Of a stretch of 64,000 nucleotides of DNA, positions 1 through 64,000 are shown one piece after another. The stretch's first letter is position 1, and each line of letters opens with the position of its first letter. Location of the stretch: the NCBI GenBank assembly GCA_019448215.1, contig CP080408.1, positions 3,038,001 to 3,102,000 on the forward strand, in the 5' to 3' direction. The notes below the pieces were generated by a model. That model was not told where the DNA came from, did no database searches, and saw nothing but the letters and a program-made list of their open reading frames with translations. A program made the position numbers and the translations under genes. This DNA comes from Thalassovita mediterranea. Its GTDB lineage: Bacteria > Pseudomonadota > Alphaproteobacteria > Caulobacterales > Hyphomonadaceae.

Positions 1-545
1 CCACCGAGCGACAGAACCTCGGTCACGCCTTCGACAGACTGGAGCGGATACTTGATCATCCAGTCGGCAATCTCGCGCAATTCGACGAGAGACCGCTCAC
101 CTGTCTCGTCCACGAGACGGTAATACATAATGATACCGAGACCGGTCGAAATCGGCCCCATCTTTGGCGTCCCGAACCCGTCGGGTATGGCTTCGCCCGC
201 TTCGCCGAGGCGTTCGCCAACCACCTGCCGGGCAAAATAGACGTCGGTGCCATCCTCGAAATAGATGTTGATAACGGATAGGCCAAAATTCGAAGTGGAG
301 CGGATTTCCTCCACCTTGGGCAGGCCGGACATCGACGTCTCGATCGGATAGGTCACATAGCGTTCGACCTCTTCCGGCGAAAGGCCTTCGGTCTCCGTGA
401 AGACCTGGACCAGTGAAGGCGATGGATCTGGAAAAGCGTCAACGGGCAGGCTGCGAAAGGCAAACAGGCCGCCGATGGAAAGGGCGAGTGCGGCGATGGC
501 GGCCAGCAGCCGGCCACCCGCAAGGCGGTGCATCAGATTGATCAT
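1..545 (-). CDS. czcA: HME-RND efflux pump inner-membrane subunit, CzcA type (N-terminal part)
   Basis: This is the proton-driven inner-membrane pump of a tripartite heavy-metal efflux system. About 181 N-terminal residues are visible and the gene runs off the left edge. The product begins MINLMHRLAGG with the first membrane helix, then LPVDAFPDPSPSLVQV, the first porter-domain signature of HME-RND pumps, and later VTYPIETSMSGLP and GVTEVLSLGG. The ATG at 545-543 is preceded by an AGGAG motif that overlaps the stop codon of the adaptor gene, so the two are translationally linked. It is the last visible gene of a czcC-czcB-czcA order. Substrate is inferred as divalent cations (Zn/Cd/Co) because of the CadR-like regulator and CDF-like neighbour; the sequence alone does not fix it. 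Confidence 0.9.
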   Translation of the reverse strand, partial: MINLMHRLAGGRLLAAIAALALSIGGLFAFRSLPVDAFPDPSPSLVQVFTETEGLSPEEVERYVTYPIETSMSGLPKVEEIRSTSNFGLSVINIYFEDGTDVYFARQVVGERLGEAGEAIPDGFGTPKMGPISTGLGIIMYYRLVDETGERSLVELREIADWMIKYPLQSVEGVTEVLSLG

Positions 546-556
546 TTGCAGGTCTC

Positions 557-1786
557 CTAGTGTGCGTGGCCGTCGCCGAAAGCGTCTTTTTCAAGCTGTG
601 CTTTCAGCGTGAAGGCACCCTCGATGACGAAGGCTTCGCCCGCCTCCAGACCGGAGACGATCTCGGTATAGCCCCCAGCGCTGTCGCCTGTGCGCACCTC
701 GCGCGGTTGGAAACCGTCATCTGTTGGAACGAAGACCGAGATCCTATCCTCGACACTGACAAGCGCATCGGAGGGTACGCGCACCACAGACCGCGCCTCT
801 CCCGTCTCGATCCGGGCGGTCACGAACTGACCGGGTTTCAATCTGTGTTCGGCATTGTCGACGATGACACGTGCCGTCGCGGTACGGGACGTCTCAGCGA
901 TAACCGGCAGGACGGTCGAAATCTTTCCTTCGGCCAGCCTCTGGCCGTCCTCCCGCTGAAGGACCACGGTCTGGCCTTCCTCGACTTTTCCGAGGTCTTC
1001 CTTGTAAACCGCGATATCTGCCCACACGACGCTGTCATCGATGATGACAAACATGGGCTCGCCGCCAGCCGACACGGTTTCGCCAAGCGAGATCCTCCGC
1101 TCTATGATCTCACCGGTTATCGGCGCGGTGAGATAGGCCTGTGCCAGGGCGCCATCCGCAGCTTCATCCAAACCGTCCAGTACACTATGACCAATGCCTA
1201 CGGCATGTAGCCTGCTTTCGGCCGCCTCCCGGGCGGCATTCGCCGCCGAAAACGACGCACGCGCCGACTGCACATCTGCTTCAGAGGTGATTTTCTGTTT
1301 CCAGAGGTTTTCCTCACGCGCAAGTTCCGCCTGCGCGAGGCGCTCCGCGCTCAGCGCATTCAGATAATCGGCCTTGAGCCCGGCAAGCTCACGGCTGGTC
1401 AGGCGGGCCAGCGTTGTTCCGGCTTTCACCGTATCGCCCTCACCTGCATAAAGCTCGGCGACAATGCCTTCGACCTGTGGCGAGACCCTGGCGACACGGT
1501 CCGCATCGAAGCGGATTTCCGCGGGCAGTTCCAACAGGCCCGAAACCGTCCCGGTTTCGGCTTGCGCAGTGTGGATTCCGACCGCTTCAGCCGCCTCAGC
1601 ACTCAGCTCGACATGATCGCCATCTTCTTCATGGCCTGCATGTTCGCCGTCGGCTTCTTCATGCTCATCATCGGTTTCGAGGGCCGTCTGATTTGCGTCA
1701 GACGAAGCAGGCGCGCCATTGCCACAGGCCGCGAGATATAAAAACGCCGGCGAAAGTATTGCCGCGTAGAAAAGGTTCTTTTTCAT
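557..1786 (-). CDS. czcB: RND efflux periplasmic adaptor subunit, CzcB type, lipoprotein
   Basis: The 409-residue membrane-fusion protein links the RND pump to the outer-membrane channel. It starts MKKNLFYAAILSPAFLYLAACG, a lipoprotein signal with the lipobox LAAC at about residue 21. Residues about 38-62 are an acidic, His-rich tract (DDEHEEADGEHAGHEEDGDH) that could buffer metal in the periplasm. The barrel-sandwich and alpha-hairpin regions follow (residues about 80-220), then beta-barrel and membrane-proximal domains typical of HlyD/CzcB adaptors. The ATG overlaps the stop of the outer-membrane gene by 4 bases and has an upstream AAGGAG, so the genes are coupled. Family assignment is secure; metal specificity is inferred. 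Confidence 0.92.
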   Translation of the reverse strand: MKKNLFYAAILSPAFLYLAACGNGAPASSDANQTALETDDEHEEADGEHAGHEEDGDHVELSAEAAEAVGIHTAQAETGTVSGLLELPAEIRFDADRVARVSPQVEGIVAELYAGEGDTVKAGTTLARLTSRELAGLKADYLNALSAERLAQAELAREENLWKQKITSEADVQSARASFSAANAAREAAESRLHAVGIGHSVLDGLDEAADGALAQAYLTAPITGEIIERRISLGETVSAGGEPMFVIIDDSVVWADIAVYKEDLGKVEEGQTVVLQREDGQRLAEGKISTVLPVIAETSRTATARVIVDNAEHRLKPGQFVTARIETGEARSVVRVPSDALVSVEDRISVFVPTDDGFQPREVRTGDSAGGYTEIVSGLEAGEAFVIEGAFTLKAQLEKDAFGDGHAH

Positions 1787-3078
1787 TGGGATTCTCCTTC
1801 GAACGGTGCAGCGCCAATCAGGGCGCGCAACCGCAGGGTTTGTGTCTGGAGCGCCAGTCGGGCATCTATCACCTTGGCGCGGGTTTCGATCAGGCTACGC
1901 CGTGCATCGAGCGTGGCGGTGAGGTCGAACTTGCCGACCCGATAGCCTTCGGCGGCTGAAGCGTAGGCATCTTCGGCCAGTGGAAGGGCTTCACCCTCGA
2001 GACGCTGCAAGCGGGATTTTGCGGCCCGCACCTGCGCGGCGAGGCTCGCCTGCTCGGCTCTCAGCCTTGCCTCGACCGCCCGTGCATTGAGTTGCGCCCC
2101 TTCGGTGCGAATCCGGGCGGCCCGGGTAGCGTCCTGGTTGCGATCGAAAACAGGCAGCGGCAGGCTCACGCCTGCCAGGAAAGCACTGTCTCCGGTGTCC
2201 TCGAAGCGCCGGACGCCGGCAGAGACGGTGACATCCGGCCAAGCGCCCGCCCGTGCACGGTCTGTCGCTGCCGCTCTGGCATCGGCACCGGCTTGCGCCG
2301 CCTGCAATCTGGGATGGGTGCCGGGGGCGGAGTCTGGCTCCGCTGTGCCTATCGCCAGTCCGGATGTCTCCGGCTCGGGCAGGACAAAATCCACCTCGGC
2401 ACTACCCCAGACCGACGCGAGCGCGAGCGCACGCGCCTCGGCCTCGCCACGGGCAGCATCGGCGGCGGCCTTAAGACTTGCCGCTTCGGACCTTGCCCGG
2501 GATAGCTCCGGCGGGGCGGCAGCGCCAGCATCGACGCGACGCTCTACGACGCTGGCAAACTCCTCGGCCAGTTTGGCCGATGCGTCCGCCACGTCCGCCA
2601 TTTGGATGGCTGCCTGCAAATCCAGAAAGAGTTCGCCCGCGAGCCTCTGGGCTTCCAGCCGCTGAAGGTCGCACTCTGCGCTTGCAAGCGCGGCCTCGGC
2701 TCTTGCGGCCCTCTCGGAAAGGCGACGCTTGCCGCCGAGCCGGAAGGTCTGCTCCAGCGCCAGCGTCGTCTCATAGGCTCCGAAACCTTCGAGACCGCCG
2801 GTGCCTGCGAAATTCTCCGTCTCCACAGAGATCGATGGGTTGAGCCACCGGCCCGCCTGATCGGCATCCGCCGAAGCGGCTCTGGCCTCCAGCGCGGCCG
2901 TCAAGACTTCCGGTGCGGCATGGCCCGCACGGGCAACCGCACGTTCCAGCGTTAATGGCCGGGTTTGATCATATTCAATTGTTCCTATGGGTACAGGTGC
3001 GCACCCCTGGGCATGGGCCGCCCCGACCATGGCCGACAGGGCCGTAGCGGCGACAGCGCCGCATAGCAAATTCCTCAT
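1783..3078 (-). CDS. czcC: TolC-family outer-membrane efflux protein, CzcC type
   Basis: This is the outer-membrane channel of the first RND system, 431 residues, within the family range. A signal peptide (MRNLLCGAVAATALSAMVGAAHAQG) is followed by two long Ala/Glu-rich helical repeats (residues about 50-220 and 265-425), each the kind that builds the periplasmic alpha-barrel of TolC proteins. The start has GAGGAAG about 9 bases upstream. It is the first RND gene of the operon and lies about 70 bases after the small His-rich gene, so both probably share the promoter at 3559-3589. A second TolC-type gene at 12367 belongs to the copper block; the two are clearly different proteins. Confidence 0.9.
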   Translation of the reverse strand: MRNLLCGAVAATALSAMVGAAHAQGCAPVPIGTIEYDQTRPLTLERAVARAGHAAPEVLTAALEARAASADADQAGRWLNPSISVETENFAGTGGLEGFGAYETTLALEQTFRLGGKRRLSERAARAEAALASAECDLQRLEAQRLAGELFLDLQAAIQMADVADASAKLAEEFASVVERRVDAGAAAPPELSRARSEAASLKAAADAARGEAEARALALASVWGSAEVDFVLPEPETSGLAIGTAEPDSAPGTHPRLQAAQAGADARAAATDRARAGAWPDVTVSAGVRRFEDTGDSAFLAGVSLPLPVFDRNQDATRAARIRTEGAQLNARAVEARLRAEQASLAAQVRAAKSRLQRLEGEALPLAEDAYASAAEGYRVGKFDLTATLDARRSLIETRAKVIDARLALQTQTLRLRALIGAAPFEGESQ

Positions 3079-3149
3079 TTCGGATAACTTCCTCGTCTAG
3101 AGTCAACGACAGTGCAGCCGGAGCAGCACAGAGTTTTGGTGTCGTTGGT

Positions 3150-3503
3150 CTAAGCGCGGGGAGGACGGTAAAGACCGTCGGGACCGAGGCTCGCATGGGC
3201 TGCCTGTCCCGGATAGAGCCGCTTTGTCTGAATTTCAGGCTGAATGGCGGCGCCGAAATCGCCGCCGCCTATCATGTGGACATGACAGCTGCCGCAATGA
3301 TGGGCCTTGTGTTCGTGTCCATCATGCGAGGGTTCCTCGCCGAACCCGTCCTGCGAAAGCTCGGCATCGGCGCATATCAATGTATCGTTGTCACCAGCAT
3401 GCATCGAATCCGCCGCGGCACTCATGGGCGCAACAACGAAAGCGACCGTCATCACCATGACGATCAATGTTCGCATGTGCCTTATGATCCTGGACAGATT
3501 CAT
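3150..3503 (-). CDS. Small secreted His/Cys-rich protein preceding the czc operon
   Basis: The 117-residue product has an N-terminal signal peptide (about residues 1-32, ending AAADS) and a metal-ligand cluster, HDGHEHKAHHCGSCHVH, at about residues 60-76. Such short proteins with an HxxCGSCH-like cluster often precede heavy-metal RND operons in alphaproteobacteria and resemble DUF2946-type proteins, recalled from memory of genome contexts rather than a search. The likely role is periplasmic metal binding or sensing; no enzymatic domain is visible. It is the first gene after the minus-strand MerR-type promoter and is co-oriented with czcCBA. Starts at codon 1 or at the Met at codon 10 are both possible; the first gives the better signal peptide. 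Confidence 0.7.
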   Translation of the reverse strand: MNLSRIIRHMRTLIVMVMTVAFVVAPMSAAADSMHAGDNDTLICADAELSQDGFGEEPSHDGHEHKAHHCGSCHVHMIGGGDFGAAIQPEIQTKRLYPGQAAHASLGPDGLYRPPRA

Positions 3504-3558
3504 ATTATAAACTTAGCAGCTTTCCGTGATAAGCGAGTTAATTACTACAAGGTCAATT

Positions 3559-3589
3559 CCTATAACCTCTCCAGTCACTGTAGGGTCAA
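3559..3589 (-). promoter_or_regulatory. MerR-type promoter/operator for the czc operon
   Basis: On the minus strand a -35 TTGACC (3589-3584) and a -10 TATAGG (3564-3559) are separated by exactly 19 bases, the long spacer typical of promoters activated by MerR-family proteins. The spacer begins with the imperfect palindrome CTACAGTGACTGGAG. It lies just after the merR stop codon and upstream of the His-rich gene. Its first 14 bases match the start of the promoter at 4058-4088 (TTGACCCTACAGTG), so the same regulator should bind both. Confidence 0.75.
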
Positions 3590-3592
3590 GCC

Positions 3593-4048
3593 CTAAATTG
3601 ACGGCGGTTTCGCAAGAACCTCTTGTCCGCCATGTTCGTCATGCAGGCATCCCTCATGATGGCCCAGCGCCGCGAGCACCGAGCAGGATGCGATTTTTCC
3701 GGCCTCGCATGAAGACAGCATGCGTTTGAGTTCCGTCTCAAGGGACTTGAGTTGCGCGATGCGGCGCTGAACCTCTCCAAGCTGGTGCCGGGCGATCTCA
3801 TCGACGCGCTCGCAGTCCTGCCCCGGGTCGACCTGAAGCGCGATCAGTTCGCGGATCGTCTCGACCGGGAAACCGAGATCGCGGGCGTGCCGTATGAACG
3901 CGAGCCGTTCGACCGCGTCTTCGGTATAGAGACGCTGTCCAGACTCGCTGCGATCCGGTTCGTCCAGCAGGCCGATAGACTCGTAGTAGCGAATTGTCGT
4001 GACCAGCACGTCCGTCGCCTTCGCCAGTTTTCCAATCGTGAAGCGCAT
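3593..4048 (-). CDS. MerR-family heavy-metal-responsive regulator, CadR/PbrR/ZntR type
   Basis: The 151-residue regulator opens with the MerR winged-helix motif (TIGKLAKATDVLVTTIRYYE, residues about 4-23), followed by GLLDEPDRSESGQRLY and a long dimerisation helix (about residues 80-115). The C-terminus carries likely metal ligands: Cys114 in SSCEAGKIASCSVL, a second Cys eight residues on, and a His/Cys tail, HHEGCLHDEHGG. This matches CadR-type sensors of Cd/Zn/Pb. It is divergent from the CDF-like gene with a 19-bp-spaced promoter between them, and a second such promoter lies immediately after its stop. It is expected to twist both promoters into active form when metal-loaded. Confidence 0.88.
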   Translation of the reverse strand: MRFTIGKLAKATDVLVTTIRYYESIGLLDEPDRSESGQRLYTEDAVERLAFIRHARDLGFPVETIRELIALQVDPGQDCERVDEIARHQLGEVQRRIAQLKSLETELKRMLSSCEAGKIASCSVLAALGHHEGCLHDEHGGQEVLAKPPSI

Positions 4049-4057
4049 AATACATCC

Positions 4058-4088
4058 TTGACCCTACAGTGGCTGTAGACTGTAGACT
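4058..4088 (+). promoter_or_regulatory. MerR-type promoter/operator for the CDF-like gene
   Basis: A -35 TTGACC (4058-4063) and a -10 TAGACT (4083-4088) are separated by 19 bases. The spacer holds the perfect palindrome CTACAG-TGG-CTGTAG (4064-4078). This is the standard layout of a MerR-family target in the divergent region between regulator and target gene, and it points at the CDF-like gene beginning at 4123. Confidence 0.82.
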
Positions 4089-4122
4089 CTCATCTCCGAA
4101 ATTGGAAGAGCAGGTTTTATCC

Positions 4123-4767
4123 ATGTCCAACTGTTGCGAGAGCAAGACCTTTGACGGCACATCCCCCGCCTACAGGCGCGCGCTCTTTGCCGTTATCGCC
4201 ATTAACGCCGTCATGTTCGTCGTCGAAATCTCAGCCGGGTATCTTGCGCGTTCACAGGCCCTGAAAGCGGACGCTCTCGACTTTGGCGCCGATGCGGCGA
4301 CCTATGCGATCAGCCTAGCTGTTATTGGCATGAGCGCGTCCGTGCGCGCAAAGGCGTCCTTGTTCAAGGCAGGTTCTCTGGCCCTGATCGCACTGTTTAT
4401 CCTCGGCTCGACACTCGCCCGCATCTTTGCAGATGGTGCGCCGGAGACCCTCACGATGAGCCTCATTGGCGCCATGGCGCTTGTCGCAAATTTGGTGAGC
4501 GTTCTGATCCTGCTGCGCTGGCGCGACGGGGACAGCAATGTCCGCTCGGTCTGGCTCTGCTCGCGCAATGACGCAATCGGCAATGTCGGCGTGATCGGGG
4601 CTGCGGGGCTTGTCGCCCTGACCGGTTCGCCCTGGCCTGATCTTATGGTGGCCGCCGTCCTCGCCGGGCTGTTCCTGCGCTCGTCCTGGTCGATCACACT
4701 TCAGGCGCTGGGCGAGCTTAAATCCGGACCCCGAAGCGACGGCCATCCTGTGGAGGCCGGGCGTTGA
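4123..4767 (+). CDS. Cation transporter, CDF-like, lacking a cytoplasmic C-terminal domain
   Basis: The 214-residue inner-membrane protein has about six hydrophobic helices. Helix 2 carries SQALKADALDFGADA, like the metal-binding S/D face of cation diffusion facilitators, and a later helix carries SRNDAIGN where typical CDF proteins have HxxxD. The N-terminus has a CC pair (MSNCCESK). It ends without the roughly 90-residue cytoplasmic domain of YiiP-like CDFs; such short forms are known. The ATG at 4123 was chosen because the upstream in-frame extension would overlap the promoter. It sits 35 bases after the MerR-type -10 box and overlaps the next gene by 4 bases. Probable role: Zn/Cd/Co export. 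Confidence 0.78.
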   Translation: MSNCCESKTFDGTSPAYRRALFAVIAINAVMFVVEISAGYLARSQALKADALDFGADAATYAISLAVIGMSASVRAKASLFKAGSLALIALFILGSTLARIFADGAPETLTMSLIGAMALVANLVSVLILLRWRDGDSNVRSVWLCSRNDAIGNVGVIGAAGLVALTGSPWPDLMVAAVLAGLFLRSSWSITLQALGELKSGPRSDGHPVEAGR

Positions 4768-5219
4768 CGCTTCGTGTTCCTCCTGTTCTGCAACTTGCGG
4801 CTTTCGGCCTGACCGCGTGGGCTGCAGCAAAGCTGTTTCCCGGTCTGTCTTTCCGGCTCGGAACGGTAGGCACTATTGGCGTTGTCGCACTTGCCACCAT
4901 TGGCGCAGTGATCCTGCTTGCCTCCCTTGGCACGTTCCGCAAATCAGCAACAACGGTGAACCCCATCCATCCAGGAGCCGCAACAAGTCTGGTTACAGGC
5001 GGGCTCTACCGCTACACACGCAATCCAATGTATCTCAGCTTTGCAATACTACTTACTGCGGCCGCGTTTTCCTTCCAGAACTATGCCGCGGCGTTGATGC
5101 TGGCGCTGTTCATCAGCTCCATGACAATCCTGCAGATAAAGCCTGAAGAGCGGGCTCTCCATGCGCGGTTCGGTCCAGCGTACGAAGTCTATCGCGATCA
5201 GACCCCTCGGTGGCTGTAA
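4764..5219 (+). CDS. Isoprenylcysteine carboxyl methyltransferase-like membrane protein
   Basis: The 151-residue polytopic protein has four hydrophobic segments and the conserved C-terminal signature of the ICMT/phospholipid-methyltransferase-like family: LVTGGLYRYTRNPMYLSF (residues about 75-92), then EERALHARFGPAYEVYRDQTPRWL. The family uses S-adenosylmethionine, but the substrate of short bacterial members is unknown. It overlaps the CDF-like gene by 4 bases (ATGA), so it is in the metal-inducible operon. A related but broken copy, sharing the TGGLYRYTRNPMYLSFA stretch, lies at 19302-19562 at the other end of the copper block. Confidence 0.8.
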   Translation: MTLRVPPVLQLAAFGLTAWAAAKLFPGLSFRLGTVGTIGVVALATIGAVILLASLGTFRKSATTVNPIHPGAATSLVTGGLYRYTRNPMYLSFAILLTAAAFSFQNYAAALMLALFISSMTILQIKPEERALHARFGPAYEVYRDQTPRWL

Positions 5220-5295
5220 CGACGTCGGGCGCGAGCCGCAACGGATCGCCAGAGCAAGGCTGGGGCAAAGCCCGAACCAAATGGTATTCTTGATT

Positions 5296-5312
5296 ATACC
5301 CCACTGGGGTAT
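5296..5312. promoter_or_regulatory. CsoR-type operator upstream of the copper ATPase
   Basis: The 17-base inverted repeat ATACCC-CACTG-GGGTAT lies 42 bases upstream of the ATPase start. A near-identical element (ATACCC-N6-GGGTAT) overlaps the presumed promoter of the csoR gene at 11522. CsoR-family repressors bind such C/G-runs flanked by AT. Copper-dependent derepression of the ATPase is inferred. Confidence 0.75.
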
Positions 5313-5354
5313 TATTTGTTGCTAAGATTAGCCCTCCTACCTGGAGACATTGCC

Positions 5355-7574
5355 ATGTCATCCGACCATACATCCCCCCACGGCCATTCATGCCATCATG
5401 AGCATGCCGCGCCGGACAAGCCGGACGGCGCCTACGACAATATCCCGGAGGGCTATTCCGGCACGGTCTGGACCTGTCCGATGCATCCGCAGGTCCGCGA
5501 AACCTCCAATACTGGCTGCCCGATCTGCGGCATGGCGCTGGAACCGGAAACGGTCACAGCCGAACAGGATACGAGCGAACTCGACGACATGACGCGCCGT
5601 TTCTGGGTGTCGCTCATCTTCTCCGGCCCGCTGCTCGCCTATGTCATGGGAGAGATGATCCCGGGCAGCCCACTCATGGACTGGGTGGACCCCAGCGTGA
5701 GTGTGTGGCTGCAGGCGGTCCTGGCGACACCCGTCGTTGTCTGGGCTGGCTGGCCGTTCTTCATGCGTGGCTGGCAGTCGGTCAAACGCCGCAGCCTCAA
5801 CATGTTCACCCTGATCGCCATGGGCGTCGGGGTCGCCTATCTCTACTCGCTCGTGGCGACTTTCGCCCCCGGCATCTTCCCGGACTCCTTCCGGGGCCAT
5901 GGCGGCCATGTCGCGGTCTATTACGAGGCCGCCGCCGTCATCGTTACCCTCGTCCTGCTCGGACAGGTGCTGGAGCTCAGGGCGCGCAATGCCACCTCGG
6001 GCGCCATCCGCGCCCTGCTCGAACTGGCACCGCCGACGGCCCGGCGCATTGCCGAAGATGGCAGCGAGCAAGAAGTCGATCTCGCTGACGTCCAGGCCGG
6101 TGACCGGCTGCGCGTGCGTCCGGGAGAGAAGGTGCCGGTCGATGGCGACGTGGTGGAAGGCCATTCCTCCGTCGATGAATCCATGGTCACCGGTGAGCCC
6201 GTGCCGGTGGAAAAGGCCGCCGGCGACCGGCTGACCGGCGGCACGGTCAACGGCACCGGATCGCTGGTCATGAAGGCCACGCATGTCGGCGAGGAGACGC
6301 TGCTCTCGCAGATCGTGCAGATGGTCGCCGCCGCTCAGCGCTCGCGCGCACCGATCCAGCGGCTGGCCGACATCGTGTCCTCGATTTTCGTGCCAACCGT
6401 CATTGCCGCCGCCATCATCACCTTCATCGTCTGGGCCCTGTTCGGACCGGAGCCGGCCATGGCCTTTGCCATCGTCAACGCTGTTGCCGTGCTGATCATT
6501 GCCTGTCCGTGCGCGCTCGGCCTTGCCACGCCAATGTCGATCATGGTCGGCACCGGAAAGGGCGCCTCCAACGGCATCCTGATCAAGAATGCCGAAGCGC
6601 TGGAAACGTTTGAGAAGGTCGACACCGTGGTCGTCGACAAGACCGGGACGCTGACACTCGGGCGTCCGGAGCTCGTGCTGGTCCAGCCGGCCGAAGGCTT
6701 CGACGAGCCAGCGCTGCTGGGACTTGTCGCTGCGGTGGAGCGCTCGAGCGAACACCCCCTGGCCGAAGCCATCGTTCGCGGTGCCGAGGCGCGTAACGCC
6801 CCTGTCCACACAGCGGAGAATTTCGGCTCTGTCACCGGCGAGGGTGCGCAGGCGACCGTCGACGGCCGGCCGGTCGCCATCGGCAACCGGAAGATGATGC
6901 AACGGATCGGGGCATGGGCCGAAGATCTCGGCGCGGATGCGGACACGTACCGGTCGGAAGGCCAGACGGTGATGTTCGTGGCCGTCGATGGCAAGCCCGC
7001 CGGGCTTGTCGCCGTTGCAGACCCGATCAAGGACACCACACCCGAAGCCATTCGCCGCCTGCACGCCGAGGGCCTGAAGATCGTCATGCTGACCGGTGAC
7101 AGCGAAGGCACGGCGAAGGCTGTGGCTGCGAAGGTCGGGATCGACGAGGTGCATGCCGACGTCTCGCCTGAGGACAAGCACCGCATCGTGTCCGACCTCC
7201 AGAAAGCCGGGGCGCGCGTCGCCATGTGCGGTGACGGTATCAACGATGCCCCCGCGCTCGCCCAGGCCGATGTCGGCATCGCCATGGGGACCGGTACCGA
7301 CGTCGCCATGGAAAGCGCTGGCGTGACGCTTGTGAAAGGGGACCTGATCGGCGTGGCCAAGGCGCGCGAGCTCAGCCATGCGACGATGAGGAACATTCGC
7401 CAGAACCTGTTCTTCGCCTTTATCTACAATGCGCTTGGCGTGCCGGTGGCGGCGGGTGTCCTGTACCCCTTCTTCGGACTGCTGCTCAGTCCTATGATTG
7501 CAGCGGGCGCCATGAGCCTTAGCTCTGTTTCCGTGATCGGAAACGCGCTGCGCCTCAGAACACTGAAACTTTGA
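5355..7574 (+). CDS. copA: Copper-translocating P1B-type ATPase
   Basis: The 739-residue pump exports Cu(I) from the cytoplasm using ATP. The N-terminus is His-rich (HGHSCHHEH), followed by a heavy-metal-binding zinc-ribbon-like domain (WTCPMHP ... [10 protein letters not shown], about residues 40-65); there is no CxxC HMA domain. Eight membrane helices are expected, with the transport motif [10 protein letters not shown], phosphorylation motif DKTGTLT, TGE in the actuator domain, the HP motif (SSEHPLAEA) and hinge [14 protein letters not shown]. The CPC motif supports Cu(I)/Ag(I) rather than Zn/Cd. The ATG at 5355 has GGAG 8 bases upstream. A CsoR-type operator lies just upstream, and a DUF411 gene follows by 17 bases. 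Confidence 0.93.
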
Positions 7575-7591
7575 CCTGACGGAGAAATAAC

Positions 7592-8092
7592 ATGTCCAGA
7601 ATCCTTTTCGCAGGCGCCGGCGGCATGCTGGTCATGGCAGCCGTTATTGTCGGATGGATGCTCTTTTCGACGCCGGCCCCGGCGAGCGCGCAGACAGTGA
7701 CCGTTCACAAGACGCCATGGTGCGGCTGCTGCACGGCCTGGGTCGATCATCTTCGCGACAATGGCTTCGATGTCGTGGTCAAGGAAGAGGAAGACCTGAG
7801 GCCGGTGCGAGCACGCCTGGGCGTTCCGGATCCGCTGATGAGCTGCCATACAGGTGAAGTCGATGGCTATGCGGTCGAAGGTCATGTCCCGGCCCGCGAA
7901 ATCCGTCGTCTCCTGAGCGAACGGCCCGCGGCGGACGGCCTGTCCGTGCCCGGCATGCCGCAAGGCTCCCCGGGCATGGAAACACCCAACCCGCCGGACC
8001 GTTATGACGTGCTTCTATTCTCCGGGGACAGCGCCCGGACCTACGCGACTTATGAAGGTCCTACGCAACTGGCTACTCCGGACGTCCAATGA
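7592..8092 (+). CDS. DUF411 family periplasmic (copper-associated) protein
   Basis: The 166-residue protein has an N-terminal signal/anchor (residues about 1-34, ending ASAQ) and the DUF411 fold: VTVHKTPWCGCCTAWVDHL with a CGCC metal-binding motif near residue 45, and MSCHTGEVDGYAVEGHVP with a conserved Cys/His near residue 85. The thioredoxin-like family is repeatedly found in copper-resistance loci and probably binds copper in the periplasm. The C-terminal 40 residues are Pro/Met-containing and not conserved in the family as I know it. The gene follows the ATPase directly and overlaps the permease gene by 4 bases (ATGA). Confidence 0.85.
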   Translation: MSRILFAGAGGMLVMAAVIVGWMLFSTPAPASAQTVTVHKTPWCGCCTAWVDHLRDNGFDVVVKEEEDLRPVRARLGVPDPLMSCHTGEVDGYAVEGHVPAREIRRLLSERPAADGLSVPGMPQGSPGMETPNPPDRYDVLLFSGDSARTYATYEGPTQLATPDVQ

Positions 8093-9414
8093 GGTCCGGT
8101 CAGTACCGCAAGGGGTCACTGACTCTCGCCGGGACAGTCGCGATGGGGACCGGCGTCATGATTGGCGCCGGTATCTTCGCGCTGACCGGCCAGGTGGCGG
8201 AGTTCGCGGGTGACTTGTTTCCGCTCGCTTTCCTGCTCGCTGCCATCATCAGCGGGTTCAGCGCCTATTCCTATATCAAGGTCTCGAACAAGTATCCGAG
8301 CGCCGGCGGCATCGCGATGATCCTGGAGCGCGCCTATGGCCCATCGACGGTGACCGGCGGAGCGGCGCTGCTCATGGCGTTCTCGATGATCATCAATGAG
8401 AGCCTGGTGGCGCGCACTTTCGGCACCTACACGCTGCAGCTCTTCGGGATTGAGGGCGGCGTCCTCGTGCCGCTGCTCGCCATCGGGCTGATCGTCATCG
8501 CCTTCGGTATCAACATTGCAGACAATGAGTTTATCGGTAGCGTCTCCAAGGTCACCGCCGTCCTGAAGATCGGGGGCATCCTCGTCTTCGCGCTGGTCGC
8601 GCTCTGGGCGGCGGGCTTTGCTTTCCGCCCCGTCTCCGACGGCTTCGCCAATAAGACGTCTTCGGGCGGCTTCCTGGCTGGCGTTGCGCTTGCGATCCTC
8701 GCCTATAAGGGCTTCACCACAATCACCAACAGTGGCGACGAGGTGAAACAGCCGGAGAAGAATGTTGGCCGGGCGATCATGATCTCGCTCGCGATCTGCA
8801 CGGTGGTCTACCTGCTGGTCTGCTATGCCGTCGGCTCGACGCTGACAGTGCCGGAAATCGTTGCGGCCAAGGACTATTCGCTGGCCGAAGCCGCCCGCCC
8901 GGCGCTCGGGGACTATGGGCTCTGGTTCACCGTGGCGATTGCCATCATCGCAACCGCCTCGGGGCTGCTGGCCAGCCTGTTCGCCGTGTCGCGCATGCTC
9001 GCCATGCTGACCGACATGCACCTCATCCCCCACCGCCATTTCGGTATGCCGGGCACGATCCAGAAACATACGCTGGTCTACACCGTGGTGGCAGCCGGCC
9101 TGCTCGCCGCCTTCTTCGATCTCAGCCGGATCGCCTCCCTCGGCGCAATTTTCTATCTCGTCATGGACATGATCATCCACTGGGGCGTCTTCCGCCACCT
9201 CAGGCAAGATGTCGGAGCCGCGCCAGCGATACTGCTTTGCGCCATTCTGCTTGATGCGCTGGCGCTTTCGGCTTTTCTCATCCTGAAATGGCAGGCGGAC
9301 CCCTCCATTATCATCATCGCACTCACAGGCATGCTGGCCATTTTTGCCTTCGAACGTTTCTTCCTGCAGCGAATGCGGGAAACCGCAGGCGGGCACCATT
9401 CTGGCCGTGGGTAA
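8089..9414 (+). CDS. APC-superfamily amino acid/polyamine permease-like transporter
   Basis: The 441-residue protein has about twelve membrane helices. The first carries GTGVMIGAGIFALTGQ, the unwound helix-1 motif of the APC superfamily; helix 6 carries ILAYKGFTTITNSGDEVKQPEKNVGRA, also diagnostic. It is a secondary transporter; the substrate cannot be read from sequence. Its position, translationally coupled to DUF411 and followed by a hairpin, puts it inside a copper operon, so uptake of a thiol or amino-acid ligand under copper stress is a guess. The start overlaps the DUF411 stop; no separate Shine-Dalgarno is needed. Confidence 0.85.
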   Translation: MRSGQYRKGSLTLAGTVAMGTGVMIGAGIFALTGQVAEFAGDLFPLAFLLAAIISGFSAYSYIKVSNKYPSAGGIAMILERAYGPSTVTGGAALLMAFSMIINESLVARTFGTYTLQLFGIEGGVLVPLLAIGLIVIAFGINIADNEFIGSVSKVTAVLKIGGILVFALVALWAAGFAFRPVSDGFANKTSSGGFLAGVALAILAYKGFTTITNSGDEVKQPEKNVGRAIMISLAICTVVYLLVCYAVGSTLTVPEIVAAKDYSLAEAARPALGDYGLWFTVAIAIIATASGLLASLFAVSRMLAMLTDMHLIPHRHFGMPGTIQKHTLVYTVVAAGLLAAFFDLSRIASLGAIFYLVMDMIIHWGVFRHLRQDVGAAPAILLCAILLDALALSAFLILKWQADPSIIIIALTGMLAIFAFERFFLQRMRETAGGHHSGRG

Positions 9415-9439
9415 TTAGGCAACCCATGGCTAATTACCC
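9409..9439 (+). terminator. Hairpin overlapping the permease stop codon
   Basis: GGGTAATTAG (9409-9418) and CTAATTACCC (9430-9439) form a perfect 10-bp stem with an 11-base loop. The stop codon TAA lies inside the left arm. There is no T-run, so it may slow or protect the transcript end rather than act as a strong intrinsic terminator. Confidence 0.5.
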
Positions 9440-9484
9440 GAAAGTAATGCGGAACCCCGCCCCCTAATTTTCCGTTGGCCTCAG

Positions 9485-9501
9485 ATACCCCATACCAGTA
9501 T
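9485..9501. promoter_or_regulatory. Degenerate CsoR-type operator upstream of the DUF305 gene
   Basis: ATACCC-CATAC-CAGTAT has the same 17-base length and outer ATAC...GTAT symmetry as the operator at 5296, with two mismatches in the right half. It lies 12 bases upstream of the DUF305 start. It is supported only by similarity to the other two sites. Confidence 0.4.
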
Positions 9502-9513
9502 CTAGAGGATCAA

Positions 9514-10074
9514 ATGGACATGAAGACCAGCTACTGGCGCTTTGCCGCCATGATCGCGACATCGACGGCCGTAATGCTCGGCCTGATGTATCTCAACACC
9601 TATGCGTGGGAGCATGTTCGCTGGAGCGAGACCCGCTTCTACATGGCCTTCATCATGGGCGCGGCGATGGCCGTGGTGATGCTGAGCTTTATGCTGGGGA
9701 TGTACAAGAACAGCCGCATCAATCTCGGCATCTATGCCGGCGCGGCGATCGTCTTCGTGCTGGCCCTCTGGCTGGTGCGCAGCCAGGCCACGGTGGAAGA
9801 CCGGTCCTACATGAAAGCGATGATCCCGCACCACTCCATTGCCATCATGACAAGTGAGCGCGCCGGCATCGACGATGTGCGGGTGCGCGAACTTGCTGAC
9901 GAGATCATCACGGCCCAGCGCCGGGAGATCAAGGAAATGGAATGGCTGATCTCCGACATTGCGGCGAACGGCGTGGCAGCTACGGAAAGCGCTGCTGAGG
10001 CCCGCCCGGTTCCACCTTTTGAAGGTACCCTCAACCCTGATGCAGCTGCTGGCGCGTCGGTCGCTGAGGACTAG
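9514..10074 (+). CDS. DUF305 domain membrane protein
   Basis: The 186-residue protein has three N-terminal membrane helices (about residues 8-95) and a C-terminal ferritin-like DUF305 segment with YMKAMIPHHSIAIMTSERAG and LADEIITAQRREIKEMEWLI. The M-x(3)-M-x-PHH-x-A pattern (residues about 107-120) supplies Met and His ligands and is typical of copper-associated DUF305 proteins. The ATG at 9514 is chosen because AGAGGA lies just upstream; an ATG two codons later is equally possible. It is followed 51 bases later by the MBL/rhodanese gene and probably shares its transcript. Function of DUF305 proteins is not established. Confidence 0.8.
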   Translation: MDMKTSYWRFAAMIATSTAVMLGLMYLNTYAWEHVRWSETRFYMAFIMGAAMAVVMLSFMLGMYKNSRINLGIYAGAAIVFVLALWLVRSQATVEDRSYMKAMIPHHSIAIMTSERAGIDDVRVRELADEIITAQRREIKEMEWLISDIAANGVAATESAAEARPVPPFEGTLNPDAAAGASVAED

Positions 10075-10125
10075 CGTGCCTACCCGATCAGAAGACCCAA
10101 TCGATCCCGCAAAGGAGTGAACAGA

Positions 10126-11484
10126 ATGCGACTCGAAAAGATCAAGACAGAAGGTCTTGCCCACCTCTCCTACTTCCTGAGCGCCGATGGTGAAGCGGCC
10201 GTCATCGACCCCCGCCGTGACATCGACGTCTATCTGGAGCTTGCCCGTGAGGAAGGCGCTGTCATCAAGCACGTCTTCGAAACCCACAGGAATGAGGACC
10301 TGCTCTCGGGCGCTCCCGTTATCAAGCAGGAGACCGGCGCGCAGGTCTGGCATGGACCGAACCCTGAAAGGCCGGTGCAGTACGCTGCCAAGACGAGAGA
10401 AGGCGATACGTTTGAGATCGGGGGCGCCAAGATCAAGGTGCTCGAAACCCCCGGCCATACCGACGACAGCCTGTCCTACGTTCTCTATGACAAGAGCTTC
10501 GAGTATGGGCCTGTTGGCGTATTCACGGGCGATGCCCTGTTCATCGGTGATGTCGGCCGGACCGACTTCTATCCCGATCGCAAACGCGAAGTCGCCGGCC
10601 TTCTCTATGACAGCCTGAAAAAGCTGACAGGACTTGGCGACCAGTGCCTGGTCTATCCCGCACACGGGGCCGGGTCGGTCTGCGGCTCTGGCATGGCCGA
10701 CCGGGAGTTCTCGTCCATCGGGCACGAAAAGCGCAACAATCCGCGCCTGCAGATCGAAGACCGCGAGGCCTTCATCGACGCCAAGGTTGCCGAGAACCAT
10801 TATATTCCGCCGTATTTCCGGCGCATGGAAGAAGGCAACATGGAAGGCACCGAGGCCGCCCCGCCTGCGCCCATGCCGGCTTCCCCCGCCCAGCTGCTCG
10901 ACCCGGGCGATGCGGTCTGCCTTGATGTTCGCGGCATTTTCGATTTTGCTGGCGGACACCGCACGGGCGCGCTCTGCATCCCGCTCGACATGCTGGCCGC
11001 GTTTGCCGGCTGGCTGCTGCCCGCTGACAAGCCGGTGCTGCTGGTCACCCGCGATGAAGACCAGGCCATCGAGGCAGCCACGACGCTTCAGAGGATCGGC
11101 TTCGACAATGTGAGCGGATTTGTCGGCGGGGCCATGCCACTGGCAATCAAGAACGGTCCGCTCGAGGCGCTTGAATTCGTCGACACGGAAACGGTCGCCT
11201 CACGCGTGGACAATCCACCGGCTGGCTGGACCCTGCTCGATGTCCGGTCCCTCGATGAGTATGAAAGCGGCCACATCAAGAACAGCATGCACGCCTATGC
11301 CGGAAAGCTGCCCGGCGCCGCCAGTGACCTCGACCCGGACAAGCCGGTTACGGTCATGTGCGGCAGTGGCGCCCGCGCCACGATTGCTGCCTCGCAGCTC
11401 ATGCGGAGCGGCTTTTCCCAAGTCGATGTCTATATCGGATCGATGAAAGCGTGGACTGAGGCTAGTATGCACACCATCCACTGA
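10126..11484 (+). CDS. Metallo-beta-lactamase fold hydrolase fused to two rhodanese-like domains
   Basis: The 452-residue cytoplasmic protein has an N-terminal MBL domain (about residues 1-230) like persulfide dioxygenases, then two rhodanese-like domains (about residues 250-345 and 355-450). In the second rhodanese domain, VTVMCGSGARATIA contains the active-site Cys; the first rhodanese has no Cys in the loop (VLLVTRDEDQAI), so it is probably inactive. The MBL metal motif HxHxDH is replaced by ETHRNEDLLSGA, while the downstream ligands (ETPGHTDDS, FTGDALFIGDVGRTDF, VYPAHGAGS) are kept. Start ATG 10126 has AAGGAG 9 bases upstream. It presumably handles sulfane sulfur or persulfides during copper stress; the true reaction is uncertain. 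Confidence 0.83.
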   Translation: MRLEKIKTEGLAHLSYFLSADGEAAVIDPRRDIDVYLELAREEGAVIKHVFETHRNEDLLSGAPVIKQETGAQVWHGPNPERPVQYAAKTREGDTFEIGGAKIKVLETPGHTDDSLSYVLYDKSFEYGPVGVFTGDALFIGDVGRTDFYPDRKREVAGLLYDSLKKLTGLGDQCLVYPAHGAGSVCGSGMADREFSSIGHEKRNNPRLQIEDREAFIDAKVAENHYIPPYFRRMEEGNMEGTEAAPPAPMPASPAQLLDPGDAVCLDVRGIFDFAGGHRTGALCIPLDMLAAFAGWLLPADKPVLLVTRDEDQAIEAATTLQRIGFDNVSGFVGGAMPLAIKNGPLEALEFVDTETVASRVDNPPAGWTLLDVRSLDEYESGHIKNSMHAYAGKLPGAASDLDPDKPVTVMCGSGARATIAASQLMRSGFSQVDVYIGSMKAWTEASMHTIH

Positions 11485-11521
11485 TGGAGACTCGCATTTG
11501 CCAAAAATCGCACTAACTATG

Positions 11522-11539
11522 ATACCCGGTATGGGGTAT
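11522..11539. promoter_or_regulatory. CsoR-type autoregulatory operator
   Basis: The 18-base inverted repeat ATACCC-GGTATG-GGGTAT ends 5 bases before the csoR ATG. It overlaps a plausible -10 (GATACC at 11521) placed 17 bases after TTGCCA (11498), so a bound repressor would block its own promoter. The GGGG of the right arm may also serve as the ribosome-binding site. Confidence 0.75.
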
Positions 11540-11544
11540 ATTCG

Positions 11545-11820
11545 ATGAAAACGGAGACGAAGGATGCCGCGATCAGAAGACTGGCCCGGATCGAAGGCCA
11601 AGTGCGCGGTATTTCAAAGATGGTAGCCGAAGACCGGTACTGCATTGATGTGATCCGCCAAGTTCAGGCCGTCAAAGCCGCTCTGGTTGGCCTGGAAACG
11701 GTAGTTCTCAACGATCACATCAACACATGCGTCGATCACGCCCTTACCTCAAGCAGCGTCGAGGATCGCCGCGAAAAAGTTGAAGAGCTGGTCGCTGTAC
11801 TTGGAGGCCGCAAGAAATGA
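11545..11820 (+). CDS. csoR: CsoR/RcnR-family metal-sensitive transcriptional repressor
   Basis: The 91-residue all-helical protein matches the family length. It shows RLARIEGQVRGISKMVAEDRYCIDVIRQVQAVKAAL, with the conserved Cys at about residue 38, then HINTCVDHAL with His and Cys at about residues 63 and 67: the C-H-C Cu(I) coordination set of CsoR rather than the RcnR nickel set. Apo-CsoR binds operator DNA and Cu(I) releases it. Matching inverted repeats lie upstream of this gene and of the ATPase, with a weaker one before the DUF305 gene. It precedes the cus-type operon, which may be partly read through from it. Confidence 0.9.
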   Translation: MKTETKDAAIRRLARIEGQVRGISKMVAEDRYCIDVIRQVQAVKAALVGLETVVLNDHINTCVDHALTSSSVEDRREKVEELVAVLGGRKK

Positions 11821-11823
11821 CGT

Positions 11824-12294
11824 ATGTACGGGCTGCTCGCAAGCAAATATCAAGAGTTACAATCTAGGCTGCCTTTGATGACTCTCTGGACGCGCCTTGT
11901 GATGATCGCTGTCGCCGCCTTCCTGGCGGGGCAGCCAGTCATGGCGTGTCCAATGATGTTGGGCGATGCCGAGGTATTGTCCGTATCTGAAAGTCAGATC
12001 CATCCTTGCCCCGAAATGGCGCCTGCGCCTGCCATGGATCATGGGCCAGGGAAGCGTTCTTCCTCCTCAGATTGTCCCGCTGGTTTTGACTGTCCGCCTA
12101 TGCTGATGCAGGCGCAAGCCGATGCTAACCCACCGGTTACGATCAGACATCCCGACCAGGTGTTCGCGGCTGTCGCAAATGAGGCGCCTGTCACCTTCCC
12201 TCCCGAAAGACCGATTCTCAAAACTGGTCCTCCCGAGACTCCTGATCTCCCGCCCCTCACGCCTATAAGCTTGAAACAGCGTCTCCTGAATTGA
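11824..12294 (+). CDS. Small secreted Cys/Met/His-containing protein of the copper locus
   Basis: The 156-residue product (or 138 residues if it starts at ATG 11878) has a hydrophobic export segment LWTRLVMIAVAAFLAGQPVMA, then MACPMM, HPCPEMAPAPAMDHGPG and DCPAGFDCPPMLM. These Cys/Met/His clusters suggest periplasmic Cu binding. The C-terminal half is Pro-rich. I recognise no named family; it resembles the short proteins that often precede cus/czc operons. It follows csoR by 3 bases, so it is probably in the same transcript, and precedes the TolC-type gene. Start choice is uncertain: codon 1 gives a long charged n-region, while the internal Met gives a conventional signal peptide. Confidence 0.6.
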   Translation: MYGLLASKYQELQSRLPLMTLWTRLVMIAVAAFLAGQPVMACPMMLGDAEVLSVSESQIHPCPEMAPAPAMDHGPGKRSSSSDCPAGFDCPPMLMQAQADANPPVTIRHPDQVFAAVANEAPVTFPPERPILKTGPPETPDLPPLTPISLKQRLLN

Positions 12295-12308
12295 GAGCGA
12301 TGATCTGA

Positions 12309-12324
12309 GGCTGCCTGAGCAGCC
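12309..12324 (+). other. Short perfect hairpin between the secreted-protein gene and the TolC gene
   Basis: GGCTGC-CTGA-GCAGCC is a 6-bp stem with a tetraloop in the 72-base gap before the cus-type operon. There is no T-run. It could be an attenuating or processing hairpin; this is not supported beyond the pairing. Confidence 0.35.
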
Positions 12325-12366
12325 CATGATCGTCGTGCTTTCACAGTCAGGAAAACCTGTTTTATC

Positions 12367-13581
12367 ATGCCTACCACAATCAGAATTCTGCAAGCCGCAG
12401 CGCTTGTAGCCATCACGCTTCTGCCAGCGGCCCACGCCCAGAGCTTCGACGAGCTCGAAATCCGTCTCGCAGACCATCCAAGTCTGTCAGCTCTTCGATA
12501 TGACGCCGAAGCGAGCCGGGAACGCGCCAGCGCTGCAACGGCCCTGCCCGATCCTGTTGTCTCTATCGGGATCAACAATTTCCCCATCTATGATCCGTCC
12601 TTCACAAGCTATCTGCCGACCAACAAAGCGATTGGTGTCCGCCAGCAATTTCCTAGCCTCGCTGGCCGCGAAGCCCGCGCCGGCGAAGCGCGCGCCATAT
12701 CCTTGCAGACAGATGCCGCCCGCGACGCCCGGTTCGCAATATTGCGGGCTGAACTCATCGCACTTCTGGCAGAGAAGCAGCGTATCGAGGCGCAACGCAT
12801 TCTGGCCGACGCCCGCGACGCCAAATATGACGAGCTGACCGGGGTCGTCGGGGCTGAAATCGATGCAGGCCGCCCCGCGGTCTATCGCTTGGCCGAAATC
12901 GAAGGCGAGCGCTCCGAGGTTTCAAGAACGCGCGTCGATCTCGAACGGCAGGATGCAGAAATCGATGCCCAGCTTATGGATCTTGTTGGGCTTGTGCCAA
13001 ATACGCCCATCCCGCCGCTTCGAATGAAGGAATGGTCAGGCGCGGCACTCGATTTCCATGCAGTACGCGTCGCTGATGCTGCTGTCAGGGTGACTGAGTT
13101 CGGCGTCGAGGAAGCAAGATCGGAATGGAAACCAGAATGGGGTGCGCAACTCACTTACCAGCAGCGCGATGCCGGCCAGACCTTTGCCGGCGATGACTGG
13201 GTGTCCGGCACAATTACTTTCACAGTTCCTCTTTGGGCGAAACAGAAACAAGAGCCGCGCCTTCGCGCAGCCCGAGCCGAGAGGGCTGGTGCCGAACAAC
13301 GCTACCAGGCCGCTGCTCGAAGTGCCTCCGCCCGCTACGCATCCTTGGCAGCAGCGATCAAATCCTCCGAGACCAGTCTCGACATTCTTGAGAGAGAGAT
13401 TGGTGCCGTCGAAGACGAGATCGATGCACAGCTCAATATCTATGAATCAGGCGTCGGCGGATATGCGCCCATCATTGATGGCGAGATTGCCGTTCTCAAA
13501 CTCCGCGCTCAGATCGAAACCGAAAAAGCCCTCAAGGCTGCCTCGATCGCGCGCCTCAACGCGCTTCTGGTGACCCCATGA
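12367..13581 (+). CDS. TolC-family outer-membrane efflux protein of the copper RND system
   Basis: The 404-residue protein has a signal peptide (MPTTIRILQAAALVAITLLPAAHAQS) and two repeats of the TolC helical domain (about residues 25-205 and 225-400), with typical phrases ALPDPVVSIGINNFPI near residue 60 and AERAGAEQRYQAAARSASARYASLA near residue 310. It provides the outer-membrane exit duct for the adaptor and pump encoded downstream. Its stop overlaps the adaptor start by 4 bases. It would correspond to CusC, though this family is too divergent to name by sequence alone. Confidence 0.85.
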   Translation: MPTTIRILQAAALVAITLLPAAHAQSFDELEIRLADHPSLSALRYDAEASRERASAATALPDPVVSIGINNFPIYDPSFTSYLPTNKAIGVRQQFPSLAGREARAGEARAISLQTDAARDARFAILRAELIALLAEKQRIEAQRILADARDAKYDELTGVVGAEIDAGRPAVYRLAEIEGERSEVSRTRVDLERQDAEIDAQLMDLVGLVPNTPIPPLRMKEWSGAALDFHAVRVADAAVRVTEFGVEEARSEWKPEWGAQLTYQQRDAGQTFAGDDWVSGTITFTVPLWAKQKQEPRLRAARAERAGAEQRYQAAARSASARYASLAAAIKSSETSLDILEREIGAVEDEIDAQLNIYESGVGGYAPIIDGEIAVLKLRAQIETEKALKAASIARLNALLVTP

Positions 13582-15422
13582 GACATGCTTATCTGTTCAT
13601 CGCCATCACACTTGGCGGCCTTGCACTCGGCGGATGCGGTGCCCCCACCGCGCGCCAGACGGCCATCCCCGAAGCGGCAGTCGGGGAGCAGCAATACACT
13701 TGCCCGATGCACCCTCACTACATCTCTACAGATCCGAATGGCACTTGCCCGATCTGCGGGATGGACCTTGTACCAGCCGATAAAAAGGAAAGTAGTGCCA
13801 GTGGCGAGCGCGAAATCCTCTACTACAAGCATCCGATGGGTAAGCCGGATACCTCGCCCGTTCCGAAGAAAGATTCCATGGGTATGGATTACATCCCCGT
13901 TTACGCCGACGAGGCTGGAGCCGGCGTCACGGTGTCACCCGAAATGATCCAGACCATGGGCATCCGGACAGCACCCGCAGAGGTCCGCGATTTCAGCCGC
14001 GTGCTGAGAGCCTTCGGAACGGTCGAGACCAATGAGCGGTTGGAGAATGCGACGGTCTCGAGACTTGAAGGCTGGATAGAGAATCTTGCGGTCAATGCCG
14101 AAGGTGACACGGTCAGGCCGGGTAGCCTGCTCTATCGGGTCTACAGCCCTGACCTCATTGCAGCGCAAAAAGACTATCTGAACTCGATCGATATCGGGAA
14201 CGAAACGCGTATTTCGTCGGTTCGCCAGCGCCTGCGTTCGCTTGGAATGCAGGAGGCTGCCATCAGGCAGCTGACAGAGTCCGGAAAGGTAATTGAACGC
14301 GTGCCTGTCTATGCAGAGGCGGGCGGTACGGTGGCCGACCTTCAGGTGCGCGATGGCGACTACGTCAAACCGGGCACACCCATCCTCCGCCTGCAGTCCT
14401 ATTCGGGCGTCTGGATCATTGCATCCATACCGGAAAGCGACCTTCCATTGGTGGACACTGGTGTTCCAGTCCGTCTTAGTTTTCCCAGTGCGCCGGAAGC
14501 GCCTGACGAGGGCCGGATAGATTATATTTATCCGACGATAGACCCGAAGACGCGAACAGCTGATGTCCGGATAGAAGTCGACAATGCCTCAGGCTATCTT
14601 CGCCCTGGAGCTTATGCCGATATTACACTCAATGTCGGAGGCCAGCCACGCCTGTCTGTCCCCAGCGAAGCCATAGTCATTGGCAGCGAGGGCGCCCGCG
14701 TCATCGTCGCGGAGGGCGAAGGCAGGTTCTCAGGACGCGCTGTAAAAACCGGCGTTTCCTCCAATGGCCGCACAGAAATCCTCGAAGGTCTTCAGCGCGG
14801 CGAGATGATCGTTGCAAGCGGCCAATTCCTGCTTGATAGCGAAGCCAATCTGAGGGAGGGCCTCTCGAAACTTGAAGCGCCGGCGGACACACTGACAGAC
14901 CCGGATGCGCCGCTTTCCGAAATTCCGATAAATGCGCAAACTCTTGCCGAAATCGACCATTTCACCGACATGGCGCTCTATTTCCATGAGGCGCTGACGG
15001 ACGCCTATGAGATTGATCCCCTCTTTGTAGAGCCGGCGATCGGCCTCGCAGCGAAGCTAAGGTCGCAATTTGCGACTACTGGGCTTGAGCCAGTTATCGA
15101 TAGCTCCAAGGACGCTCTACTGCGTGCTCAGGAGGCAAACGACACCGAAGAGCTGCGCATCGCACTCTCCCGCCTTATGCAGGCGCTACGTCCCTGGCTG
15201 CTGGAGGGGGCACCAAGCCATTACCGGGATGCCGGGCTGTCGCTCTACCGGGATGAAGCCAGCGGCCATTATTGGCTGGAGCAAGGCAACTCGCCCAGCA
15301 ATCCTTACGGCGGTGAAACGGCGGAACTGATCAATTGGCCAGACCCGATGGCGGCCATGTCGATGAATTCTGAAAGCGACAATTCTGCCGACGCGCAGAA
15401 GCCGCAGGGCCGGGACCGCTGA
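13578..15422 (+). CDS. cusB: RND efflux periplasmic adaptor with heavy-metal-binding domains, CusB type
   Basis: The 614-residue protein is longer than typical CusB (about 400). A lipoprotein-like signal with LGGCGAP (about residue 15-20) is followed by a zinc-ribbon-like metal-binding domain (YTCPMHP ... CPICGMDLVP, about residues 37-65) and the CusB signature YYKHPMGKPDTSPVPKKDSM (about residue 78-97). The HlyD/CusB barrel and hairpin domains follow (about residues 110-445). The extra C-terminal region (about 450-614) is helical and contains no family I know; it resembles the DUF3347-like helical extensions of some CusB proteins. It delivers Cu(I)/Ag(I) to the pump. The pump gene follows the stop by one base. 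Confidence 0.9.
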   Translation: MRHAYLFIAITLGGLALGGCGAPTARQTAIPEAAVGEQQYTCPMHPHYISTDPNGTCPICGMDLVPADKKESSASGEREILYYKHPMGKPDTSPVPKKDSMGMDYIPVYADEAGAGVTVSPEMIQTMGIRTAPAEVRDFSRVLRAFGTVETNERLENATVSRLEGWIENLAVNAEGDTVRPGSLLYRVYSPDLIAAQKDYLNSIDIGNETRISSVRQRLRSLGMQEAAIRQLTESGKVIERVPVYAEAGGTVADLQVRDGDYVKPGTPILRLQSYSGVWIIASIPESDLPLVDTGVPVRLSFPSAPEAPDEGRIDYIYPTIDPKTRTADVRIEVDNASGYLRPGAYADITLNVGGQPRLSVPSEAIVIGSEGARVIVAEGEGRFSGRAVKTGVSSNGRTEILEGLQRGEMIVASGQFLLDSEANLREGLSKLEAPADTLTDPDAPLSEIPINAQTLAEIDHFTDMALYFHEALTDAYEIDPLFVEPAIGLAAKLRSQFATTGLEPVIDSSKDALLRAQEANDTEELRIALSRLMQALRPWLLEGAPSHYRDAGLSLYRDEASGHYWLEQGNSPSNPYGGETAELINWPDPMAAMSMNSESDNSADAQKPQGRDR

Positions 15423-15423
15423 T

Positions 15424-18400
15424 ATGACAGAGCTGGAAAGAGACGAACTCGCCGGGCGCGATCCTTCCAAGTCATGGGTCGCCAAGCTGATTTCCTGGTC
15501 TGTGTCCAATCAGCTCATCGTGCTGATGCTGGCCGCCACACTCGCTGTAACCGGATGGATGGCAGTGCAGCGTACGCCGTTAGATGCCGTACCAGATCTC
15601 ACCGATACCCAGGTCATCATCCGCACTGACTTTCCCGGTCAGAGCCCTCAGATCGTTGAGGATCTCGTCACCTATCCCCTGTCGACCAACCTGCTCGGTC
15701 TGCCGCGAACGAAGGACGTGCGCGGCTCGTCCATGTTTGGCACCAGCTTCGTCTACGTCATTTTCGACGACGATGTAGATCTCTACTGGGCTCGGTCGCG
15801 GGTGCTCGAGGCCCTGTCCAGGCTTGGTTCAGAGCTTCCGGAAGGCGCCGTGCCTCAAATCGGGCCGGATGCGACGGGCGTGGGCTGGGTCTATCAATAC
15901 GCCCTTGTCGACAAGACTGGAAACACTGACCTCGCCGAACTGCGGTCACTGCAGGACTGGTTTCTGAAACTCGAACTCGCAGGCGTTGAGGGGGTCGCAG
16001 AAGTCGCATCTGTCGGAGGCTTCGTGCGTGAGTACCAGATCCTCATCGACCCAAATCGCCTACGCAGCTACGACCTCTCAATCGCCCGCATCCGCGATGC
16101 CGTTCGCGCGGCATCGAGCGAGGTCGGCGGCCGGGTCCTCGAACAGGGTGAGACAGAGTTCGTGATCCGTTCATCGGGTTATGTCGATGAGAAACCCGAC
16201 CTCGAACAGGTCGTCGTTAAGGCCGAGGATGGCACACCCGTTCAACTCAGTGATGTCGCCCGGATTGTGGAAGGCCCGGCCCTGCGCCGCGGTATCGTCG
16301 AGTTAAACGGCGAAGGCGAGACGGTGTCTGGCATTGTCGTGATGCGTGACGGCGAAAACGCCCTGACCGTCATCAAAGCGGTGAAAGAAAAGCTGGCAAG
16401 CCTGCAGCGCGGACTGCCCGAAGGGGTCGAAATTGTCACCGTCTATGATCGCGCTCCACTCATCGAAGGGTCTGTCGACTATCTCACCCACAAGCTCATC
16501 GAGGAAGGTATCGCGGTTGCGCTCGTCATCCTCATCTTCCTGCTCCATGTGCGCTCATCGCTTGTGGCGATCATTACGCTCCCGCTTGGTGTTCTGGGCG
16601 CGTTTCTCATCATGTCGTGGCAGGGCGTCACCGCGAACATCATGTCGCTTGGAGGCATCGCCATCGCGATTGGGGCGATGGTCGATGCCTCGATTGTTCT
16701 CGTCGAGAATGCAAGCCGGAAACTGGCTGATCTCGGGGCCAAACCCCACCCGAAAGCTCGCCGTCAGGCTCTGGTGGAGGCTGCCCAGGAAGTCGGCCCT
16801 GGCATCTTCTTCTCGCTCCTGATCATCACTGTTTCTTTCCTGCCAGTCTTTGCGCTCACAGGGCAAAGTTTCAGGCTGTTCAGCCCGCTCGCTTACACAA
16901 AAACCTACGCCATGGCTTTCGCGGCGATCCTGTCGGTGACCCTCGTTCCGGTCCTGATGCTCTATCTGATGCGGGGTCGGTTTCGCCGCGAGGAAGCCAA
17001 TCCGGTCAATGCCTTCTTCGTCTGGGCTTACATGCCTGTTCTACACATCGCCTTGCGCTTCAAGTGGATAACCATTGCGATCGCCCTCGCGCTTACCGCA
17101 AGCGTTATTGTACCCGTTCAACGCATTGGTTCCGAATTCATGCCGGCCCTCTACGAAGGCGAACTGCTGTATATGCCAACCACCCTGCCCGGCGTGTCGG
17201 CGACCAAGATGCGAGAGATTCTCGGACAGACAAATCGGGTTATTCAGACGGTCCCGGAAGTGGACCGGGTCTTCGGCAAGGCAGGCCGTGCCGATACCGC
17301 AACGGACCCGGCGCCGCTGACTATGATCGAGACCTGGATCAAACTGAAGCCAAAGGAAGAATGGCGGCCAGGGACTAACGTCGATGACATCACCGATGAA
17401 CTCGATGCGAAACTGCAAATGCCAGGGCTCGTCAATTCTTGGGGCTATCCGATCAAGATCCGGATGGACATGGTCTCGACTGGGGTGAGAACTCCAATTG
17501 GCGTCAAGGTCACAGGCGACGAGCTTACAGAAATCGAAGCCATCGCCCGCCAGATCGAGGCGGCGGTCTCAAACGTACCCGGAACCAGATCTGCCTTCGC
17601 CGATCGCGTGATGGGCGGGAAATATCTCGAAATCACGCCCGACCGAAGCGAACTCGCCAGACGCAACATCGACATGGCTGCCTTTCAGTCGGTCGTCCAG
17701 ACTGCACTCGGCGGCATGGCGCTCAGCCAGTCGGTTGAAGGCCGTGAGCGCTATGACATCATGCTGCGATACGACCGTCCCTTCCGCGACAGCGCCGATG
17801 ATCTTGAAGAGATACTCGTCCCGACACCTTCAGGCGCGCACATACCGCTCAGTGAGCTCGCAGACATCTCCTACATGGAGGGCCCGCCAATGATCCGCTC
17901 GGAGAATGCCCGCCTGACCGGCTGGGTATTCATCGACATCGCGGACCGGGACATCGGAAGCTATGTAGCGGAAGCACAGCAGGTGATCGCCGAGACTATA
18001 GAGCTTCCAGCCGGATATGCCGTCGAATTTTCTGGCCAGTTCGAGCAGATGCAGGAGGCGAATGAGCGCCTGCAAATCGCCATCCCCGCCGCGGTCGCCC
18101 TGATCTTCCTGCTCCTCATGCTGCACTTCGGCCGGCTGGATCGTACCCTGATCATCATGGCCAGCCTCCCTTTTGGTCTGATCGGAGGCATGTGGGCGGT
18201 CTGGCTTGCCGGTTACAACCTGTCGGTTGCGGTAGCCGTTGGCTTTATCGCGCTCGGTGGCATTGCCGTCGAAACAGCCGTGGTCATGCTTCTCTACATC
18301 GATAGCGAGGTTCGCAGGACACGCCCGCAAAACCGGGAAGAGCTGCTGGCTGCCGTCAGCAGGGGCGCCGCAATGCGTGTCCGCCCGAAGTTGATGACCG

Positions 18401-18630
18401 TCACAACTATATTTGCCGGTCTTGCGCCGATCTTTCTGACGGATGGTCTGGGATCCGATGTGATGCGCCGGATCGCTCTGCCGATGCTCGGCGGCATGGC
18501 ATCAACCCTGCTCCTCACGCTGGTCGTGATTCCGGCCATCTACTACATCCGCGTCGGGCTTCAGCTTGCAGCGCAAAACGAGCGCCGTGCTCATACAACA
18601 TACCTACAAAACGAAGGAGAACCATCGTGA
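15424..18630 (+). CDS. cusA: Cu(I)/Ag(I) efflux RND pump, CusA type
   Basis: The 1068-residue pump has the full HME-RND layout: TM1 near residues 25-50, LDAVPDLTDTQVIIRTDFPG (porter domain), TM2-6 around 340-520, a second porter half, and TM8-12 around 880-1050. The motif LDAVPDLTDTQV and VTYPLSTNLLGLP are those of the monovalent-cation (Cu/Ag) branch, unlike the CzcA-like pump at the left edge. Proton-relay residues lie in IAIGAMVDASIVLVENASRK (Asp) and GGIAVETAVVMLLYID (Glu). It is preceded by cusB by one base and overlaps the CusF-like gene by 4 bases. Confidence 0.95.
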   Translation: MTELERDELAGRDPSKSWVAKLISWSVSNQLIVLMLAATLAVTGWMAVQRTPLDAVPDLTDTQVIIRTDFPGQSPQIVEDLVTYPLSTNLLGLPRTKDVRGSSMFGTSFVYVIFDDDVDLYWARSRVLEALSRLGSELPEGAVPQIGPDATGVGWVYQYALVDKTGNTDLAELRSLQDWFLKLELAGVEGVAEVASVGGFVREYQILIDPNRLRSYDLSIARIRDAVRAASSEVGGRVLEQGETEFVIRSSGYVDEKPDLEQVVVKAEDGTPVQLSDVARIVEGPALRRGIVELNGEGETVSGIVVMRDGENALTVIKAVKEKLASLQRGLPEGVEIVTVYDRAPLIEGSVDYLTHKLIEEGIAVALVILIFLLHVRSSLVAIITLPLGVLGAFLIMSWQGVTANIMSLGGIAIAIGAMVDASIVLVENASRKLADLGAKPHPKARRQALVEAAQEVGPGIFFSLLIITVSFLPVFALTGQSFRLFSPLAYTKTYAMAFAAILSVTLVPVLMLYLMRGRFRREEANPVNAFFVWAYMPVLHIALRFKWITIAIALALTASVIVPVQRIGSEFMPALYEGELLYMPTTLPGVSATKMREILGQTNRVIQTVPEVDRVFGKAGRADTATDPAPLTMIETWIKLKPKEEWRPGTNVDDITDELDAKLQMPGLVNSWGYPIKIRMDMVSTGVRTPIGVKVTGDELTEIEAIARQIEAAVSNVPGTRSAFADRVMGGKYLEITPDRSELARRNIDMAAFQSVVQTALGGMALSQSVEGRERYDIMLRYDRPFRDSADDLEEILVPTPSGAHIPLSELADISYMEGPPMIRSENARLTGWVFIDIADRDIGSYVAEAQQVIAETIELPAGYAVEFSGQFEQMQEANERLQIAIPAAVALIFLLLMLHFGRLDRTLIIMASLPFGLIGGMWAVWLAGYNLSVAVAVGFIALGGIAVETAVVMLLYIDSEVRRTRPQNREELLAAVSRGAAMRVRPKLMTVTTIFAGLAPIFLTDGLGSDVMRRIALPMLGGMASTLLLTLVVIPAIYYIRVGLQLAAQNERRAHTTYLQNEGEPS

Positions 18631-19049
18631 AGAGTTTCGTCCCTCTCTTTGCTTCAACTGTATTAGCTGTAGCCACTGCTGCGTGTGAACCCGCCGACAC
18701 ACAAGGTTTGCAGCCAGAAACGCAGACCATGTCCATCAATATGGAGGATGCAGCCCGGATGCCAACTCTTAGTCCAAATGAAAGGAACCAGGACACAGGC
18801 CGTGCAATGGGCAACATCGTATCGATCGGTTCAGATGGTGGCTCCGTCACGATTGATCACGGACCGTTTGAAGGTATTGGCATGGGAGCCATGACCATGA
18901 ATTTCGCCCTGATGGGCGAAGCCGACCTGGTAGGCTTTTCCGAAGGGGACCGGGTGTCCTTCGAAGTCAAACGTGGCCGCGATGGCTCCTTCCGGATCAT
19001 AAACATCTGTAATGCCGACGAGAGCGATACCGATTGCTTCGCTGACTAA
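18627..19049 (+). CDS. cusF: CusF-like periplasmic copper-binding protein
   Basis: The 140-residue protein has a lipoprotein-like signal (VATAACEP) and a C-terminal CusF small beta-barrel (about residues 55-125). The ligand region reads TIDHGPFEGIGMGAMTMNF: the His and the two Met of CusF are present, but the Trp of E. coli CusF that caps Cu(I) is replaced by Met. It hands Cu(I)/Ag(I) to the RND complex in the periplasm. The start overlaps the pump's stop by 4 bases, so it is the last gene of the cus-type operon. The linker between signal and barrel (residues 25-55) is Met-containing and not conserved. Confidence 0.88.
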   Translation: MKSFVPLFASTVLAVATAACEPADTQGLQPETQTMSINMEDAARMPTLSPNERNQDTGRAMGNIVSIGSDGGSVTIDHGPFEGIGMGAMTMNFALMGEADLVGFSEGDRVSFEVKRGRDGSFRIINICNADESDTDCFAD

Positions 19050-19106
19050 GTCAAGGGCTCAATAGCCCAAGAGCTACTTCCAGACTCATCGTCACGAAGT
19101 CAGTAT

Positions 19107-19134
19107 GAAACCGTCTGGTCTGAGAGGCGGTTTC
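19107..19134 (+). terminator. Imperfect hairpin after the cus-type operon
   Basis: GAAACCG (19107-19113) pairs with CGGTTTC (19128-19134), and TCT/AGA extends the stem across a one-base bulge around a GGTCTG loop. It lies about 60 bases after the last operon gene. No clear T-run follows, so termination is likely but not certain. Confidence 0.45.
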
Positions 19135-19301
19135 ACATACTCTCTGTCCTCCATTGGGTGCTTGGCGTTTGAGAGAATACACCGTCTGCCTTAGCAATCC
19201 AAACCGCCCTCCTTCATCGGACTTTTTTGGCATCATCGCGAATTCTTACTGTACAGGGAGCGCACACGACGACCAATAAGCCTTTGTATTAATTTATCTT
19301 T

Positions 19302-19562
19302 CCTCCCGCTCCATCAGAGGCCGCATCGACTTTGGTTACCGGCGGGCTCTACCGATACACCCGCAATCCAATGTATCTCAGCTTTGCCTTGCTTCTGACA
19401 GCAGGCTCTTTGGCGCTCGGAAATCTGGCCGCTCTTTTCGTCCCCGGCGCGTTTGTAATGGTCATGACCGAAGGGCAGATTAAACTGGAGAAGCGCGTTT
19501 TGCGTGAACTCTTCGGTCGTCATTATGAGGATTATTGCCGCCGAACCCGGAGATGGGTCTAG
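19302..19562 (+). pseudogene. 5'-truncated duplicate of the ICMT-like methyltransferase gene
   Basis: Only the C-terminal half remains: EAASTLVTGGLYRYTRNPMY near the start and RRTRRWV at the end correspond to residues about 70-151 of the intact protein at 4764-5219. An in-frame TAA at 19290-19292 closes the reading frame upstream, and no N-terminal coding region is visible before it. The homologous part has diverged (for example GSLALGNLAALFVP instead of AAFSFQNYAAALML), so this is an old duplicate or a related gene, not a recent exact copy. Its end touches the transposase remnant on the opposite strand. Confidence 0.7.
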
Positions 19563-19890
19563 GCTGCATGGACAAATTTGAGCCAGCATCGCGCTAAGGC
19601 GATGTGCCGCATGGATAGGAAGCTCTCGGTGAGCTGATCACAACGCTTGGCGACGGAGCGATTGATTTTCAGATCGCCGAACGCGCGCTCAATGCACTTA
19701 CGTTGGCGACAGAATTCAATGTCTTGCGGTCCCAGCGCGGAAGAATGACGGACTTCACGCCGCTCCGTTCATGGCCACGTATGCGGTCCGCATCAAAAGC
19801 TTTGTTGGCCAGCAGCACTGCCTGCACCCTTTCGGGCAGATCGATCAAGGTTTCACAGGCGTTGATGTCTGCCGCGATTCAGGCGTCAAT
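19559..19890 (-). pseudogene. IS5-family transposase remnant (C-terminal part, frameshifted)
   Basis: Read on the minus strand, one frame gives VQAVLLANKAFDADRIRGHE, and after a frameshift near 19715 another gives RKCIERAFGDLKINRSVAKR and RCDQLTESFLSMRHIALARC to a stop at 19561-19559. The order (LADKAYDAD-like, then a KxxIERxFxxLK-like motif with YDKLxxxFLS-like tail) is that of IS5-family DDE transposases. The frame also contains an internal stop upstream and several missing residues around the DADRIRGHE segment. No terminal inverted repeats were found. It is a dead fragment. Confidence 0.7.
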
Positions 19891-19913
19891 CAGTCAAGAT
19901 GTGGATGATTAAT

Positions 19914-20243
19914 ATGCCAACCATCGCCGCCTATATTGTCGCCGCGATCGCCGAAATTGCTGGATGCTTCGCGTTCTGGGCGTGGCTTCGGCTCGACAAG
20001 CCAGTCTGGTGGGTTGTTCCGGGCATGGCGTCACTGGCATTGTTCGCCTACCTGCTCACACTGGTCGACAGCTCCGCCGCGGGACGCACTTATGCCGCTT
20101 ATGGAGGGGTCTATATCGCGAGTTCGCTCGCCTGGCTGTGGTTGATCGAGGGTGTCAGACCGGACCGCTGGGACCTGATTGGCGCCGGTGTTTGCCTCAT
20201 CGGAGCCGCCATCATCATCGCTGCGGCTCGCACGTCCACCTGA
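19914..20243 (+). CDS. YnfA-family small membrane protein
   Basis: The 109-residue protein has four membrane helices and matches the YnfA/UPF0060 family in length and signature: [20 protein letters not shown] near residue 10, [20 protein letters not shown] near 62 and [20 protein letters not shown] near the end. YnfA proteins are SMR-like putative transporters, frequently found near metal-resistance genes. The ATG at 19914 gives the usual family start; an in-frame ATG at 19899 would add five residues. The upstream region is transposase debris, so its original promoter may be lost. Confidence 0.88.
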
Positions 20244-20716
20244 TTTTCTCCACGCACCCTAGAACAATAAATTGCACAGGCCCGAAAATCATCCCGCGAT
20301 CGGCAGCCTTTTCTAGCCGAGGCTGGTCGCTTCAACTAAGGGCTTGAACCTAAATGGCAAGCCAGTCTTGCAATAATGTAGCATGAATTCAGTTAAGCTT
20401 GTCGCCGAAGTCCCTGAAGGCTCGAAACCCTTCAAGCGCGTGCTTGGTAGAATCATTTGCAGCCCGTCAAAAAGAATGTCCCACGAGCCGGAAATCGCGA
20501 CGAGAGTTAGGGGCATGAGCCGAAGCCACCAGTAGGGCATCGCCAGACTCAGGCAATGCTCGGTTTCACTCCCGAGATCGGACATGATGGCGCCGCGGGG
20601 CGGATCGGCGCCGAACCAAGCCTGTTGATCCGGAGTTCATAGAAGCGGTGAATGTGAGTTCGGGGAAGTCTCCCACTTCGTGAGCATCCATTGTGCAGCT
20701 GAGACCACACCAATCG
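20244..20716. other. Intergenic region without a recognisable gene
   Basis: This 473-base stretch separates the metal cargo from the conjugation core. The longest open frame is a 90-codon minus-strand frame (20313-20585) with one hydrophobic stretch (WWLRLMPLTLVAISG) but no family, no good start signal and no conserved neighbour. It may be debris at the cargo/core junction. Confidence 0.5.
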
Positions 20717-21091
20717 CTACTTGGCTGCTTCTCCGATCTTCCGAGCAACCTGTCCGATGAAGTGATCGAACCGTTTCTGGCCGAGCGCGTGGGCGATATC
20801 GCGCTCGCCTTCCGGGATCGGTTCGGTGCGCGTGAGCCAATAATAGATATAGTGGGCGAGCGTCTCATAGGTGTAGGCGACATCGCGCTCGATCTCGGCC
20901 TGCCGCCGGTCGAAGGCATCCACCCTTGCCATCAGCCGCTCTTCCAGAACCGTCCGCGCTTCGGGATCGAACCAGGCCCTGAGTGCGTCCTCCACGATAG
21001 CCGTCTTGGTCGCGCCTGGCCTGTCCGCCGCCTCGCAGAGCTGGGCATAGAGCTTGGTCGAAATCCGTATGTTCACGCGTGGCTTGCCCAT
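20717..21091 (-). CDS. Ribbon-helix-helix (CopG-like) protein of the transfer region
   Basis: The 124-residue protein starts MGKPRVNIRISTKLYAQLCE, a short beta-strand followed by two helices as in ribbon-helix-helix DNA-binding proteins, and continues with a long charged helical tail (about residues 45-124). Small RHH proteins immediately downstream of traG are common in Tn4371-like and related ICEs and are usually annotated as CopG-family regulators. The ATG is 4 bases after the traG stop, so they are co-transcribed. It may regulate transfer genes or take part in the relaxosome; neither can be decided from sequence. Confidence 0.75.
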   Translation of the reverse strand: MGKPRVNIRISTKLYAQLCEAADRPGATKTAIVEDALRAWFDPEARTVLEERLMARVDAFDRRQAEIERDVAYTYETLAHYIYYWLTRTEPIPEGERDIAHALGQKRFDHFIGQVARKIGEAAK

Positions 21092-21095
21092 GGGA

Positions 21096-23054
21096 TCAGA
21101 ACTCCGGCAGAAAATCAGGATCACCGCGATCGGCGGCGACCGCGCGCCGGACTGTTTCCAGGATGCGGTCGTCGGAGGGATCCGCAGCCTCCTCAATGTC
21201 TGCAGACACATCGGGTTCGGGGACCAAGGGTGCCGGCTCTGCCTCGAGCTCATGCTCGGGTTCTTGCGTGAGTTTCAGAGACAGGCCGTCCGTCTCGGCG
21301 TGCTGCTCACCCAAATCCGCAGCGACCGGCGCCGCAACCTTCCCTGTCCAGTTCTCCGGCGCCCGATCCCAACGCCATTCGACGGCAGCGGCGGGCAAGA
21401 CCCGCCGGGTAAAGTTCCGGTCCTCGAAATAGCGCAGCTTTTTCGCCAGAACCGGCGGCGCGCCCGACACCATTACGATCTCATCGGTCGATGCGAGCTG
21501 CATGACCTCGCCGGGCGTGACCAGCGCCCGCTGGGTTTCCTGGCGCGAGACCATCATGTGAGAGAGCCAGGGGGCAAGCCGGTGGCCGGTATAGTTCTTC
21601 TGGGAGCGAAGTTCCGTCGTCGTGCCGAGCGCATCCGACACACGCCTTGCCGTGCGCTCATCATTGGTCGCAAAGGCGATGCGCACATGACAGTTGTCGA
21701 GGATCGAATTGTTCGGACCGTAGGCCTTCTCGATCTGGTTCAGCGACTGGGCGATGAGATAGGCGCGGATGCCATAGCCTGCCATGAAGGCGAGCGCGCT
21801 CTCGAAGAAGTCGAGCCGCCCGAGCGCCGGGAACTCATCCAGCATAAGCAGGAGCCGCCGCTGTTCCTTGCCCGGAAGTTCCTCTGTCAGCCTGCGTCCG
21901 ATCTGGTTGAGGATCAGCCGGATCAACGGCTTTGTCCGCGACAGGTCAGAAGGCGGAACAACGAGATAGAGCGACAGGGGCTCCCCTGCCCCGACCAGAT
22001 CCTCGATGCGCCAGTCCGAGCGGCCGGTCACTTCTGCGATGACCGGATCGCGGTAGAGCGACAGGAAGCTCATCGCGGTGGACAGGACGCCAGAGCGCTC
22101 ATTCTCCGACTTGTTCAGTAGCTCCCGCGCGGCCTGCGCCACGATCGGATGCACGCCCTTCTCACCCAGATGCGGCGTCGTCATCATGGCGCGCAGTGTC
22201 ACGGTGAAGGGGCGCTTCGGATCGGACAGGAACCGCACGCATCCGCACAACGTCTTGTCGGTTTCGGCATAGAGCACATGCAGAATGACGCCGACCAGCA
22301 GCGCATGGCCTGTCTTTTCCCAGTGATTGCGGCGTTCGAGCGAGCCTTCCGGGTCGACCAGAATATCGGCGATGTTCTGGACGTCGCGCACCTCGTGCTC
22401 GCCCCGCCTGACCGCCATCAGGGGATTGTAGCGCGGGCTGCTCCGGTCCGTCGGATCGAACCGGACACAGCGCGAGAACCGCGCACGCCAGCCGGAGGTG
22501 AGGTCCCAGTTCTCACCCTTGATGTCGTGAATGATTGCACTTCCGGTCCAGGAGAGGAGCGTCGGTACAACCAGCCCCACGCCCTTGCCGGATCGCGTCG
22601 GCGCAAAGGCCATGACATGTTCGGGCCCTGCATGGCGGAGATACTTGCTGCGCCATCGCCCGAGAAACACGCCGTCCGATCCCAGAAGCCCGGCTCGTTT
22701 CAGGTCTGCAAGGCCTGCCCAGCGCGCCGACCCATAGGTCGTGACATTTCGCTCATGCCGGCTGCGCAGGACCGAGCCGACAATCGCCGCCAGAATGCCG
22801 AGCCCGGTGCCGGACACTGCGACCAAACCGCCACGCGCAAACACTTCCGGCGCATAGGCCTCATAGGCGTACCACCATTGGAAGAGCCGCCAGGGTTTGT
22901 AGACAGGCGTCTCTCCCGCATAGAACCAGGGCGCACCGAGCGCAGCCTGATAGCCGAGCGCCGCCGCCGTCATCTGCGTGGCGAGCCAGAGCGCACCGAT
23001 GATGAGAGCGAACACCACCGCGATCTGGCCGATGAGGATTTTCGTGCCGGTCAT
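21096..23054 (-). CDS. traG: Type IV coupling protein TraG/VirD4
   Basis: The 652-residue inner-membrane ATPase brings the relaxase-DNA complex to the mating channel. Two N-terminal helices (about residues 5-25 and 70-95) are followed by the nucleotide-binding domain: Walker A AFAPTRSGKGVGLVVP (about residue 150), and Walker B LLMLDEFPALGRL (about residue 420). A Glu/Pro-rich tail closes the protein. ATG 23054 has GGAAGGACC upstream and gives the expected membrane start; a longer in-frame start would only add a charged leader. It is downstream of the relaxase gene on the same strand. Confidence 0.93.
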   Translation of the reverse strand: MTGTKILIGQIAVVFALIIGALWLATQMTAAALGYQAALGAPWFYAGETPVYKPWRLFQWWYAYEAYAPEVFARGGLVAVSGTGLGILAAIVGSVLRSRHERNVTTYGSARWAGLADLKRAGLLGSDGVFLGRWRSKYLRHAGPEHVMAFAPTRSGKGVGLVVPTLLSWTGSAIIHDIKGENWDLTSGWRARFSRCVRFDPTDRSSPRYNPLMAVRRGEHEVRDVQNIADILVDPEGSLERRNHWEKTGHALLVGVILHVLYAETDKTLCGCVRFLSDPKRPFTVTLRAMMTTPHLGEKGVHPIVAQAARELLNKSENERSGVLSTAMSFLSLYRDPVIAEVTGRSDWRIEDLVGAGEPLSLYLVVPPSDLSRTKPLIRLILNQIGRRLTEELPGKEQRRLLLMLDEFPALGRLDFFESALAFMAGYGIRAYLIAQSLNQIEKAYGPNNSILDNCHVRIAFATNDERTARRVSDALGTTTELRSQKNYTGHRLAPWLSHMMVSRQETQRALVTPGEVMQLASTDEIVMVSGAPPVLAKKLRYFEDRNFTRRVLPAAAVEWRWDRAPENWTGKVAAPVAADLGEQHAETDGLSLKLTQEPEHELEAEPAPLVPEPDVSADIEEAADPSDDRILETVRRAVAADRGDPDFLPEF

Positions 23055-23168
23055 GGCGGGTCCTTCCGTAGGTATGATCAGTGCGCCCAGAATGACCGCC
23101 CTCCTGTGCGCGCGCCGAGCCGCATTGCGGGCCAATACTTGCAACTCGCTGCAAAGGCGTGCAGCGTC

Positions 23169-25094
23169 TCAGCGCGACAGGCCCCGCGACCGCTCCATTC
23201 CAAGGCTCCAGGATACGCCCCGCGCGGTGCGCTGGATGCTCAGCTCGCGGCCGATCTGGCGGCCGAGCGCATCGCGCCAGGGCACGAGGGTGAACTCTGT
23301 CGCATTGCCCACAATCGCCATGCGCCCGGCCCCGAGATCGACATGGCCTTCGAGCCGCCCTTCAATCCGATCGCCCGGCTGCAGTGTCAGCGCCTCGCGG
23401 TTCGAGCGCGCCGCAATCGCGGCGCTGGCGCGTGTCAGCTCCATGACCCGAAGGCGTGCACGCTGATCGTCCGACAACCGGTCCTGCCCCTCGCCGAGAT
23501 AACCTTGTTGACGCAGCCAGGCCTGTCGCTGCGCCCGAAGCCTGCCAATGGCCGAAGCGAGCGGCGCGTCCTCTTCAGTCGCCCTGTCGAGCCAGGTCTC
23601 GGCGGTCAGCGTGACCTGCTTGTCCAGCGGCGCCCAGGACAGGACCGCAAGCCGGACCCCGCCTGCGCGCTGCGCCGCATGCGCCGCCGCCCGCTCCAGG
23701 AAGTCTTCACCGATGTGCCATTCACCGGTGGCAAGCCGCGCGCCGATCCCGGCGCGGCGAAGGGCTTCGAGCCTGCGTTTCAGGGAGAGACGGTAATCCG
23801 GTTTCGAGCCCGGATCGTGGTGCCCATGTAGCTCCTCCGACCAGACGCCGCCCGCCGCGTCCGCCACTGCGGCGATGTCCCGGTCGGAGGCACGGGCCAT
23901 GGCGCTTGCACGCCTGAGTTCCACCACTGCGCCTTTGGCTGGCGGCGCCGCCATATCGACTGCGCCTCCCGGGACATGCCAGACCCGACCCTCAAAATCC
24001 TCGACCAGAAGAAAGCGCGTGTCGCGCAGCTCATCCTCGGGACCATAGGCCTTCACAAGCCCCCGGATCCGGTCAGTCTCGGGCTTCAGCTCCTCGATGA
24101 AGGAAATCGTTCTTCCCTGCCGGGTAAAGTCAGCCGCGAGCGTGCGGATGATGTCGCCCCGCCGGCCTTCGCGTTTCAGCTTGTCCTGCCAGCCGGTCTT
24201 CATCTCGAAAGCCCGCTCATCGCGCCGCGTCGCAAGGCCAAGGGATTCCAGATGCCGCAGCCGCTGCAGTTTCAGGTCCCGTTCGAACCGCGCGCCACTG
24301 CCGCTTGCCTCGCCAAGCGCGATGCGCCTGCCCTCGAGCCCCGCGTCGATCTCCCGGTCGAGACCGGTCCAGCGATCCTGGATGACTTCCTTGCCGCGCG
24401 CCTGCGCAATCTCCAGCGGCCGCCTTGGTCCGAGCCGCCGGGTGACGAGGTCTTCTGCCGTCTGGCGCAGGCCGTTCATCAGATAGTCTCGGGCAATGAC
24501 CACATCGCGCATGCGCGCATCGCGCCCGCGAATGACGATATGCGTATGGGGGTGGCCGGTATTGTGATGATCGACCGCGACCCAGTCGAGCCGCCGTCCG
24601 AGATCGCGTTCCATCCGGGCCATGAGTTCGCGCGTCGGCTCCTTGAGGTCGCCAAGGCGCGCACCGTCCTCAGGCGAGACGATGATGCGGAACTGGTGGC
24701 GGTCCTGCTCGCTGCGTTCCAGAAACCCGCGCGCATCGACGCTGTCACTGTCGCGATCATAAAGAACGCCACCTTCGCCATCCCGGTCGACGCCGTCGCG
24801 CTGGAGATAGCTAAGATGGGCGCGGTAAAGGCCTGGCCCGGAGCGCCCGCCGCGCGCGATATGAACCTTCACCACGACGCGGCGCATGTGCATCCGCGCC
24901 AGACGACCGGTCCTCGGTCCTCTCGTGCCAAATGCCCGCCCGGCGCCAGAGCGTGCGCCTGTGAAGGCGGGCCGTGTCGCCTTGGGCAGTTTTGCAATCG
25001 CCCTGCGCAGCTTGCGTGCAGCCCGCCGTCCCGAACCTCTGCCCTGGTCGCCGATCCGTCCGAGGCGCGGGGTGAAGGGCGTCTCCTCGCTCAA
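23169..25094 (-). CDS. Relaxase with DUF3363 domain (RlxS/VirD2-like)
   Basis: The 641-residue protein nicks the element at oriT and leads the strand into the recipient. It has a basic N-terminus (GRGSGRRAARKLRRAIAK), an MOB-type core with the metal-binding triad HPHTHIVIRG (about residue 185), a preceding conserved YRAHLSYLQRDGV segment near residue 90 that may carry the nucleophilic Tyr, and the C-terminal DUF3363 region (about 270-641). The start is TTG at 25094, supported by a GGAG 7 bases upstream and by the family-typical FTPRLGRIGDQGRG N-terminus. It lies between traF and traG, as in Tn4371-like elements. Confidence 0.9.
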   Translation of the reverse strand: MSEETPFTPRLGRIGDQGRGSGRRAARKLRRAIAKLPKATRPAFTGARSGAGRAFGTRGPRTGRLARMHMRRVVVKVHIARGGRSGPGLYRAHLSYLQRDGVDRDGEGGVLYDRDSDSVDARGFLERSEQDRHQFRIIVSPEDGARLGDLKEPTRELMARMERDLGRRLDWVAVDHHNTGHPHTHIVIRGRDARMRDVVIARDYLMNGLRQTAEDLVTRRLGPRRPLEIAQARGKEVIQDRWTGLDREIDAGLEGRRIALGEASGSGARFERDLKLQRLRHLESLGLATRRDERAFEMKTGWQDKLKREGRRGDIIRTLAADFTRQGRTISFIEELKPETDRIRGLVKAYGPEDELRDTRFLLVEDFEGRVWHVPGGAVDMAAPPAKGAVVELRRASAMARASDRDIAAVADAAGGVWSEELHGHHDPGSKPDYRLSLKRRLEALRRAGIGARLATGEWHIGEDFLERAAAHAAQRAGGVRLAVLSWAPLDKQVTLTAETWLDRATEEDAPLASAIGRLRAQRQAWLRQQGYLGEGQDRLSDDQRARLRVMELTRASAAIAARSNREALTLQPGDRIEGRLEGHVDLGAGRMAIVGNATEFTLVPWRDALGRQIGRELSIQRTARGVSWSLGMERSRGLSR

Positions 25095-25215
25095 CGGCGC
25101 GCTCCGACACTGTGCACCTGAAAAAGCACAAGGAATTCATAGGACTGAGCAAATCCTGCGCACCGCAATGCTGTGCAAAGGGTTCCAAAAAAGAGATGTG
25201 CAGACAAGGCGTTAG

Positions 25216-25275
25216 GTGGCATGTGGTGCCACTGCTTTAATCTCGCCCTACCGGGTCCGCTTATCCTCCCGCTGC
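25216..25275. other. Candidate origin of transfer
   Basis: The 218-base gap between the relaxase start and traF contains an inverted repeat GTGGCA-TGTGG-TGCCAC (25216-25232) followed about 30 bases later by CTTATCCTCCCG (from 25260), which resembles the YATCCTG core of IncP-type nic sites but with C in place of G. A second ATCCTGC lies at about 25154. Position beside the relaxase and the repeat-plus-core layout support an oriT; the exact nic is unproven. Confidence 0.35.
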
Positions 25276-25312
25276 ACCGCCTTGTATCGCTTTGCATGGC
25301 CGTGCAGTCCCC

Positions 25313-25813
25313 TCACTCATCCGAGATCAGGAGCGGGATCGCCACGCCCATGAGATCGCTGCGTTCCATGGCCCCGAAATAGCGCCCGTCCAAGGAGTCC
25401 GGATGCGGCGTCAGCAGGAAGAATTCATGCGGCCCCAGGACCTTGCAGCCCCGCCAGACTGGCAGCGCGCGGCCTCTGGAATCGACCTCCCGCGCTTCAG
25501 CGACAATCCTTCCATTGATCGAAACCGCGCCGCCGTTCCGGCAGATTTCATCGCCGGGAAACCCGGCAATCTGCTTCAGCAAAGGCCAGTCCCGGCCGAC
25601 AAATCCCTGCTCCTCAGCCCACTGCGCTTCAGCGCTTTGGCTCGAGACGACGACCCATCGGCCACGGGTGAATGGCTCGTCGCTCAGCCAGTAAAGCCCT
25701 TGCGGCGCGCTGCCCGTCCGGTTCCAGATCAGGCGATCTGTGGGAGAAAAAGCGAGCCCGAACAGCGCAAGGCCAATGCCTGCACCGGTCAGGAAAAGTG
25801 CGCGGCGTCTCAT
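25313..25813 (-). CDS. traF: TraF-like S26-family signal peptidase
   Basis: The 166-residue protein has one N-terminal membrane helix (GAGIGLALFGLAF) and the S26 peptidase layout: TGSAPQGLYWL with the catalytic Ser near residue 35, LLKQIAGFPGDEI with the catalytic Lys near residue 81, and FFLLTPHPDSLDGRYFGAM as the C-terminal box. In IncP-like transfer systems TraF processes and cyclises the TrbC pilin, whose gene lies at 39631. The start overlaps the stop of the upstream HTH gene by 4 bases. Assignment is secure from the Ser/Lys pair and context. Confidence 0.9.
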   Translation of the reverse strand: MRRRALFLTGAGIGLALFGLAFSPTDRLIWNRTGSAPQGLYWLSDEPFTRGRWVVVSSQSAEAQWAEEQGFVGRDWPLLKQIAGFPGDEICRNGGAVSINGRIVAEAREVDSRGRALPVWRGCKVLGPHEFFLLTPHPDSLDGRYFGAMERSDLMGVAIPLLISDE

Positions 25814-26043
25814 TTCGATGTCCTGATCTTCTCGGAGGTGGAGGCATAGGCATTGCGCTCCGACCAGGCGATGAGTTCAGGCTTCGGATAGAAGACCCGT
25901 GCGCCATGCTTGCGATAGATCGGGCCGCGCCCTTCACAACGATAGTGATCGAGCGTCGAGCGTGTCAGGCGCAGGAATTCCGCCGCCTCTGTGACGGAGA
26001 GAAGCTCGGGCCAGTCATCGTCATTCCGTCTGTTTCGTGTCAT
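25810..26043 (-). CDS. Excisionase-like helix-turn-helix DNA-binding protein
   Basis: The 77-residue protein has the MerR/AlpA-like winged helix: LLSVTEAAEFLRLTRSTLDH, then RGPIYRKHGARVFYPKPEL. Such proteins are annotated as helix-turn-helix or excisionase-family proteins and sit before traF in many ICEs. ATG 26043 has AAAGGAG about 9 bases upstream. It overlaps traF by 4 bases. It could be the recombination directionality factor or a regulator of transfer genes; distance from the integrase does not help decide. Confidence 0.82.
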   Translation of the reverse strand: MTRNRRNDDDWPELLSVTEAAEFLRLTRSTLDHYRCEGRGPIYRKHGARVFYPKPELIAWSERNAYASTSEKIRTSK

Positions 26044-26156
26044 TGCAGCCGCTCCTTTTCGTTCTGCTGGCTTGGCAAAGACTTGCCGCGAACTGCGCCG
26101 GTTTGGACGGAGAAAATCGCGCCCGCGCATTTTCTCCCCCCCCTTCCTGAACACGC

Positions 26157-26188
26157 AAAAGCCGCCCCGGAGTGATCTCCGGAGCGGC
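26157..26188 (-). terminator. Rho-independent terminator after the DUF736 gene
   Basis: On the minus strand a 12-bp stem (GCCGCTCCGGAG paired with CTCCGGGGCGGC, one U-G pair) with an ATCA loop is followed by TTTT. It begins 23 bases after the DUF736 stop, so DUF736 is a monocistronic unit separated from the HTH-traF operon. Confidence 0.85.
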
Positions 26189-26210
26189 TCGCTGGCGATG
26201 GATCGCCCCC

Positions 26211-26534
26211 CTAGTCCCGTGGGTTCCAGAGGATCACGTGGCGGCCCTTTTTGCCTTTCACGGGGGCGAGGTTCGCGTAGATCTTGCGCGGGCCGATTTG
26301 CGGGTCTGCCAGCGTGATCGAGACATATTCGCGTCCCGATGCCTTGGCCTTGCGAAGCCATCCGCCGCCGATCTCGGTCGAGGTTTCTCCGGCAAAGATG
26401 CGATAGTCTGGCTGTCCGTCGGCGGCTTTCTCCGCATTCTTCTCGATGCGGATGGCAGCCGAGAGGTTCATCATTGCAAGAGCGCCTTCGAAGCCGGTCT
26501 TGGTTTCGCTGACATATCCGAGTGCGTTGGCCAT
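26211..26534 (-). CDS. DUF736 domain protein (first copy)
   Basis: The 107-residue protein matches the DUF736 family: ALGYVSETKTGFEGALAM at the N-terminus, ADGQPDYRIFAG in the middle, and the C-terminal KKGRHVILWNPRD. DUF736 genes are typical passengers of alphaproteobacterial conjugative elements; the function is unknown, although a single-strand-binding-like role has been suggested for the fold. It has its own terminator. A second, diverged DUF736 gene lies at 48001-48314 after trbI. Confidence 0.88.
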   Translation of the reverse strand: MANALGYVSETKTGFEGALAMMNLSAAIRIEKNAEKAADGQPDYRIFAGETSTEIGGGWLRKAKASGREYVSITLADPQIGPRKIYANLAPVKGKKGRHVILWNPRD

Positions 26535-26648
26535 GGTGTGGTTCCTTTCGTTTCCATGTGTCTTGGGGGACCCCTTGTCCCCGTCGACGCCGGACCGTCA
26601 GGACGGCGCAGGACGGGCCTGAACCCGGTCTCTTGCGCGCTCGCTTAT

Positions 26649-26673
26649 CCGAAAAGTGGCTTCCACTTTTCGG
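26649..26673. repeat. Perfect palindrome CCGAAAAGTGG-N3-CCACTTTTCGG
   Basis: An 11-bp stem with a 3-base centre (CTT). Very similar palindromes are dispersed in many alphaproteobacterial genomes, from memory. No second copy was seen in this window. It may be a dispersed repeat, a transcript-end hairpin, or a protein-binding site in the DUF736/ParB spacer. Confidence 0.65.
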
Positions 26674-26976
26674 GCGAGCCGCGAGGCGGGGCGAAACGAA
26701 GTGGAGCACCGGCCCGGAGAAGAATTTTGATCCGCGAGGAGCCGCAAAGCGGCGGGGAAAATTCTTCGCAAGGGCCGGTTTCAGGGCCCGTCAGGCGTCG
26801 TCCAGGTCACACGGCATGAGACGGGAACAAGGGGGTCGGAGCGCATCAGTTGGAAACGGATGAACCATCGATGACCGATAGTTCGGAAAGCCAAGCGGGA
26901 CCCAAAGATGGGCGATTTTTTTAGGGCGCGGTTCAATCGATAAACCTCAGCCCCCGCAGCAGCCATCAGCACGCGG

Positions 26977-27005
26977 AAAACCGCCCGGCGAAGGTCACCG
27001 GGCGG
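26977..27005 (-). terminator. Rho-independent terminator after the ParB-like gene
   Basis: On the minus strand CCGCCCGG and CCGGGCGG form an 8-bp G+C stem around a 9-base loop and are followed by TTTT. It lies 34 bases after the ParB-like stop codon. Confidence 0.85.
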
Positions 27006-27038
27006 CTCCATCATCCACCTGACAAGGAGACTGAATCG

Positions 27039-28811
27039 TCAGGCGGCGTCTGGCTGATCGAAGGCTTGCGTCGCGGCCCCATCAATGTCTTCACGCTCCT
27101 CGAACAGACCCGATATCCGCGCCCATGAATCGGCGGGCGGTGAGCCTGCACCCTCGACAAGTCGGGTCGGCGGGGTCTGCGTCCAGCCCGGACGCCAGTC
27201 GGGATTGGGCTCGCATCCGTTGCCGGTGATCCGGTTGCCGATGACCTGCTTCTGGACCTTGGCGGTGTCGCCAGCGCAGCTGTCCGCGAGCGATTTCGAG
27301 CCGATGTCAGCGACCATCGCATTGATGGCCCGCTTATCGCGTAAGAGGTCGAAGAAGGCTGCGTCTGGCTTCCAGTAAGCAGCCAAATCCGTCCCGCAGA
27401 CATGCAGTACGGCCTCGACCACCGTCCCGCCTGCTTCCAGCGTCTCCGCCATGGTGAAGGCCAGAACCTCCATGACTTCCTCGTCCGACATGGCGAGCAA
27501 GGCGGCGAAGATTTCGCAAAGCCGGTAGGCGTCGCCATTGCGCCGCGCCTCGCCATTCACGCCCAACGCCTCGAACAAAGACGAGATACGGGCGCGTTTT
27601 TCCTCCAGTTCGGCGGTGGCTTTCGAGCCTTCAAGGCTGGCACGTGTGTCGTCCTTCCGGCTGGCGCATTCATGGGCGCGGACTTGCCAGAGCGCGCTGC
27701 CCGTCATCGCATGGGCCACCATCAGGCGCAGCGCGATGGCGGGCTGCGCGGCAAGGCTTGCCGCCGCTGCGCCATGGCGATGCAGGAGTATGTATTCGGC
27801 CAGCGGGCCGGACATTTCCGGTTTGACGGGCGCGTTCGGCGCATCGTCTTGACCGGACTTCGCCTTCTCCTGCCGCCGCGCCTCGGCCTGTGAGATATAG
27901 CCCTCGTGGAAGGTCACCGTGCCGTCATGGCGGAGCTCGACATAGACCTTGCCGCCTTGTCTCTTTGTGCGCGTCTGATGATCCCAGCGGTGGAAGAACG
28001 CCCCGCGCTCAAGGCAGACCACGTCCTTCCAGCCATCGGCGATATAATCGTCAATACGCTGCACGATGGCAGCGGACTGCGCCTTCCAGAAGGCGTCCGG
28101 ATCTGCGAAGACGCCATGCTCACCAAACAGGTCTGCAGTGATCTGGCCGTCAAAGCCCTCAAGCTCGAACAGCGCCTTGTCGGTGGTGATGACCGCCCCG
28201 CCTGTGATCCATGCCTTGCAGTTTCGGCCACGTGGCGCGCGTTCGTCCTCGCTTTCATAGAGCTGCAGCCATTCGGCCTGCTGCTCGTCAGTCGCAAGCG
28301 TCAGGGCGCGGATCGTCTCGCGGTCGATCTCGTCCTCGGCGTAGAGTTTGCGAATAGGTTCAGCGAGCGAGGCCAGCGCCAGAACCCGTCGCACAAGCAA
28401 CTCAGTCACGCCGAAGAAGGCAGCGATCTCGTCCACGCTGCGCCCTTCATCGTGCAGGCGTTTGAAGGCCGTGTACTGCTCCATTTCCGAGGCTGGCAAG
28501 CGTCCGACATTCTCGATGACGGAGGCCGCGATGGCGCTCGCGGCATCTTCCTCGGTCATGATCGCGCAAGGCACATGCTGGGTCTCGCCGGTCTCCTTCT
28601 CGATCTCTTTCAGGGCGAAGTAGCGGCGCCGTCCGGCGACGACGCCGTAGTGATCGCCTTCCTTGCGGACCAGAAGTGTCTGCCGGATTCCTGCCTCACG
28701 GATTGACGGCAAGATGTCGGACACGTCGGGCTTCTTGCGGCTGTGGCGCATGTTGAGTTTGGAAATCCGAAGCTCGGACAGGGGGACGGTTTTGAGAATG
28801 GGCTGGGCCAT
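27039..28811 (-). CDS. parB: ParB/RepB/Spo0J-family protein
   Basis: The 590-residue protein has the ParB N-terminal domain (VPLSELRISKLNMRHSR, then GVVAGRRRYFALKEIE at about residue 58) and a central helix-turn-helix (DEIAAFFGVTELLVRRVLAL at about residue 125). It is much longer than chromosomal ParB (about 300). The extra C-terminal 350 residues are seen in the large ParB-like proteins of ICEs and plasmids and have no named domain that I can recognise. No ParA gene lies beside it or elsewhere in the window. The role may be element maintenance or transcriptional control. ATG 28811 has AAGGAG about 8 bases upstream. Confidence 0.9.
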   Translation of the reverse strand: MAQPILKTVPLSELRISKLNMRHSRKKPDVSDILPSIREAGIRQTLLVRKEGDHYGVVAGRRRYFALKEIEKETGETQHVPCAIMTEEDAASAIAASVIENVGRLPASEMEQYTAFKRLHDEGRSVDEIAAFFGVTELLVRRVLALASLAEPIRKLYAEDEIDRETIRALTLATDEQQAEWLQLYESEDERAPRGRNCKAWITGGAVITTDKALFELEGFDGQITADLFGEHGVFADPDAFWKAQSAAIVQRIDDYIADGWKDVVCLERGAFFHRWDHQTRTKRQGGKVYVELRHDGTVTFHEGYISQAEARRQEKAKSGQDDAPNAPVKPEMSGPLAEYILLHRHGAAAASLAAQPAIALRLMVAHAMTGSALWQVRAHECASRKDDTRASLEGSKATAELEEKRARISSLFEALGVNGEARRNGDAYRLCEIFAALLAMSDEEVMEVLAFTMAETLEAGGTVVEAVLHVCGTDLAAYWKPDAAFFDLLRDKRAINAMVADIGSKSLADSCAGDTAKVQKQVIGNRITGNGCEPNPDWRPGWTQTPPTRLVEGAGSPPADSWARISGLFEEREDIDGAATQAFDQPDAA

Positions 28812-28859
28812 GATCTGGCTCCTTCTTGATTGATTGGCTTGTGGATTGGGGGCGCGCCG

Positions 28860-29336
28860 TCAGGCGCGCGCCCCGCTGGTTTCCAGCGCCGCGCAAACGC
28901 GGCGGGCGGCGGTGCGGCCTGCGTGCAGCGCCTCGGGCAGAAGCTCCTGCGCGACCTCGGTCAGATAGGCGTTATCGCCATCCGGATAGTTGGCTTCGAT
29001 GCCCCAAAGGCTGGCGGCATGGGCGTCCAGCGTGACGCCTTCCAACGCGACGGACAGAACGATCCCGCAATAGAACCATTCATCCTTTCGCCATGCCTCC
29101 ATGACGGCTTCGGCCTTGGCCTGCGCCTCGGCGAAACGCTGGCGATGATTTGGGCCGGGGCCGATAAATCCCGGCGCGTCCTTGTAGAGCGATGGCCAGA
29201 ATCCGTCTTGGCGCTCGTCTGGTGCATCGGGGCAATCATCGCGCACAATCCGCGCGATGATCTCGAAGCCTGCAACCTCGCAGCTGATGCTGTCGCCCTC
29301 ACAAACGAAGGGTTGGAAGCGTTCCGTGAACGGCAT
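28860..29336 (-). CDS. Uncharacterised protein of the ICE core
   Basis: The 158-residue soluble acidic protein begins MPFTERFQPFVCEGDSISCE, and its central section contains KDEWFYCGIVLSVALEGVTL and WGIEANYPDGDNAYLTEVAQ. I recognise no catalytic motif; similar proteins accompany ardA and parB genes on alphaproteobacterial plasmids and ICEs. The ATG is one base after the ardA stop, so the two are co-transcribed. Because of this neighbour it could be an accessory anti-defence or early-transfer protein; this is inference only. Confidence 0.75.
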   Translation of the reverse strand: MPFTERFQPFVCEGDSISCEVAGFEIIARIVRDDCPDAPDERQDGFWPSLYKDAPGFIGPGPNHRQRFAEAQAKAEAVMEAWRKDEWFYCGIVLSVALEGVTLDAHAASLWGIEANYPDGDNAYLTEVAQELLPEALHAGRTAARRVCAALETSGARA

Positions 29337-29337
29337 G

Positions 29338-29904
29338 TCAGCGGCTCCAGAACACATGGACTTCGTCAAAGCCCGTCTGGAACACCATGATCTCGCCATT
29401 TAGCGCCATGTCGCGGGCCAGCGCCTGCCAGTCGATGTAATAGCGAAGGCTTTCGGGAATCTGCGTTCCGGTGTCCTCGTGCAGGCTCTCGGCGAAGTCT
29501 GCCGCGCTGCGGTGTTCGCCAGCGTATTCGTCGAAGGCGGCGCGCGCCTCAGCGAGGTCTTCGCCGAAATGGCTCAGCAGTTTCGCGCCAAGCTCGCCAT
29601 GCTCCTCGATGAAGTCCGCAAGCTCGCACACTGTCTCGAATGAGGCGTATTCGGACAGGTTTGCACCTTCGAAGCCCTCATAATCGTGGATCGCCCATTC
29701 CTCGGCGTCCGGCTCCGGCGATGCCGCCAGCATGGCGCGCACCTGTTCCATGATCTCGTCAGGGGTGGTCGCGGTGATCCACCGGCCGTGCAGGCAGCCA
29801 TTATTGTAGGCTGCAAGGCAGGCCACGTAGATGCGCGGTCTATCGGCTCGCGCGGGTGCAGCGGTGGCTGCAAGCGGTGCAGTGGTGGCGAGTTGGTCAG
29901 TCAT
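29338..29904 (-). CDS. ardA: Antirestriction protein ArdA
   Basis: The 188-residue protein is acidic and matches ArdA: RIYVACLAAYNNGCLHGRWI at about residue 24, EWAIHDYEGFEG at about 78, and the C-terminal SLRYYIDWQALARDMALNGE. ArdA mimics B-form DNA and blocks type I restriction enzymes, protecting the incoming strand after conjugation. ATG 29904 gives an Ala/Thr-rich leader (TDQLATTAPLAATAAPA); translation could instead start later. It heads a two-gene unit with the protein at 28860. Confidence 0.9.
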   Translation of the reverse strand: MTDQLATTAPLAATAAPARADRPRIYVACLAAYNNGCLHGRWITATTPDEIMEQVRAMLAASPEPDAEEWAIHDYEGFEGANLSEYASFETVCELADFIEEHGELGAKLLSHFGEDLAEARAAFDEYAGEHRSAADFAESLHEDTGTQIPESLRYYIDWQALARDMALNGEIMVFQTGFDEVHVFWSR

Positions 29905-29987
29905 GTCAGTCTCCTTCCCCGCCCGCGTTCTTTTCCCGACAGTCGGGTGGGCGGCGAGGAGGTGCTCAGCCGGAGCGCAAAAGGGCT

Positions 29988-30060
29988 CCGCGCAAGGGGC
30001 AGCTGTAGGTATGACGCCTAAACACGATCAAAGATGACAAAGTCCCGCCCCCTTGCGCGG
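29988..30060. repeat. 12-bp inverted repeat at the ardA/island A junction
   Basis: CCGCGCAAGGGG (29988-29999) and CCCCTTGCGCGG (30049-30060) are perfect inverted copies 49 bases apart. They sit in the 237-base gap between the core gene ardA and the first cargo gene of island A. They may flank the ardA promoter region or mark an insertion junction. Confidence 0.55.
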
Positions 30061-30141
30061 CGACCGCGCTCTGGCAGACGCACCGTCCGCCCACCTGACT
30101 GATGGGAACAGATATTGAGGCGGAGAGAGGCTGGGGTGCCC

Positions 30142-31326
30142 TTACCGGTTCCGCTGGATCAGAGCGGCGGAACCAGGATCGTATTTCAGGGTACTGATAG
30201 TGCCGTCCTGAATAGCCTTCACGACAGCGTCGATGACATCCAGGGGCACGAGATACCATTCCCGTGGGCGCACAGGTTTGCCGAACCGGTCTAAAATTTC
30301 GATATCCAGCCGTGCTTCCGAGAAGAACCGGTGCAAGAGCGCTTCAAGCCTGACGCGATTAATGTTGAAAAGCTCATAGGTCGCGACGATTTCAACATCT
30401 GCGAGAAGATATGTTGCGTCGTTTGCCGCATTGGCGATGCGGGTCTCGACCTTGCCGCCGGTCACGCCCAGCTTGTGGATCAGATCGCGATTTTCCGCGA
30501 TCCGCGCATCGGATGAGTGACTGCGCAGAACATAGATCGTCCCGCTTTCCGTATCGTCCTCGCCGGCCTTGTCTGAAAAGAGCGGCCCTGCCGTTGGATC
30601 GGTGATGCGTCGTCCTGCATCATCCTTATTCAGGGCCCGCTGGAGAGACCGCATCAGGACATTGCTCTCGGTGGCGTTGCCATAGATCACCCGGAGGCGG
30701 GCATCTCGATCACCATATTCCTGCGTAAACTCATCACCTTTATCGGCGACATAGGCGATCTGGCCTCCAACGATAAAGAAGCGTCCTGGCTCGATTTCGG
30801 ATTTGAGTTCAAACGCGCGGGTCTGACGTATCCCATCATCGAGATCCTGCTTCACGCTCTCAAACAGGGGACGGAACTTGTCGAAATCCTTGCACGGTGT
30901 GCGATTGGCTATTTCTTCTGCAGCTTTGCGTTCAGCCGTGGGCCGGACGTGTTTGAGTGTGGTGACATCGTTGGTGGCGTCGGCGTCTACGCCGAGTTCT
31001 GCCAGCAAGGCTTCCGGGTCGGTCGCATTGGTCTGGGGGGCGGGTGCCGCGTCCCCCAACAGCTCTTGATGATCGATGGGCTCGAGCACAGACCGTGCCT
31101 CAGGAAGTGCCTTCAAGCGGTCGAGCCGAACCGCATACATCCGCTCGAATATGTCGCCATTTTCAGCGTGCTGTGGCGCGCGCCCATGTTCTTGAAAGAA
31201 GCGCTGGATGTCTTCAAAGCCCGCAATGATCCGCTCTTCCTGCTGCGAGCGGGCTGCGGCTTTTGGTTCATCGATTTCGACACCGAGTTCGGCGAGCAGT
31301 TCTTCAGCGGTCTTTTCAGGCATCAC
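30142..31326 (-). CDS. GIY-YIG nuclease-like (T5orf172/Mug113-type) protein of island A
   Basis: The 394-residue protein has repeated LLAELGVE/LLAELGVDAD motifs at about residues 9 and 108, and a C-terminal GIY-YIG-like domain of the T5orf172 type: GTIYVLRSHSSD (about residue 265), LIHKLGVTGGKVETRIA (about 285) and a helical RVRLEALLHRFFSEARL. The GIY position reads TIYVLRS and YIG reads HKLGVTG, as in that subfamily. It follows the helicase, overlapping its stop by 11 bases, and is last in the operon. It resembles the third gene of the B. subtilis yeeA-yeeB-yeeC operon (recalled, not searched). Whether it cuts DNA is unproven. Confidence 0.8.
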   Translation of the reverse strand: MMPEKTAEELLAELGVEIDEPKAAARSQQEERIIAGFEDIQRFFQEHGRAPQHAENGDIFERMYAVRLDRLKALPEARSVLEPIDHQELLGDAAPAPQTNATDPEALLAELGVDADATNDVTTLKHVRPTAERKAAEEIANRTPCKDFDKFRPLFESVKQDLDDGIRQTRAFELKSEIEPGRFFIVGGQIAYVADKGDEFTQEYGDRDARLRVIYGNATESNVLMRSLQRALNKDDAGRRITDPTAGPLFSDKAGEDDTESGTIYVLRSHSSDARIAENRDLIHKLGVTGGKVETRIANAANDATYLLADVEIVATYELFNINRVRLEALLHRFFSEARLDIEILDRFGKPVRPREWYLVPLDVIDAVVKAIQDGTISTLKYDPGSAALIQRNR

Positions 31327-33403
31327 GCGCCGCCTTCACTTTTCTCTTGAGGTACTCGATACCCTCAGCCATCCGGCGTTCCCAAGGGTCGTTTGATGTT
31401 AGCGACGGCAGACGGTTACGCTCCTGCAGGAAGGCTTTAGCACGCTCGGCAAGCATCATGGCTTCTTCCTCGGTGAGCGCGATTTTTTTGCCCGCAATAA
31501 CAGCCGCGACCTGTTTGAGGCTGTCTTCACTCATCGCCTTGGCGAGGATAGCGTAAGCAGCCCCGAAAGGATTGATCCGGTCGATGAGATCGATATCGAG
31601 ATCACGCACATCCATCGCGATCTTCCGGATGCCATCGATCAGCGCGGTATTGGCCTTGGTTCCGTCGCCGCCATTGGCTGCGGCTTTTGCAGCCTCCTTG
31701 GCCGCCTCCTGCGTCAGGGCGAGCGCGGCAACCGCGCGCTGGCGGATCGCTTCGTGGTCGGTTTCTGACAGCTCAGGATAGCGATCTCTGACGATCTTCC
31801 CCATACGCACCAGGGTGAGTTCCTCTGCGGGCGTATCGCCGCCGGCATGGTCACCGTCGAACAGGCCGGTTTCGAGTACTTTCTTGTCCTGGACGAAGGC
31901 GGTGATGACCTCGTTCAGGTCTTCCTGGCAGATGCGGGTTGCTTCCTCGGATTCAGGCTGCACGAGGCCCTTGATCTCGATCTGGAACTCACCGCGCTCC
32001 TCATTGAACCCGACATTCGTACGGGACGCGTCGTAACCTTCCTCGCCATAGTCGAAGTCCGTGTCCTCGCCAGCGCCCTTGGGGACGAAATTGAACTTCG
32101 GAGCGAGCACCTGTTCCATGAGAAGGCTGGCCGCGATGGCCTTGAGGGTGTCATTGACCGCTTCGGTGACCTTGTCTTCCGAGGCGTCGGGCTCGGCGAT
32201 CAGGTTGGTGAAGCGCGCGCGTTCCTTGCCGGGCGCGTCGCGCGTCGCACGCCCGATGATCTGGATGATCTCGGTGAGGCTGGAGCGATAGCCGACCGTC
32301 AAAGCGTGTTCGCACCAGATCCAGTCAAAGCCCTCCTTGGCCATGCCGAGGGCGATGATGATATCGACATGGTCACGATTGTTCTTCTGCGCCGGGTCCT
32401 TCAACGCCGCGACCACCAATGAATGCCGCTCAGGTCCGTCATCGACGAGATCGGCAATACGCAAGACACGGCCGTCGGGACGGCGCACAAGGTCAAAGCC
32501 CGTGGCTGAGTCCTTTCCCTGCCACTCACCGAGCGCATGCATGATCTCGCTCACCTCGGTCGTCTTGCCGCGCTGTGTGCTTTCACGCGAATTGACGTTC
32601 GGGATGTGGACGATGGTCTTCTGGTCCGGATCGAGCACCTTGGCGATGTCATCCACATACGGACCATTGTAGAAAAAGTAGCCGATATCGAGCGCCTTCA
32701 GATGCTCATAGCCGTTGAGTTGCTCGTAATAGGTATAGGTGACGGTCGCGAAGCGCGCCTCGTCTTCCGGCATCAGGACCGGCACAGCATCGCCGCGGAA
32801 GTACGACCCCGTCATGGCGACGAGATGCACCTTGTCGCGTGCGATGAAGGCCTTCAGCTGCGACCCCAGCACATTGTCATCATCGGCCGAGACGTGATGG
32901 AATTCATCCACGGCGATCAGGCGATTGTCGAACGCCTCGATCCCCAGCTCCTCGACCGCAAAGCGGAAGGTCGCATGGGTGCAGACCAGAACCGGATCAC
33001 CGCTCGCCAGAAAAGCACCGACAGACTTAACCTTGGACTTCGCGACGCGGATGTCATCCGCCCCCGGCGCATTGCAGAGGTTCCATTGCGGCCTGACTTC
33101 CCAGTCCGCCCAGAAGCCCCATCTGGTCAGCGGCTCATTGTTGAAGCTCGCGCCAATCGACCGCTCCGGCACAACGATGATGGCCTGGGACAGTCCCTGA
33201 TTGTGCAGCTTGTCCAGGGCGATGAACATCAGCGCCCGGCTCTTGCCCGAGGCCGGTGGCGACTTGATGAGCAGATATTGCTCACCGCGCCGCTCATAGG
33301 CACGCTCCTGCATCGGCCGCATGCCGAGCTCGTTCGACTTGTTCGTCGCGCCGGTGCGCTTGTAGGTGACCGAGACGGAAGGGACGTTACGAGGTGCGGT
33401 CAT
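31316..33403 (-). CDS. Superfamily 2 DEAD/DEAH-box helicase of island A
   Basis: The 695-residue protein has a full helicase core: Walker A LIKSPPASGKSRALMF (about residue 45), Walker B variant AVDEFHHVSADDDN (about residue 155), and the C-terminal motifs IIIALGMAKEGFDWIWCEHA and IIQIIGRATRDAPGKERARF with the arginine finger. It resembles helicases associated with restriction-like DNA methyltransferases (YeeB type). A charged Ala/Lys-rich C-terminal region (about 590-695) follows. ATG 33403 begins MTAPRNVPSVSVTYKRTG; an upstream in-frame extension lacks a good start. It lies between a small repeat protein and the GIY-YIG gene. Confidence 0.88.
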   Translation of the reverse strand: MTAPRNVPSVSVTYKRTGATNKSNELGMRPMQERAYERRGEQYLLIKSPPASGKSRALMFIALDKLHNQGLSQAIIVVPERSIGASFNNEPLTRWGFWADWEVRPQWNLCNAPGADDIRVAKSKVKSVGAFLASGDPVLVCTHATFRFAVEELGIEAFDNRLIAVDEFHHVSADDDNVLGSQLKAFIARDKVHLVAMTGSYFRGDAVPVLMPEDEARFATVTYTYYEQLNGYEHLKALDIGYFFYNGPYVDDIAKVLDPDQKTIVHIPNVNSRESTQRGKTTEVSEIMHALGEWQGKDSATGFDLVRRPDGRVLRIADLVDDGPERHSLVVAALKDPAQKNNRDHVDIIIALGMAKEGFDWIWCEHALTVGYRSSLTEIIQIIGRATRDAPGKERARFTNLIAEPDASEDKVTEAVNDTLKAIAASLLMEQVLAPKFNFVPKGAGEDTDFDYGEEGYDASRTNVGFNEERGEFQIEIKGLVQPESEEATRICQEDLNEVITAFVQDKKVLETGLFDGDHAGGDTPAEELTLVRMGKIVRDRYPELSETDHEAIRQRAVAALALTQEAAKEAAKAAANGGDGTKANTALIDGIRKIAMDVRDLDIDLIDRINPFGAAYAILAKAMSEDSLKQVAAVIAGKKIALTEEEAMMLAERAKAFLQERNRLPSLTSNDPWERRMAEGIEYLKRKVKAARDA

Positions 33404-33448
33404 GGCGATGTGCCCTTTTGAAGTACGGGCCGCCGCCAATAGGCTTGA

Positions 33449-33703
33449 CTATTTGCCCTTGCGGTTCGGTCGTTGTGTGAGTGTCGACGCCGCAGCAGAT
33501 TTCGCCGCCTTGCTGGCAGACTTTGACTGCAGCGTCTTTGCTGCTGTCGATGCCGCTTTGGCCGAGCTGACTTTCGACGTCTTTGATTGGGCCAGCGCTG
33601 AACCTGCAGCAGACTTTGCAGATCTTGATGCAGAGGAGCTGCGTAGGGTTTTGGACGCTGCGCTGGCAGCCGACTTCCCTGTTCTTTCAGTGTTGCGGGG
33701 CAT
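33449..33703 (-). CDS. Small Ala/Ser/Lys-rich tandem-repeat protein of island A
   Basis: The 84-residue, strongly basic protein consists of two copies of a unit of about 33 residues: ASKTLRSSSASRSAKSAAGS and AAKTLQSKSASKAAKSAAAS, each ending in a Leu-x-Gln-like step (SALAQ and STLTQ). The flanks are basic (MPRNTERTGK and RPNRKGK). It looks like histone H1-type or other low-complexity basic proteins; no enzyme domain is present. It lies between the membrane protein gene and the helicase on the same strand. I do not know its function; DNA binding is a reasonable guess. Confidence 0.7.
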   Translation of the reverse strand: MPRNTERTGKSAASAASKTLRSSSASRSAKSAAGSALAQSKTSKVSSAKAASTAAKTLQSKSASKAAKSAAASTLTQRPNRKGK

Positions 33704-33770
33704 GGATCGGGACTCCTAGCTATAGAATTCCGTTCTTGAAGCGAGTCGCGGCACAAAGCAAGAACATTGG

Positions 33771-34388
33771 TCATGCTGCGTCCTCCATCGACTTCCGGCG
33801 CGCCTCAAACTTCTGCAGAGTTTCTCGAAAGCAGGCCTCTGGATTCCAGTCAGGATTATTCGAAACACGACCAACGGACTCGATTTCGAACCGCTTTCGC
33901 AACGCTGACGCAATTTCCAGTGATTCAAGACCGATGCGCGCATAGCCTTGTTGCCTCGCCTCAAACACCTCATCAAAATCAGGTGGATGAGCATAATCGC
34001 TGGCCGCGTCGATATGGCGGTCCGTGCTTCGCGCCATGTTCGGGAGTGCCAGGATCCGGTGCATCAGCTTTTCGTCGAGACTGCGCCAAGCGATATCGTC
34101 GGGGTAGTCCGGCGGACCAGGTGTTGCGACTTGTGCCTGAAGATATTCCTGGCCGTCACTTGTGCGCCCAGCAGGCTGACCATAAGCGGTGCCGTCATCC
34201 TGAACGACATCGATGCACTTGTCTGCGTATTCGTCGAGCAGGCAGGCCAACCGAATCGCCGCGTACGACCCGTCGCGGCGACGTTGCCGAGAAGACGCCC
34301 ATGCGTCCTTCGAAACGGCGATAAGGCTACCAAGCAGGACACCTGCGAGGCCAATTCCGGCGACTATGAGATCTGTCAGTTCGATCAT
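33771..34388 (-). CDS. Single-pass membrane protein of island A, unknown function
   Basis: The 205-residue protein has one N-terminal helix, LIVAGIGLAGVLLGSLIAV (residues 7-25), and a soluble, mostly helical charged domain beginning KDAWASSRQRRRDGSYAAIR. No known motif is apparent. Its start overlaps the methyltransferase stop by 4 bases (ATGA), so it is translated with it. Single-pass membrane proteins with a cytosolic domain are found in several defence systems as effectors or regulators, but this one has no recognisable signature. It is not part of the yeeABC set that I remember. Confidence 0.75.
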   Translation of the reverse strand: MIELTDLIVAGIGLAGVLLGSLIAVSKDAWASSRQRRRDGSYAAIRLACLLDEYADKCIDVVQDDGTAYGQPAGRTSDGQEYLQAQVATPGPPDYPDDIAWRSLDEKLMHRILALPNMARSTDRHIDAASDYAHPPDFDEVFEARQQGYARIGLESLEIASALRKRFEIESVGRVSNNPDWNPEACFRETLQKFEARRKSMEDAA

Positions 34389-37165
34389 GCGGCGTCCTCC
34401 GCCGCTGTCATTTTCGTGTAGAGATCAAATAGCTTTTCGAGGCGTTCTGTGTCGTTCCTGAAGCGGCGGCCGATATAGATGCGCTCAAGCGTTTCGTCAT
34501 TGCGTTCATGGGCCTCGCGCACGAGGGGGAATTCCTCGTCCATGCGGTCGGGGTCATACATGTCGGCAATGGTCGCGGGGAAGTAATGCTCCCGCGCCAG
34601 CAGGATGTCCTCGGCGCAGCGGGTCAGATCAGCCTTGTTTTTCTCCGTCAGCGCCGGGACCGGAAAAGTGTTCCAGCCGAGGGTGTTGGAGTAGCGGAAA
34701 TCGGTTTTCATTTTGCCGCAGACCGTTGCGATCCAAACGAGATGAAGTTTGGAGACGACCAAGGCCAAATTCCAGATCGGCGCGTCGTAAAGACCAAAGG
34801 CTAGGTTTGTGAGCGTTGTTTTATTGTCTACAAGTCCGGCAGGCAGATACTCGCGGCGCTCAGACGACACTCCCGGTACGACGATAGTCTGCACGTCCCC
34901 AATCCGCATCAACTTCAGTTGGTGAGCGCGGGCCGCAAGCGCATTGGCTCCCTTGTCGCGGCTCGCAAGCCGTACGTCACGCACGGCTTCGATACGCGTC
35001 CGGAGCGAAGGTATTTTCAGAGCTTCCTCCAAGTCATTGTCATTGATCCATACGCAATGACGAAAACCATGACCTATGAAATCTCCGGAGCCAAAAATTC
35101 GACGAATGAATTTCGCCCTCTGTTGATCGCTCAGCGACAATGACGGTATTTCACTTCGATCAAGCAGTAGGTGGCCCCCATCTGTTGGCTTGTTGCCGAA
35201 TTCCATCTCAGCGATATCCGAAATTGGTTGCCGCGTCTTTGTCACGACCACTTCGGTGCCAAGCGTAAGGTACGGAGAAATTCCAGTACCCTGTCGCCTT
35301 GTTGTGCGACCGCTTCCATCATCTTCATAGATTGATTTCGAAGAGCCGCTGATCCTGGCTATTCCGACAATAGCGACCGTTACACCGGCATTATTGCTTG
35401 CGAGGTTAGTCCATTTGAAAGACGTATGAGCAAACCGTATTTCGCAACCAGAAGCGAAAAGCATTGGCCAAAGCAGAGGAACCGACTGACCTTGGCAAAT
35501 CGAGTTCGTAGTCACAAAGGCGGCAACTGTCGGCGTTTTCTCGATATAGGCCGCCGCTTTCAGAAACCAGCCTGATACATAGTCGAGAAAGCCCGGAGAA
35601 TTCATACGCCCGGCGACGACATTTTTGATCTCGTCCTTTTGCTGTTTGGATTGCCAAGTCGAGCCCAAGTAAGGCGGATTCCCGCAAATATACGTCTCCC
35701 AATCCCCGCCATCGCCCGGCTCCAGAGCCAGCCGTCCCGTCGGCCCCGCTAGGTCCTCCTCGACCGCTGACGCCTGTTCCGGCGGCGGGCAAACCTCCAG
35801 CCAATCGAGCCGCAACGCATTGCCGTGCTTGATCCGCCCCGTTTCCTTTAGCGGCAGGACGATCTCGCCTGCGCGTTCCTGGCCCATGGCATCGACGTCG
35901 CACTGATACTCGGCAATCAGCAGCGATAACCGTGCGATCTCGCAGGCAAAGTCCTTGATCTCGATCCCGTAGAAATTCTTCAGCGGGATGACGCTGCGCA
36001 GGTCTTCGCGATCCTTTGAGTCTGCGCTCAGAACCTTCAGGCGGCGCGAGAGGATTTCCGCCTCGATCGCGCGCATCTCCTTGTAGGCGATGACGAGGAA
36101 ATTGCCTGAGCCACAGGCCGGGTCGAAAACGCGGATGCGCCCCAGCCGCTTGCGCAGATTGAGGAGTTTGCGGGGATTGTCGCCAGCCTCCTCAAGCTGC
36201 GCGCGCAGATCATCCAGAAAGAGCGGGTTCAGCACTTTCAGGATGTTCGGCACGCTGGTGTAGTGCATGCCGAGCTCGCCGCGCTCTTCATCCTCGGCGA
36301 CGGCCTGGATCATCGACCCGAAAATGTCGGGGTTGATCGACTTCCAATCGAGGCTCCCGGCATGCAGAAGATAGCTGCGGGCAATCCTGGAGAACCGCGG
36401 CACTTCGTTCGATCCGGCAAACAGGCCGCCATTCACATAAGGAAACGCATCTGCCCAAGGCCTGAGGCCCGCCCCGGCACGTTCCCTGTTCGGGATGTCC
36501 ATGGCGCGAAACAGCTCAGAGATAATGTCGTGCGCGTTGTCGCGATCGCTCATCTGTTCGAGCGTGCGGGTGAACAGGTTCTCCCCGAGAAAGATGCCCG
36601 TATCTTCCGCGAAGAAGCAGAAGATCAGCCGCGCCATGAACTGATTGAGGTCGTGACGGCGTTCATCCGTAGCCCAGTCAGGATTTCCCTTCAGAAGTTC
36701 GACATAGAGGCGATTGAGACGCCCGGTCGCCTGGATATCGATCGGGTTATTCTTGATCGCTTTGACGGTCGTGATGCCTGCGAGCGGAAGAAAGAAACCG
36801 AAATGGTTCGGGAAGTCGCGGTAGTCGCAAACGCGGATGTCGCCTTCGACAAGGTCTTCGGCCTCAAGTGTCTGGCCATCGGTCGCCAGAATGAAGCGGA
36901 CTTTTCCTGTCGTCGTTTTCGGGCTGGCACGGAGTTCCGCGAGCTTCGCGTTCACCTTGCCCGGCTCGGCAACGGCGAGATGGATATTCTTGTACTGAAG
37001 GACGCCGCCCTCAACGTCGGAATTTTTCGCTGCGCTCGCCAGCAGGCGCTTTACCGTCGTCGGCTTGTTGTTGAAGGCTTCAAGGAAAGCACGCGGAAAC
37101 TCTTCTGCATCAAAGGGTGCAGAAGCAAGTTCAGATATGGCTTCTTCAATCTCAACGGCGTTCAT
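34385..37165 (-). CDS. DNA adenine methyltransferase, YeeA/MmeI type, of island A
   Basis: The 926-residue protein has the amino-methyltransferase motifs VFDPACGSGNFLVIAY (residues 347-360) and CGNPPYLGS (about 494-502), with a helical N-terminal domain (1-340) and a C-terminal target-recognition part (about 600-920). The arrangement follows MmeI/YeeA-type single-chain methyltransferases. No PD-(D/E)xK nuclease pair is obvious in the first 100 residues, so it may need the helicase and GIY-YIG gene for any restriction. It is the first gene of the island A operon, followed by the membrane protein, the repeat protein, the helicase and the GIY-YIG gene. Substrate: N6-adenine methylation inferred from NPPY. 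Confidence 0.9.
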   Translation of the reverse strand: MNAVEIEEAISELASAPFDAEEFPRAFLEAFNNKPTTVKRLLASAAKNSDVEGGVLQYKNIHLAVAEPGKVNAKLAELRASPKTTTGKVRFILATDGQTLEAEDLVEGDIRVCDYRDFPNHFGFFLPLAGITTVKAIKNNPIDIQATGRLNRLYVELLKGNPDWATDERRHDLNQFMARLIFCFFAEDTGIFLGENLFTRTLEQMSDRDNAHDIISELFRAMDIPNRERAGAGLRPWADAFPYVNGGLFAGSNEVPRFSRIARSYLLHAGSLDWKSINPDIFGSMIQAVAEDEERGELGMHYTSVPNILKVLNPLFLDDLRAQLEEAGDNPRKLLNLRKRLGRIRVFDPACGSGNFLVIAYKEMRAIEAEILSRRLKVLSADSKDREDLRSVIPLKNFYGIEIKDFACEIARLSLLIAEYQCDVDAMGQERAGEIVLPLKETGRIKHGNALRLDWLEVCPPPEQASAVEEDLAGPTGRLALEPGDGGDWETYICGNPPYLGSTWQSKQQKDEIKNVVAGRMNSPGFLDYVSGWFLKAAAYIEKTPTVAAFVTTNSICQGQSVPLLWPMLFASGCEIRFAHTSFKWTNLASNNAGVTVAIVGIARISGSSKSIYEDDGSGRTTRRQGTGISPYLTLGTEVVVTKTRQPISDIAEMEFGNKPTDGGHLLLDRSEIPSLSLSDQQRAKFIRRIFGSGDFIGHGFRHCVWINDNDLEEALKIPSLRTRIEAVRDVRLASRDKGANALAARAHQLKLMRIGDVQTIVVPGVSSERREYLPAGLVDNKTTLTNLAFGLYDAPIWNLALVVSKLHLVWIATVCGKMKTDFRYSNTLGWNTFPVPALTEKNKADLTRCAEDILLAREHYFPATIADMYDPDRMDEEFPLVREAHERNDETLERIYIGRRFRNDTERLEKLFDLYTKMTAAEDAA

Positions 37166-37523
37166 GAATCAGTTTCAGACCTCAAACAGGTCTTTAAGCG
37201 CAGATAGACCATTAAATGAAGCGATTCGGGGCACGTCGGCTTGATCGACGCCCGCAAGTCAGCGCCCGTGACCCCTCTGGCGCCAGCCAGTGGGAAGCGC
37301 GGGCGCGCGGCCAGCCGGCGAGACCCAGAACCACGTTCTCAAGACGAACATCCGGACCCTCATTGAGCCTCGCCGGGCCGGTCGGCGCATGACGGCCCCG
37401 CGGCTCCGGGGTGAGCGCCGGGCGAAGGTCGGCGATGGGCCCGGACCGCCTTGAGCCTCAGAGAGAAGCTATCCAGCCGGGCGAACAGTCCCGCGCCACT
37501 GGCGCGGGCAGGCCGCAAATGAC
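37166..37523. other. Intergenic region at the left edge of the transfer regulator
   Basis: About 360 bases between the island A operon start and the DUF2285 gene. It contains no supported gene. The right end has the hairpin at 37490-37508. The left end must hold the methyltransferase promoter (no clear -35/-10 pair identified). Confidence 0.5.
37490..37508 (-). terminator. Perfect 8-bp hairpin after the DUF2285 gene
   Basis: CCCGCGCC-ACT-GGCGCGGG lies 16 bases after the minus-strand stop codon. There is no T-run, so it is a candidate transcript-end structure rather than a proven terminator. Confidence 0.5.
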
Positions 37524-38372
37524 TCAGGCCGCCTGACGATCCCCGCCCAGGCGCGCACCGAGAAGCTCCATCAGATACCCGCCGTCGCGCAAGCCCTGAG
37601 CCTTAGAGATGACATAGCGCACGGATGCGCGCAGCGAACTGCCATCGACGCCCCACTCCTCCGCGACCGCCTTCGGCCCGTGGAGCAGTGCGGCGATCTC
37701 CCGCTGGCTCATGCCGGCCTTCAGGCAATCAAGCGCGATGACGCCATTGCGCAAGATCTGGGTCGTCTTCGTCCAGCGTGCCGCCGATGTGTTCGGTCCT
37801 CTTCCGTAAAGCCGGAAGGCTTCCTTCTGGAGCTTCAGCTTGCGCTCATAGGCGACCATGTCCGAAATCTGCAGCTTCATGCGTACGGGCTCGAGGCTAA
37901 GCAGCGACATGCCCGTGCAGCGCACCTGCACGACGCAGTCATTTCCTCGAAGCAGGAGATATTCCCGGCCCGCCCTGTCGGTGATGTGCGTGATGTCGCA
38001 ATGAGGCACGGTTCGATCCCAGATGTCACATCCCTGCCCCGGCTTGCGCGGTGTGCAGTTCACCTCGACCTGGTCAGGAAAGACATAGTGGCTCCAGACG
38101 GCGTCGGCCTCGAAGCCGTTGAGATCGGGGTCCGGCATGAAGATGAGGCCCCAGCGCTCGGCAAGGGTCTGCGGCACGCGCGAACGCAGGATGCGGATGT
38201 CGGCGCAATCGGCCTTCTTTTCAGAAATGTCGTCGACTTTGCGAGTCGCCGCGTCATCGCGAAAATCATCATTGCGGCGAACATATTCCCAGGCCCAGCG
38301 GTCCGCTGAAAGATGCGAGAGATAGTCGTAAGCGGCTGTTTCCGCATTGGTTTCAAGCGCAAAGGTCTTCAT
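37524..38372 (-). CDS. DUF2285 (DUF6499-type) transcriptional regulator of the ICE
   Basis: The 282-residue protein begins MKTFALETNAETAAYDYLSH; the AAYDYLSHLSADRWAWEYVR segment and following RRNDDFR match the DUF6499 N-terminal domain, and the C-terminal region (SQREIAALLHGPKAVAEEWG and SSLRASVRYVISKAQGLRDG) is a DUF2285 helix-turn-helix. This two-domain type is common in alphaproteobacterial ICEs, divergent from trbB, and is thought to regulate transfer genes. ATG 38372 has GGAGG 8 bases upstream; a longer start at 38438 is less likely. Spacing to trbB is 266 bases of divergent promoter region. Confidence 0.85.
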   Translation of the reverse strand: MKTFALETNAETAAYDYLSHLSADRWAWEYVRRNDDFRDDAATRKVDDISEKKADCADIRILRSRVPQTLAERWGLIFMPDPDLNGFEADAVWSHYVFPDQVEVNCTPRKPGQGCDIWDRTVPHCDITHITDRAGREYLLLRGNDCVVQVRCTGMSLLSLEPVRMKLQISDMVAYERKLKLQKEAFRLYGRGPNTSAARWTKTTQILRNGVIALDCLKAGMSQREIAALLHGPKAVAEEWGVDGSSLRASVRYVISKAQGLRDGGYLMELLGARLGGDRQAA

Positions 38373-38638
38373 GCTCTTTCCTCCACTTGCAGACGAAAGA
38401 GCAAAATTCGTTCCACTTTTGCGCGATTCATTCGGCACGCGCCCAACTTAAGGATAATGGCGCATCCAATCGGACTGGATTCGCTCCGGATGGGTTCAGC
38501 CTTTGCGTGTCTATTTATTTCGCGCCTTGCAGAGGTTTGCGGGAGCCTGCTGCGTTTTGCTTTCATTGGCTCGCATTCGAACTGATGCGGCAGCGGTGCT
38601 GCTGGGATGATTGAGGGGTCCACGAAAGGCCCCGTTCC

Positions 38639-39634
38639 ATGTCACCTCCCTCGCACCACCTGGAGACCGAAACCCGCCGCACAGCGATGCTGCGCACGGC
38701 CTTCTGCCCGGTGGTGCGCGAGGCGCTGGAAGCGCCCGATACGATCGAGATCATGGCCAATCCGGACGGCTCTGTCTGGATCGAGACGGCCGGGATCGGG
38801 CTCATCGTGTCCGATCACACTCTTGCCCCTTCAGACCGCGAGCGCGTCATCCGGCTCGTGGCGTCCGGGGTGGGAGAAGCTGCCAGCCGCAACTCCCCAA
38901 TCGTCTCTGCCGAACTCCCCGGCAGTGGCGAGCGGTTTGAGGGGCTTCTTCCACCTGTCTCGACCGCGCCCTGCTTTTCGATCCGCAAGCCCGCGACGAC
39001 GCCGTTCGAGCTGGGCGACTATGTCGATCAAGGCGCGCTCGCCCCTGCACTGGCTGCCGCACTCCAGGACGCGATTGCGAACCATGCGAACATTCTGATC
39101 GCCGGCGGCACGTCATCCGGCAAGACGACCTTCACGAACGCGCTTCTTGCCGAACCTTCGCTCCATGACGACCGCATCCTCATTCTGGAGGATACGCGCG
39201 AACTTCGCTGCGCCGCGCCCAATGTGGTCCAGCTTCGCACGCATCGCGGCAGCACCAGCCTGCAGGACCTTGTCCGCTCGACTCTGCGCTTGCGCCCCGA
39301 CCGGATCATTGTCGGCGAGGTACGCGGTGCTGAAGCGCTCGATCTCCTGAAGGCCTGGAACACCGGCCATCCGGGCGGGATCACCACGCTGCATGCCAAC
39401 TCCGCCCACGGTGCACTTACCCGCCTTGAACAGTTGACGCTGGAGGCGACGCCCCGCGCGCCCTTCGACCTCATTGCAGAAGCGATCGACGTTGTCGTCT
39501 TCATGAGTCGCGCGGGCGGTCAGCGCCGCGTTGAAGAGGCGCTCCGCGTCACCGGCTTTGGCGAGGAGGGCTACCAGACCCAGCCGCTCGTCTCCCGATC
39601 TCTCTCACTCGTCCAACACGGAGAACTCCCATGA
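38639..39634 (+). CDS. trbB: Conjugal transfer ATPase TrbB (VirB11-like)
   Basis: The 331-residue hexameric ATPase powers pilus assembly and substrate switching at the inner-membrane face. It has Walker A IAGGTSSGKTTFTNALL (about residue 160), an Asp box LILEDTREL (about 190) and the His box GHPGGITTLHAN (about 247). Length fits VirB11 proteins. The ribosome site is weak (AAAGG about 10 bases upstream). It is the first trb gene; stop overlaps trbC by 4 bases. Confidence 0.93.
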   Translation: MSPPSHHLETETRRTAMLRTAFCPVVREALEAPDTIEIMANPDGSVWIETAGIGLIVSDHTLAPSDRERVIRLVASGVGEAASRNSPIVSAELPGSGERFEGLLPPVSTAPCFSIRKPATTPFELGDYVDQGALAPALAAALQDAIANHANILIAGGTSSGKTTFTNALLAEPSLHDDRILILEDTRELRCAAPNVVQLRTHRGSTSLQDLVRSTLRLRPDRIIVGEVRGAEALDLLKAWNTGHPGGITTLHANSAHGALTRLEQLTLEATPRAPFDLIAEAIDVVVFMSRAGGQRRVEEALRVTGFGEEGYQTQPLVSRSLSLVQHGELP

Positions 39635-39966
39635 CGCTCTACAAACACCTCCAGACCGTGAACCGAACGGTCCAGGTCGCGGCCTGTATCGGTCTCGGCT
39701 TGATGATCGCGGGTCCGGCCCACGCCGCAGGCTCCGGCATGCCCTGGGAAGGCCCGCTCGATCAGATCCTGACCTCGATCGAGGGCCCGGTCGCCCGGAT
39801 TGTGGCGGTCATTATCATAACGATCACCGGCCTGACCCTCGCTTTTGGTGAGACCAGTGGCGGCATGCGCAAGCTGATCCAGATCGTTTTCGGCCTGTCC
39901 ATTGCCTTCGCCGCGACCAGCTTCTTCCTGACTTTTTTCTCGTTCGGCGGCGGAGCGCTGGTGTGA
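39631..39966 (+). CDS. trbC: TrbC pilin (VirB2-like)
   Basis: The 111-residue precursor has a signal region (VAACIGLGLMIAGPAHAAG) and two membrane helices (VARIVAVIIITITGLTLAFG and IQIVFGLSIAFAATSFFLTF), the usual VirB2/TrbC layout. It would be cleaved and probably cyclised by the TraF-like peptidase (25313). Overlaps trbB and trbD by 4 and 1 bases. Confidence 0.9.
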   Translation: MTLYKHLQTVNRTVQVAACIGLGLMIAGPAHAAGSGMPWEGPLDQILTSIEGPVARIVAVIIITITGLTLAFGETSGGMRKLIQIVFGLSIAFAATSFFLTFFSFGGGALV

Positions 39967-40220
39967 TGGCAGAAGGCTACGAAATCCCGCTCCACCGCTC
40001 GCTGACCGAGCCGATCCTGATGGCAGGCGCGCCGCGCACGGCCGCCATCGCCATCGGGACGCTCGCCGCAGCGATCGGCCTTGGCCTCCAGCTCTGGATA
40101 CCGGGCCTCGTCATTTGGGCGGTCGGGCATTCGGCGGCAGTGTTCGTGGCGCGAAGCGATCCGGATTTCATGGCCGTTGCGAGCCGTTCAACACGCCACA
40201 AGGAGCATCTGACATGCTGA
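39966..40220 (+). CDS. trbD: TrbD (VirB3-like) inner-membrane protein
   Basis: The 84-residue protein begins MAEGYEIPLHRSLTEPILMA, the conserved VirB3/TrbD opening, followed by one membrane hairpin (AIAIGTLAAAIGLGLQLW and LVIWAVGHSAAVFVA). ATG 39966 overlaps the trbC stop by one base (TGATG). The 3' end overlaps the trbE start by 7 bases. Confidence 0.9.
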   Translation: MAEGYEIPLHRSLTEPILMAGAPRTAAIAIGTLAAAIGLGLQLWIPGLVIWAVGHSAAVFVARSDPDFMAVASRSTRHKEHLTC

Positions 40221-42685
40221 ACCTCAAGGAATACGCAGACACACCAAAACTGCTCGCAGACTATCTTCCCTGGGCCTGTCTCGTCGCGCCGGGCGTCGTC
40301 CTCAACAAGGACGGCTCGTTCCAGACCACGTTCCGCTATCGCGGCCCTGACCTTGAAAGCTCGACCGAGGAAGAACTCGTCTCCGTCATGGCGCGGGTCA
40401 ACAATGTGCTGCGCCGGTTCGGCTCGGGCTGGGCGCTGTTCTTCGAGGCGCAGCGTAATGAAGTGCATGACTATCCGGAAGCGGAGTTTCCCGACGCGCT
40501 CTCCTGGCTGATCGATCAGGAACGCGCGCTACAGGCTGAGGAATCCGGCGCCCGCTTTGAGAGCGCCTATTACCTCACCCTTTTGTGGTTGCCGCCGGCG
40601 GACGCCACGGGCCGCGCGGAGAAGGCGCTGATCCAGCGCGCCGAGACAGAAGACGCCGCGACCTGGCGCCACCGGCTGGAAACGTTCCAGCAACAAACGG
40701 ACAGAGTCTTTGACCTTCTCTCCACCTGTCTCGCCGAAATCGCAAAGCTCTCAGACGATGAGACGCTGATCTACCTGCACTCGACCATCTCGACGAAGCG
40801 CCATCCGGTTGTCACGCCCGAGCTCCCCGTCTTTCTTGACGCGGTGCTGGCCGACGAGCCCTTCGCGGGCGGCCTTGAGCCGATGATCGGCGAGGCGCAC
40901 CTCCGCACCCTGACCATTCTCGGATTCCCGGCCTCAACCCTGCCCGGCATACTCGATGAGCTGAACCGGCAGGGCTTTGCCTATCGCTGGGCGACACGGT
41001 TCATCGCCATGGACAAGGCCGAAGCCGAGAAGGTTCTGGGCAAGAAGCGCCGTCACTGGTTCGCCAAACGTAAATCCATCGGCGCGGTGCTGCGCGAGAC
41101 CATGTTCAATGAACAGGCCGCGCTCGTCGACAATGACGCTGACAACAAGGCCGGTGATGCCGATGCCGCCCTTCAGGAACTTGGCGCCGACCTTGTCTCC
41201 TACGGCTATGTCACCACGACCATCACGGTCGCAGATCCCGACCGGCGCACCGTCGACGAACATATCCGGATCGCCGAGCGCATCGTGACTGGCCGCGGCT
41301 TCACGGCGATCCGTGAGACGCTCAACGCCGTCGATGCCTGGCTCGGAAGCCTGCCCGGCCATCCATACGCCAATGTCCGCCAGCCGATCCTGCACACGCT
41401 GAACCTTGCCCATATGGTGCCGCTGTCTGCAGTCTGGGCGGGCGAAGAGACCAACCGGCACCTGCAAGCCCCAGCGCTGATCCAGGCGCAGACTGATGGC
41501 ACCACACCGTTCCGGCTGAACCTGCACATTGGCGATGTCGGCCATACGCTGGTGGTCGGCCCGACCGGCGCGGGCAAGTCAGTCCTGCTCTCGCTGCTCG
41601 CCCTGCAATGGAAGCGTTACGAGGGCGCTCAGGTCTTCATATTCGACAAGGGGCGCTCTGCCCGAGCCGCAACGCTCTGCATGGGCGGCAGGCATGTTGA
41701 TCTCGGCAGCTCCAAAGCTCCAAGCCTGCAACCCCTAAAGGACATCGACTCCGAACACGGCGCAAGCTTTGCCGCCGACTGGCTCGCGGGCCTGTGCGCC
41801 AATGAAGGCGTCGCCATGACGCCGGACCTGAAAGCCCGGCTCTGGGAAGCGATCCAGTCTCTCAGCTCAGCGCCTGAAACCGAGCGCACGCTGACCGGCC
41901 TGACGCTGATGCTGCAGGACGAAACCCTTAAATCCGCTCTGCACCCTTTCACGCTGGAAGGCCCGCATGGCCGGCTGCTCGATGCCGATCATGAAAGCCT
42001 AGCCCTCGCCGACACGGTCTGTTTCGAGATGGAAGCGCTGATGCATGCAAAGGGCGCTGTGGCGCCCGTGATCACCTATCTCTTCCACCGGCTCGAAGCG
42101 CGGTTCGACGGCAGACCGACGCTCCTCGTCCTCGATGAAGCCTGGCTCTTTCTAGATGATCCGATGTTTGCCGCGCGCCTCCGCGAATGGCTCAAGACCC
42201 TGCGAAAGAAAAACGTGTCCGTCGTGTTCGCGACCCAAAGCCTGGCTGACATCGCGAACTCGTCGATCGCACCAGCCTTGGTGGAATCCTGCCCGACGCG
42301 TATCTTCCTGCCAAATGAACGCGCGCAGGAACCGCTGGCCTGCGAAACCTATCAGCGCTTCGGCCTGAATGCGCGCCAGATCGAACTGATATCAAGAGCC
42401 ACGCCCAAGCGCGACTATTACTACCAGTCCCCGCTCGGTGCGCGCGTCTTCGATCTCGGTCTGGGACCGATCACACTTTCTGTCTGTGGCGCATCCTCAC
42501 CTGAAGATCAGATCCGCATGGACCGCATCTGGGCAGAGACCGAAGGGGACGGGTTCGCGGCCTGCTGGCTGATCGAGAAGGCGCTGCCCTGGGCGGCAGA
42601 GCTTCTCGATCGATGGCCGGGCCATGCGCCCCAACCTGGCGCAGACGCGCCTTTCCAGCCCTCAAAATTTCTCGCCGCCGAATAG
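40214..42685 (+). CDS. trbE: Conjugal transfer ATPase TrbE (VirB4-like)
   Basis: The 823-residue ATPase is the largest trb protein. Walker A is VVGPTGAGKSVLLSLLALQW (about residue 447), Walker B is LLVLDEAWLFLDDPMFAARL (about residue 637), and the C-terminal motif VVFATQSLADIANSSIAPAL follows. The N-terminal domain (about 1-420) is typical of VirB4 and contacts the inner-membrane platform. ATG 40214 has AAGGAG about 10 bases upstream and starts MLNLKEYADTPKLLADYLPW; the longer frame from 40115 runs back through trbD and is not real. Confidence 0.94.
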   Translation: MLNLKEYADTPKLLADYLPWACLVAPGVVLNKDGSFQTTFRYRGPDLESSTEEELVSVMARVNNVLRRFGSGWALFFEAQRNEVHDYPEAEFPDALSWLIDQERALQAEESGARFESAYYLTLLWLPPADATGRAEKALIQRAETEDAATWRHRLETFQQQTDRVFDLLSTCLAEIAKLSDDETLIYLHSTISTKRHPVVTPELPVFLDAVLADEPFAGGLEPMIGEAHLRTLTILGFPASTLPGILDELNRQGFAYRWATRFIAMDKAEAEKVLGKKRRHWFAKRKSIGAVLRETMFNEQAALVDNDADNKAGDADAALQELGADLVSYGYVTTTITVADPDRRTVDEHIRIAERIVTGRGFTAIRETLNAVDAWLGSLPGHPYANVRQPILHTLNLAHMVPLSAVWAGEETNRHLQAPALIQAQTDGTTPFRLNLHIGDVGHTLVVGPTGAGKSVLLSLLALQWKRYEGAQVFIFDKGRSARAATLCMGGRHVDLGSSKAPSLQPLKDIDSEHGASFAADWLAGLCANEGVAMTPDLKARLWEAIQSLSSAPETERTLTGLTLMLQDETLKSALHPFTLEGPHGRLLDADHESLALADTVCFEMEALMHAKGAVAPVITYLFHRLEARFDGRPTLLVLDEAWLFLDDPMFAARLREWLKTLRKKNVSVVFATQSLADIANSSIAPALVESCPTRIFLPNERAQEPLACETYQRFGLNARQIELISRATPKRDYYYQSPLGARVFDLGLGPITLSVCGASSPEDQIRMDRIWAETEGDGFAACWLIEKALPWAAELLDRWPGHAPQPGADAPFQPSKFLAAE

Positions 42686-42697
42686 GAGCCTGTCCCC

Positions 42698-43417
42698 ATG
42701 AAACGTCCCGCCGTCCTCTTTGCTTCTGTCGCTATTGCGGCCCTGCCGCTGAGCGCCCTCACCGCGCCGCCAGCCAGCGCCCAGCTGTTCGGCGGAGGGA
42801 TTGTCTACGATCCGGCCAATCACGCTGAAAACATCCTTCAGGCCATCCGCGCCCTGCAGCAAATCAACCAGCAGATCCAGCAGCTCACCCATGAGATCCA
42901 GATGCTGGAGAACATGGCGCGCGATCTCGAAACGCTGCCCGACTCCATTGCCGATGATATCCTGCGCCGTATGCGGCGCATCGATGATCTGATGCGTGAT
43001 GCCGAAGGCATCGGCTACCGCGTCGAGGAGATCGAGCACGAGTATGAAGAGGTGTACCCGGAAGACTATGGCGCCGAGCCGCCGCGTCAGGCCGTCCTCG
43101 TCGAAGAAGCGCGCGCCCGTTGGCTACAGTCCCGCACAGCCTATCGCGAGAGTCTGCAAGTCACAGCCTCAGTCGTCTCATCGGCGCGCGAGGATTCTGA
43201 AAGCCTCGACCGGCTGATCGCGGACAGCCAGTCCGCCGTCGGCAATCTCCAGGTCGCCCAGGCCGGAAACCAGATCGATGCGCTGCAGACCGAACAGCTT
43301 ATGCAGATGGAAGCCATGATGGCGGCCCATTACCGCGCCGAGGCGCTGGAGCGCGCCCGCCAGCTCGTCGAGGCCGAACGTGGCCGCGCCCGCACCCGGG
43401 CCTTCCTCGGAGATTGA
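42698..43417 (+). CDS. trbJ: TrbJ (VirB5-like) periplasmic transfer protein
   Basis: The 239-residue protein has a signal peptide (VAIAALPLSALTAPPASAQL) and long coiled-coil helices starting ILQAIRALQQINQQIQQLTH, as in TrbJ/VirB5 pilus-tip proteins. It follows trbE by 12 bases. No trbK-like lipoprotein gene lies between it and trbL, only 6 bases. Confidence 0.9.
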   Translation: MKRPAVLFASVAIAALPLSALTAPPASAQLFGGGIVYDPANHAENILQAIRALQQINQQIQQLTHEIQMLENMARDLETLPDSIADDILRRMRRIDDLMRDAEGIGYRVEEIEHEYEEVYPEDYGAEPPRQAVLVEEARARWLQSRTAYRESLQVTASVVSSAREDSESLDRLIADSQSAVGNLQVAQAGNQIDALQTEQLMQMEAMMAAHYRAEALERARQLVEAERGRARTRAFLGD

Positions 43418-43423
43418 TGGCCC

Positions 43424-44740
43424 ATGGACGTGATCGACACCTTCCTTGCGACCTTCATCGCCTATATCGACAGCGGGTTCGGCCTGCTGGCGGGCGATGT
43501 CGCATACCTGTCGACCACCCTCATCGCCATCGACATCACGCTGGCGGGCCTGTTCTGGGCCCTCTCTCAGAACACCGACATTATCGCCGGGCTGCTGAAG
43601 AAGGTGCTCTATGTCGGCTTCTTCGCTTTCATCATCGGCAACTTCTCACTCCTCGCCGGGATCGTCTTCGACAGCTTCGCCGAACTTGGGGTGACCGCAG
43701 GCGGCGGCACAATGACCGCCGATGATCTCTTGCGCCCCGGCTTCATCGCCAGTGTCGGCCTCGATGCCGGTCAGCCGCTGCTGGAAGAAATCTCCGACAT
43801 GCTGGGGCCGATTTCCTTCTTCCATAACTTCATCATGATCGCGGTCATGTTCGTCGCCTGGGCGATCATCATGGTCGCCTTCTTCGTTCTGGCCGTTCAG
43901 CTGTTCATCACAATTCTGGAGTTCAAGCTGACGACGCTGGCTGGGTTCGTGCTCGTGCCCTTCGCGCTCTGGAACAAGACGACCTTTCTTGCGGAGCGCG
44001 TCCTCGGCAATGTCATCACCTCCGGCATCAAGCTCATGGTGCTCGCCGTTATCATCGGCATCGGCTCGACGCTGTTCTCATCCGTGACCGACGCGTTCCG
44101 CACCGGCGAGGATGTCACGCTGGCTCAGGTCATGGGCACGGTGCTCGCCGCCATCGTCTTCTTCTGGATGGGCATCTTCGCGCCGGGCATCGCTTCCGGC
44201 CTCATCACTGGCGCACCGCAGCTTGGCGCAGGCTCAGCCGCAGGCGCTGCGGCCGGTGTGGCCGCCGGGACTTACGTTGCCGGCATGGGGGGCCGCGCCG
44301 CCTTCGGCGCTGTCGCGGGCGGTGCGTCTTCAGCCGTCAAGGCGGGCGCCTCGATGGCCGGCGCAGCACGCACCTCCTACACGCTGGGGTCGGTCGCTTC
44401 CGGTGCATCAGGCGCGGCAGGTGTGGCAGCAGGTCTTGCCGGTGTCGCGCGCGCAGGCGGCGATGCGATGCGCCGCGCTGCAAGCCGTCCCGCCCGATCG
44501 ATGCGCGAGGCTTATGCCCGAGGCAGCCAGGGCGCCTGGCGCGCCACGGGCGGGTCTGAAACCGCTTCCATGGAAAGCTCTGCCTCGGGATCATCCTCGT
44601 CCCAAAGCCCCGGCTGGGCGCGGCGCATGCAGACCAGTCAGCGCATGGGCCAGGCTGGTCAGATGGCCGCGCATTCGATCCGCGACGGCGATCGCGGCGC
44701 GTCCGGCGCAAACCCCACTCTCAAAGACAAGGACGACTAG
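43424..44740 (+). CDS. trbL: TrbL (VirB6-like) polytopic inner-membrane protein
   Basis: The 438-residue protein has about six membrane helices up to residue 270, for example STTLIAIDITLAGLFWALS and FIMIAVMFVAWAIIMVAFF, then a long Gly/Ala/Ser-rich, membrane-free C-terminal tail (GSAAGAAAGVAAGTYVAGMG; later MRQ-type charged residues). This hydrophobic core plus low-complexity tail is typical of TrbL. It forms the inner-membrane channel of the mating system. Confidence 0.92.
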   Translation: MDVIDTFLATFIAYIDSGFGLLAGDVAYLSTTLIAIDITLAGLFWALSQNTDIIAGLLKKVLYVGFFAFIIGNFSLLAGIVFDSFAELGVTAGGGTMTADDLLRPGFIASVGLDAGQPLLEEISDMLGPISFFHNFIMIAVMFVAWAIIMVAFFVLAVQLFITILEFKLTTLAGFVLVPFALWNKTTFLAERVLGNVITSGIKLMVLAVIIGIGSTLFSSVTDAFRTGEDVTLAQVMGTVLAAIVFFWMGIFAPGIASGLITGAPQLGAGSAAGAAAGVAAGTYVAGMGGRAAFGAVAGGASSAVKAGASMAGAARTSYTLGSVASGASGAAGVAAGLAGVARAGGDAMRRAASRPARSMREAYARGSQGAWRATGGSETASMESSASGSSSSQSPGWARRMQTSQRMGQAGQMAAHSIRDGDRGASGANPTLKDKDD

Positions 44741-44743
44741 ACG

Positions 44744-45436
44744 ATGGCCTTCAAGCGATCTTCCTCCAGCTATGGACCAAGCCCGTTTCCCGAAACGCCT
44801 TTTCAGAAGGCGGGTCAAATCTGGGACGACCGCATCGGTTCGGCCCGCGTGCAGGCGAAGAACTGGCGGCTCATGGCCCTTGGATGCCTCGGGCTTTGCT
44901 TCGTCACGTCCGGCGCACTGGTCTGGCGGAGCATGCAGTCGACGGTCACGCCCTATGTGGTCGAGGTCGATGAGACCGGCGCCGCGCGGGCCGTCGCTCC
45001 GGTAACGGAACGCTACACGCCCACAGATGCACAGATCGCCCATCACCTGGCGAACTTCATCACCCATGTCCGTGGCCTCAGCGTCGATCCCGTCGTCGTG
45101 CGCGAGAACTGGCTGCGCGCCTATGACTTCGTGACGGACCGCGCGGCCACCACGCTCAACGAATACGCCTCGGCCAATGATCCCTTTGCGGATGTGGGGC
45201 GCAAATCCCGCACCGTGGATGTGGTCAGCGTCGTGCGCGTCTCCGATGACAGTTTTCAGGCACGCTGGATCGAGAAGACCTATGAGAATGGCGCGCTGGT
45301 CCGGGCGCAGCGGTTCACCGGCAATTTCACGCTCATCACCCAGCCGCCGACCGACGCAGAGACCCTGCGCGCCAATCCGCTCGGCCTTTATGTCCATGCC
45401 CTGAACTGGGGTCAGGACCTTGTCACAGGAGAATGA
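44744..45436 (+). CDS. trbF: TrbF (VirB8-like) bitopic transfer protein
   Basis: The 230-residue protein has a cytoplasmic N-terminus (SPFPETPFQKAGQIWDDRIG), one membrane helix (LMALGCLGLCFVTSGALVW) and a periplasmic NTF2-like domain with YVVEVDETGAARAVAPVTER and HALNWGQDLV near the end. TrbF is the assembly scaffold. It follows trbL by 3 bases and its stop overlaps the upstream alternative trbG start. Confidence 0.92.
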   Translation: MAFKRSSSSYGPSPFPETPFQKAGQIWDDRIGSARVQAKNWRLMALGCLGLCFVTSGALVWRSMQSTVTPYVVEVDETGAARAVAPVTERYTPTDAQIAHHLANFITHVRGLSVDPVVVRENWLRAYDFVTDRAATTLNEYASANDPFADVGRKSRTVDVVSVVRVSDDSFQARWIEKTYENGALVRAQRFTGNFTLITQPPTDAETLRANPLGLYVHALNWGQDLVTGE

Positions 45437-45441
45437 TCCCC

Positions 45442-46479
45442 ATGCTTCGTTTTATCCTCGCCACTTCGGCCCTCGCACTTACCACGGCCTGCGCCACGAC
45501 TGAGCTCGAACCGATTGACGACAGCGCCTTTGTCGCGGCCACGCCCGTCGAAGATCGCGCCGACTATCCTGTCGAGATCGTGGAAACCGCCGTTCCGCTG
45601 CCGCTGCCCGGTCAGATGATGCCGGTCGGCGCAACAGTTACCACCAATGCCGATGGCAGCGTGACCCGGACCTTTACAAGAACGGTCAGCACGCCAACCG
45701 TCTCACCGGCTGAAGCTATCCAGCAGGGCCGCACCAGTGCCCTGATCGAGCCCTCGGTCGATGGCTATGTGAACGCGATCCAGGTCTATCCCTATACAGA
45801 AGGCGCGCTTTACCGGCTCTACGCAAGCCCCGGCCAGGTCAGCGATATTGCCCTCCAGTCGGGCGAAGAGCTGGTCTCGGTATCGGCGGGCGACACGGTC
45901 CGCTGGGTGGTCGGCGACACGGTTTCGGGCTCCGGCGCGACCGCCCGCGCCCATGTGCTGGTCAAGCCGATCAGCTCCGGCATCCGCACAAACCTGATGA
46001 TCGCCACCGACCGGCGCACCTATCACCTCGAACTCGAAAGTACGGATGGCGGATACATGGCCGCGCTCTCCTGGCGTTATCCCGCAGACGAGCTGGCGGG
46101 CCTCACCGCCCGCAATGAGCGCGCAATCGCGCGGGACGCGGGCAGCATTGAGCGCGGCCTGGCGCTTGAAGGCCTGAACTTCGATTACCGCATGACCGGC
46201 GACAGCCCGGACTGGAAGCCCGTGCGCGTGTTCGATGATGGCCGCCAGGTGTTCATCCAGATGCCGGAGTCCATCGCCACGACCGACATGCCGCCACTCT
46301 TCGTGCTCGGCGCGGATGGCGACGCCGAACTCGTGAACTACCGCGTACGCGGCAATTATTATGTCGTCGACCGGCTGTTCCGCGCGGCGGAACTGCGGCT
46401 TGGCGAGCGGAACCAGACCATTGTCCGCATCTCCAGGAACGAGCGCCGCTCGCCGCTCGCTGGCCTGTTCGGGAACTGA
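45442..46479 (+). CDS. trbG: TrbG (VirB9-like) outer-membrane complex protein
   Basis: The 345-residue protein starts MLRFILATSALALTTACATT, a lipoprotein-like signal, and carries the VirB9 C-terminal domain (RVFDDGRQVFIQMPESIAT, then VNYRVRGNYYVVDRLFRAAE and LRLGERNQTIVRI). ATG 45442 with GGAGA 10 bases upstream is preferred to the ATG three codons earlier, which overlaps the trbF stop. It pairs with TrbI in the outer-membrane core complex. Confidence 0.9.
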   Translation: MLRFILATSALALTTACATTELEPIDDSAFVAATPVEDRADYPVEIVETAVPLPLPGQMMPVGATVTTNADGSVTRTFTRTVSTPTVSPAEAIQQGRTSALIEPSVDGYVNAIQVYPYTEGALYRLYASPGQVSDIALQSGEELVSVSAGDTVRWVVGDTVSGSGATARAHVLVKPISSGIRTNLMIATDRRTYHLELESTDGGYMAALSWRYPADELAGLTARNERAIARDAGSIERGLALEGLNFDYRMTGDSPDWKPVRVFDDGRQVFIQMPESIATTDMPPLFVLGADGDAELVNYRVRGNYYVVDRLFRAAELRLGERNQTIVRISRNERRSPLAGLFGN

Positions 46480-46483
46480 GCCG

Positions 46484-47761
46484 ATGTCCGAGCCCATTCC
46501 CTTTGACGAGCATGCCGAGCGGCTGAAGATCCGATCCAGCCCGAAGCCGGTCACGCGGATCAACCGCAAGGTCCTGATGGCCGGCGCAGGTCTTGGCGTG
46601 CTCGCCCTGTTCGCGGCGATGAGTATAGCCCTCAAGCCGCCGACCGCCGTCGATCCGGATGCCCGCCGCGAGCTCTACAACACGACCAACACAAGAAAGC
46701 CCGAAGGCCTCTCCACGCTTCCAGCAAGCTACAGTGACCTGAGGTCCGAACCCGAACCTGTCACCCGACTAGGTCCACCGCTTTCCGGCGATCTCGGCGC
46801 AACCATGTTGCGGGCCGAGCGAGAGCTGGGCATCGAGCCGGAATATGTGAGCCGGTTCGAGGATGACTTCCGCCCGAACCCGGCGGACGAAGCTGAACGC
46901 GCCCGGCGCATGCGCGAGGCAGCGCTTGCAGACGAAGCGGCCCGCGCACCGGTCTTTTTCCGGCTTGAGTCTGAAACAGGAGGTCAGTCCGTATCTGCCT
47001 CCGACCCCGCGTGGCGCGATCCTTCAGGCGACCTCAGATCCGAACTCCTGGCGCTCGCCGCGTTGCCGCAGGGTGCGCCGTCGGGATTCGGCCAACCTTC
47101 AGACACGAATCTCCAGTCCCGCAAACTGGCCTTCGCCAGGGAGGGTACGGATAGCGACATCTACAATCTGCATGGGGTCGAAGACCCGGCCTCGCCGTAT
47201 CAGGTCATGGCCGGCACGCTGATCCCGGCCTCGCTGGTGACCGGCATCAACTCGGACCTTCCTGGCACGATCGTCGCGCAGGTGACCCAGCCCGTCTATG
47301 ACACGGTCACAGGCCAGTATCTCCTTATCCCGCAGGGCTCACGCCTCATCGGACGCTACCAGTCCGAAGTCTCGTTCGGTCAGGACCGCGCCCTGGTGAC
47401 CTGGGACCGGATCATCTTCCCGGACGGCTCGTCCATTGTCATCTCCGCACCCGGCTCGGACGCGCAGGGCTTTGCCGGTCTCTCTGACCGGACCGACCAT
47501 CACTGGGACCGCGTGTTCATCGCGGCAGGCCTCGCGACAATCCTCGGTGTCGGCGCAGAGCTTGGCGCAGACGGTGACGGCGATCTCGAGCGCGCCATCC
47601 GGCGCGGCACCACCGACACAGTGAACCAGGCAGGTCAACGCGTGGTCGAGCGCAACCTTGGCATCCAGCCGACGATCCGTGTGCGGCCCGGCTGGCCGGT
47701 ACGCGTGGTCGTCACCCGCGATCTCATCCTCAGACCCCATCCCCAAGGAGCCACACGATGA
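46484..47761 (+). CDS. trbI: TrbI (VirB10-like) transfer channel protein
   Basis: The 425-residue protein has a cytoplasmic N-terminus, a membrane helix (VLMAGAGLGVLALFAAMSIA), a Pro/Arg-rich linker and the C-terminal TrbI/VirB10 barrel domain: YQVMAGTLIPASLVTGINSD (about residue 240), YDTVTGQYLLIPQGSRLIGR and IIFPDGSSIVI. It spans both membranes. The ATG at 46484 is 4 bases after the trbG stop. Confidence 0.93.
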   Translation: MSEPIPFDEHAERLKIRSSPKPVTRINRKVLMAGAGLGVLALFAAMSIALKPPTAVDPDARRELYNTTNTRKPEGLSTLPASYSDLRSEPEPVTRLGPPLSGDLGATMLRAERELGIEPEYVSRFEDDFRPNPADEAERARRMREAALADEAARAPVFFRLESETGGQSVSASDPAWRDPSGDLRSELLALAALPQGAPSGFGQPSDTNLQSRKLAFAREGTDSDIYNLHGVEDPASPYQVMAGTLIPASLVTGINSDLPGTIVAQVTQPVYDTVTGQYLLIPQGSRLIGRYQSEVSFGQDRALVTWDRIIFPDGSSIVISAPGSDAQGFAGLSDRTDHHWDRVFIAAGLATILGVGAELGADGDGDLERAIRRGTTDTVNQAGQRVVERNLGIQPTIRVRPGWPVRVVVTRDLILRPHPQGATR

Positions 47762-47994
47762 CCCTTCGCCTCGATCGCCTTCCCGACCGCACACCGGTGC
47801 GCATGAGTCTTTCGGTCGATCCGGACCTCGCCAGCGCGCTCAGCGATTACGCCGAAATTTACCGCCAGACCTATGGCGCGGAGGAAAAGCCCGAAACGCT
47901 GATCCCGGCCATGATCGAAAGTTTCCTGGCATCAGATGCCGGGTTCAAGCGGGCGCGCCGCGCCCTTCACGACAATGCCAGCAAAGGAGACTGA
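47758..47994 (+). CDS. DUF2274 domain protein
   Basis: The 78-residue protein matches the DUF2274 family that follows trbI in Tn4371-like elements: RLPDRTPVRMSLSVDPDLAS, LSDYAEIYRQTYG, then ETLIPAMIESFLASD. It is helical with a ribbon-helix-helix-like look (MSLSVDPDLASALSDYA), but a DNA-binding role is not established. Start overlaps trbI by 4 bases. Confidence 0.88.
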   Translation: MTLRLDRLPDRTPVRMSLSVDPDLASALSDYAEIYRQTYGAEEKPETLIPAMIESFLASDAGFKRARRALHDNASKGD

Positions 47995-48000
47995 AGCCCA

Positions 48001-48314
48001 TGGCACAGATCGGCACGTTCACCCTGAAGGATGGCAGCTATACCGGCACCATCCGTACCATGACCATCAACGTCAAAGCCCAGCTTGTTCCCAATACGGA
48101 CAAGGCCTCAGACGGCGCGCCCGACTTCCGGCTCTATGCCGGCGGGGCCGAACTCGGCGCAGCCTGGCGTCAGGAAAGCAAGCAAGGCGAAACGCCGTAT
48201 CTTGCCGTCAAGCTCGACGATCCGAGCTTCGCAGGCCCCATGCGCGCAGCCTTCTTCGAGAACGAGAAGGACGGCACCGGCGTCATGGTCTGGAACCGGG
48301 CAAAGACGGGATAA
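48001..48314 (+). CDS. DUF736 domain protein (second copy)
   Basis: The 104-residue protein has the DUF736 signatures IGTFTLKDGSYTGTIRTMTI near the start, GAPDFRLYAGGAELGAAW and the C-terminal GTGVMVWNRAKTG. It shares the family pattern but little direct identity with the copy at 26211-26534 (for example PDYRIFAGETSTEIGGGW there). It follows DUF2274 by 6 bases and is probably in the trb transcript. Confidence 0.88.
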
Positions 48315-48326
48315 TCGGAGTGCGTC

Positions 48327-48677
48327 ATGTTGCATCGCGTAAAGGAGGGCGGGCGCACAGGGCTTAAGGATTTCGCGCGGGACCTGAACCCGCCCCCAAA
48401 GGCCCCTGCCCCCGTCACGTCAACCGATCCTGAACGGATCACGCCTGCGGATATTTTCCGGCGACGAACCGTCAGGCGGCCGGAACTCCGCAAGCTCGTG
48501 CCGCTCTCCGACACGACAATCTACGAACTCGAACAGAAGGGCGAGTTCCCACAGCGCTTCTACCTCACGCCCCGTTGCGTCGTGTGGCCCCTCGCCGAAG
48601 TGCTGGAGTGGATCGACGCCCAACGGCGCAAGGGCCGAGATGGCTGCGGGCCTCATCCGGATTATCGGATGCGGTGA
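48327..48677 (+). CDS. AlpA-like DNA-binding protein
   Basis: The 116-residue protein has a disordered Pro/Lys-rich N-terminus and a C-terminal AlpA/MerR-type winged helix: LVPLSDTTIYELEQKGEFPQ, then RCVVWPLAEVLEWIDAQRRK. AlpA-like genes occur as regulators or excision factors in prophages and ICEs. It ends the plus-strand core, 10 bases from the convergent nuclease gene of island B. It is a candidate excisionase, along with the HTH protein at 25810. Confidence 0.8.
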   Translation: MLHRVKEGGRTGLKDFARDLNPPPKAPAPVTSTDPERITPADIFRRRTVRRPELRKLVPLSDTTIYELEQKGEFPQRFYLTPRCVVWPLAEVLEWIDAQRRKGRDGCGPHPDYRMR

Positions 48678-48686
48678 ATATGAGGG

Positions 48687-49394
48687 CTACGCTGCGGACG
48701 TTTTCCGGGTAGTCGTCGGATACCCGAACGGCAGAAAAAAGTGGGCAACACGTATATGTCCATGAGTAGGTGCTAAAGAGGGGTCTCTCTCATGCTCTGT
48801 GTCAAAGTCGGCGGCGTTGAACAAAGCGGATGGTTGGGTAATGGCTGAGCCATCTGCAGCTGGCCGGAGCTTGAGTTCGGCCACCATTTCTTCCTGACCT
48901 AGCATTTCCCGAATGGGGGGAACTACATCCGGCTCAGGATCAAGAAGAACACCGACCATGGCAGCAGCTGCCTGACGCCGACTATAAATTCCAGTGACAA
49001 AACGAGCTAAGCCATTCTCGCGCACATAGTGGTCTCGATGGCGCTTCTGTCTTCCCAAGCGCTTGAATTCGAAGACGAACTTTAAGCCCTGGGCGGAATC
49101 GTTCCAGCCATAGACAATATCAGTTCGGCGTTCTTCGATCATTTCGCCCGTCGCCGGATCTATCTCGCCAATGATATCCTCAGCCGCCCACATTCCGAGC
49201 AGGCCACGCTCCCGCGCAGTGTAATTTTCTATGTAGACCTTTAGTCGCTTCGTTAGCGCTGCTTCATTAGTTTTGGGGTTGAAGTCAGGCCGTGGCCGTT
49301 CAGCCAACTCGTTCCATGCTTGGCAAAGTGCTTCAACGGCTTCGGTCGCTGGCTGAATGGGGAATGCCGCAAACCAATCGTCAGCTACTGTCAC
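48687..49394 (-). CDS. PD-(D/E)xK-like nuclease of island B
   Basis: The 235-residue protein contains an apparent nuclease core: an Asp in RRTDIVYGWND (about residue 93), then VFEFKRLGRQ (Glu-x-Lys, about residue 107), with preceding AEDIIGEIDPATGEMIEERR. This D...ExK arrangement with beta-strand spacing is that of restriction-endonuclease-like folds, and REase-type DxDDxxxFK exceptions are not needed. No named family is recognised. Its start overlaps the methyltransferase stop by 4 bases (ATGA), making a coupled pair. It is probably the cutting or accessory subunit; substrate unknown. Confidence 0.72.
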   Translation of the reverse strand: MTVADDWFAAFPIQPATEAVEALCQAWNELAERPRPDFNPKTNEAALTKRLKVYIENYTARERGLLGMWAAEDIIGEIDPATGEMIEERRTDIVYGWNDSAQGLKFVFEFKRLGRQKRHRDHYVRENGLARFVTGIYSRRQAAAAMVGVLLDPEPDVVPPIREMLGQEEMVAELKLRPAADGSAITQPSALFNAADFDTEHERDPSLAPTHGHIRVAHFFLPFGYPTTTRKTSAA

Positions 49395-52300
49395 GCGGAC
49401 ACTCCCCGTTTTCCGGATGCAGCGCGGGCTTGTACTGTCCTTACAATTTGTTCCGCATCACGAAGTGCTTGCCGTATGGTCCAGTTGCGTTTGGTAAGCG
49501 GTCGCACGAGGTAAAGCGATTGATCGATCCAGATATGGGCATCTGGGACCAGCGTCAGGGAATCTCCTAGAGGAATGGCTCTCAGACCTGAAATGCGTAA
49601 TTGCTCGAGCGTTTGCAGGACAAGCGCATCGCTTACTTGCGTCTCCACGACGGGCGCCGAGGTAGGCTTGTCTTTGTATGAGATGCGAACGATTCCAGAT
49701 GGACCAGCTCGCCTAGGATCGCTGGTTACCACATCGACGTGGAAGCGTCCCTTGCCATGCGTTTTGGCTCGCCAATCCGTAAGTGATGTTGCAAGTGCAC
49801 GAGCATAAGTCTTGAAGTCTCTGCGCTGAGCAGTGTGCTGTGCTGGTGTGTCGAGGCTCTTGAAACCACGTGGTCGGATGGACGGCATGAAAACATCGAC
49901 TGTTTCACGGACAAGCTTCTGCTCCTCGGGGCCAAGGCCAAAATAGGAAAATACTGCCCGATCCAGCTCCGGCCTCAATTCTTCATAGCGCGCGCTTTGT
50001 TCAAGTTCGGGGAGTTCGGTGATTTCGGACACATGGCGAGAGACGCTCGACAGCGCTTCGGCTGCAACTGCCCCGTCGGGAGCATTCTCCGGCATAAAGA
50101 ACGGAAACGTCTCGACGTCCTTGAGGTGGACACCATTGCGTTCGCACAGCATCTTCCAGCCACGCATCATCAGGAAGTAGCGCGCAAGACTTGAGCGTAG
50201 ATACACGGCAACGAAGCTAAGAAGTTCAGCGTCCTCCTTCGGTCCTGAGATCACGCCAATGCTGTGGGTAAAAGATGCGGGTCCATCATAGTAGACCGCT
50301 CGGACATTCAACTGCTTCCTAGAAAACCCATCCGGGAACAAAACGCGCGGGCCATCGAATACACTCAGCACCGCCTCGTTTAGACCGACAACAGTATCCT
50401 GGCCCTTTGGCCACGATGTAAGTAAGTCTGAGTGCAAGACAGGCGAACCAGCGCTTAGCGCAGCTATCGGTATGAACGGCTTGTCGCGGAGCGGTCCGGC
50501 GTTGACCGGCTCGCGACTCCTGTCGTTCAGATGGATCCCCTTTCGGTATATCCAGCGACGATATTCGTGGGGTCCGCGCCAGAAATCAGAAAATGTGCCG
50601 TGTGCGGACAGACGCGCCCAAATTGAAAGGTCGTTTGCATCGCCCCACATCATAGTCACGAGAAGTTGGGGGTCTTCCGCCACTGAGCGCGTTTGAAGAT
50701 GATGTTTGTCGGCGGATTGCATTGTCAGCCGGCCAAGAGCAAGACTCATATCTGCTTTAGGCACGCAGTATTCGAAAGTCTCATCGAAGGGGATTCTGCT
50801 CGGAAGCCGTTCTGGCCGTACAATGCCAAGGAAGACATGACAGGTATTCTCTGCAGTAGGGAAAAGAAGCCCCTGGAGATCACCAAAATTGATCAATCGT
50901 GACGGCTGATACTGTTCTAGCAGATGCGAAACGAACCCCGCACTGGACGGTCCGAGAAACTGCCCGATTGGCAAGATGAGACAGATTTGTCCCCCCGCCT
51001 GCAGAAAGTCTATCGCGCGCAACGCATACGCGCCGGCTATCTGGCGGCGCACAAATGGAGCTTCGGCACGTTCTGCCCAAGCGTCTGCGCTCGTCTTAGA
51101 GGAGCCTTCAGGTTCGGCCCATGGTGGATTCGAGATAATGAGCGAGAAGCGCTTACCGCTGAAAGCATGATCATCGCGGAAAAAGTCTGCTGCGTGCTCA
51201 CCATAGGTTAGGTTTGAGCCGTTCAATGACGGCAGTTTTGTCCCCTCTCGTTCCTGCGCTTCCATGATGTCGGCAGGATTTAGGCCTTCCAGGAGCGACA
51301 AATAGAGACTGAACGCTGTGACACGGCAGGCCATAAAATTGATGTCGCCGCCAAAAATATGACCTCGGAGCAGGTCTGCGCGTTCGCGGAAACTCAGTTG
51401 GCGCCCTTCCCGTGCTTCTGACAGCGCGATCAGCCGACGATAGGCCGTGGTCAGGAGGATGCCGGAGCCGCACGCACCGTCAAAAATCGTTTCAGAGAGT
51501 GGGTCGGATGAATTCGTGAACGCCTGGTCGACCGCGAGCATAGCAAGGTGACGTGGCGTGTAATACGCGCCGTCCTTCGCCTGCTGTTCATCCGATAAGA
51601 AAGACTCGTAGAGACCAGAAAGTAACTCGACCGGAATATAACTAAAATCGTAGTTCCAAAAATCACCTTGGCCGGTTCGCATATCAGTCCGCTGTAGAAA
51701 GCGATTGATCAGGTTGAAGCCGTTATCCGTGAGTTTGGTCCAGGGATCGTGGCGATCATCCCCCATGAAGTCGCCATTGAAATCCAATCGAAGTGCGTCA
51801 ATCAGTCTTCTGAGTCCAGCCCGATCTTTCTCGTCGATCAGATGATGGAGTTGAGAGACTTGCCGGCGATCGCGGTAAGTGGCGCCGACAATCTCGCGAT
51901 GTTCCAAATAGGAGAGGAACAGAATCTGGCCCATAAGCAGCTCGGCCAGATGACGGCGATCGTGATCCTTCGATGCTCCCGAGAGTCCCTGATCGGCAAG
52001 CTGTGAGACGACAGCGGAGAGGTTCGCGAGCAACTTTCGGTCGACTCGCGCCTTTACATCGAACCAGTTGGGAACGCGCCGGGAGACATTGGCAGAGGCT
52101 ATGTCGAGCGCAGAGAAAGGACCGTCCGGTCGGGCGTCATCAAGGATAAGCTGTTGGCCTGCGTTGCGCAGCTTTCGGGCAGGCACAGCTAGGGCCGTGT
52201 CGCCTTTAATTTCAATAACTATAGTAGCAAGATTTTGATTCCAGACACGTTTGCGGATTTCGTCGAGCGCTTGAGACGAAAGAGGATCTCCATCATCTCC

Positions 52301-52498
52301 TACGAACACGACTGTAGGCACCCCCTCCACGTCAAAGACGGCGTGAGCACGTATTGGGCCTTCCGGTCTCAGGAGGGTCTTGAGTTCAAGTGCATATGGA
52401 TGAGTTTCGGGAACGTCATCGCCGCGACGATGCAAGACGGCAGGTTCAGCATTGTAGCCGAGCCTATCTAGCCAATTCTGCATCGATTCCGCGCTCAT
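49391..52498 (-). CDS. N6-adenine DNA methyltransferase of island B
   Basis: The 1035-residue protein has motif I FDGACGSGILLTTAYRRL (residues about 339-356) and motif IV IISNPPWAEP (about 455-464), so it is an N6-adenine methyltransferase with the less usual NPPW. Residues 1-135 carry an extra domain (HAVFDVEGVPTVVFVGDDGD, then WNQNLATIVIEIKGDTALAV) that resembles N-terminal modules of other large methylase proteins; a nuclease function for it is not clear. The region 600-1000 is probably target recognition. No HsdS, helicase or PglZ gene is nearby. It is coupled to the nuclease gene at 48687 and preceded by the regulator gene at 52602. Confidence 0.88.
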   Translation of the reverse strand: MSAESMQNWLDRLGYNAEPAVLHRRGDDVPETHPYALELKTLLRPEGPIRAHAVFDVEGVPTVVFVGDDGDPLSSQALDEIRKRVWNQNLATIVIEIKGDTALAVPARKLRNAGQQLILDDARPDGPFSALDIASANVSRRVPNWFDVKARVDRKLLANLSAVVSQLADQGLSGASKDHDRRHLAELLMGQILFLSYLEHREIVGATYRDRRQVSQLHHLIDEKDRAGLRRLIDALRLDFNGDFMGDDRHDPWTKLTDNGFNLINRFLQRTDMRTGQGDFWNYDFSYIPVELLSGLYESFLSDEQQAKDGAYYTPRHLAMLAVDQAFTNSSDPLSETIFDGACGSGILLTTAYRRLIALSEAREGRQLSFRERADLLRGHIFGGDINFMACRVTAFSLYLSLLEGLNPADIMEAQEREGTKLPSLNGSNLTYGEHAADFFRDDHAFSGKRFSLIISNPPWAEPEGSSKTSADAWAERAEAPFVRRQIAGAYALRAIDFLQAGGQICLILPIGQFLGPSSAGFVSHLLEQYQPSRLINFGDLQGLLFPTAENTCHVFLGIVRPERLPSRIPFDETFEYCVPKADMSLALGRLTMQSADKHHLQTRSVAEDPQLLVTMMWGDANDLSIWARLSAHGTFSDFWRGPHEYRRWIYRKGIHLNDRSREPVNAGPLRDKPFIPIAALSAGSPVLHSDLLTSWPKGQDTVVGLNEAVLSVFDGPRVLFPDGFSRKQLNVRAVYYDGPASFTHSIGVISGPKEDAELLSFVAVYLRSSLARYFLMMRGWKMLCERNGVHLKDVETFPFFMPENAPDGAVAAEALSSVSRHVSEITELPELEQSARYEELRPELDRAVFSYFGLGPEEQKLVRETVDVFMPSIRPRGFKSLDTPAQHTAQRRDFKTYARALATSLTDWRAKTHGKGRFHVDVVTSDPRRAGPSGIVRISYKDKPTSAPVVETQVSDALVLQTLEQLRISGLRAIPLGDSLTLVPDAHIWIDQSLYLVRPLTKRNWTIRQALRDAEQIVRTVQARAASGKRGVSA

Positions 52499-52601
52499 AG
52501 CTATTGCTCATCCGAAGTCTCGCCAAGCGAGAACATAACCGGAACATATAAGTCTGACAAAGGAGTTTGCCAAATCGACTTTGGCAGATTTCCGTCAACC
52601 C

Positions 52602-53099
52602 TCATGCTGAACGCCTCCGGCTAAATTCAGCTGCTTTGCCTGGTGCTTTCGAGCAGTCAGCGCGTTGCAGGTTTGGCAGAGAAAAGAGGTCGAGTTGTCC
52701 GCGGCCTGCGGTGACATCAGGGAGCGCAAATCCAGTTCGCAGCACGCGCAAGTGTGGATCAAGGCGGATCAGTAGAGCATCATCTTGTGCTATGGGGGCT
52801 TCCTCATCGACGATCATCCACTGGTCCGGGGTTACAGCCACCCGATGTCCCCACAAAGTAATGAAGGATCGCTTTCGCAAATCCGACCGCAAATTGATAA
52901 ACGATGTTCTATGCGCTTGCAGTTCAAGATGAAATCTCTCACGCAGAAGCACCGCAATTCTCAACACTAGAATCGTCTGCCAAGTGAATTTGGCAGGTGA
53001 CCCCTTCTTCTGTGGTCGGACATCGGCTGGTATCAGCGCACGCCTACTGGTCCACTCGCGAAGTTTATCCGTCGAAAGGCCGGTAAGTTCGGACGCCAC
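52602..53099 (-). CDS. MerR-like helix-turn-helix regulator of island B
   Basis: The 165-residue protein (from GTG 53099) begins VASELTGLSTDKLREWTSRR, a MerR-type helix-turn-helix, followed by FTWQTILVLRIAVLLRERFH and a C-terminal region of unknown fold. The codons upstream of GTG read LRYVPTQ, matching the usual start of this domain type, and a CTG at 53120-53118 has AGGGAG about 7 bases upstream, so the true start may be CTG giving 172 residues. Two imperfect palindromes lie just upstream (53140-53183). It is 103 bases from the methyltransferase start and probably controls that operon, as C proteins do in restriction-modification systems. Confidence 0.72.
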   Translation of the reverse strand: MASELTGLSTDKLREWTSRRALIPADVRPQKKGSPAKFTWQTILVLRIAVLLRERFHLELQAHRTSFINLRSDLRKRSFITLWGHRVAVTPDQWMIVDEEAPIAQDDALLIRLDPHLRVLRTGFALPDVTAGRGQLDLFSLPNLQRADCSKAPGKAAEFSRRRSA

Positions 53100-53139
53100 T
53101 TGTGTCGGAACGTATCGCAGTGGGCTACTCCCTCGGAAT

Positions 53140-53183
53140 GGGTATCGTACCCAACTAAAACTGGAGAACGGGTATCATGCCCG
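53140..53183. promoter_or_regulatory. Tandem palindromes upstream of the island B regulator
   Basis: GGGTA-TCG-TACCC (53140-53152) and CGGGTATCATGCCCG (53169-53183, imperfect) have centres 30 bases apart, close to three helical turns. They lie 20-63 bases upstream of the possible start sites of the MerR-like gene. They are candidate autoregulatory operators; the spacing suggests two protein molecules on one face of the DNA. Confidence 0.6.
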
Positions 53184-53278
53184 TTCTTTAGGTCAAGTTC
53201 GATTGTGGACCGACTCCAAAGGTAAAGAAATACGCCGCGAAATCTGACCGTTGGCCCAAATCGGACAAATCACCTCCT

Positions 53279-54544
53279 CTATTTGAACCCCACCCTCGGA
53301 TCAGCCGCGTAGACCGCCATGCTCTCCGGGATGATGTTCGGCTTGCGGCTTTCGCCGGCGGCCCACGCGTCGATCATGTCGGCCCATTCCTGCATCATGT
53401 GGCGACGCTGGTCGGCATATTCAGCCTTGTTGTAGACGCCGCGCGATGAACGCCGGTCCTCATGGGCGAGGCTCTTCTCGATCCAGTCGCGATTGAAGCC
53501 GAGCTCATTGAGCAGCGTCGATCCGGTACGCCGCAGGTCATGAACCGTGAAGGGCTCAAGCGGCAGCTCCATCTCGCTCGCCAGCTTGTGCGCGCTGTCG
53601 GTGATCCGGTTGAACGTCGCATTCGAGATCGGGCGGAACGTGTCATAGCGCGACGGGAAGACGTATTTTGATCCGCCTGCGCAGGTTTTCAGCGCCACCA
53701 GAATGTCGAGCGCCTGGTTCGAGAGATAGACATTGTGATCGAGGCCCGTCTTCATTCGCTTCTTTGGGATGGTCCAGACCGCATCCTGGAAACTGACCTC
53801 GTCCCAGGTCGCATGGGCAACCTCGGTCTTGCGCTTCATCGTCAGCAGGATGAATTTCACGCCGAGCTTCAGCGTCGGATTGGCGGTGATCTCTTCAAGG
53901 ACGCGATAAAGCACCCGGATCTCCAGCGGCGTCAGGGAGCGGTCGCGGGGCCGGACCCGCGCAATCGAACGGGGATCGACCTCCTCTGCGGGATTTTCGA
54001 CGCGGATGCCGTGCAAGTTGGCGAAGGCGTAGATCAGCTTGATAAACTCACGGGCATGAAGCGCCGTTGAAGGCGCGCCCCGCTTCTTGATCTTGTCGCA
54101 GAGCTGACGGACATCCTCGCTGGTCACTTCACGCAGCGTATAGTTCCCCAGCGACGGGATCAGATCACGGTCGACAATGTGACGACGCATGTCGCGGGTC
54201 GAATCTGACATTTCGCTCTCAACGAGCCAGCGCTGAGCAAGCTCTCCGAAGGTCCCTTCTGCTTTGGCTTTTCCTTTTGCCCGCTTTTTCTCTTTGGCCG
54301 GCGAGATGCCTTCGTCCACCTGCTTCTTCGCATCAATTAGTCGCTCGCGAGCAACTGCCAATGAGATGCCATACCGCCCGTAACGACCGATGGTGAGAGT
54401 CTCCCGACGGCCATTCACACGGTAGTCGTACCGAAAAATCTTGCTGCCTGCAGGCGTCACTGCGACGTACAGGCCGTCGCGATCAGCCACCTTGTAGATT
54501 TTTTCCTTCGGTTTCAATGACTTGATAGCAATATCTGTCAGCAC
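53279..54544 (-). CDS. int: Tyrosine-type integrase with Arm DNA-binding domain
   Basis: The 421-residue recombinase (from GTG 54544) starts VLTDIAIKSLKPKEKIYKVA with the DUF4102-type arm-binding domain, then a core-binding domain (about 95-190) and the catalytic domain with Arg in LLTMKRKTEVAHATWDEV (about 243), HDLRR near residue 347 (HxxR), and the Tyr in SSRGVYNKAEYADQ at about 380. The start was chosen because GGAGG lies 6 bases upstream; the extension to 54601 covers repeat elements. It sits next to the 3' end of guaA on the same strand and should direct integration there. Confidence 0.92.
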   Translation of the reverse strand: MLTDIAIKSLKPKEKIYKVADRDGLYVAVTPAGSKIFRYDYRVNGRRETLTIGRYGRYGISLAVARERLIDAKKQVDEGISPAKEKKRAKGKAKAEGTFGELAQRWLVESEMSDSTRDMRRHIVDRDLIPSLGNYTLREVTSEDVRQLCDKIKKRGAPSTALHAREFIKLIYAFANLHGIRVENPAEEVDPRSIARVRPRDRSLTPLEIRVLYRVLEEITANPTLKLGVKFILLTMKRKTEVAHATWDEVSFQDAVWTIPKKRMKTGLDHNVYLSNQALDILVALKTCAGGSKYVFPSRYDTFRPISNATFNRITDSAHKLASEMELPLEPFTVHDLRRTGSTLLNELGFNRDWIEKSLAHEDRRSSRGVYNKAEYADQRRHMMQEWADMIDAWAAGESRKPNIIPESMAVYAADPRVGFK

Positions 54545-54567
54545 AGAATACCTCCATTTCAACCAAA

Positions 54568-54725
54568 ATACCGTCAGGCCAAAATGGCCATTTTTTGACA
54601 ACGAAACGCTTGTTTTTCAATGCGTTACGCCGAAACAATACCGTCAGGCCGCTAAAAAGGGCTGACGGTATTTTGACTTTAGGCAGGAAGTGGCAATTTG
54701 TATACCGTCAGGCGATACCGTCAGC
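54568..54725. repeat. Five copies of ATACCGTCAG between int and guaA
   Basis: The 10-base ATACCGTCAG occurs at 54568, 54638, 54702 and 54715 on the plus strand and as CTGACGGTAT at 54662-54671 on the minus strand; four copies continue with G(G)C. Such iterons near a tyrosine integrase gene are candidate arm-type integrase or excisionase binding sites. They overlap the int promoter region, so they could also regulate int. Confidence 0.75.
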
Positions 54726-54808
54726 ATGTTCCGTTGGCCCGCGATAAAGGGCGATAGATACCGAACGAAAACCGGCGTCAAGCTATTGTATTTATTTGAT
54801 TTATTGAT

Positions 54809-54830
54809 CTCTCGCGATAGCCCGCGAGAG
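54809..54830. terminator. 8-bp hairpin at the guaA/ICE junction
   Basis: CTCTCGCG-ATAGCC-CGCGAGAG lies 8 bases downstream of the guaA stop codon (minus strand). It may terminate guaA or lie inside the element's end. No T-run is next to it. Confidence 0.5.
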
Positions 54831-54838
54831 ACGCGGAA

Positions 54839-54870
54839 TCATTCCCACTCAATCGTGCCGGGCGGTTTGC
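54839..54870. other. Candidate attachment site (attR) at the 3' end of guaA
   Basis: The integrase gene points towards this junction and the change from cargo/ICE genes to housekeeping gene happens here. The 3' end of guaA is a known integration hotspot for genomic islands. The partner copy of this end was not found within the window, so the left attachment site should lie further left. Exact core coordinates are approximate. Confidence 0.6.
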
Positions 54871-56422
54871 TGGTCACGTCATAGACGACCCGGTTCACGC
54901 CCTTCACCTCATTGATGATGCGGGTCGCAACACGGCCAAGGAAGGCGTGGTCATAGGGGTAATAATCCGCTGTCATGCCATCGGTGGACGTCACAGCGCG
55001 CAGCGCCAGAACGGCCTCATATGTACGCTCATCGCCCATGACACCGACCGTGTTCACTGGCAGCAGCACAGAGAAAGCCTGCCAGATCTCATCATAGAGG
55101 CCGGCATTCTTGATCTCTTCGATATAGATCGCGTCCGCCTTGCGCAGCGTGTCGGCTTTCTCGCGCGTGATCTCACCCGGAATACGGATGGCAAGGCCCG
55201 GGCCTGGAAATGGGTGGCGCCCGATAAAGCTCTGCGGCAGGCCAAGCTCACGGCCAAGCGCGCGTACCTCATCCTTGAACAGCTCGCGCAGCGGCTCGAC
55301 CAGCTTCATGTTCATGCGCTCAGGCAGACCGCCAACATTGTGGTGGGACTTGATCGTGACGGACGGCCCGCCAATCGCAGACACGCTTTCAATCACATCC
55401 GGATAGAGCGTGCCCTGCGCGAGGAAATCCGCCCCGCCAATCTTCTTTGCCTCTTCCTCGAACACATCGATGAAGAGCCCGCCAATCGTCTTGCGCTTCT
55501 TCTCGGGGTCGGAAATCCCCTCAAGCGCGCCGAGGAAGGTCTCGCTCGCATCCACATGAACGAGCGGAATGTTGTAATGGTCGCGGAAGAGCCCGACGAC
55601 TTCCTCGCTCTCATTGAGCCGCATCAGGCCGTGATCGACATAGACGCAGGTCAGCTGGTCGCCGATCGCTTCATGGATCAGGACCGCAGCCACAGACGAA
55701 TCCACGCCGCCTGAAAGACCGCAGATCACCTTGCCGTCGCCGACCTGCTTGCGGATCTTCTCGATCGCTTCCTCGCGATAGGCCGCCATCGTCCAGTCGC
55801 CGGAAAGCCCGGCAATCTTGTGCGTGAAATTGCGCAGCATGTCCCGGCCATGCACCGTGTGCACGACCTCGGGGTGGAACTGCGTGCCATAGAAACGGCG
55901 ATCAAGGTCCGCGATGATGGCGAGCGGCGCACCCGGCGATTTTGCGATGACGCCAAAGCCCGGCGCCAGTTCAGCGACATGGTCGCCATGGCTCATCCAG
56001 ACTTCTTCCTTGCCGTCTTCACCGCCAAACAGGCCTTCCAGCAATTCGCTATCCGTCACCTGTTCTATGAAGGCGCGGCCGAACTCACGGCTGGTGCCGC
56101 TTTCCACGCGCCCGCCAAGCTGCTGCATCATGACCTGCTGGCCATAGCAGATGCCCAGTACCGGCACGCCGCGCTCAAACACCGCCTGATCGGCGCGCGG
56201 GCTGTCATCCCATGTGACGCTCGCAGGTCCGCCGGACAGAATGATCGCCTTGGGCTCAAAGCCGTCCAGAAACGCGCCATCCACCTTGTTGAACGGGTGG
56301 ATTTCGCAATAGACGCCGCTTTCGCGAAGGCGCCGCGCAATCAGCTGGGTAACCTGTGAGCCGAAATCGACAATCAGGACGTGCTCGTGCTTGTCTGCAA
56401 CGGAATCGGGTGAACTGGCCAT
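54839..56422 (-). CDS. guaA: GMP synthase (glutamine-hydrolysing)
   Basis: The 527-residue enzyme converts XMP, glutamine and ATP to GMP. The N-terminal class I glutamine amidotransferase domain shows ILSGGPASV, the nucleophile motif GICYGQQVM (about residue 93) and HPEVVHT (about 183). The ATP-pyrophosphatase domain has the P-loop [15 protein letters not shown] (about 236), and the dimerisation domain ends [20 protein letters not shown] ... KPPGTIEWE. Length is normal, so any insertion restored the coding end. Preceded by AGGAGG about 8 bases upstream of ATG. Confidence 0.97.
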
Positions 56423-56509
56423 GCAGCCTCCTAACCGCTAATGGCGGGGGCTGGAAGGGCCTTCGTGCCGGTAAGCATGCGCGCCGCCGCAGACGTCATC
56501 GCGCGTCCA

Positions 56510-56698
56510 CTATTCCAGAAAGATGCTTTCAACAGAGGTTTCGAACAGCCTCGCAATCTTGAGCGCCAGGGCGAGGCTTGGATCATACTTTTCCTTCTCG
56601 ATCGCGATGATGTTCTGCCGCGAGACGCCAAGCAGCTCAGCGAGCTTTGCCTGGCTCCACTCACGTTCGGTCCGCAGCTCTTTCATCCGGTTCTTCAT
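56510..56698 (-). CDS. XRE-family helix-turn-helix regulator (YozG-like)
   Basis: The 62-residue protein is a single Cro/C1-type domain: MKNRMKELRTEREWSQAKLA, LGVSRQNIIAIEKEKYDPSL, then ARLFETSVESIFLE. Such minimal XRE proteins usually sit with small membrane-protein genes. It overlaps the upstream membrane-protein gene by 4 bases and ends 87 bases before the guaA start. It is a plausible binder of the palindrome at 57381-57435. Confidence 0.88.
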   Translation of the reverse strand: MKNRMKELRTEREWSQAKLAELLGVSRQNIIAIEKEKYDPSLALALKIARLFETSVESIFLE

Positions 56699-57108
56699 AG
56701 GTAGCGGGCCCGCAGGACAAACCAGCTGACCTGCCAGATCGCCGCGGCGACAGGTGCGATGAAGATGCTCGCAAATGGCGGAATGCCGGCAAACTGCGCC
56801 AGCAGCGACCAGACCGTGACAAGCCACACCGTCACCAGCAGGCTGATGGCAAGCGCATTGACGGCCACACGGCGCTCGAACTCCTCAAGCGCCAGCACCC
56901 TTCGCGCCGCCAGGCCGCCCCAGACCGTAATCACGAAAACCGGCAGGAGCGCCAAGGCAACATCGCTTACCGACTGCTCCCCTGTCGACCAAGTCTGCGA
57001 GGCCATGAGCGCGCCGAGAAACAGAAGCGCCATGACGCATTCCGTCAGCCAGTAGATCGCGCTCTGGCGCCGCCGGCCTGCCTCAAAGGATTGCGTTTCC
57101 GGATCCAT
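56695..57108 (-). CDS. Four-helix membrane protein in the XRE operon
   Basis: The 137-residue protein has four hydrophobic helices (AIYWLTECVMALLFLGALMA, LALLPVFVITVWGGLAARRV, LAISLLVTVWLVTVWSLLAQ and FIAPVAAAIWQVSWFVLRAR). Function is unknown; the arrangement with a small XRE gene resembles DUF2178-type pairs. It overlaps the XRE gene by 4 bases. Confidence 0.78.
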   Translation of the reverse strand: MDPETQSFEAGRRRQSAIYWLTECVMALLFLGALMASQTWSTGEQSVSDVALALLPVFVITVWGGLAARRVLALEEFERRVAVNALAISLLVTVWLVTVWSLLAQFAGIPPFASIFIAPVAAAIWQVSWFVLRARYL

Positions 57109-57126
57109 GTCATTCCTGCCTTTGCT

Positions 57127-57366
57127 CTACTGGCGTCTGAACGGTCGTGAGACCATCGCGAAGACACGTTTGCGGCTCTCCAGAAGTCCGATACCCAGAA
57201 TCCCTGCCGTGAGCCAGAAGCCAGCCTCGGTTCCAACTGCAAGGGCTGTCACAGCGATGACCAGCGCTTCGGTCGATGGATCTGTCGCCTTATAGGCAAA
57301 CACGCCAACCCACGCCGCGATAACCAGAGCCCAGATCACACTCAGCGCAATCGATTTCCAACCCAT
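57127..57366 (-). CDS. Two-helix small membrane protein in the XRE operon
   Basis: The 79-residue protein has helices IALSVIWALVIAAWVGVFAY and GTEAGFWLTAGILGIGLLES and a basic C-terminus (SRKRVFAMVSRPFRRQ). ATG 57366 has AAAGGAG 6 bases upstream and the palindrome lies immediately before that. It is the first gene of the minus-strand unit. No family recognised. Confidence 0.72.
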   Translation of the reverse strand: MGWKSIALSVIWALVIAAWVGVFAYKATDPSTEALVIAVTALAVGTEAGFWLTAGILGIGLLESRKRVFAMVSRPFRRQ

Positions 57367-57380
57367 TTCAAAACTCCTTT

Positions 57381-57435
57381 TGTAAAGAGCTCTTGACATG
57401 CAGACAGCTCGGCATGATGTCAAGAGCTCTTTACA
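57381..57435. promoter_or_regulatory. Large inverted repeat between the XRE operon and the amidohydrolase gene
   Basis: TGTAAAGAGCTCTTGACAT (57381-57399) and its exact reverse complement (57417-57435) are separated by 17 bases. Each arm contains the internal palindrome AAGAGCTCTT and a TTGACA box, the left arm facing right and the right arm facing left. This looks like two operators and two overlapping divergent promoters under one regulator, probably the XRE protein. Confidence 0.78.
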
Positions 57436-57451
57436 AACAAAGGAGCCCTCA

Positions 57452-58894
57452 ATGTTCAAACCTCTCCTCTCCGGTACCGCCATCGGTGCACTGATGCTCG
57501 TTGGCTGCCAGACCAATTCCACCCCCAAGACCGCAGAGCTCTATTACGGCTTTTCCCATGTCGATCCGGTCAGCGAACAGGTCATTGAGGATGCGTGGGT
57601 CATTGTGGACGGCTCATCGATCACGGCGACGGGTACAGGCGATCTGCCGGACCGGACTTTCGCTCAGACACACGACATGACGGGCCTCTACGCCCTGCCC
57701 GGCATGATCGACGCGCATGCCCACATCACATCCGGGCCGCATGAGACGAAGTTCGTCGACGGCGCGCCGCTCGTGACGATTGAGAGCCGGGACGACATCA
57801 CTGAGTTCAATGCCCGCATGGCCCTCGCCTTCGGCATCACGACAGTGCGCAATCCGGGCGGCGGCACGCTCGCCAATCAGGCCTATGACCAGAAGATCGC
57901 CAGCGGCGAATGGATCGGCCCGGAAGCCTTCCACGCAGGCTCAGTCATCCAGCCCCCACCGATGGGCGGCGCAGCCTTCGCCTATCCGACAACCGACGCC
58001 GAATGGGACGTCGAAGCCCAGCGCCAGGCGGACGCAGGCATGGAATACTTCAAGCTCTATGTCAGCCTGACCGAGGAGGAGCTCGCCAAGGGCGTCGCCG
58101 CAGCTGAACGCGCCGGCTTGAAACCCATCGCCCATCTCCACATGGTCAGCTGGACGGACGCGGCAGCACTTGGCTTGCACGGGATTGAACACGCCCTGCC
58201 GACCAGTCCGGACCTTCTGGAACCCGGCGCACGCGAGGAATACGTCGCGGGGTTCGGCCCCAATTCAAAGTACATGTACGAATGGTTCGAACTCGCCGAC
58301 TATGATGGTCCGCTCTTTCAGGAACTGGTCGACACGCTCGTCGAGAACCAGACGGTCCTGAACTTCAATTTCATCGTGAACCACCTCGTCTATAATGCCG
58401 ACGATCCGGACCTCATCCCGGCTGCGTGGGAGCCCTACATCCATCCGGAAATCCTGACAGGCTTCAGGGAGTTTACTACCGCAAGCGTCTATGGCTGGAC
58501 GCCGGAAGACTTCGAGCGCGCCCGCGCCGCGTTTCCGCGCGTGCTAGAATTCGGCAAACGCCTTTATGATGCGGGCCTGCCCATCATGATCGGCACAGAC
58601 GCCTCAGGTGGCCTGCCCTATTATGCGATGGAAGCCGGGTTCTATACGCAGGCGGGTATCCCGGTCTGGGACGTCCTCAAGATGGCGACGTCTTCGACCG
58701 CGCAGCATCTCGGTATCGCCGACCGCACAGGCCGTATCGAACGGGGTCTCGAAGCCGACATTGTCTTTCTGACAGAAAGCCCGGTCGAAGACATCAGTGC
58801 TCTTGGGAAGGTCGATACCGTCATAAACAACGGCGACGCCTACACTTTTGAGGATCTGACGAGCGGTTGGAAAGAAAGCGTCAAAGACTTCTAG
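57452..58894 (+). CDS. Amidohydrolase-family lipoprotein
   Basis: The 480-residue protein has a lipobox (GALMLVGCQTNS, Cys near residue 17) and the metal-dependent amidohydrolase fold: GMIDAHAHITSGPHETKFVD with HxH (about residue 87), KPIAHLHMVSW (about 225), and the Asp in MIGTDASGGLPYYAMEAG (about 380). Substrate is not identifiable; such lipoproteins hydrolyse dipeptides or imide-like substrates in the periplasm. ATG 57452 has AAAGGAG 9 bases upstream. It is divergent from the XRE/membrane-protein unit over the palindrome. Confidence 0.88.
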   Translation: MFKPLLSGTAIGALMLVGCQTNSTPKTAELYYGFSHVDPVSEQVIEDAWVIVDGSSITATGTGDLPDRTFAQTHDMTGLYALPGMIDAHAHITSGPHETKFVDGAPLVTIESRDDITEFNARMALAFGITTVRNPGGGTLANQAYDQKIASGEWIGPEAFHAGSVIQPPPMGGAAFAYPTTDAEWDVEAQRQADAGMEYFKLYVSLTEEELAKGVAAAERAGLKPIAHLHMVSWTDAAALGLHGIEHALPTSPDLLEPGAREEYVAGFGPNSKYMYEWFELADYDGPLFQELVDTLVENQTVLNFNFIVNHLVYNADDPDLIPAAWEPYIHPEILTGFREFTTASVYGWTPEDFERARAAFPRVLEFGKRLYDAGLPIMIGTDASGGLPYYAMEAGFYTQAGIPVWDVLKMATSSTAQHLGIADRTGRIERGLEADIVFLTESPVEDISALGKVDTVINNGDAYTFEDLTSGWKESVKDF

Positions 58895-59036
58895 CGCGTG
58901 CAGACCGTCTTTCCGACAGCCCGGTCTCTGAAGCAGGGATCGGGCGCTCTGTCATCCGGTGAACTGGTCATGGCGCCTCTAAGGCGCTAATGCCGGGGAC
59001 TTCACAGCCAACAAAACGGCGCGAAGGACGCAGACG

Positions 59037-60227
59037 ATGACACAAGCCAGAGACTTCGCCGCGCAAGGGATGCAGGCGCTTCAGCGACAGGACGGCCCTG
59101 CGGCTGAAACAGCATTGCAGCGCGCGATTGATCTTGGCTGGCCGGGTCCGGATATCTGGGTCGCGCTCTCCTTTGCGAAATCCCTTCAGGGCGACATGGC
59201 CGGGCGCGTCGCCTCGCTTGAAAAAGCCATACAGGTTGACCCGTCCAGCGTGCGCGCGCGGCTCCACTATGGTCAGGCGCTCGTTGGCTCAGGCAGGCCG
59301 AAAGATGCCGAAGCCGCCTTCCGACGTGGGCTCGCAGACATCACGCCCCACCTCATCCGCACGCAGGAAATCCATCAGCTCATCACGGCGGCCGAAACCT
59401 TCCTTGCCGGACCCGGTGAGCAGACGCCCTCTCCCGCCGATGAGCTCTCTGCGACGCTCGACAAGTTTGCGAAAGATCACGATCTCGGCACGGCGCCCGA
59501 TGACGACCTATTCCGCCAGAGCCTCGATTTCCTGACGGGCAAGGCGACCTTCTATCCGTCCCAACCAACGCGCTACTTCTATCCGGGCCTGCCAAACCGG
59601 CAATTCTACCCATTGGACGGCTTCAGCTGGACAGACGCCCTCGCCGCTGAGACCGGCACGATCCGCAGCGAACTTGAAACCCTGCTCAGCGAAAAGGCTG
59701 CCGCCGAGGCTGGCTTCACCCCTTATGTCGAATCGGCTGGCCGCGAAGGCGCCGGCGTCTCCCACCCTCTGCTCGACAATCCAGACTGGAGCGCTTTCTA
59801 CCTCATCAAGCAGGGCAAACGTGTCGAAGAGAATATTGCCCGCTGCCCGAAGACATGGGCGGCCATCGAAGCCATTGGCGAAGCCGTAAACCCGGCCCCT
59901 GCACCATCGGTTCTATTTTCGCGGCTGGAGCCGGGCGCAGCCATCCCGCCCCATCACGGACAGATCAATACCAGGCTCATCTGCCACCTGCCGATCATCC
60001 TGCCGGGCGATTGCGGCTTCAGGGTCGGCAATGAGACGCGCGAATGGAAGGATGGCGAGGTTTTCGTCTTCGACGACACGATCGAGCACGAAGCCTGGAA
60101 CCGCAGTGACAAGGCACGCTACGTCCTGATCTTCGAGATCTGGCACCCTGACCTGTCAGAGCGTCAGCGCAGCCTCATCACCGAATTCTTCAAGCTTGGC
60201 CAAAGCCAGGTCTCCTCAGCAGGCTGA
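59037..60227 (+). CDS. TPR and aspartyl/asparaginyl beta-hydroxylase-domain protein
   Basis: The 396-residue cytoplasmic protein has N-terminal tetratricopeptide-like helices (about residues 1-130, GMQALQRQDGPAAETALQRA and ALSFAKSLQGDMAGRVASLE) and a C-terminal Fe(II)/2-oxoglutarate hydroxylase domain: PPHHGQINTRLICHLPIILP (first His ligand about residue 302, with N where many have D-like residues), FRVGNETREWKDGE and IEHEAWNRSD (second His). This is the AspH/LpxO-like family. Possible substrate is a protein Asp/Asn or a lipid acyl chain; not decidable. Confidence 0.87.
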   Translation: MTQARDFAAQGMQALQRQDGPAAETALQRAIDLGWPGPDIWVALSFAKSLQGDMAGRVASLEKAIQVDPSSVRARLHYGQALVGSGRPKDAEAAFRRGLADITPHLIRTQEIHQLITAAETFLAGPGEQTPSPADELSATLDKFAKDHDLGTAPDDDLFRQSLDFLTGKATFYPSQPTRYFYPGLPNRQFYPLDGFSWTDALAAETGTIRSELETLLSEKAAAEAGFTPYVESAGREGAGVSHPLLDNPDWSAFYLIKQGKRVEENIARCPKTWAAIEAIGEAVNPAPAPSVLFSRLEPGAAIPPHHGQINTRLICHLPIILPGDCGFRVGNETREWKDGEVFVFDDTIEHEAWNRSDKARYVLIFEIWHPDLSERQRSLITEFFKLGQSQVSSAG

Positions 60228-60362
60228 ACGCTTCCTAACCCAAGGGTGCGGACTTTTCGTAGAACCCGGTAACCATAAGCCATTTCGCAACTAGAAGTGT
60301 AGGCGCCCTCTGCGTTGTTTTAGAACAATATTTTATAAACTGTTCGCCAGTATATAAAAAAC

Positions 60363-61352
60363 GTGTTCGCTACACGCCTCATATCCGCCCTCCTGCTGAC
60401 GATCGCAGGTGCCAGCGCAGCTCATGCCGACGACGCCTGTGCCTCGTTGAACCCGCTGCTGCGCACGGTGAATACGGTGTTCGAAATCTCTCATGCGCCA
60501 ACGCGCCGGGCCAAGATGCCGCTTGTCGGTGAGTTGGAAGCATCCCTGGGCGAAGTTTCACTCATTGATCTCTATGGCGACATGGATCCCGACGAGCTTG
60601 ATGTCCGCCAGACAGCGATGATCGTCTTCGTCGCAGAACTATCCATGGTGATGGAGCGGCTGGACAGCGCTGACGGGGATGCGGCCCTTCAGCTTCTCGA
60701 CCGGGGCGTGCCAAACCTCGTCCGCGCCGAAATTGCGCGCCTCGAGAAGCAGCTGTCGTGCTCGGTCAGCGACAAGTGGACTGAAGAACCAACACTGCGC
60801 CCTGATGCCATGAAGGCGGGAAGCATAGGCGACGCCGCCCGCGCGACGGACAATCTGCAATTTGAAAGCGAGAGCGCCCGCCTCGCCTATCGCCAATCTT
60901 CTGCGCGCCCGGCACCTGGCCTTGAAGAGACCTCCTCCAGGGGTGGCGCAGGCCCGCTTGCCTCTCTCGGATTTCCGCTACTCGTGACGCTCGCATTGCT
61001 GGCCGGCGCCTCCTACTGGTTCCGCCCGCGCATCCGCCGCTGGAAAAAGCGGGCTGAGCGTCATGTCTGCTATCGTGAAGTCCCTGTCCGCCTCGGCGGA
61101 GACATTCACGACCTCACCATTGTCGACTTCAATGTCGGCGGCCTTCGTATCAAGCATGATGGCAGGATTGCCCGCCGCCGCGCGATCTCGTTCGAGCTCG
61201 ATGACGTCTGGCTGCGTGGCAATGTGGTCTGGGTGAATGATTGCTATGCGGGCGTCCGCCTTGCCCGCCCGCTGACCGATGAGCAGGTCTCGATGCTCTG
61301 CTTCAACACGCGCCGCCAGGCAGCAGAAGCCAGCGGTCTCGCAACGGCCTAG
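60363..61352 (+). CDS. Membrane-anchored PilZ-domain protein with a periplasmic N-terminus
   Basis: The 329-residue protein starts at GTG with a signal sequence (VFATRLISALLLTIAGASAA). The helical N-terminal domain (about 25-195) has two Cys (ADDACASLNP, LEKQLSCSVS), then a membrane helix (LASLGFPLLVTLALLAGASY, about 198-220), basic residues, and a C-terminal PilZ domain: RHVCYREVPVRLGGDIHDLT, IVDFNVGGLRIKH. The usual c-di-GMP-binding RxxxR is partly present as RHVCYREVPVR. This suggests a periplasmic sensor coupled to a cytoplasmic c-di-GMP-type domain. The 3' end overlaps the convergent gene by 4 bases. Confidence 0.8.
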   Translation: MFATRLISALLLTIAGASAAHADDACASLNPLLRTVNTVFEISHAPTRRAKMPLVGELEASLGEVSLIDLYGDMDPDELDVRQTAMIVFVAELSMVMERLDSADGDAALQLLDRGVPNLVRAEIARLEKQLSCSVSDKWTEEPTLRPDAMKAGSIGDAARATDNLQFESESARLAYRQSSARPAPGLEETSSRGGAGPLASLGFPLLVTLALLAGASYWFRPRIRRWKKRAERHVCYREVPVRLGGDIHDLTIVDFNVGGLRIKHDGRIARRRAISFELDDVWLRGNVVWVNDCYAGVRLARPLTDEQVSMLCFNTRRQAAEASGLATA

Positions 61353-61789
61353 CTGGCCTTCCCGCTCCCAGTATCCGGATCAATCCAGCTCACCTGTTTT
61401 GGATGCAGGTGAAAGCTGATCTTGTCATCGGCCCGCGTCTTCAGATCGACATAGCGACGCAACAGGCCCTTTCGCTCTTCCAGCGTGATGACATTGCGCG
61501 GGATCGCCAGCGGAGGATGGGCCCAGCGAAACAGGACATGCGGCTTCAGCCACAGCGTGTCCTCGCCGAACTCGGCCCAAAGCATGCCGCGATAGTGCAC
61601 CCGCGGAAACCGGCCCCGGCCCAGCGTGACTAGCATCAACCGCTTGCCAGCAAATGTCTCTGGCAGCTCTGCCTGATAGACCCGCGCCAGCGCCCGCCAT
61701 CCACTCGCCCAGGACAGGAAGGACACGATCCCCACCCACATCGCCCCGAAGAAAACCGGGAAAGCGAGGACGATGACCCACACCATCAT
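61349..61789 (-). CDS. Membrane protein, unknown function (PH-like region)
   Basis: The 146-residue protein has an N-terminal helix (WVIVLAFPVFFGAMWVGIVS) and a soluble region with RFPRVHYRGMLWAEFGEDTL and PLAIPRNVITLEERKGLLRR, which look like alternating beta-strands of a bacterial PH-like fold. Start overlaps the upstream gene (61786) by 4 bases. No family name can be given. Confidence 0.7.
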   Translation of the reverse strand: MMVWVIVLAFPVFFGAMWVGIVSFLSWASGWRALARVYQAELPETFAGKRLMLVTLGRGRFPRVHYRGMLWAEFGEDTLWLKPHVLFRWAHPPLAIPRNVITLEERKGLLRRYVDLKTRADDKISFHLHPKQVSWIDPDTGSGKAS

Positions 61790-62313
61790 GCCGCCTCACT
61801 GGCTCCAGACGTCCCAAGGGCGCGCTCACGAAACCGGTTCATCAGCGTCACCAGTTGAGAGCCGCGCACCTTGTAAGGCTCCGTCAGGCGCACCCGCCCA
61901 TACATCAGAATGCCAGACAGGCGCGGCAGCGCCTTGCGCTTTTCCTCGGTCAGCTTGAACGCCACCTGCCTTGAGGCAGGCATGCCTTTGCCACCGGAAT
62001 AGTGCAGGCTGAACTCTGACACTTCCGACCAGCCGATCTTGCCAAGCGACTTGAACTCGCTCGATTCAAATCCGTCCCGGTCCAGCGTCAGCCAGCCATG
62101 CCTGAACAACGCCGCACACACCCCGACCAGCGTCGTCATGGCAAAGAACACTGTCAGCCAGACGCTGATCTCTTCCGCCGGCCCATTGCCGGTCCAGTTG
62201 GTAAAAGCCAGCATCGCCGCCAGCAACGCGCTGGCGCTCGCCAGCACAAGGTACTGCCGGTTCGTGGCGCGCAGGTGCACAGTCTCTGGAAGCGGTTTCA
62301 GCATGGCGCCCAT
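61786..62313 (-). CDS. Membrane protein with PH-like soluble domain, unknown function
   Basis: The 175-residue protein has two helices (LVLASASALLAAMLAFTNWT and ISVWLTVFFAMTTLVGVCAA), then a beta-rich region with LTLDRDGFESSEFKSLGKIG and WSEVSEFSLHYSGGKG, typical of STM3941-like PH-type domains in small bacterial membrane proteins. It is co-transcribed with the gene at 61349. Function unknown. Confidence 0.7.
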   Translation of the reverse strand: MGAMLKPLPETVHLRATNRQYLVLASASALLAAMLAFTNWTGNGPAEEISVWLTVFFAMTTLVGVCAALFRHGWLTLDRDGFESSEFKSLGKIGWSEVSEFSLHYSGGKGMPASRQVAFKLTEEKRKALPRLSGILMYGRVRLTEPYKVRGSQLVTLMNRFRERALGTSGASEAA

Positions 62314-62340
62314 ATCGCACTGATTCCGGCCCGCGCGCTA

Positions 62341-63648
62341 TCAGCGGGCCTTGCGCATCACTGCAAAGAAGAACCCGTCCGTGCCAGCTGTGCGCGGTGT
62401 CAGCCGGACTGACTTGCCGTTCTTCGCGCCCGCTTTGACTTTTGCAGCGCCCTCATCGGTCAACAGGCCAGAGGCAATCGCCGCATCGGCTGCGCTTTCT
62501 TCGGTAAACTCAGGGTGCTCAGCGAGGAAATCAGCGACGCGGTCCTCATCTTCCTCCATCAGGAAGGAGCACGTTGCATAGACGAGCCGCCCGCCCGGTT
62601 TCACAAAGGCAGACGCCGCCGCGATGATCTCGGTCTGCTCCTCGATCCGCTTGGCGAGCTGCTTGTCCTTCAGCCGCCATTTCGCATCCGGCCGCCGGCG
62701 CCAGGTGCCTGTCCCGGTGCACGGCGCATCGACAAAGACCACGTCCATCTGGCCTTTCAGCGCCTCCAGCGCCTCAGGCTCCTTCGGATGGACCAGCTGC
62801 ACATTATGCGCACCAGACCGCTTCAGCCGCGGGATCAGCGCCGACAGCCTGCGCCCATCAATGTCATAGGCATGGACCTGCCCCTTGCCTTCCATCATCG
62901 CGGCCATGGCCAGCGTCTTGCCGCCGCCGCCCGCGCAATAGTCCAGCACCTGCTCGCCCGGCTTTGCATTCGATGCCGCCGCCGCAATCTGCGAGCCCGC
63001 ATCCTGCACCTCGACCCAGCCTTTCGAATAGGCGGGGATGCTCTCCAGAGAGGCCTCGCGCTCTGAAGGATCACGCGCCGGAATATGATAAGCATTCTTC
63101 AGCAGCGGCGAACTTTCAGCATTGGCAGACCGCATCGGCCCGCCCGCCTTCTCGGCGTCCACTTTCAGCGTATTGACGCGGATATCGACATCGGCGCGCA
63201 CCGCCATGGCCTGCGCCTCGACCACTTTCTCCTCACCGAAGACGCGGTCCATCATCGGCTCCATCCAGTCAGGATAGTCGCCCGACACCCAGGGCTCAGC
63301 CGTTACATCTGGCGCCATGACAAGACGCTCGCGCTCTTCCAGCGTCAGCTTGGACGGCGCGTGCTCTTCATCCATGGCAGAGTCGATCTTCATGATGCCC
63401 CAGCCCCAGGCAAAGCTCAACGCGCCAAGCACCAGCGCGCGCGGCTCATCAGAGCCCATCGCATGCGCAATCGAGTTCTTCTTGCGCAGGGCATCCAGCA
63501 CCAGCCCCGACACCCAGGCCCGGTCCTTGGAGCCCGCATAACGCGCCCGCTTGCCCCAGTCGCGCGCAGCCGACTTCACGGGCTGGTGCCGGTTCAGCAC
63601 ATCACCCAGCACATCAATCGCCGCCGCTATCCGTCCACCGTCGCGCAT
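62341..63648 (-). CDS. RsmB/NOP-family rRNA (cytosine-C5) methyltransferase
   Basis: The 435-residue enzyme has SAM-binding motif GEQVLDYCAGGGGKTLAMAA (about residue 225), a catalytic proline-cysteine VFVDAPCTGTGTWRRRP (about residue 300) and the second conserved Cys in LVYATCSFLMEEDED (about 350). These two Cys identify a C5-cytosine RNA methyltransferase of the RsmB/NOP family. It is rather short for RsmB with an NusB-like N-terminus, which here is about residues 1-120 (AAAIDVLGDVLNRHQPVKSA). The ATG at 63648 is preferred because the upstream part of the open frame lacks family homology. Confidence 0.88.
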   Translation of the reverse strand: MRDGGRIAAAIDVLGDVLNRHQPVKSAARDWGKRARYAGSKDRAWVSGLVLDALRKKNSIAHAMGSDEPRALVLGALSFAWGWGIMKIDSAMDEEHAPSKLTLEERERLVMAPDVTAEPWVSGDYPDWMEPMMDRVFGEEKVVEAQAMAVRADVDIRVNTLKVDAEKAGGPMRSANAESSPLLKNAYHIPARDPSEREASLESIPAYSKGWVEVQDAGSQIAAAASNAKPGEQVLDYCAGGGGKTLAMAAMMEGKGQVHAYDIDGRRLSALIPRLKRSGAHNVQLVHPKEPEALEALKGQMDVVFVDAPCTGTGTWRRRPDAKWRLKDKQLAKRIEEQTEIIAAASAFVKPGGRLVYATCSFLMEEDEDRVADFLAEHPEFTEESAADAAIASGLLTDEGAAKVKAGAKNGKSVRLTPRTAGTDGFFFAVMRKAR

Positions 63649-63724
63649 GGTTTTCAAAGCCTCTCTTGCGAAGTCGCCCGTCCTAGCGTCCAATCGCGGT
63701 CGAGGAAACAGCGGGGGGCACAAA

Positions 63725-64000
63725 GTGCAGGTCTGGTTTTTCGGTGCGGCGTCTCTCGTCAATGCGCTCGCGCTTTGCGTTCACGTCTTCGCAGGTGGCC
63801 GGCAGTTCGTGCGTCCACTTCTAGCAAGCTCACTAGAGCCAGAGATTAGGTGGATGGCCTATTTCATGTGGCATGTCGCGACCGTCGCGGTTGGCGCAAC
63901 TGCCATCCTGTTCGCCGTCGCGGCCGCCGGTTATGTCGGATACGGTCTTTTCGCGACCGGTTTCGCAGCTGCGATTGCGCTGCTTGCAATGGGCGTTGCT
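63725..64000 (+). CDS. Membrane protein, unknown function (5' part)
   Basis: At the right edge a GTG-started frame (GTG at 63725) gives about 92 residues with hydrophobic helices (FFGAASLVNALALCVHVFAG, VATVAVGATAILFAVAAAGY, FATGFAAAIALLAMGVA) and is cut by the window end. It lies divergent from the rRNA methyltransferase gene, with GGGGGG about 8 bases upstream. No family can be assigned. Confidence 0.6.
   Translation, partial: MQVWFFGAASLVNALALCVHVFAGGRQFVRPLLASSLEPEIRWMAYFMWHVATVAVGATAILFAVAAAGYVGYGLFATGFAAAIALLAMGVA

What the first reader, a model, noticed from the sequence alone, without database searches (positions are those of the whole stretch)
48687..53183. Compact three-gene modification/nuclease unit with its own MerR-like regulator
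A 1035-residue NPPW methyltransferase is coupled by ATGA to a PD-(D/E)xK-like nuclease, and a MerR-like HTH gene with two upstream palindromes precedes it. It lacks HsdS, helicase, PglZ and DrmB, so it fits no BREX, DISARM or type I scheme. The regulator resembles a controller protein, which would delay nuclease expression after transfer.
Basis: partly seen in the sequence, partly recalled or inferred. Interest (0 to 1): 0.75.

Follow-up and report, generated by a model that had tools for sequence, protein, structure and literature searches.

The report
Mobile three-gene DNA modification-and-cutting operon
A mobile element carries three linked genes for a DNA-marking enzyme, a DNA-cutting enzyme and a small switch protein, and the tail of that switch looks like a hook for the cell's DNA-copying ring, which could tie this defence to replication.

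Summary
The three-gene unit is real and recurs as a cassette. A methyltransferase (MTase) scan, capped at the best 80 hits, plus a viral-contig scan gave 83 loci, some near-identical. The small nuclease follows the MTase in 81 (the other two stop at a contig edge); a MerR-like gene precedes it in 63. The nuclease has an invariant E-D-ExK core and models as a restriction-enzyme fold. The MTase is a full-length member of a PADLOC "type IIG" family, but its N-terminal region keeps no conserved D/E/K, so cutting probably comes from the separate gene. The regulator models like the repressor CvkR, with palindromes upstream in 32 of 34 loci of its main clade. A looser form is kept in 53 of 55 family members, and similar tails occur in an apparently unrelated HTH family beside several kinds of DNA MTase. 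My reading: a mobile restriction-modification operon whose autoregulator is coupled to replication. The operon is well supported; the clamp step is inferred from sequence and untested.

The parts
53165..53187 (.). distal palindrome AGAACGGGCATGATACCCGTTCT (13-bp core 53170-53182), presumed operator 1
   Evidence: at least one site with at most 2 mismatches to GGGTATGATACCC upstream of the regulator in 32 of 34 non-redundant clade-1 loci
53140..53152 (.). proximal palindrome GGGTACGATACCC, presumed operator 2, start 30 bp from that of operator 1
   Evidence: two sites (at most 4 mismatches) 29-31 bp apart in 24 of 34 clade-1 loci
52602..53099 (-). MerR-like regulator (165 aa from GTG; true start probably CTG at 53120)
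   Evidence: AlphaFold2 model; CvkR match
52683..52697 (-). QLDLF (residues 135-139), clamp-binding-type motif in the predicted-disordered C-terminal tail
   Evidence: consensus seen in passages of PMC9690074 and PMC13254535
49391..52498 (-). N6-adenine DNA methyltransferase, 1035 aa, IIG-like, N-terminal region without conserved nuclease residues
51119..51130 (-). NPPW catalytic motif IV (residues 457-460)
   Evidence: 100% conserved in 58 non-redundant MTases
49391..49394 (-). GTGA overlap of MTase stop and nuclease start
   Evidence: 4-base overlap in 66 of 79 loci
48687..49394 (-). PD-(D/E)xK nuclease, 235 aa (E44, D92, E109-x-K111)

Best explanation
This is a horizontally mobile restriction-modification operon. 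The 1035-aa enzyme recognises a DNA site and methylates adenine there. The coupled PD-(D/E)xK protein cuts DNA lacking that mark, acting as a separate subunit. A CvkR-like MerR-type protein represses the operon by binding two palindromes about three helix turns apart. Its flexible tail carries a beta-sliding-clamp-binding peptide, so the regulator can contact the replisome. The likeliest use is to adjust MTase and nuclease expression to ongoing DNA replication, when new unmethylated sites appear. Shown by computation: cassette conservation, active-site residues, predicted folds, operator-like sites, tail motif. Inferred: methylation and cutting, repression, clamp binding, replication coupling.
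For: Nuclease behind the MTase in 81 of 83 loci and MerR-like gene before it in 63 of 83. Nuclease E44/D92/E109/K111 invariant in 63 of 63; model pLDDT 92 aligned best to OkrAI, BamHI, BglII, McrBC and Can2, Z 6.2-7.3. MTase motifs DxACGSG and NPPW 97-100% conserved, no D/E/K at 90% or more in residues 1-145 of 58 MTases. Regulator model vs CvkR: Z 10.1 over 122 residues, the next MerR proteins (9.2 and lower) covering mostly the DNA-binding part. Operator-like sites in 32 of 34 clade-1 loci. Tail: Q135 and F139 30 of 30, L138 29 of 30 in clade 1, with neighbouring tail positions more variable; tail pLDDT about 50; 53 of 55 MerR-like proteins match the loose motif (27 the published strict form) against 3.4 (1.5) in shuffled tails. 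An apparently unrelated XRE-like HTH family takes the same operon position in L091, L095-L098 and L107; 11 of 21 members carry the motif (6 strict), also beside D12/Dam-type and MT-A70 MTases.
Against: No experiment. QLDLF-type peptides are not specific by themselves: the host genome holds 10 codon matches to Q[LF]D[LF]F (1 in the reversed control); of the nine others two also lie within 12 residues of a C-terminus and the rest are internal or in short, doubtful frames (genes not identified by search). Several of the MTases contain an internal Q-x-L-L-F of their own. Twelve of 49 non-redundant MerR-like proteins have only the longer form, 8 of them QG[HY]L[QP]F; in 11 of the 12 the second residue is outside the published consensus. 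L148 has no motif and L089 fails the pattern. Twenty of 83 loci lack a recognised MerR-like gene (two start at the contig edge, one has the XRE-like gene), so the regulator is not always present. XRE-like proteins without the motif also occur beside MTases (L099, L126; L096 partial). Shuffles do not correct for common descent. Nuclease structure scores (Z 7.3) are middling by the tool's own note, and three of the first sixteen rows are the unrelated protein Rep15.
Confidence: 0.55

Rival explanations
1. Plain autoregulated restriction-modification operon. The MerR-like protein is an ordinary repressor and its conserved tail has another role, such as docking on RNA polymerase, on itself or on the MTase; the clamp is not involved.
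For: CvkR, the nearest solved structure, is a MerR-type transcriptional repressor. Operator-like sites are conserved. Peptides like QLDLF occur elsewhere in the genome. The motif form differs between the two MerR clades.
Against: Motif kept in 53 of 55 family members inside a predicted-disordered tail whose other positions vary more. The same kind of motif sits on an apparently unrelated HTH family beside MTases of other families, which argues against a private contact with one MTase.
Confidence: 0.35
2. Fork tether: the HTH protein is an adaptor that brings the MTase (and nuclease) to the clamp, so that new DNA is methylated right behind the fork, as DNMT1 does with PCNA.
For: Tail motif as above; the DNMT1-PCNA precedent is described in PMC9690074 (passage). 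A bacterial MTase, DnmA, is enriched near the replisome, there attributed to substrate binding (PMC9973331, passages).
Against: The adaptor would have to bind MTases of several families (MT-A70, D12/Dam, N6_Mtase); no contact surface was tested. Seventeen of the 81 loci with upstream sequence have neither a MerR-like nor the XRE-like gene.
Confidence: 0.2
3. Not restriction: an epigenetic or addiction module of the mobile element in which the nuclease acts only when the MTase is lost.
For: Carried on plasmids and in an integrative element. DnmA with YeeB and YeeC, another MTase cluster, is reported not to restrict (PMC9973331, passage).
Against: Does not exclude restriction; type II systems commonly do both (recalled).
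Confidence: 0.2
4. A genuine type IIG enzyme: the 1035-aa protein itself cuts, and the small protein is an accessory.
For: PADLOC labels the family REase_MTase_IIG.
Against: No D/E/K at 90% or more in residues 1-145 of 58 MTases, whereas the small protein has the full E-D-ExK set in 63 of 63.
Confidence: 0.05

Closest known systems
Type IIG restriction enzyme-methyltransferase (PADLOC PDLC03623)
   Same: MTase matches the model over residues 4-1028, E 1.3e-257
   Different: no conserved nuclease residues in its N-terminal region; they are present in a separate, overlapping gene
C-protein-controlled type II restriction-modification systems
   Same: small HTH protein, two operator-like sites, separate MTase and nuclease (C-protein features from starts of abstracts and recalled)
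   Different: MerR-type rather than XRE-type fold (the XRE type of C proteins is recalled); MTase and nuclease downstream in one apparent operon; clamp-type tail
CvkR (Alr3614), MerR-type repressor of type V-K CRISPR-associated transposons (PMC9938897)
   Same: closest solved fold over residues 1-126, Z 10.1; small regulator of a mobile element
   Different: different operon; CvkR's C-terminal helix packs on its own domains (PMC9938897, passage), here the tail is predicted disordered
DnmA-YeeB-YeeC of Bacillus subtilis
   Same: DNA MTase plus partner genes; DnmA is enriched near the replisome (PMC9973331, passages)
   Different: replisome enrichment attributed to substrate binding; a cluster that looks of that kind lies elsewhere in this window (30142-37165)
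T4 gp33/gp55 with gp45, transcription activation by a sliding clamp (PMC7892883)
   Same: regulatory proteins with a clamp-binding motif attached to the body by a linker (passages)
   Different: phage sigma-type factor and coactivator, phage clamp
BREX PglX
   Same: distant N6 MTase similarity
   Different: NCBIfam BREX scores 13.6-26.9 bits against cut-offs of 400-900

Membership tests
PD-(D/E)xK nuclease superfamily | E/D-D-(D/E)xK active-site residues | tested here: met
   E44, D92, E109, K111 invariant in 63 of 63
PD-(D/E)xK nuclease superfamily | fold | tested here: met
   model pLDDT 92.4; best alignments OkrAI, BamHI, BglII, McrBC, Can2, Z 6.2-7.3; Foldseek vs viral models top hit a PD-(D/E)XK nuclease, E 9e-4. 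Scores are middling; Foldseek vs solved structures alone gave best E 0.064, BamHI
PD-(D/E)xK nuclease superfamily | DNA cleavage | not testable with these tools
   needs biochemistry
Type IIG restriction-modification | family match of the MTase | tested here: met
   PDLC03623, E 1.3e-257
Type IIG restriction-modification | nuclease active site in the same chain | tested here: not met
   no D/E/K at 90% or more in residues 1-145 among 58 MTases; the fold of that region was not modelled
Type IIG restriction-modification | cleavage beside an asymmetric site | not testable with these tools
   site unknown
C-protein-controlled type II RM | HTH gene with tandem operators upstream | tested here: met
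   (sites by sequence only)
C-protein-controlled type II RM | XRE-type controller fold | tested here: not met
   MerR/CvkR-type fold
C-protein-controlled type II RM | regulator sets nuclease apart from MTase expression | tested here: inconclusive
   gene order and 4-base overlap argue against it; no transcript data
BREX | PglX family score | tested here: not met
   NCBIfam 26.9 bits vs cut-off 400 for BREX-2, lower for BREX-1, 5 and 6
Beta-clamp-binding proteins | QL[S/D]LF, or Q-phi-x-[LM]-[FL] / Q-phi-x-[LM]-x-[FL], in a flexible segment | tested here: met
   window QLDLF, tail pLDDT about 50; consensus from passages. Strict form in only 27 of 55 family members
Beta-clamp-binding proteins | binding to DnaN | not testable with these tools
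   no complex prediction or assay available
MerR family | N-terminal MerR wHTH | tested here: met
   Pfam MerR_1 in 36 of 48 members at E up to 1, best 3.8e-6; the window protein itself is below the curated cut-off; fold

The most novel reading that the evidence does not exclude
DNA-methyltransferase operons of mobile elements carry small HTH regulators, from at least two apparently unrelated families (MerR/CvkR-like and XRE-like), that have independently gained beta-sliding-clamp-binding tails. This would be a replication-sensing control of modification and restriction.
Probability: 0.42. Interest if true: 0.82.

Novelty: new variant of a known kind. Interest (0 to 1): 0.6.

Why it matters
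The cassette is a restriction-modification variant whose nuclease is not recognised by library models: no hit for the window protein in Pfam, PADLOC, NCBIfam or PHROGs at E up to 1, and only single, weak hits among 63 relatives in Pfam and PADLOC, the two libraries scanned with relatives. How mobile restriction systems time their expression in a new or dividing host is an old question. A clamp-binding regulator would be a direct physical link between modification and replication. It is testable with one peptide-binding assay.

Tried and rejected
Family libraries for the nuclease gave nothing useful: in Pfam 13 families each matched 1 of 63 members weakly (among them PDDEXK_9, E 0.16), in PADLOC AbiEi matched 1 of 63 at 5e-4 and PDC-M72B 1 of 63 at 0.05, and the profile's best matches among solved chains were dioxygenases, E 0.009, taken as chance. 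BREX, MADS and type I labels were rejected on scores. A single-sequence nuclease search of 289 genomes of the class found only the own genome. I tested whether the tail motif alone is diagnostic and found it is not. I looked for a second attachment-site copy of the guaA end and found none in the window (15-mers) or in the genome with up to 3 mismatches (one 21-mer). Viral-contig scans for the XRE-like family added few members. Dropped before counts: L151 and L152 from the MerR-like set, because only their HTH matches; L009, L040, L046 and L092 from nuclease alignment A4, and L031 (short frame) from regulator alignment A5; duplicates L100, L108 and L110 from the XRE-like count. In print I looked for a clamp-binding restriction or methylase regulator and for MerR with type IIG and saw none among the titles and abstract starts listed; several listings were capped and most subscription papers are not held. 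The BREX survey PMC12839542 has no 'MerR' in its main text (term search and passages only). The Fisher test of motif versus MTase neighbour (9 of 12 vs 2 of 9, p 0.03) ignores relatedness, and some neighbours were judged by annotation or by eye (L109, L111, L123, L124, L126, L153, L156), so it is only indicative.
Full report
WHAT IS THERE. On the minus strand of the window lie a MerR-like gene (52602-53099), an N6 DNA methyltransferase (MTase) gene (49391-52498) and a 235-aa gene (48687-49394) whose GTG start overlaps the MTase stop by four bases, GTGA. The unit sits between an AlpA-like gene and conjugation genes on one side and a tyrosine integrase (53279-54601) next to guaA on the other (guaA read from the sequence), so it is probably cargo near the right end of an integrative conjugative element.

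IT IS A CASSETTE. A scan of the species-genome collection with an alignment of six MTases found 109 relatives, of which the best 80 were kept (79 loci); a scan of viral contigs gave 4 loci. Both scans start from the MTase, so they say nothing about nucleases that live without it, and some of the 83 loci are near-identical to each other. Profile searches of these 83 loci found the nuclease family in 81; the two misses, L057 and L061, end inside the MTase at a contig edge. The MerR-like family was found in 63. Of the 20 without it, two start at a contig edge (L034, L040) and one has another HTH gene (L091). In 79 loci with an intact MTase and a nuclease the nuclease start overlaps the MTase stop by four bases in 66. 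MTase plus nuclease hold together down to 27% MTase identity, all three genes down to 28%, on plasmids of Paracoccus, Bradyrhizobium, Ciceribacter and Mameliella and in several orders of Pseudomonadota, with single metagenome-bin contigs labelled Acidobacteriia, Chloroflexi and Rhodothermaceae (record titles). Three loci (records named Marivita, Pseudooceanicola and a Rhodobacteraceae bin) are 98% identical to the window over the MTase (L012-L014), which suggests recent transfer. In an even sample of 398 genomes of the phylum, 5 carry the nuclease family, the own genome included.

THE NUCLEASE. No library recognised the window protein. In 63 aligned members E44, D92, E109 and K111 are invariant, the E-D-ExK signature of PD-(D/E)xK enzymes, together with an invariant C-terminal F197, H201, R203 and H218 that I cannot assign. 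The AlphaFold2 model (55 sequences, mean pLDDT 92) aligns best to OkrAI, BamHI, BglII, McrBC, BstYI and Can2 (Z 6.2-7.3 over 126-152 residues). These scores are middling, but most of the top rows are PD-(D/E)xK enzymes (a family label partly recalled); exceptions such as Rep15 appear at Z 6.0-6.2. In a library of viral models the best Foldseek hit is a PD-(D/E)XK nuclease (E 9e-4). Against solved structures Foldseek alone gave nothing below 0.06, the best row being BamHI.

THE METHYLTRANSFERASE. Pfam N6_Mtase and Eco57I match, and PADLOC's type IIG model PDLC03623 matches residues 4-1028 at E 1.3e-257. So the enzyme belongs to a catalogued family. In 58 non-redundant members the motifs DxACGSG and NPPW are 97-100% conserved, but no D, E or K in residues 1-145 reaches 90%. 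A type IIG enzyme carries its nuclease in the same chain; here the conserved catalytic set is in the neighbouring gene. It is therefore best called IIG-like with a nuclease in trans. The MTase was not modelled.

THE REGULATOR AND ITS OPERATORS. The AlphaFold2 model (42 sequences) is confident over residues 1-125 and disordered from about 134. Its closest solved structure is CvkR, a MerR-type repressor of CRISPR-associated transposons: Foldseek E 2.6e-3, VIA-align Z 10.1 over 122 residues, against 9.2 and lower for MerR proteins that cover mostly the DNA-binding part; a sequence profile finds it too, E 5.6e-4. I saw passages of the CvkR paper, PMC9938897. Upstream of the gene, 32 of 34 non-redundant clade-1 loci have at least one site within 2 mismatches of GGGTATGATACCC, 23 have two or more at up to 3 mismatches, and in 24 two sites (up to 4 mismatches) start 29-31 bp apart; density is 42 sites per 5,440 bp against 6 per 406,302 bp elsewhere in the loci. 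The two misses are L038 and L044. In clade 2 the commonest palindrome is different, GGGGTNNACCCC-like. This is strong evidence for autoregulation; that it is repression is inferred from CvkR.

THE TAIL. In the window the tail contains QLDLF (52683-52697). In 30 clade-1 proteins Q and F are invariant and L occurs in 29, while neighbouring tail positions vary more; a C-terminal RRSA is also kept. Published clamp-binding consensuses are QL(S/D)LF and Q-phi-x-[L/M][F/L] or Q-phi-x-[L/M]x[F/L] (passages of PMC9690074, and PMC13254535). Of 55 MerR-like proteins (49 non-redundant, the window included, plus six from other genomes) 27 match the strict form and 53 a looser one allowing other second residues; shuffled tails give 1.5 and 3.4. 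The shuffle does not correct for common descent. The misses are L148 and, by a phenylalanine in place of leucine, L089. Clade 2 mostly has QG[HY]L[QP]F, outside the strict form.

A SECOND HTH FAMILY. In L091 the MTase and nuclease are preceded by an XRE-like HTH protein that the MerR-like profile does not match and that ends in QKNLFPSPSAQ. Relatives of it precede the same kind of cassette in L095-L098 and L107, an MT-A70 MTase in L106 and L155, a D12/Dam-type MTase in L127, a 533-aa Eco57I/N6-type MTase in L154, and a cytosine MTase with Vsr in L099. Of 21 members 11 carry the motif (QATLEL, QADLDL, QASLDL, QINLQL, QADLF and others; 6 in strict form): 9 of 12 beside a MTase and 2 of 9 not (Fisher p 0.03, uncorrected for relatedness, some neighbours judged by eye). 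L099 and L126 are beside a MTase without it, L096 has a partial form, and L153 and L156 have it without a MTase neighbour. Since the neighbouring MTases are of several families, a shared host partner such as the clamp explains the tails better than a private contact with one MTase.

LIMITS. QLDLF-type peptides also occur by chance: ten codon matches to Q[LF]D[LF]F in the host genome against one in the reversed control; of the nine outside this regulator two lie within 12 residues of a C-terminus and the others are internal or in short, doubtful frames. Several MTases of the family contain an internal Q-x-L-L-F. No binding, methylation, cutting or transcription was measured. T4 late transcription shows that a sliding clamp can act through clamp-binding motifs of regulators (PMC7892883, passages), and DNMT1 with PCNA shows clamp-guided methylation (PMC9690074, passage); both are analogies.

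VERDICT. A real, recurrent, mobile restriction-modification-like operon, a new variant of a known kind, with a regulator whose tail makes a sharp, cheap and novel prediction.

Noticed in passing
window 30142-37165 (-): MmeI-type MTase (34385-37165), DEAD-type helicase (31316-33439) and T5orf172-type gene (30142-31326) in a row. They look like a DnmA-YeeB-YeeC-type cluster; the equation with YeeB and YeeC is recalled, not tested.
   Followed up: partly
window 21096-54601: Integrative conjugative element: coupling protein 21096-23144, relaxase-like 23169-25094, secretion ATPases 38639-39634 and 40115-42685, AlpA-like 48327-48677, integrase 53279-54601 beside guaA. No second copy of the guaA end was found.
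   Followed up: partly
L150 1624-8308: A divergent, broken copy of the cassette also lies next to a guaA-like gene, suggesting a shared integration hot spot (guaA read by eye).
   Followed up: no
L106, L127, L154, L155: XRE-like HTH genes with clamp-type tails directly precede MT-A70, D12/Dam-type and Eco57I/N6-type DNA methyltransferases.
   Followed up: yes
L147 3299-6273; L149 3420-6397: MerR-like proteins with QLSLF and QETLRF tails precede N6 MTases only distantly related to the window's; no nuclease of this family was recognised in the stretches fetched.
   Followed up: partly
window 52605-52616 and relatives: The regulator's last residues RRSA are conserved in clade 1 after a variable linker; role unknown.
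   Followed up: no
window 48687-49394, residues 197-218: Invariant F197, H201, R203 and H218 (T199 at 90% or more) at the C-terminus of the nuclease family, outside the usual PD-(D/E)xK motifs; role unknown.
   Followed up: no
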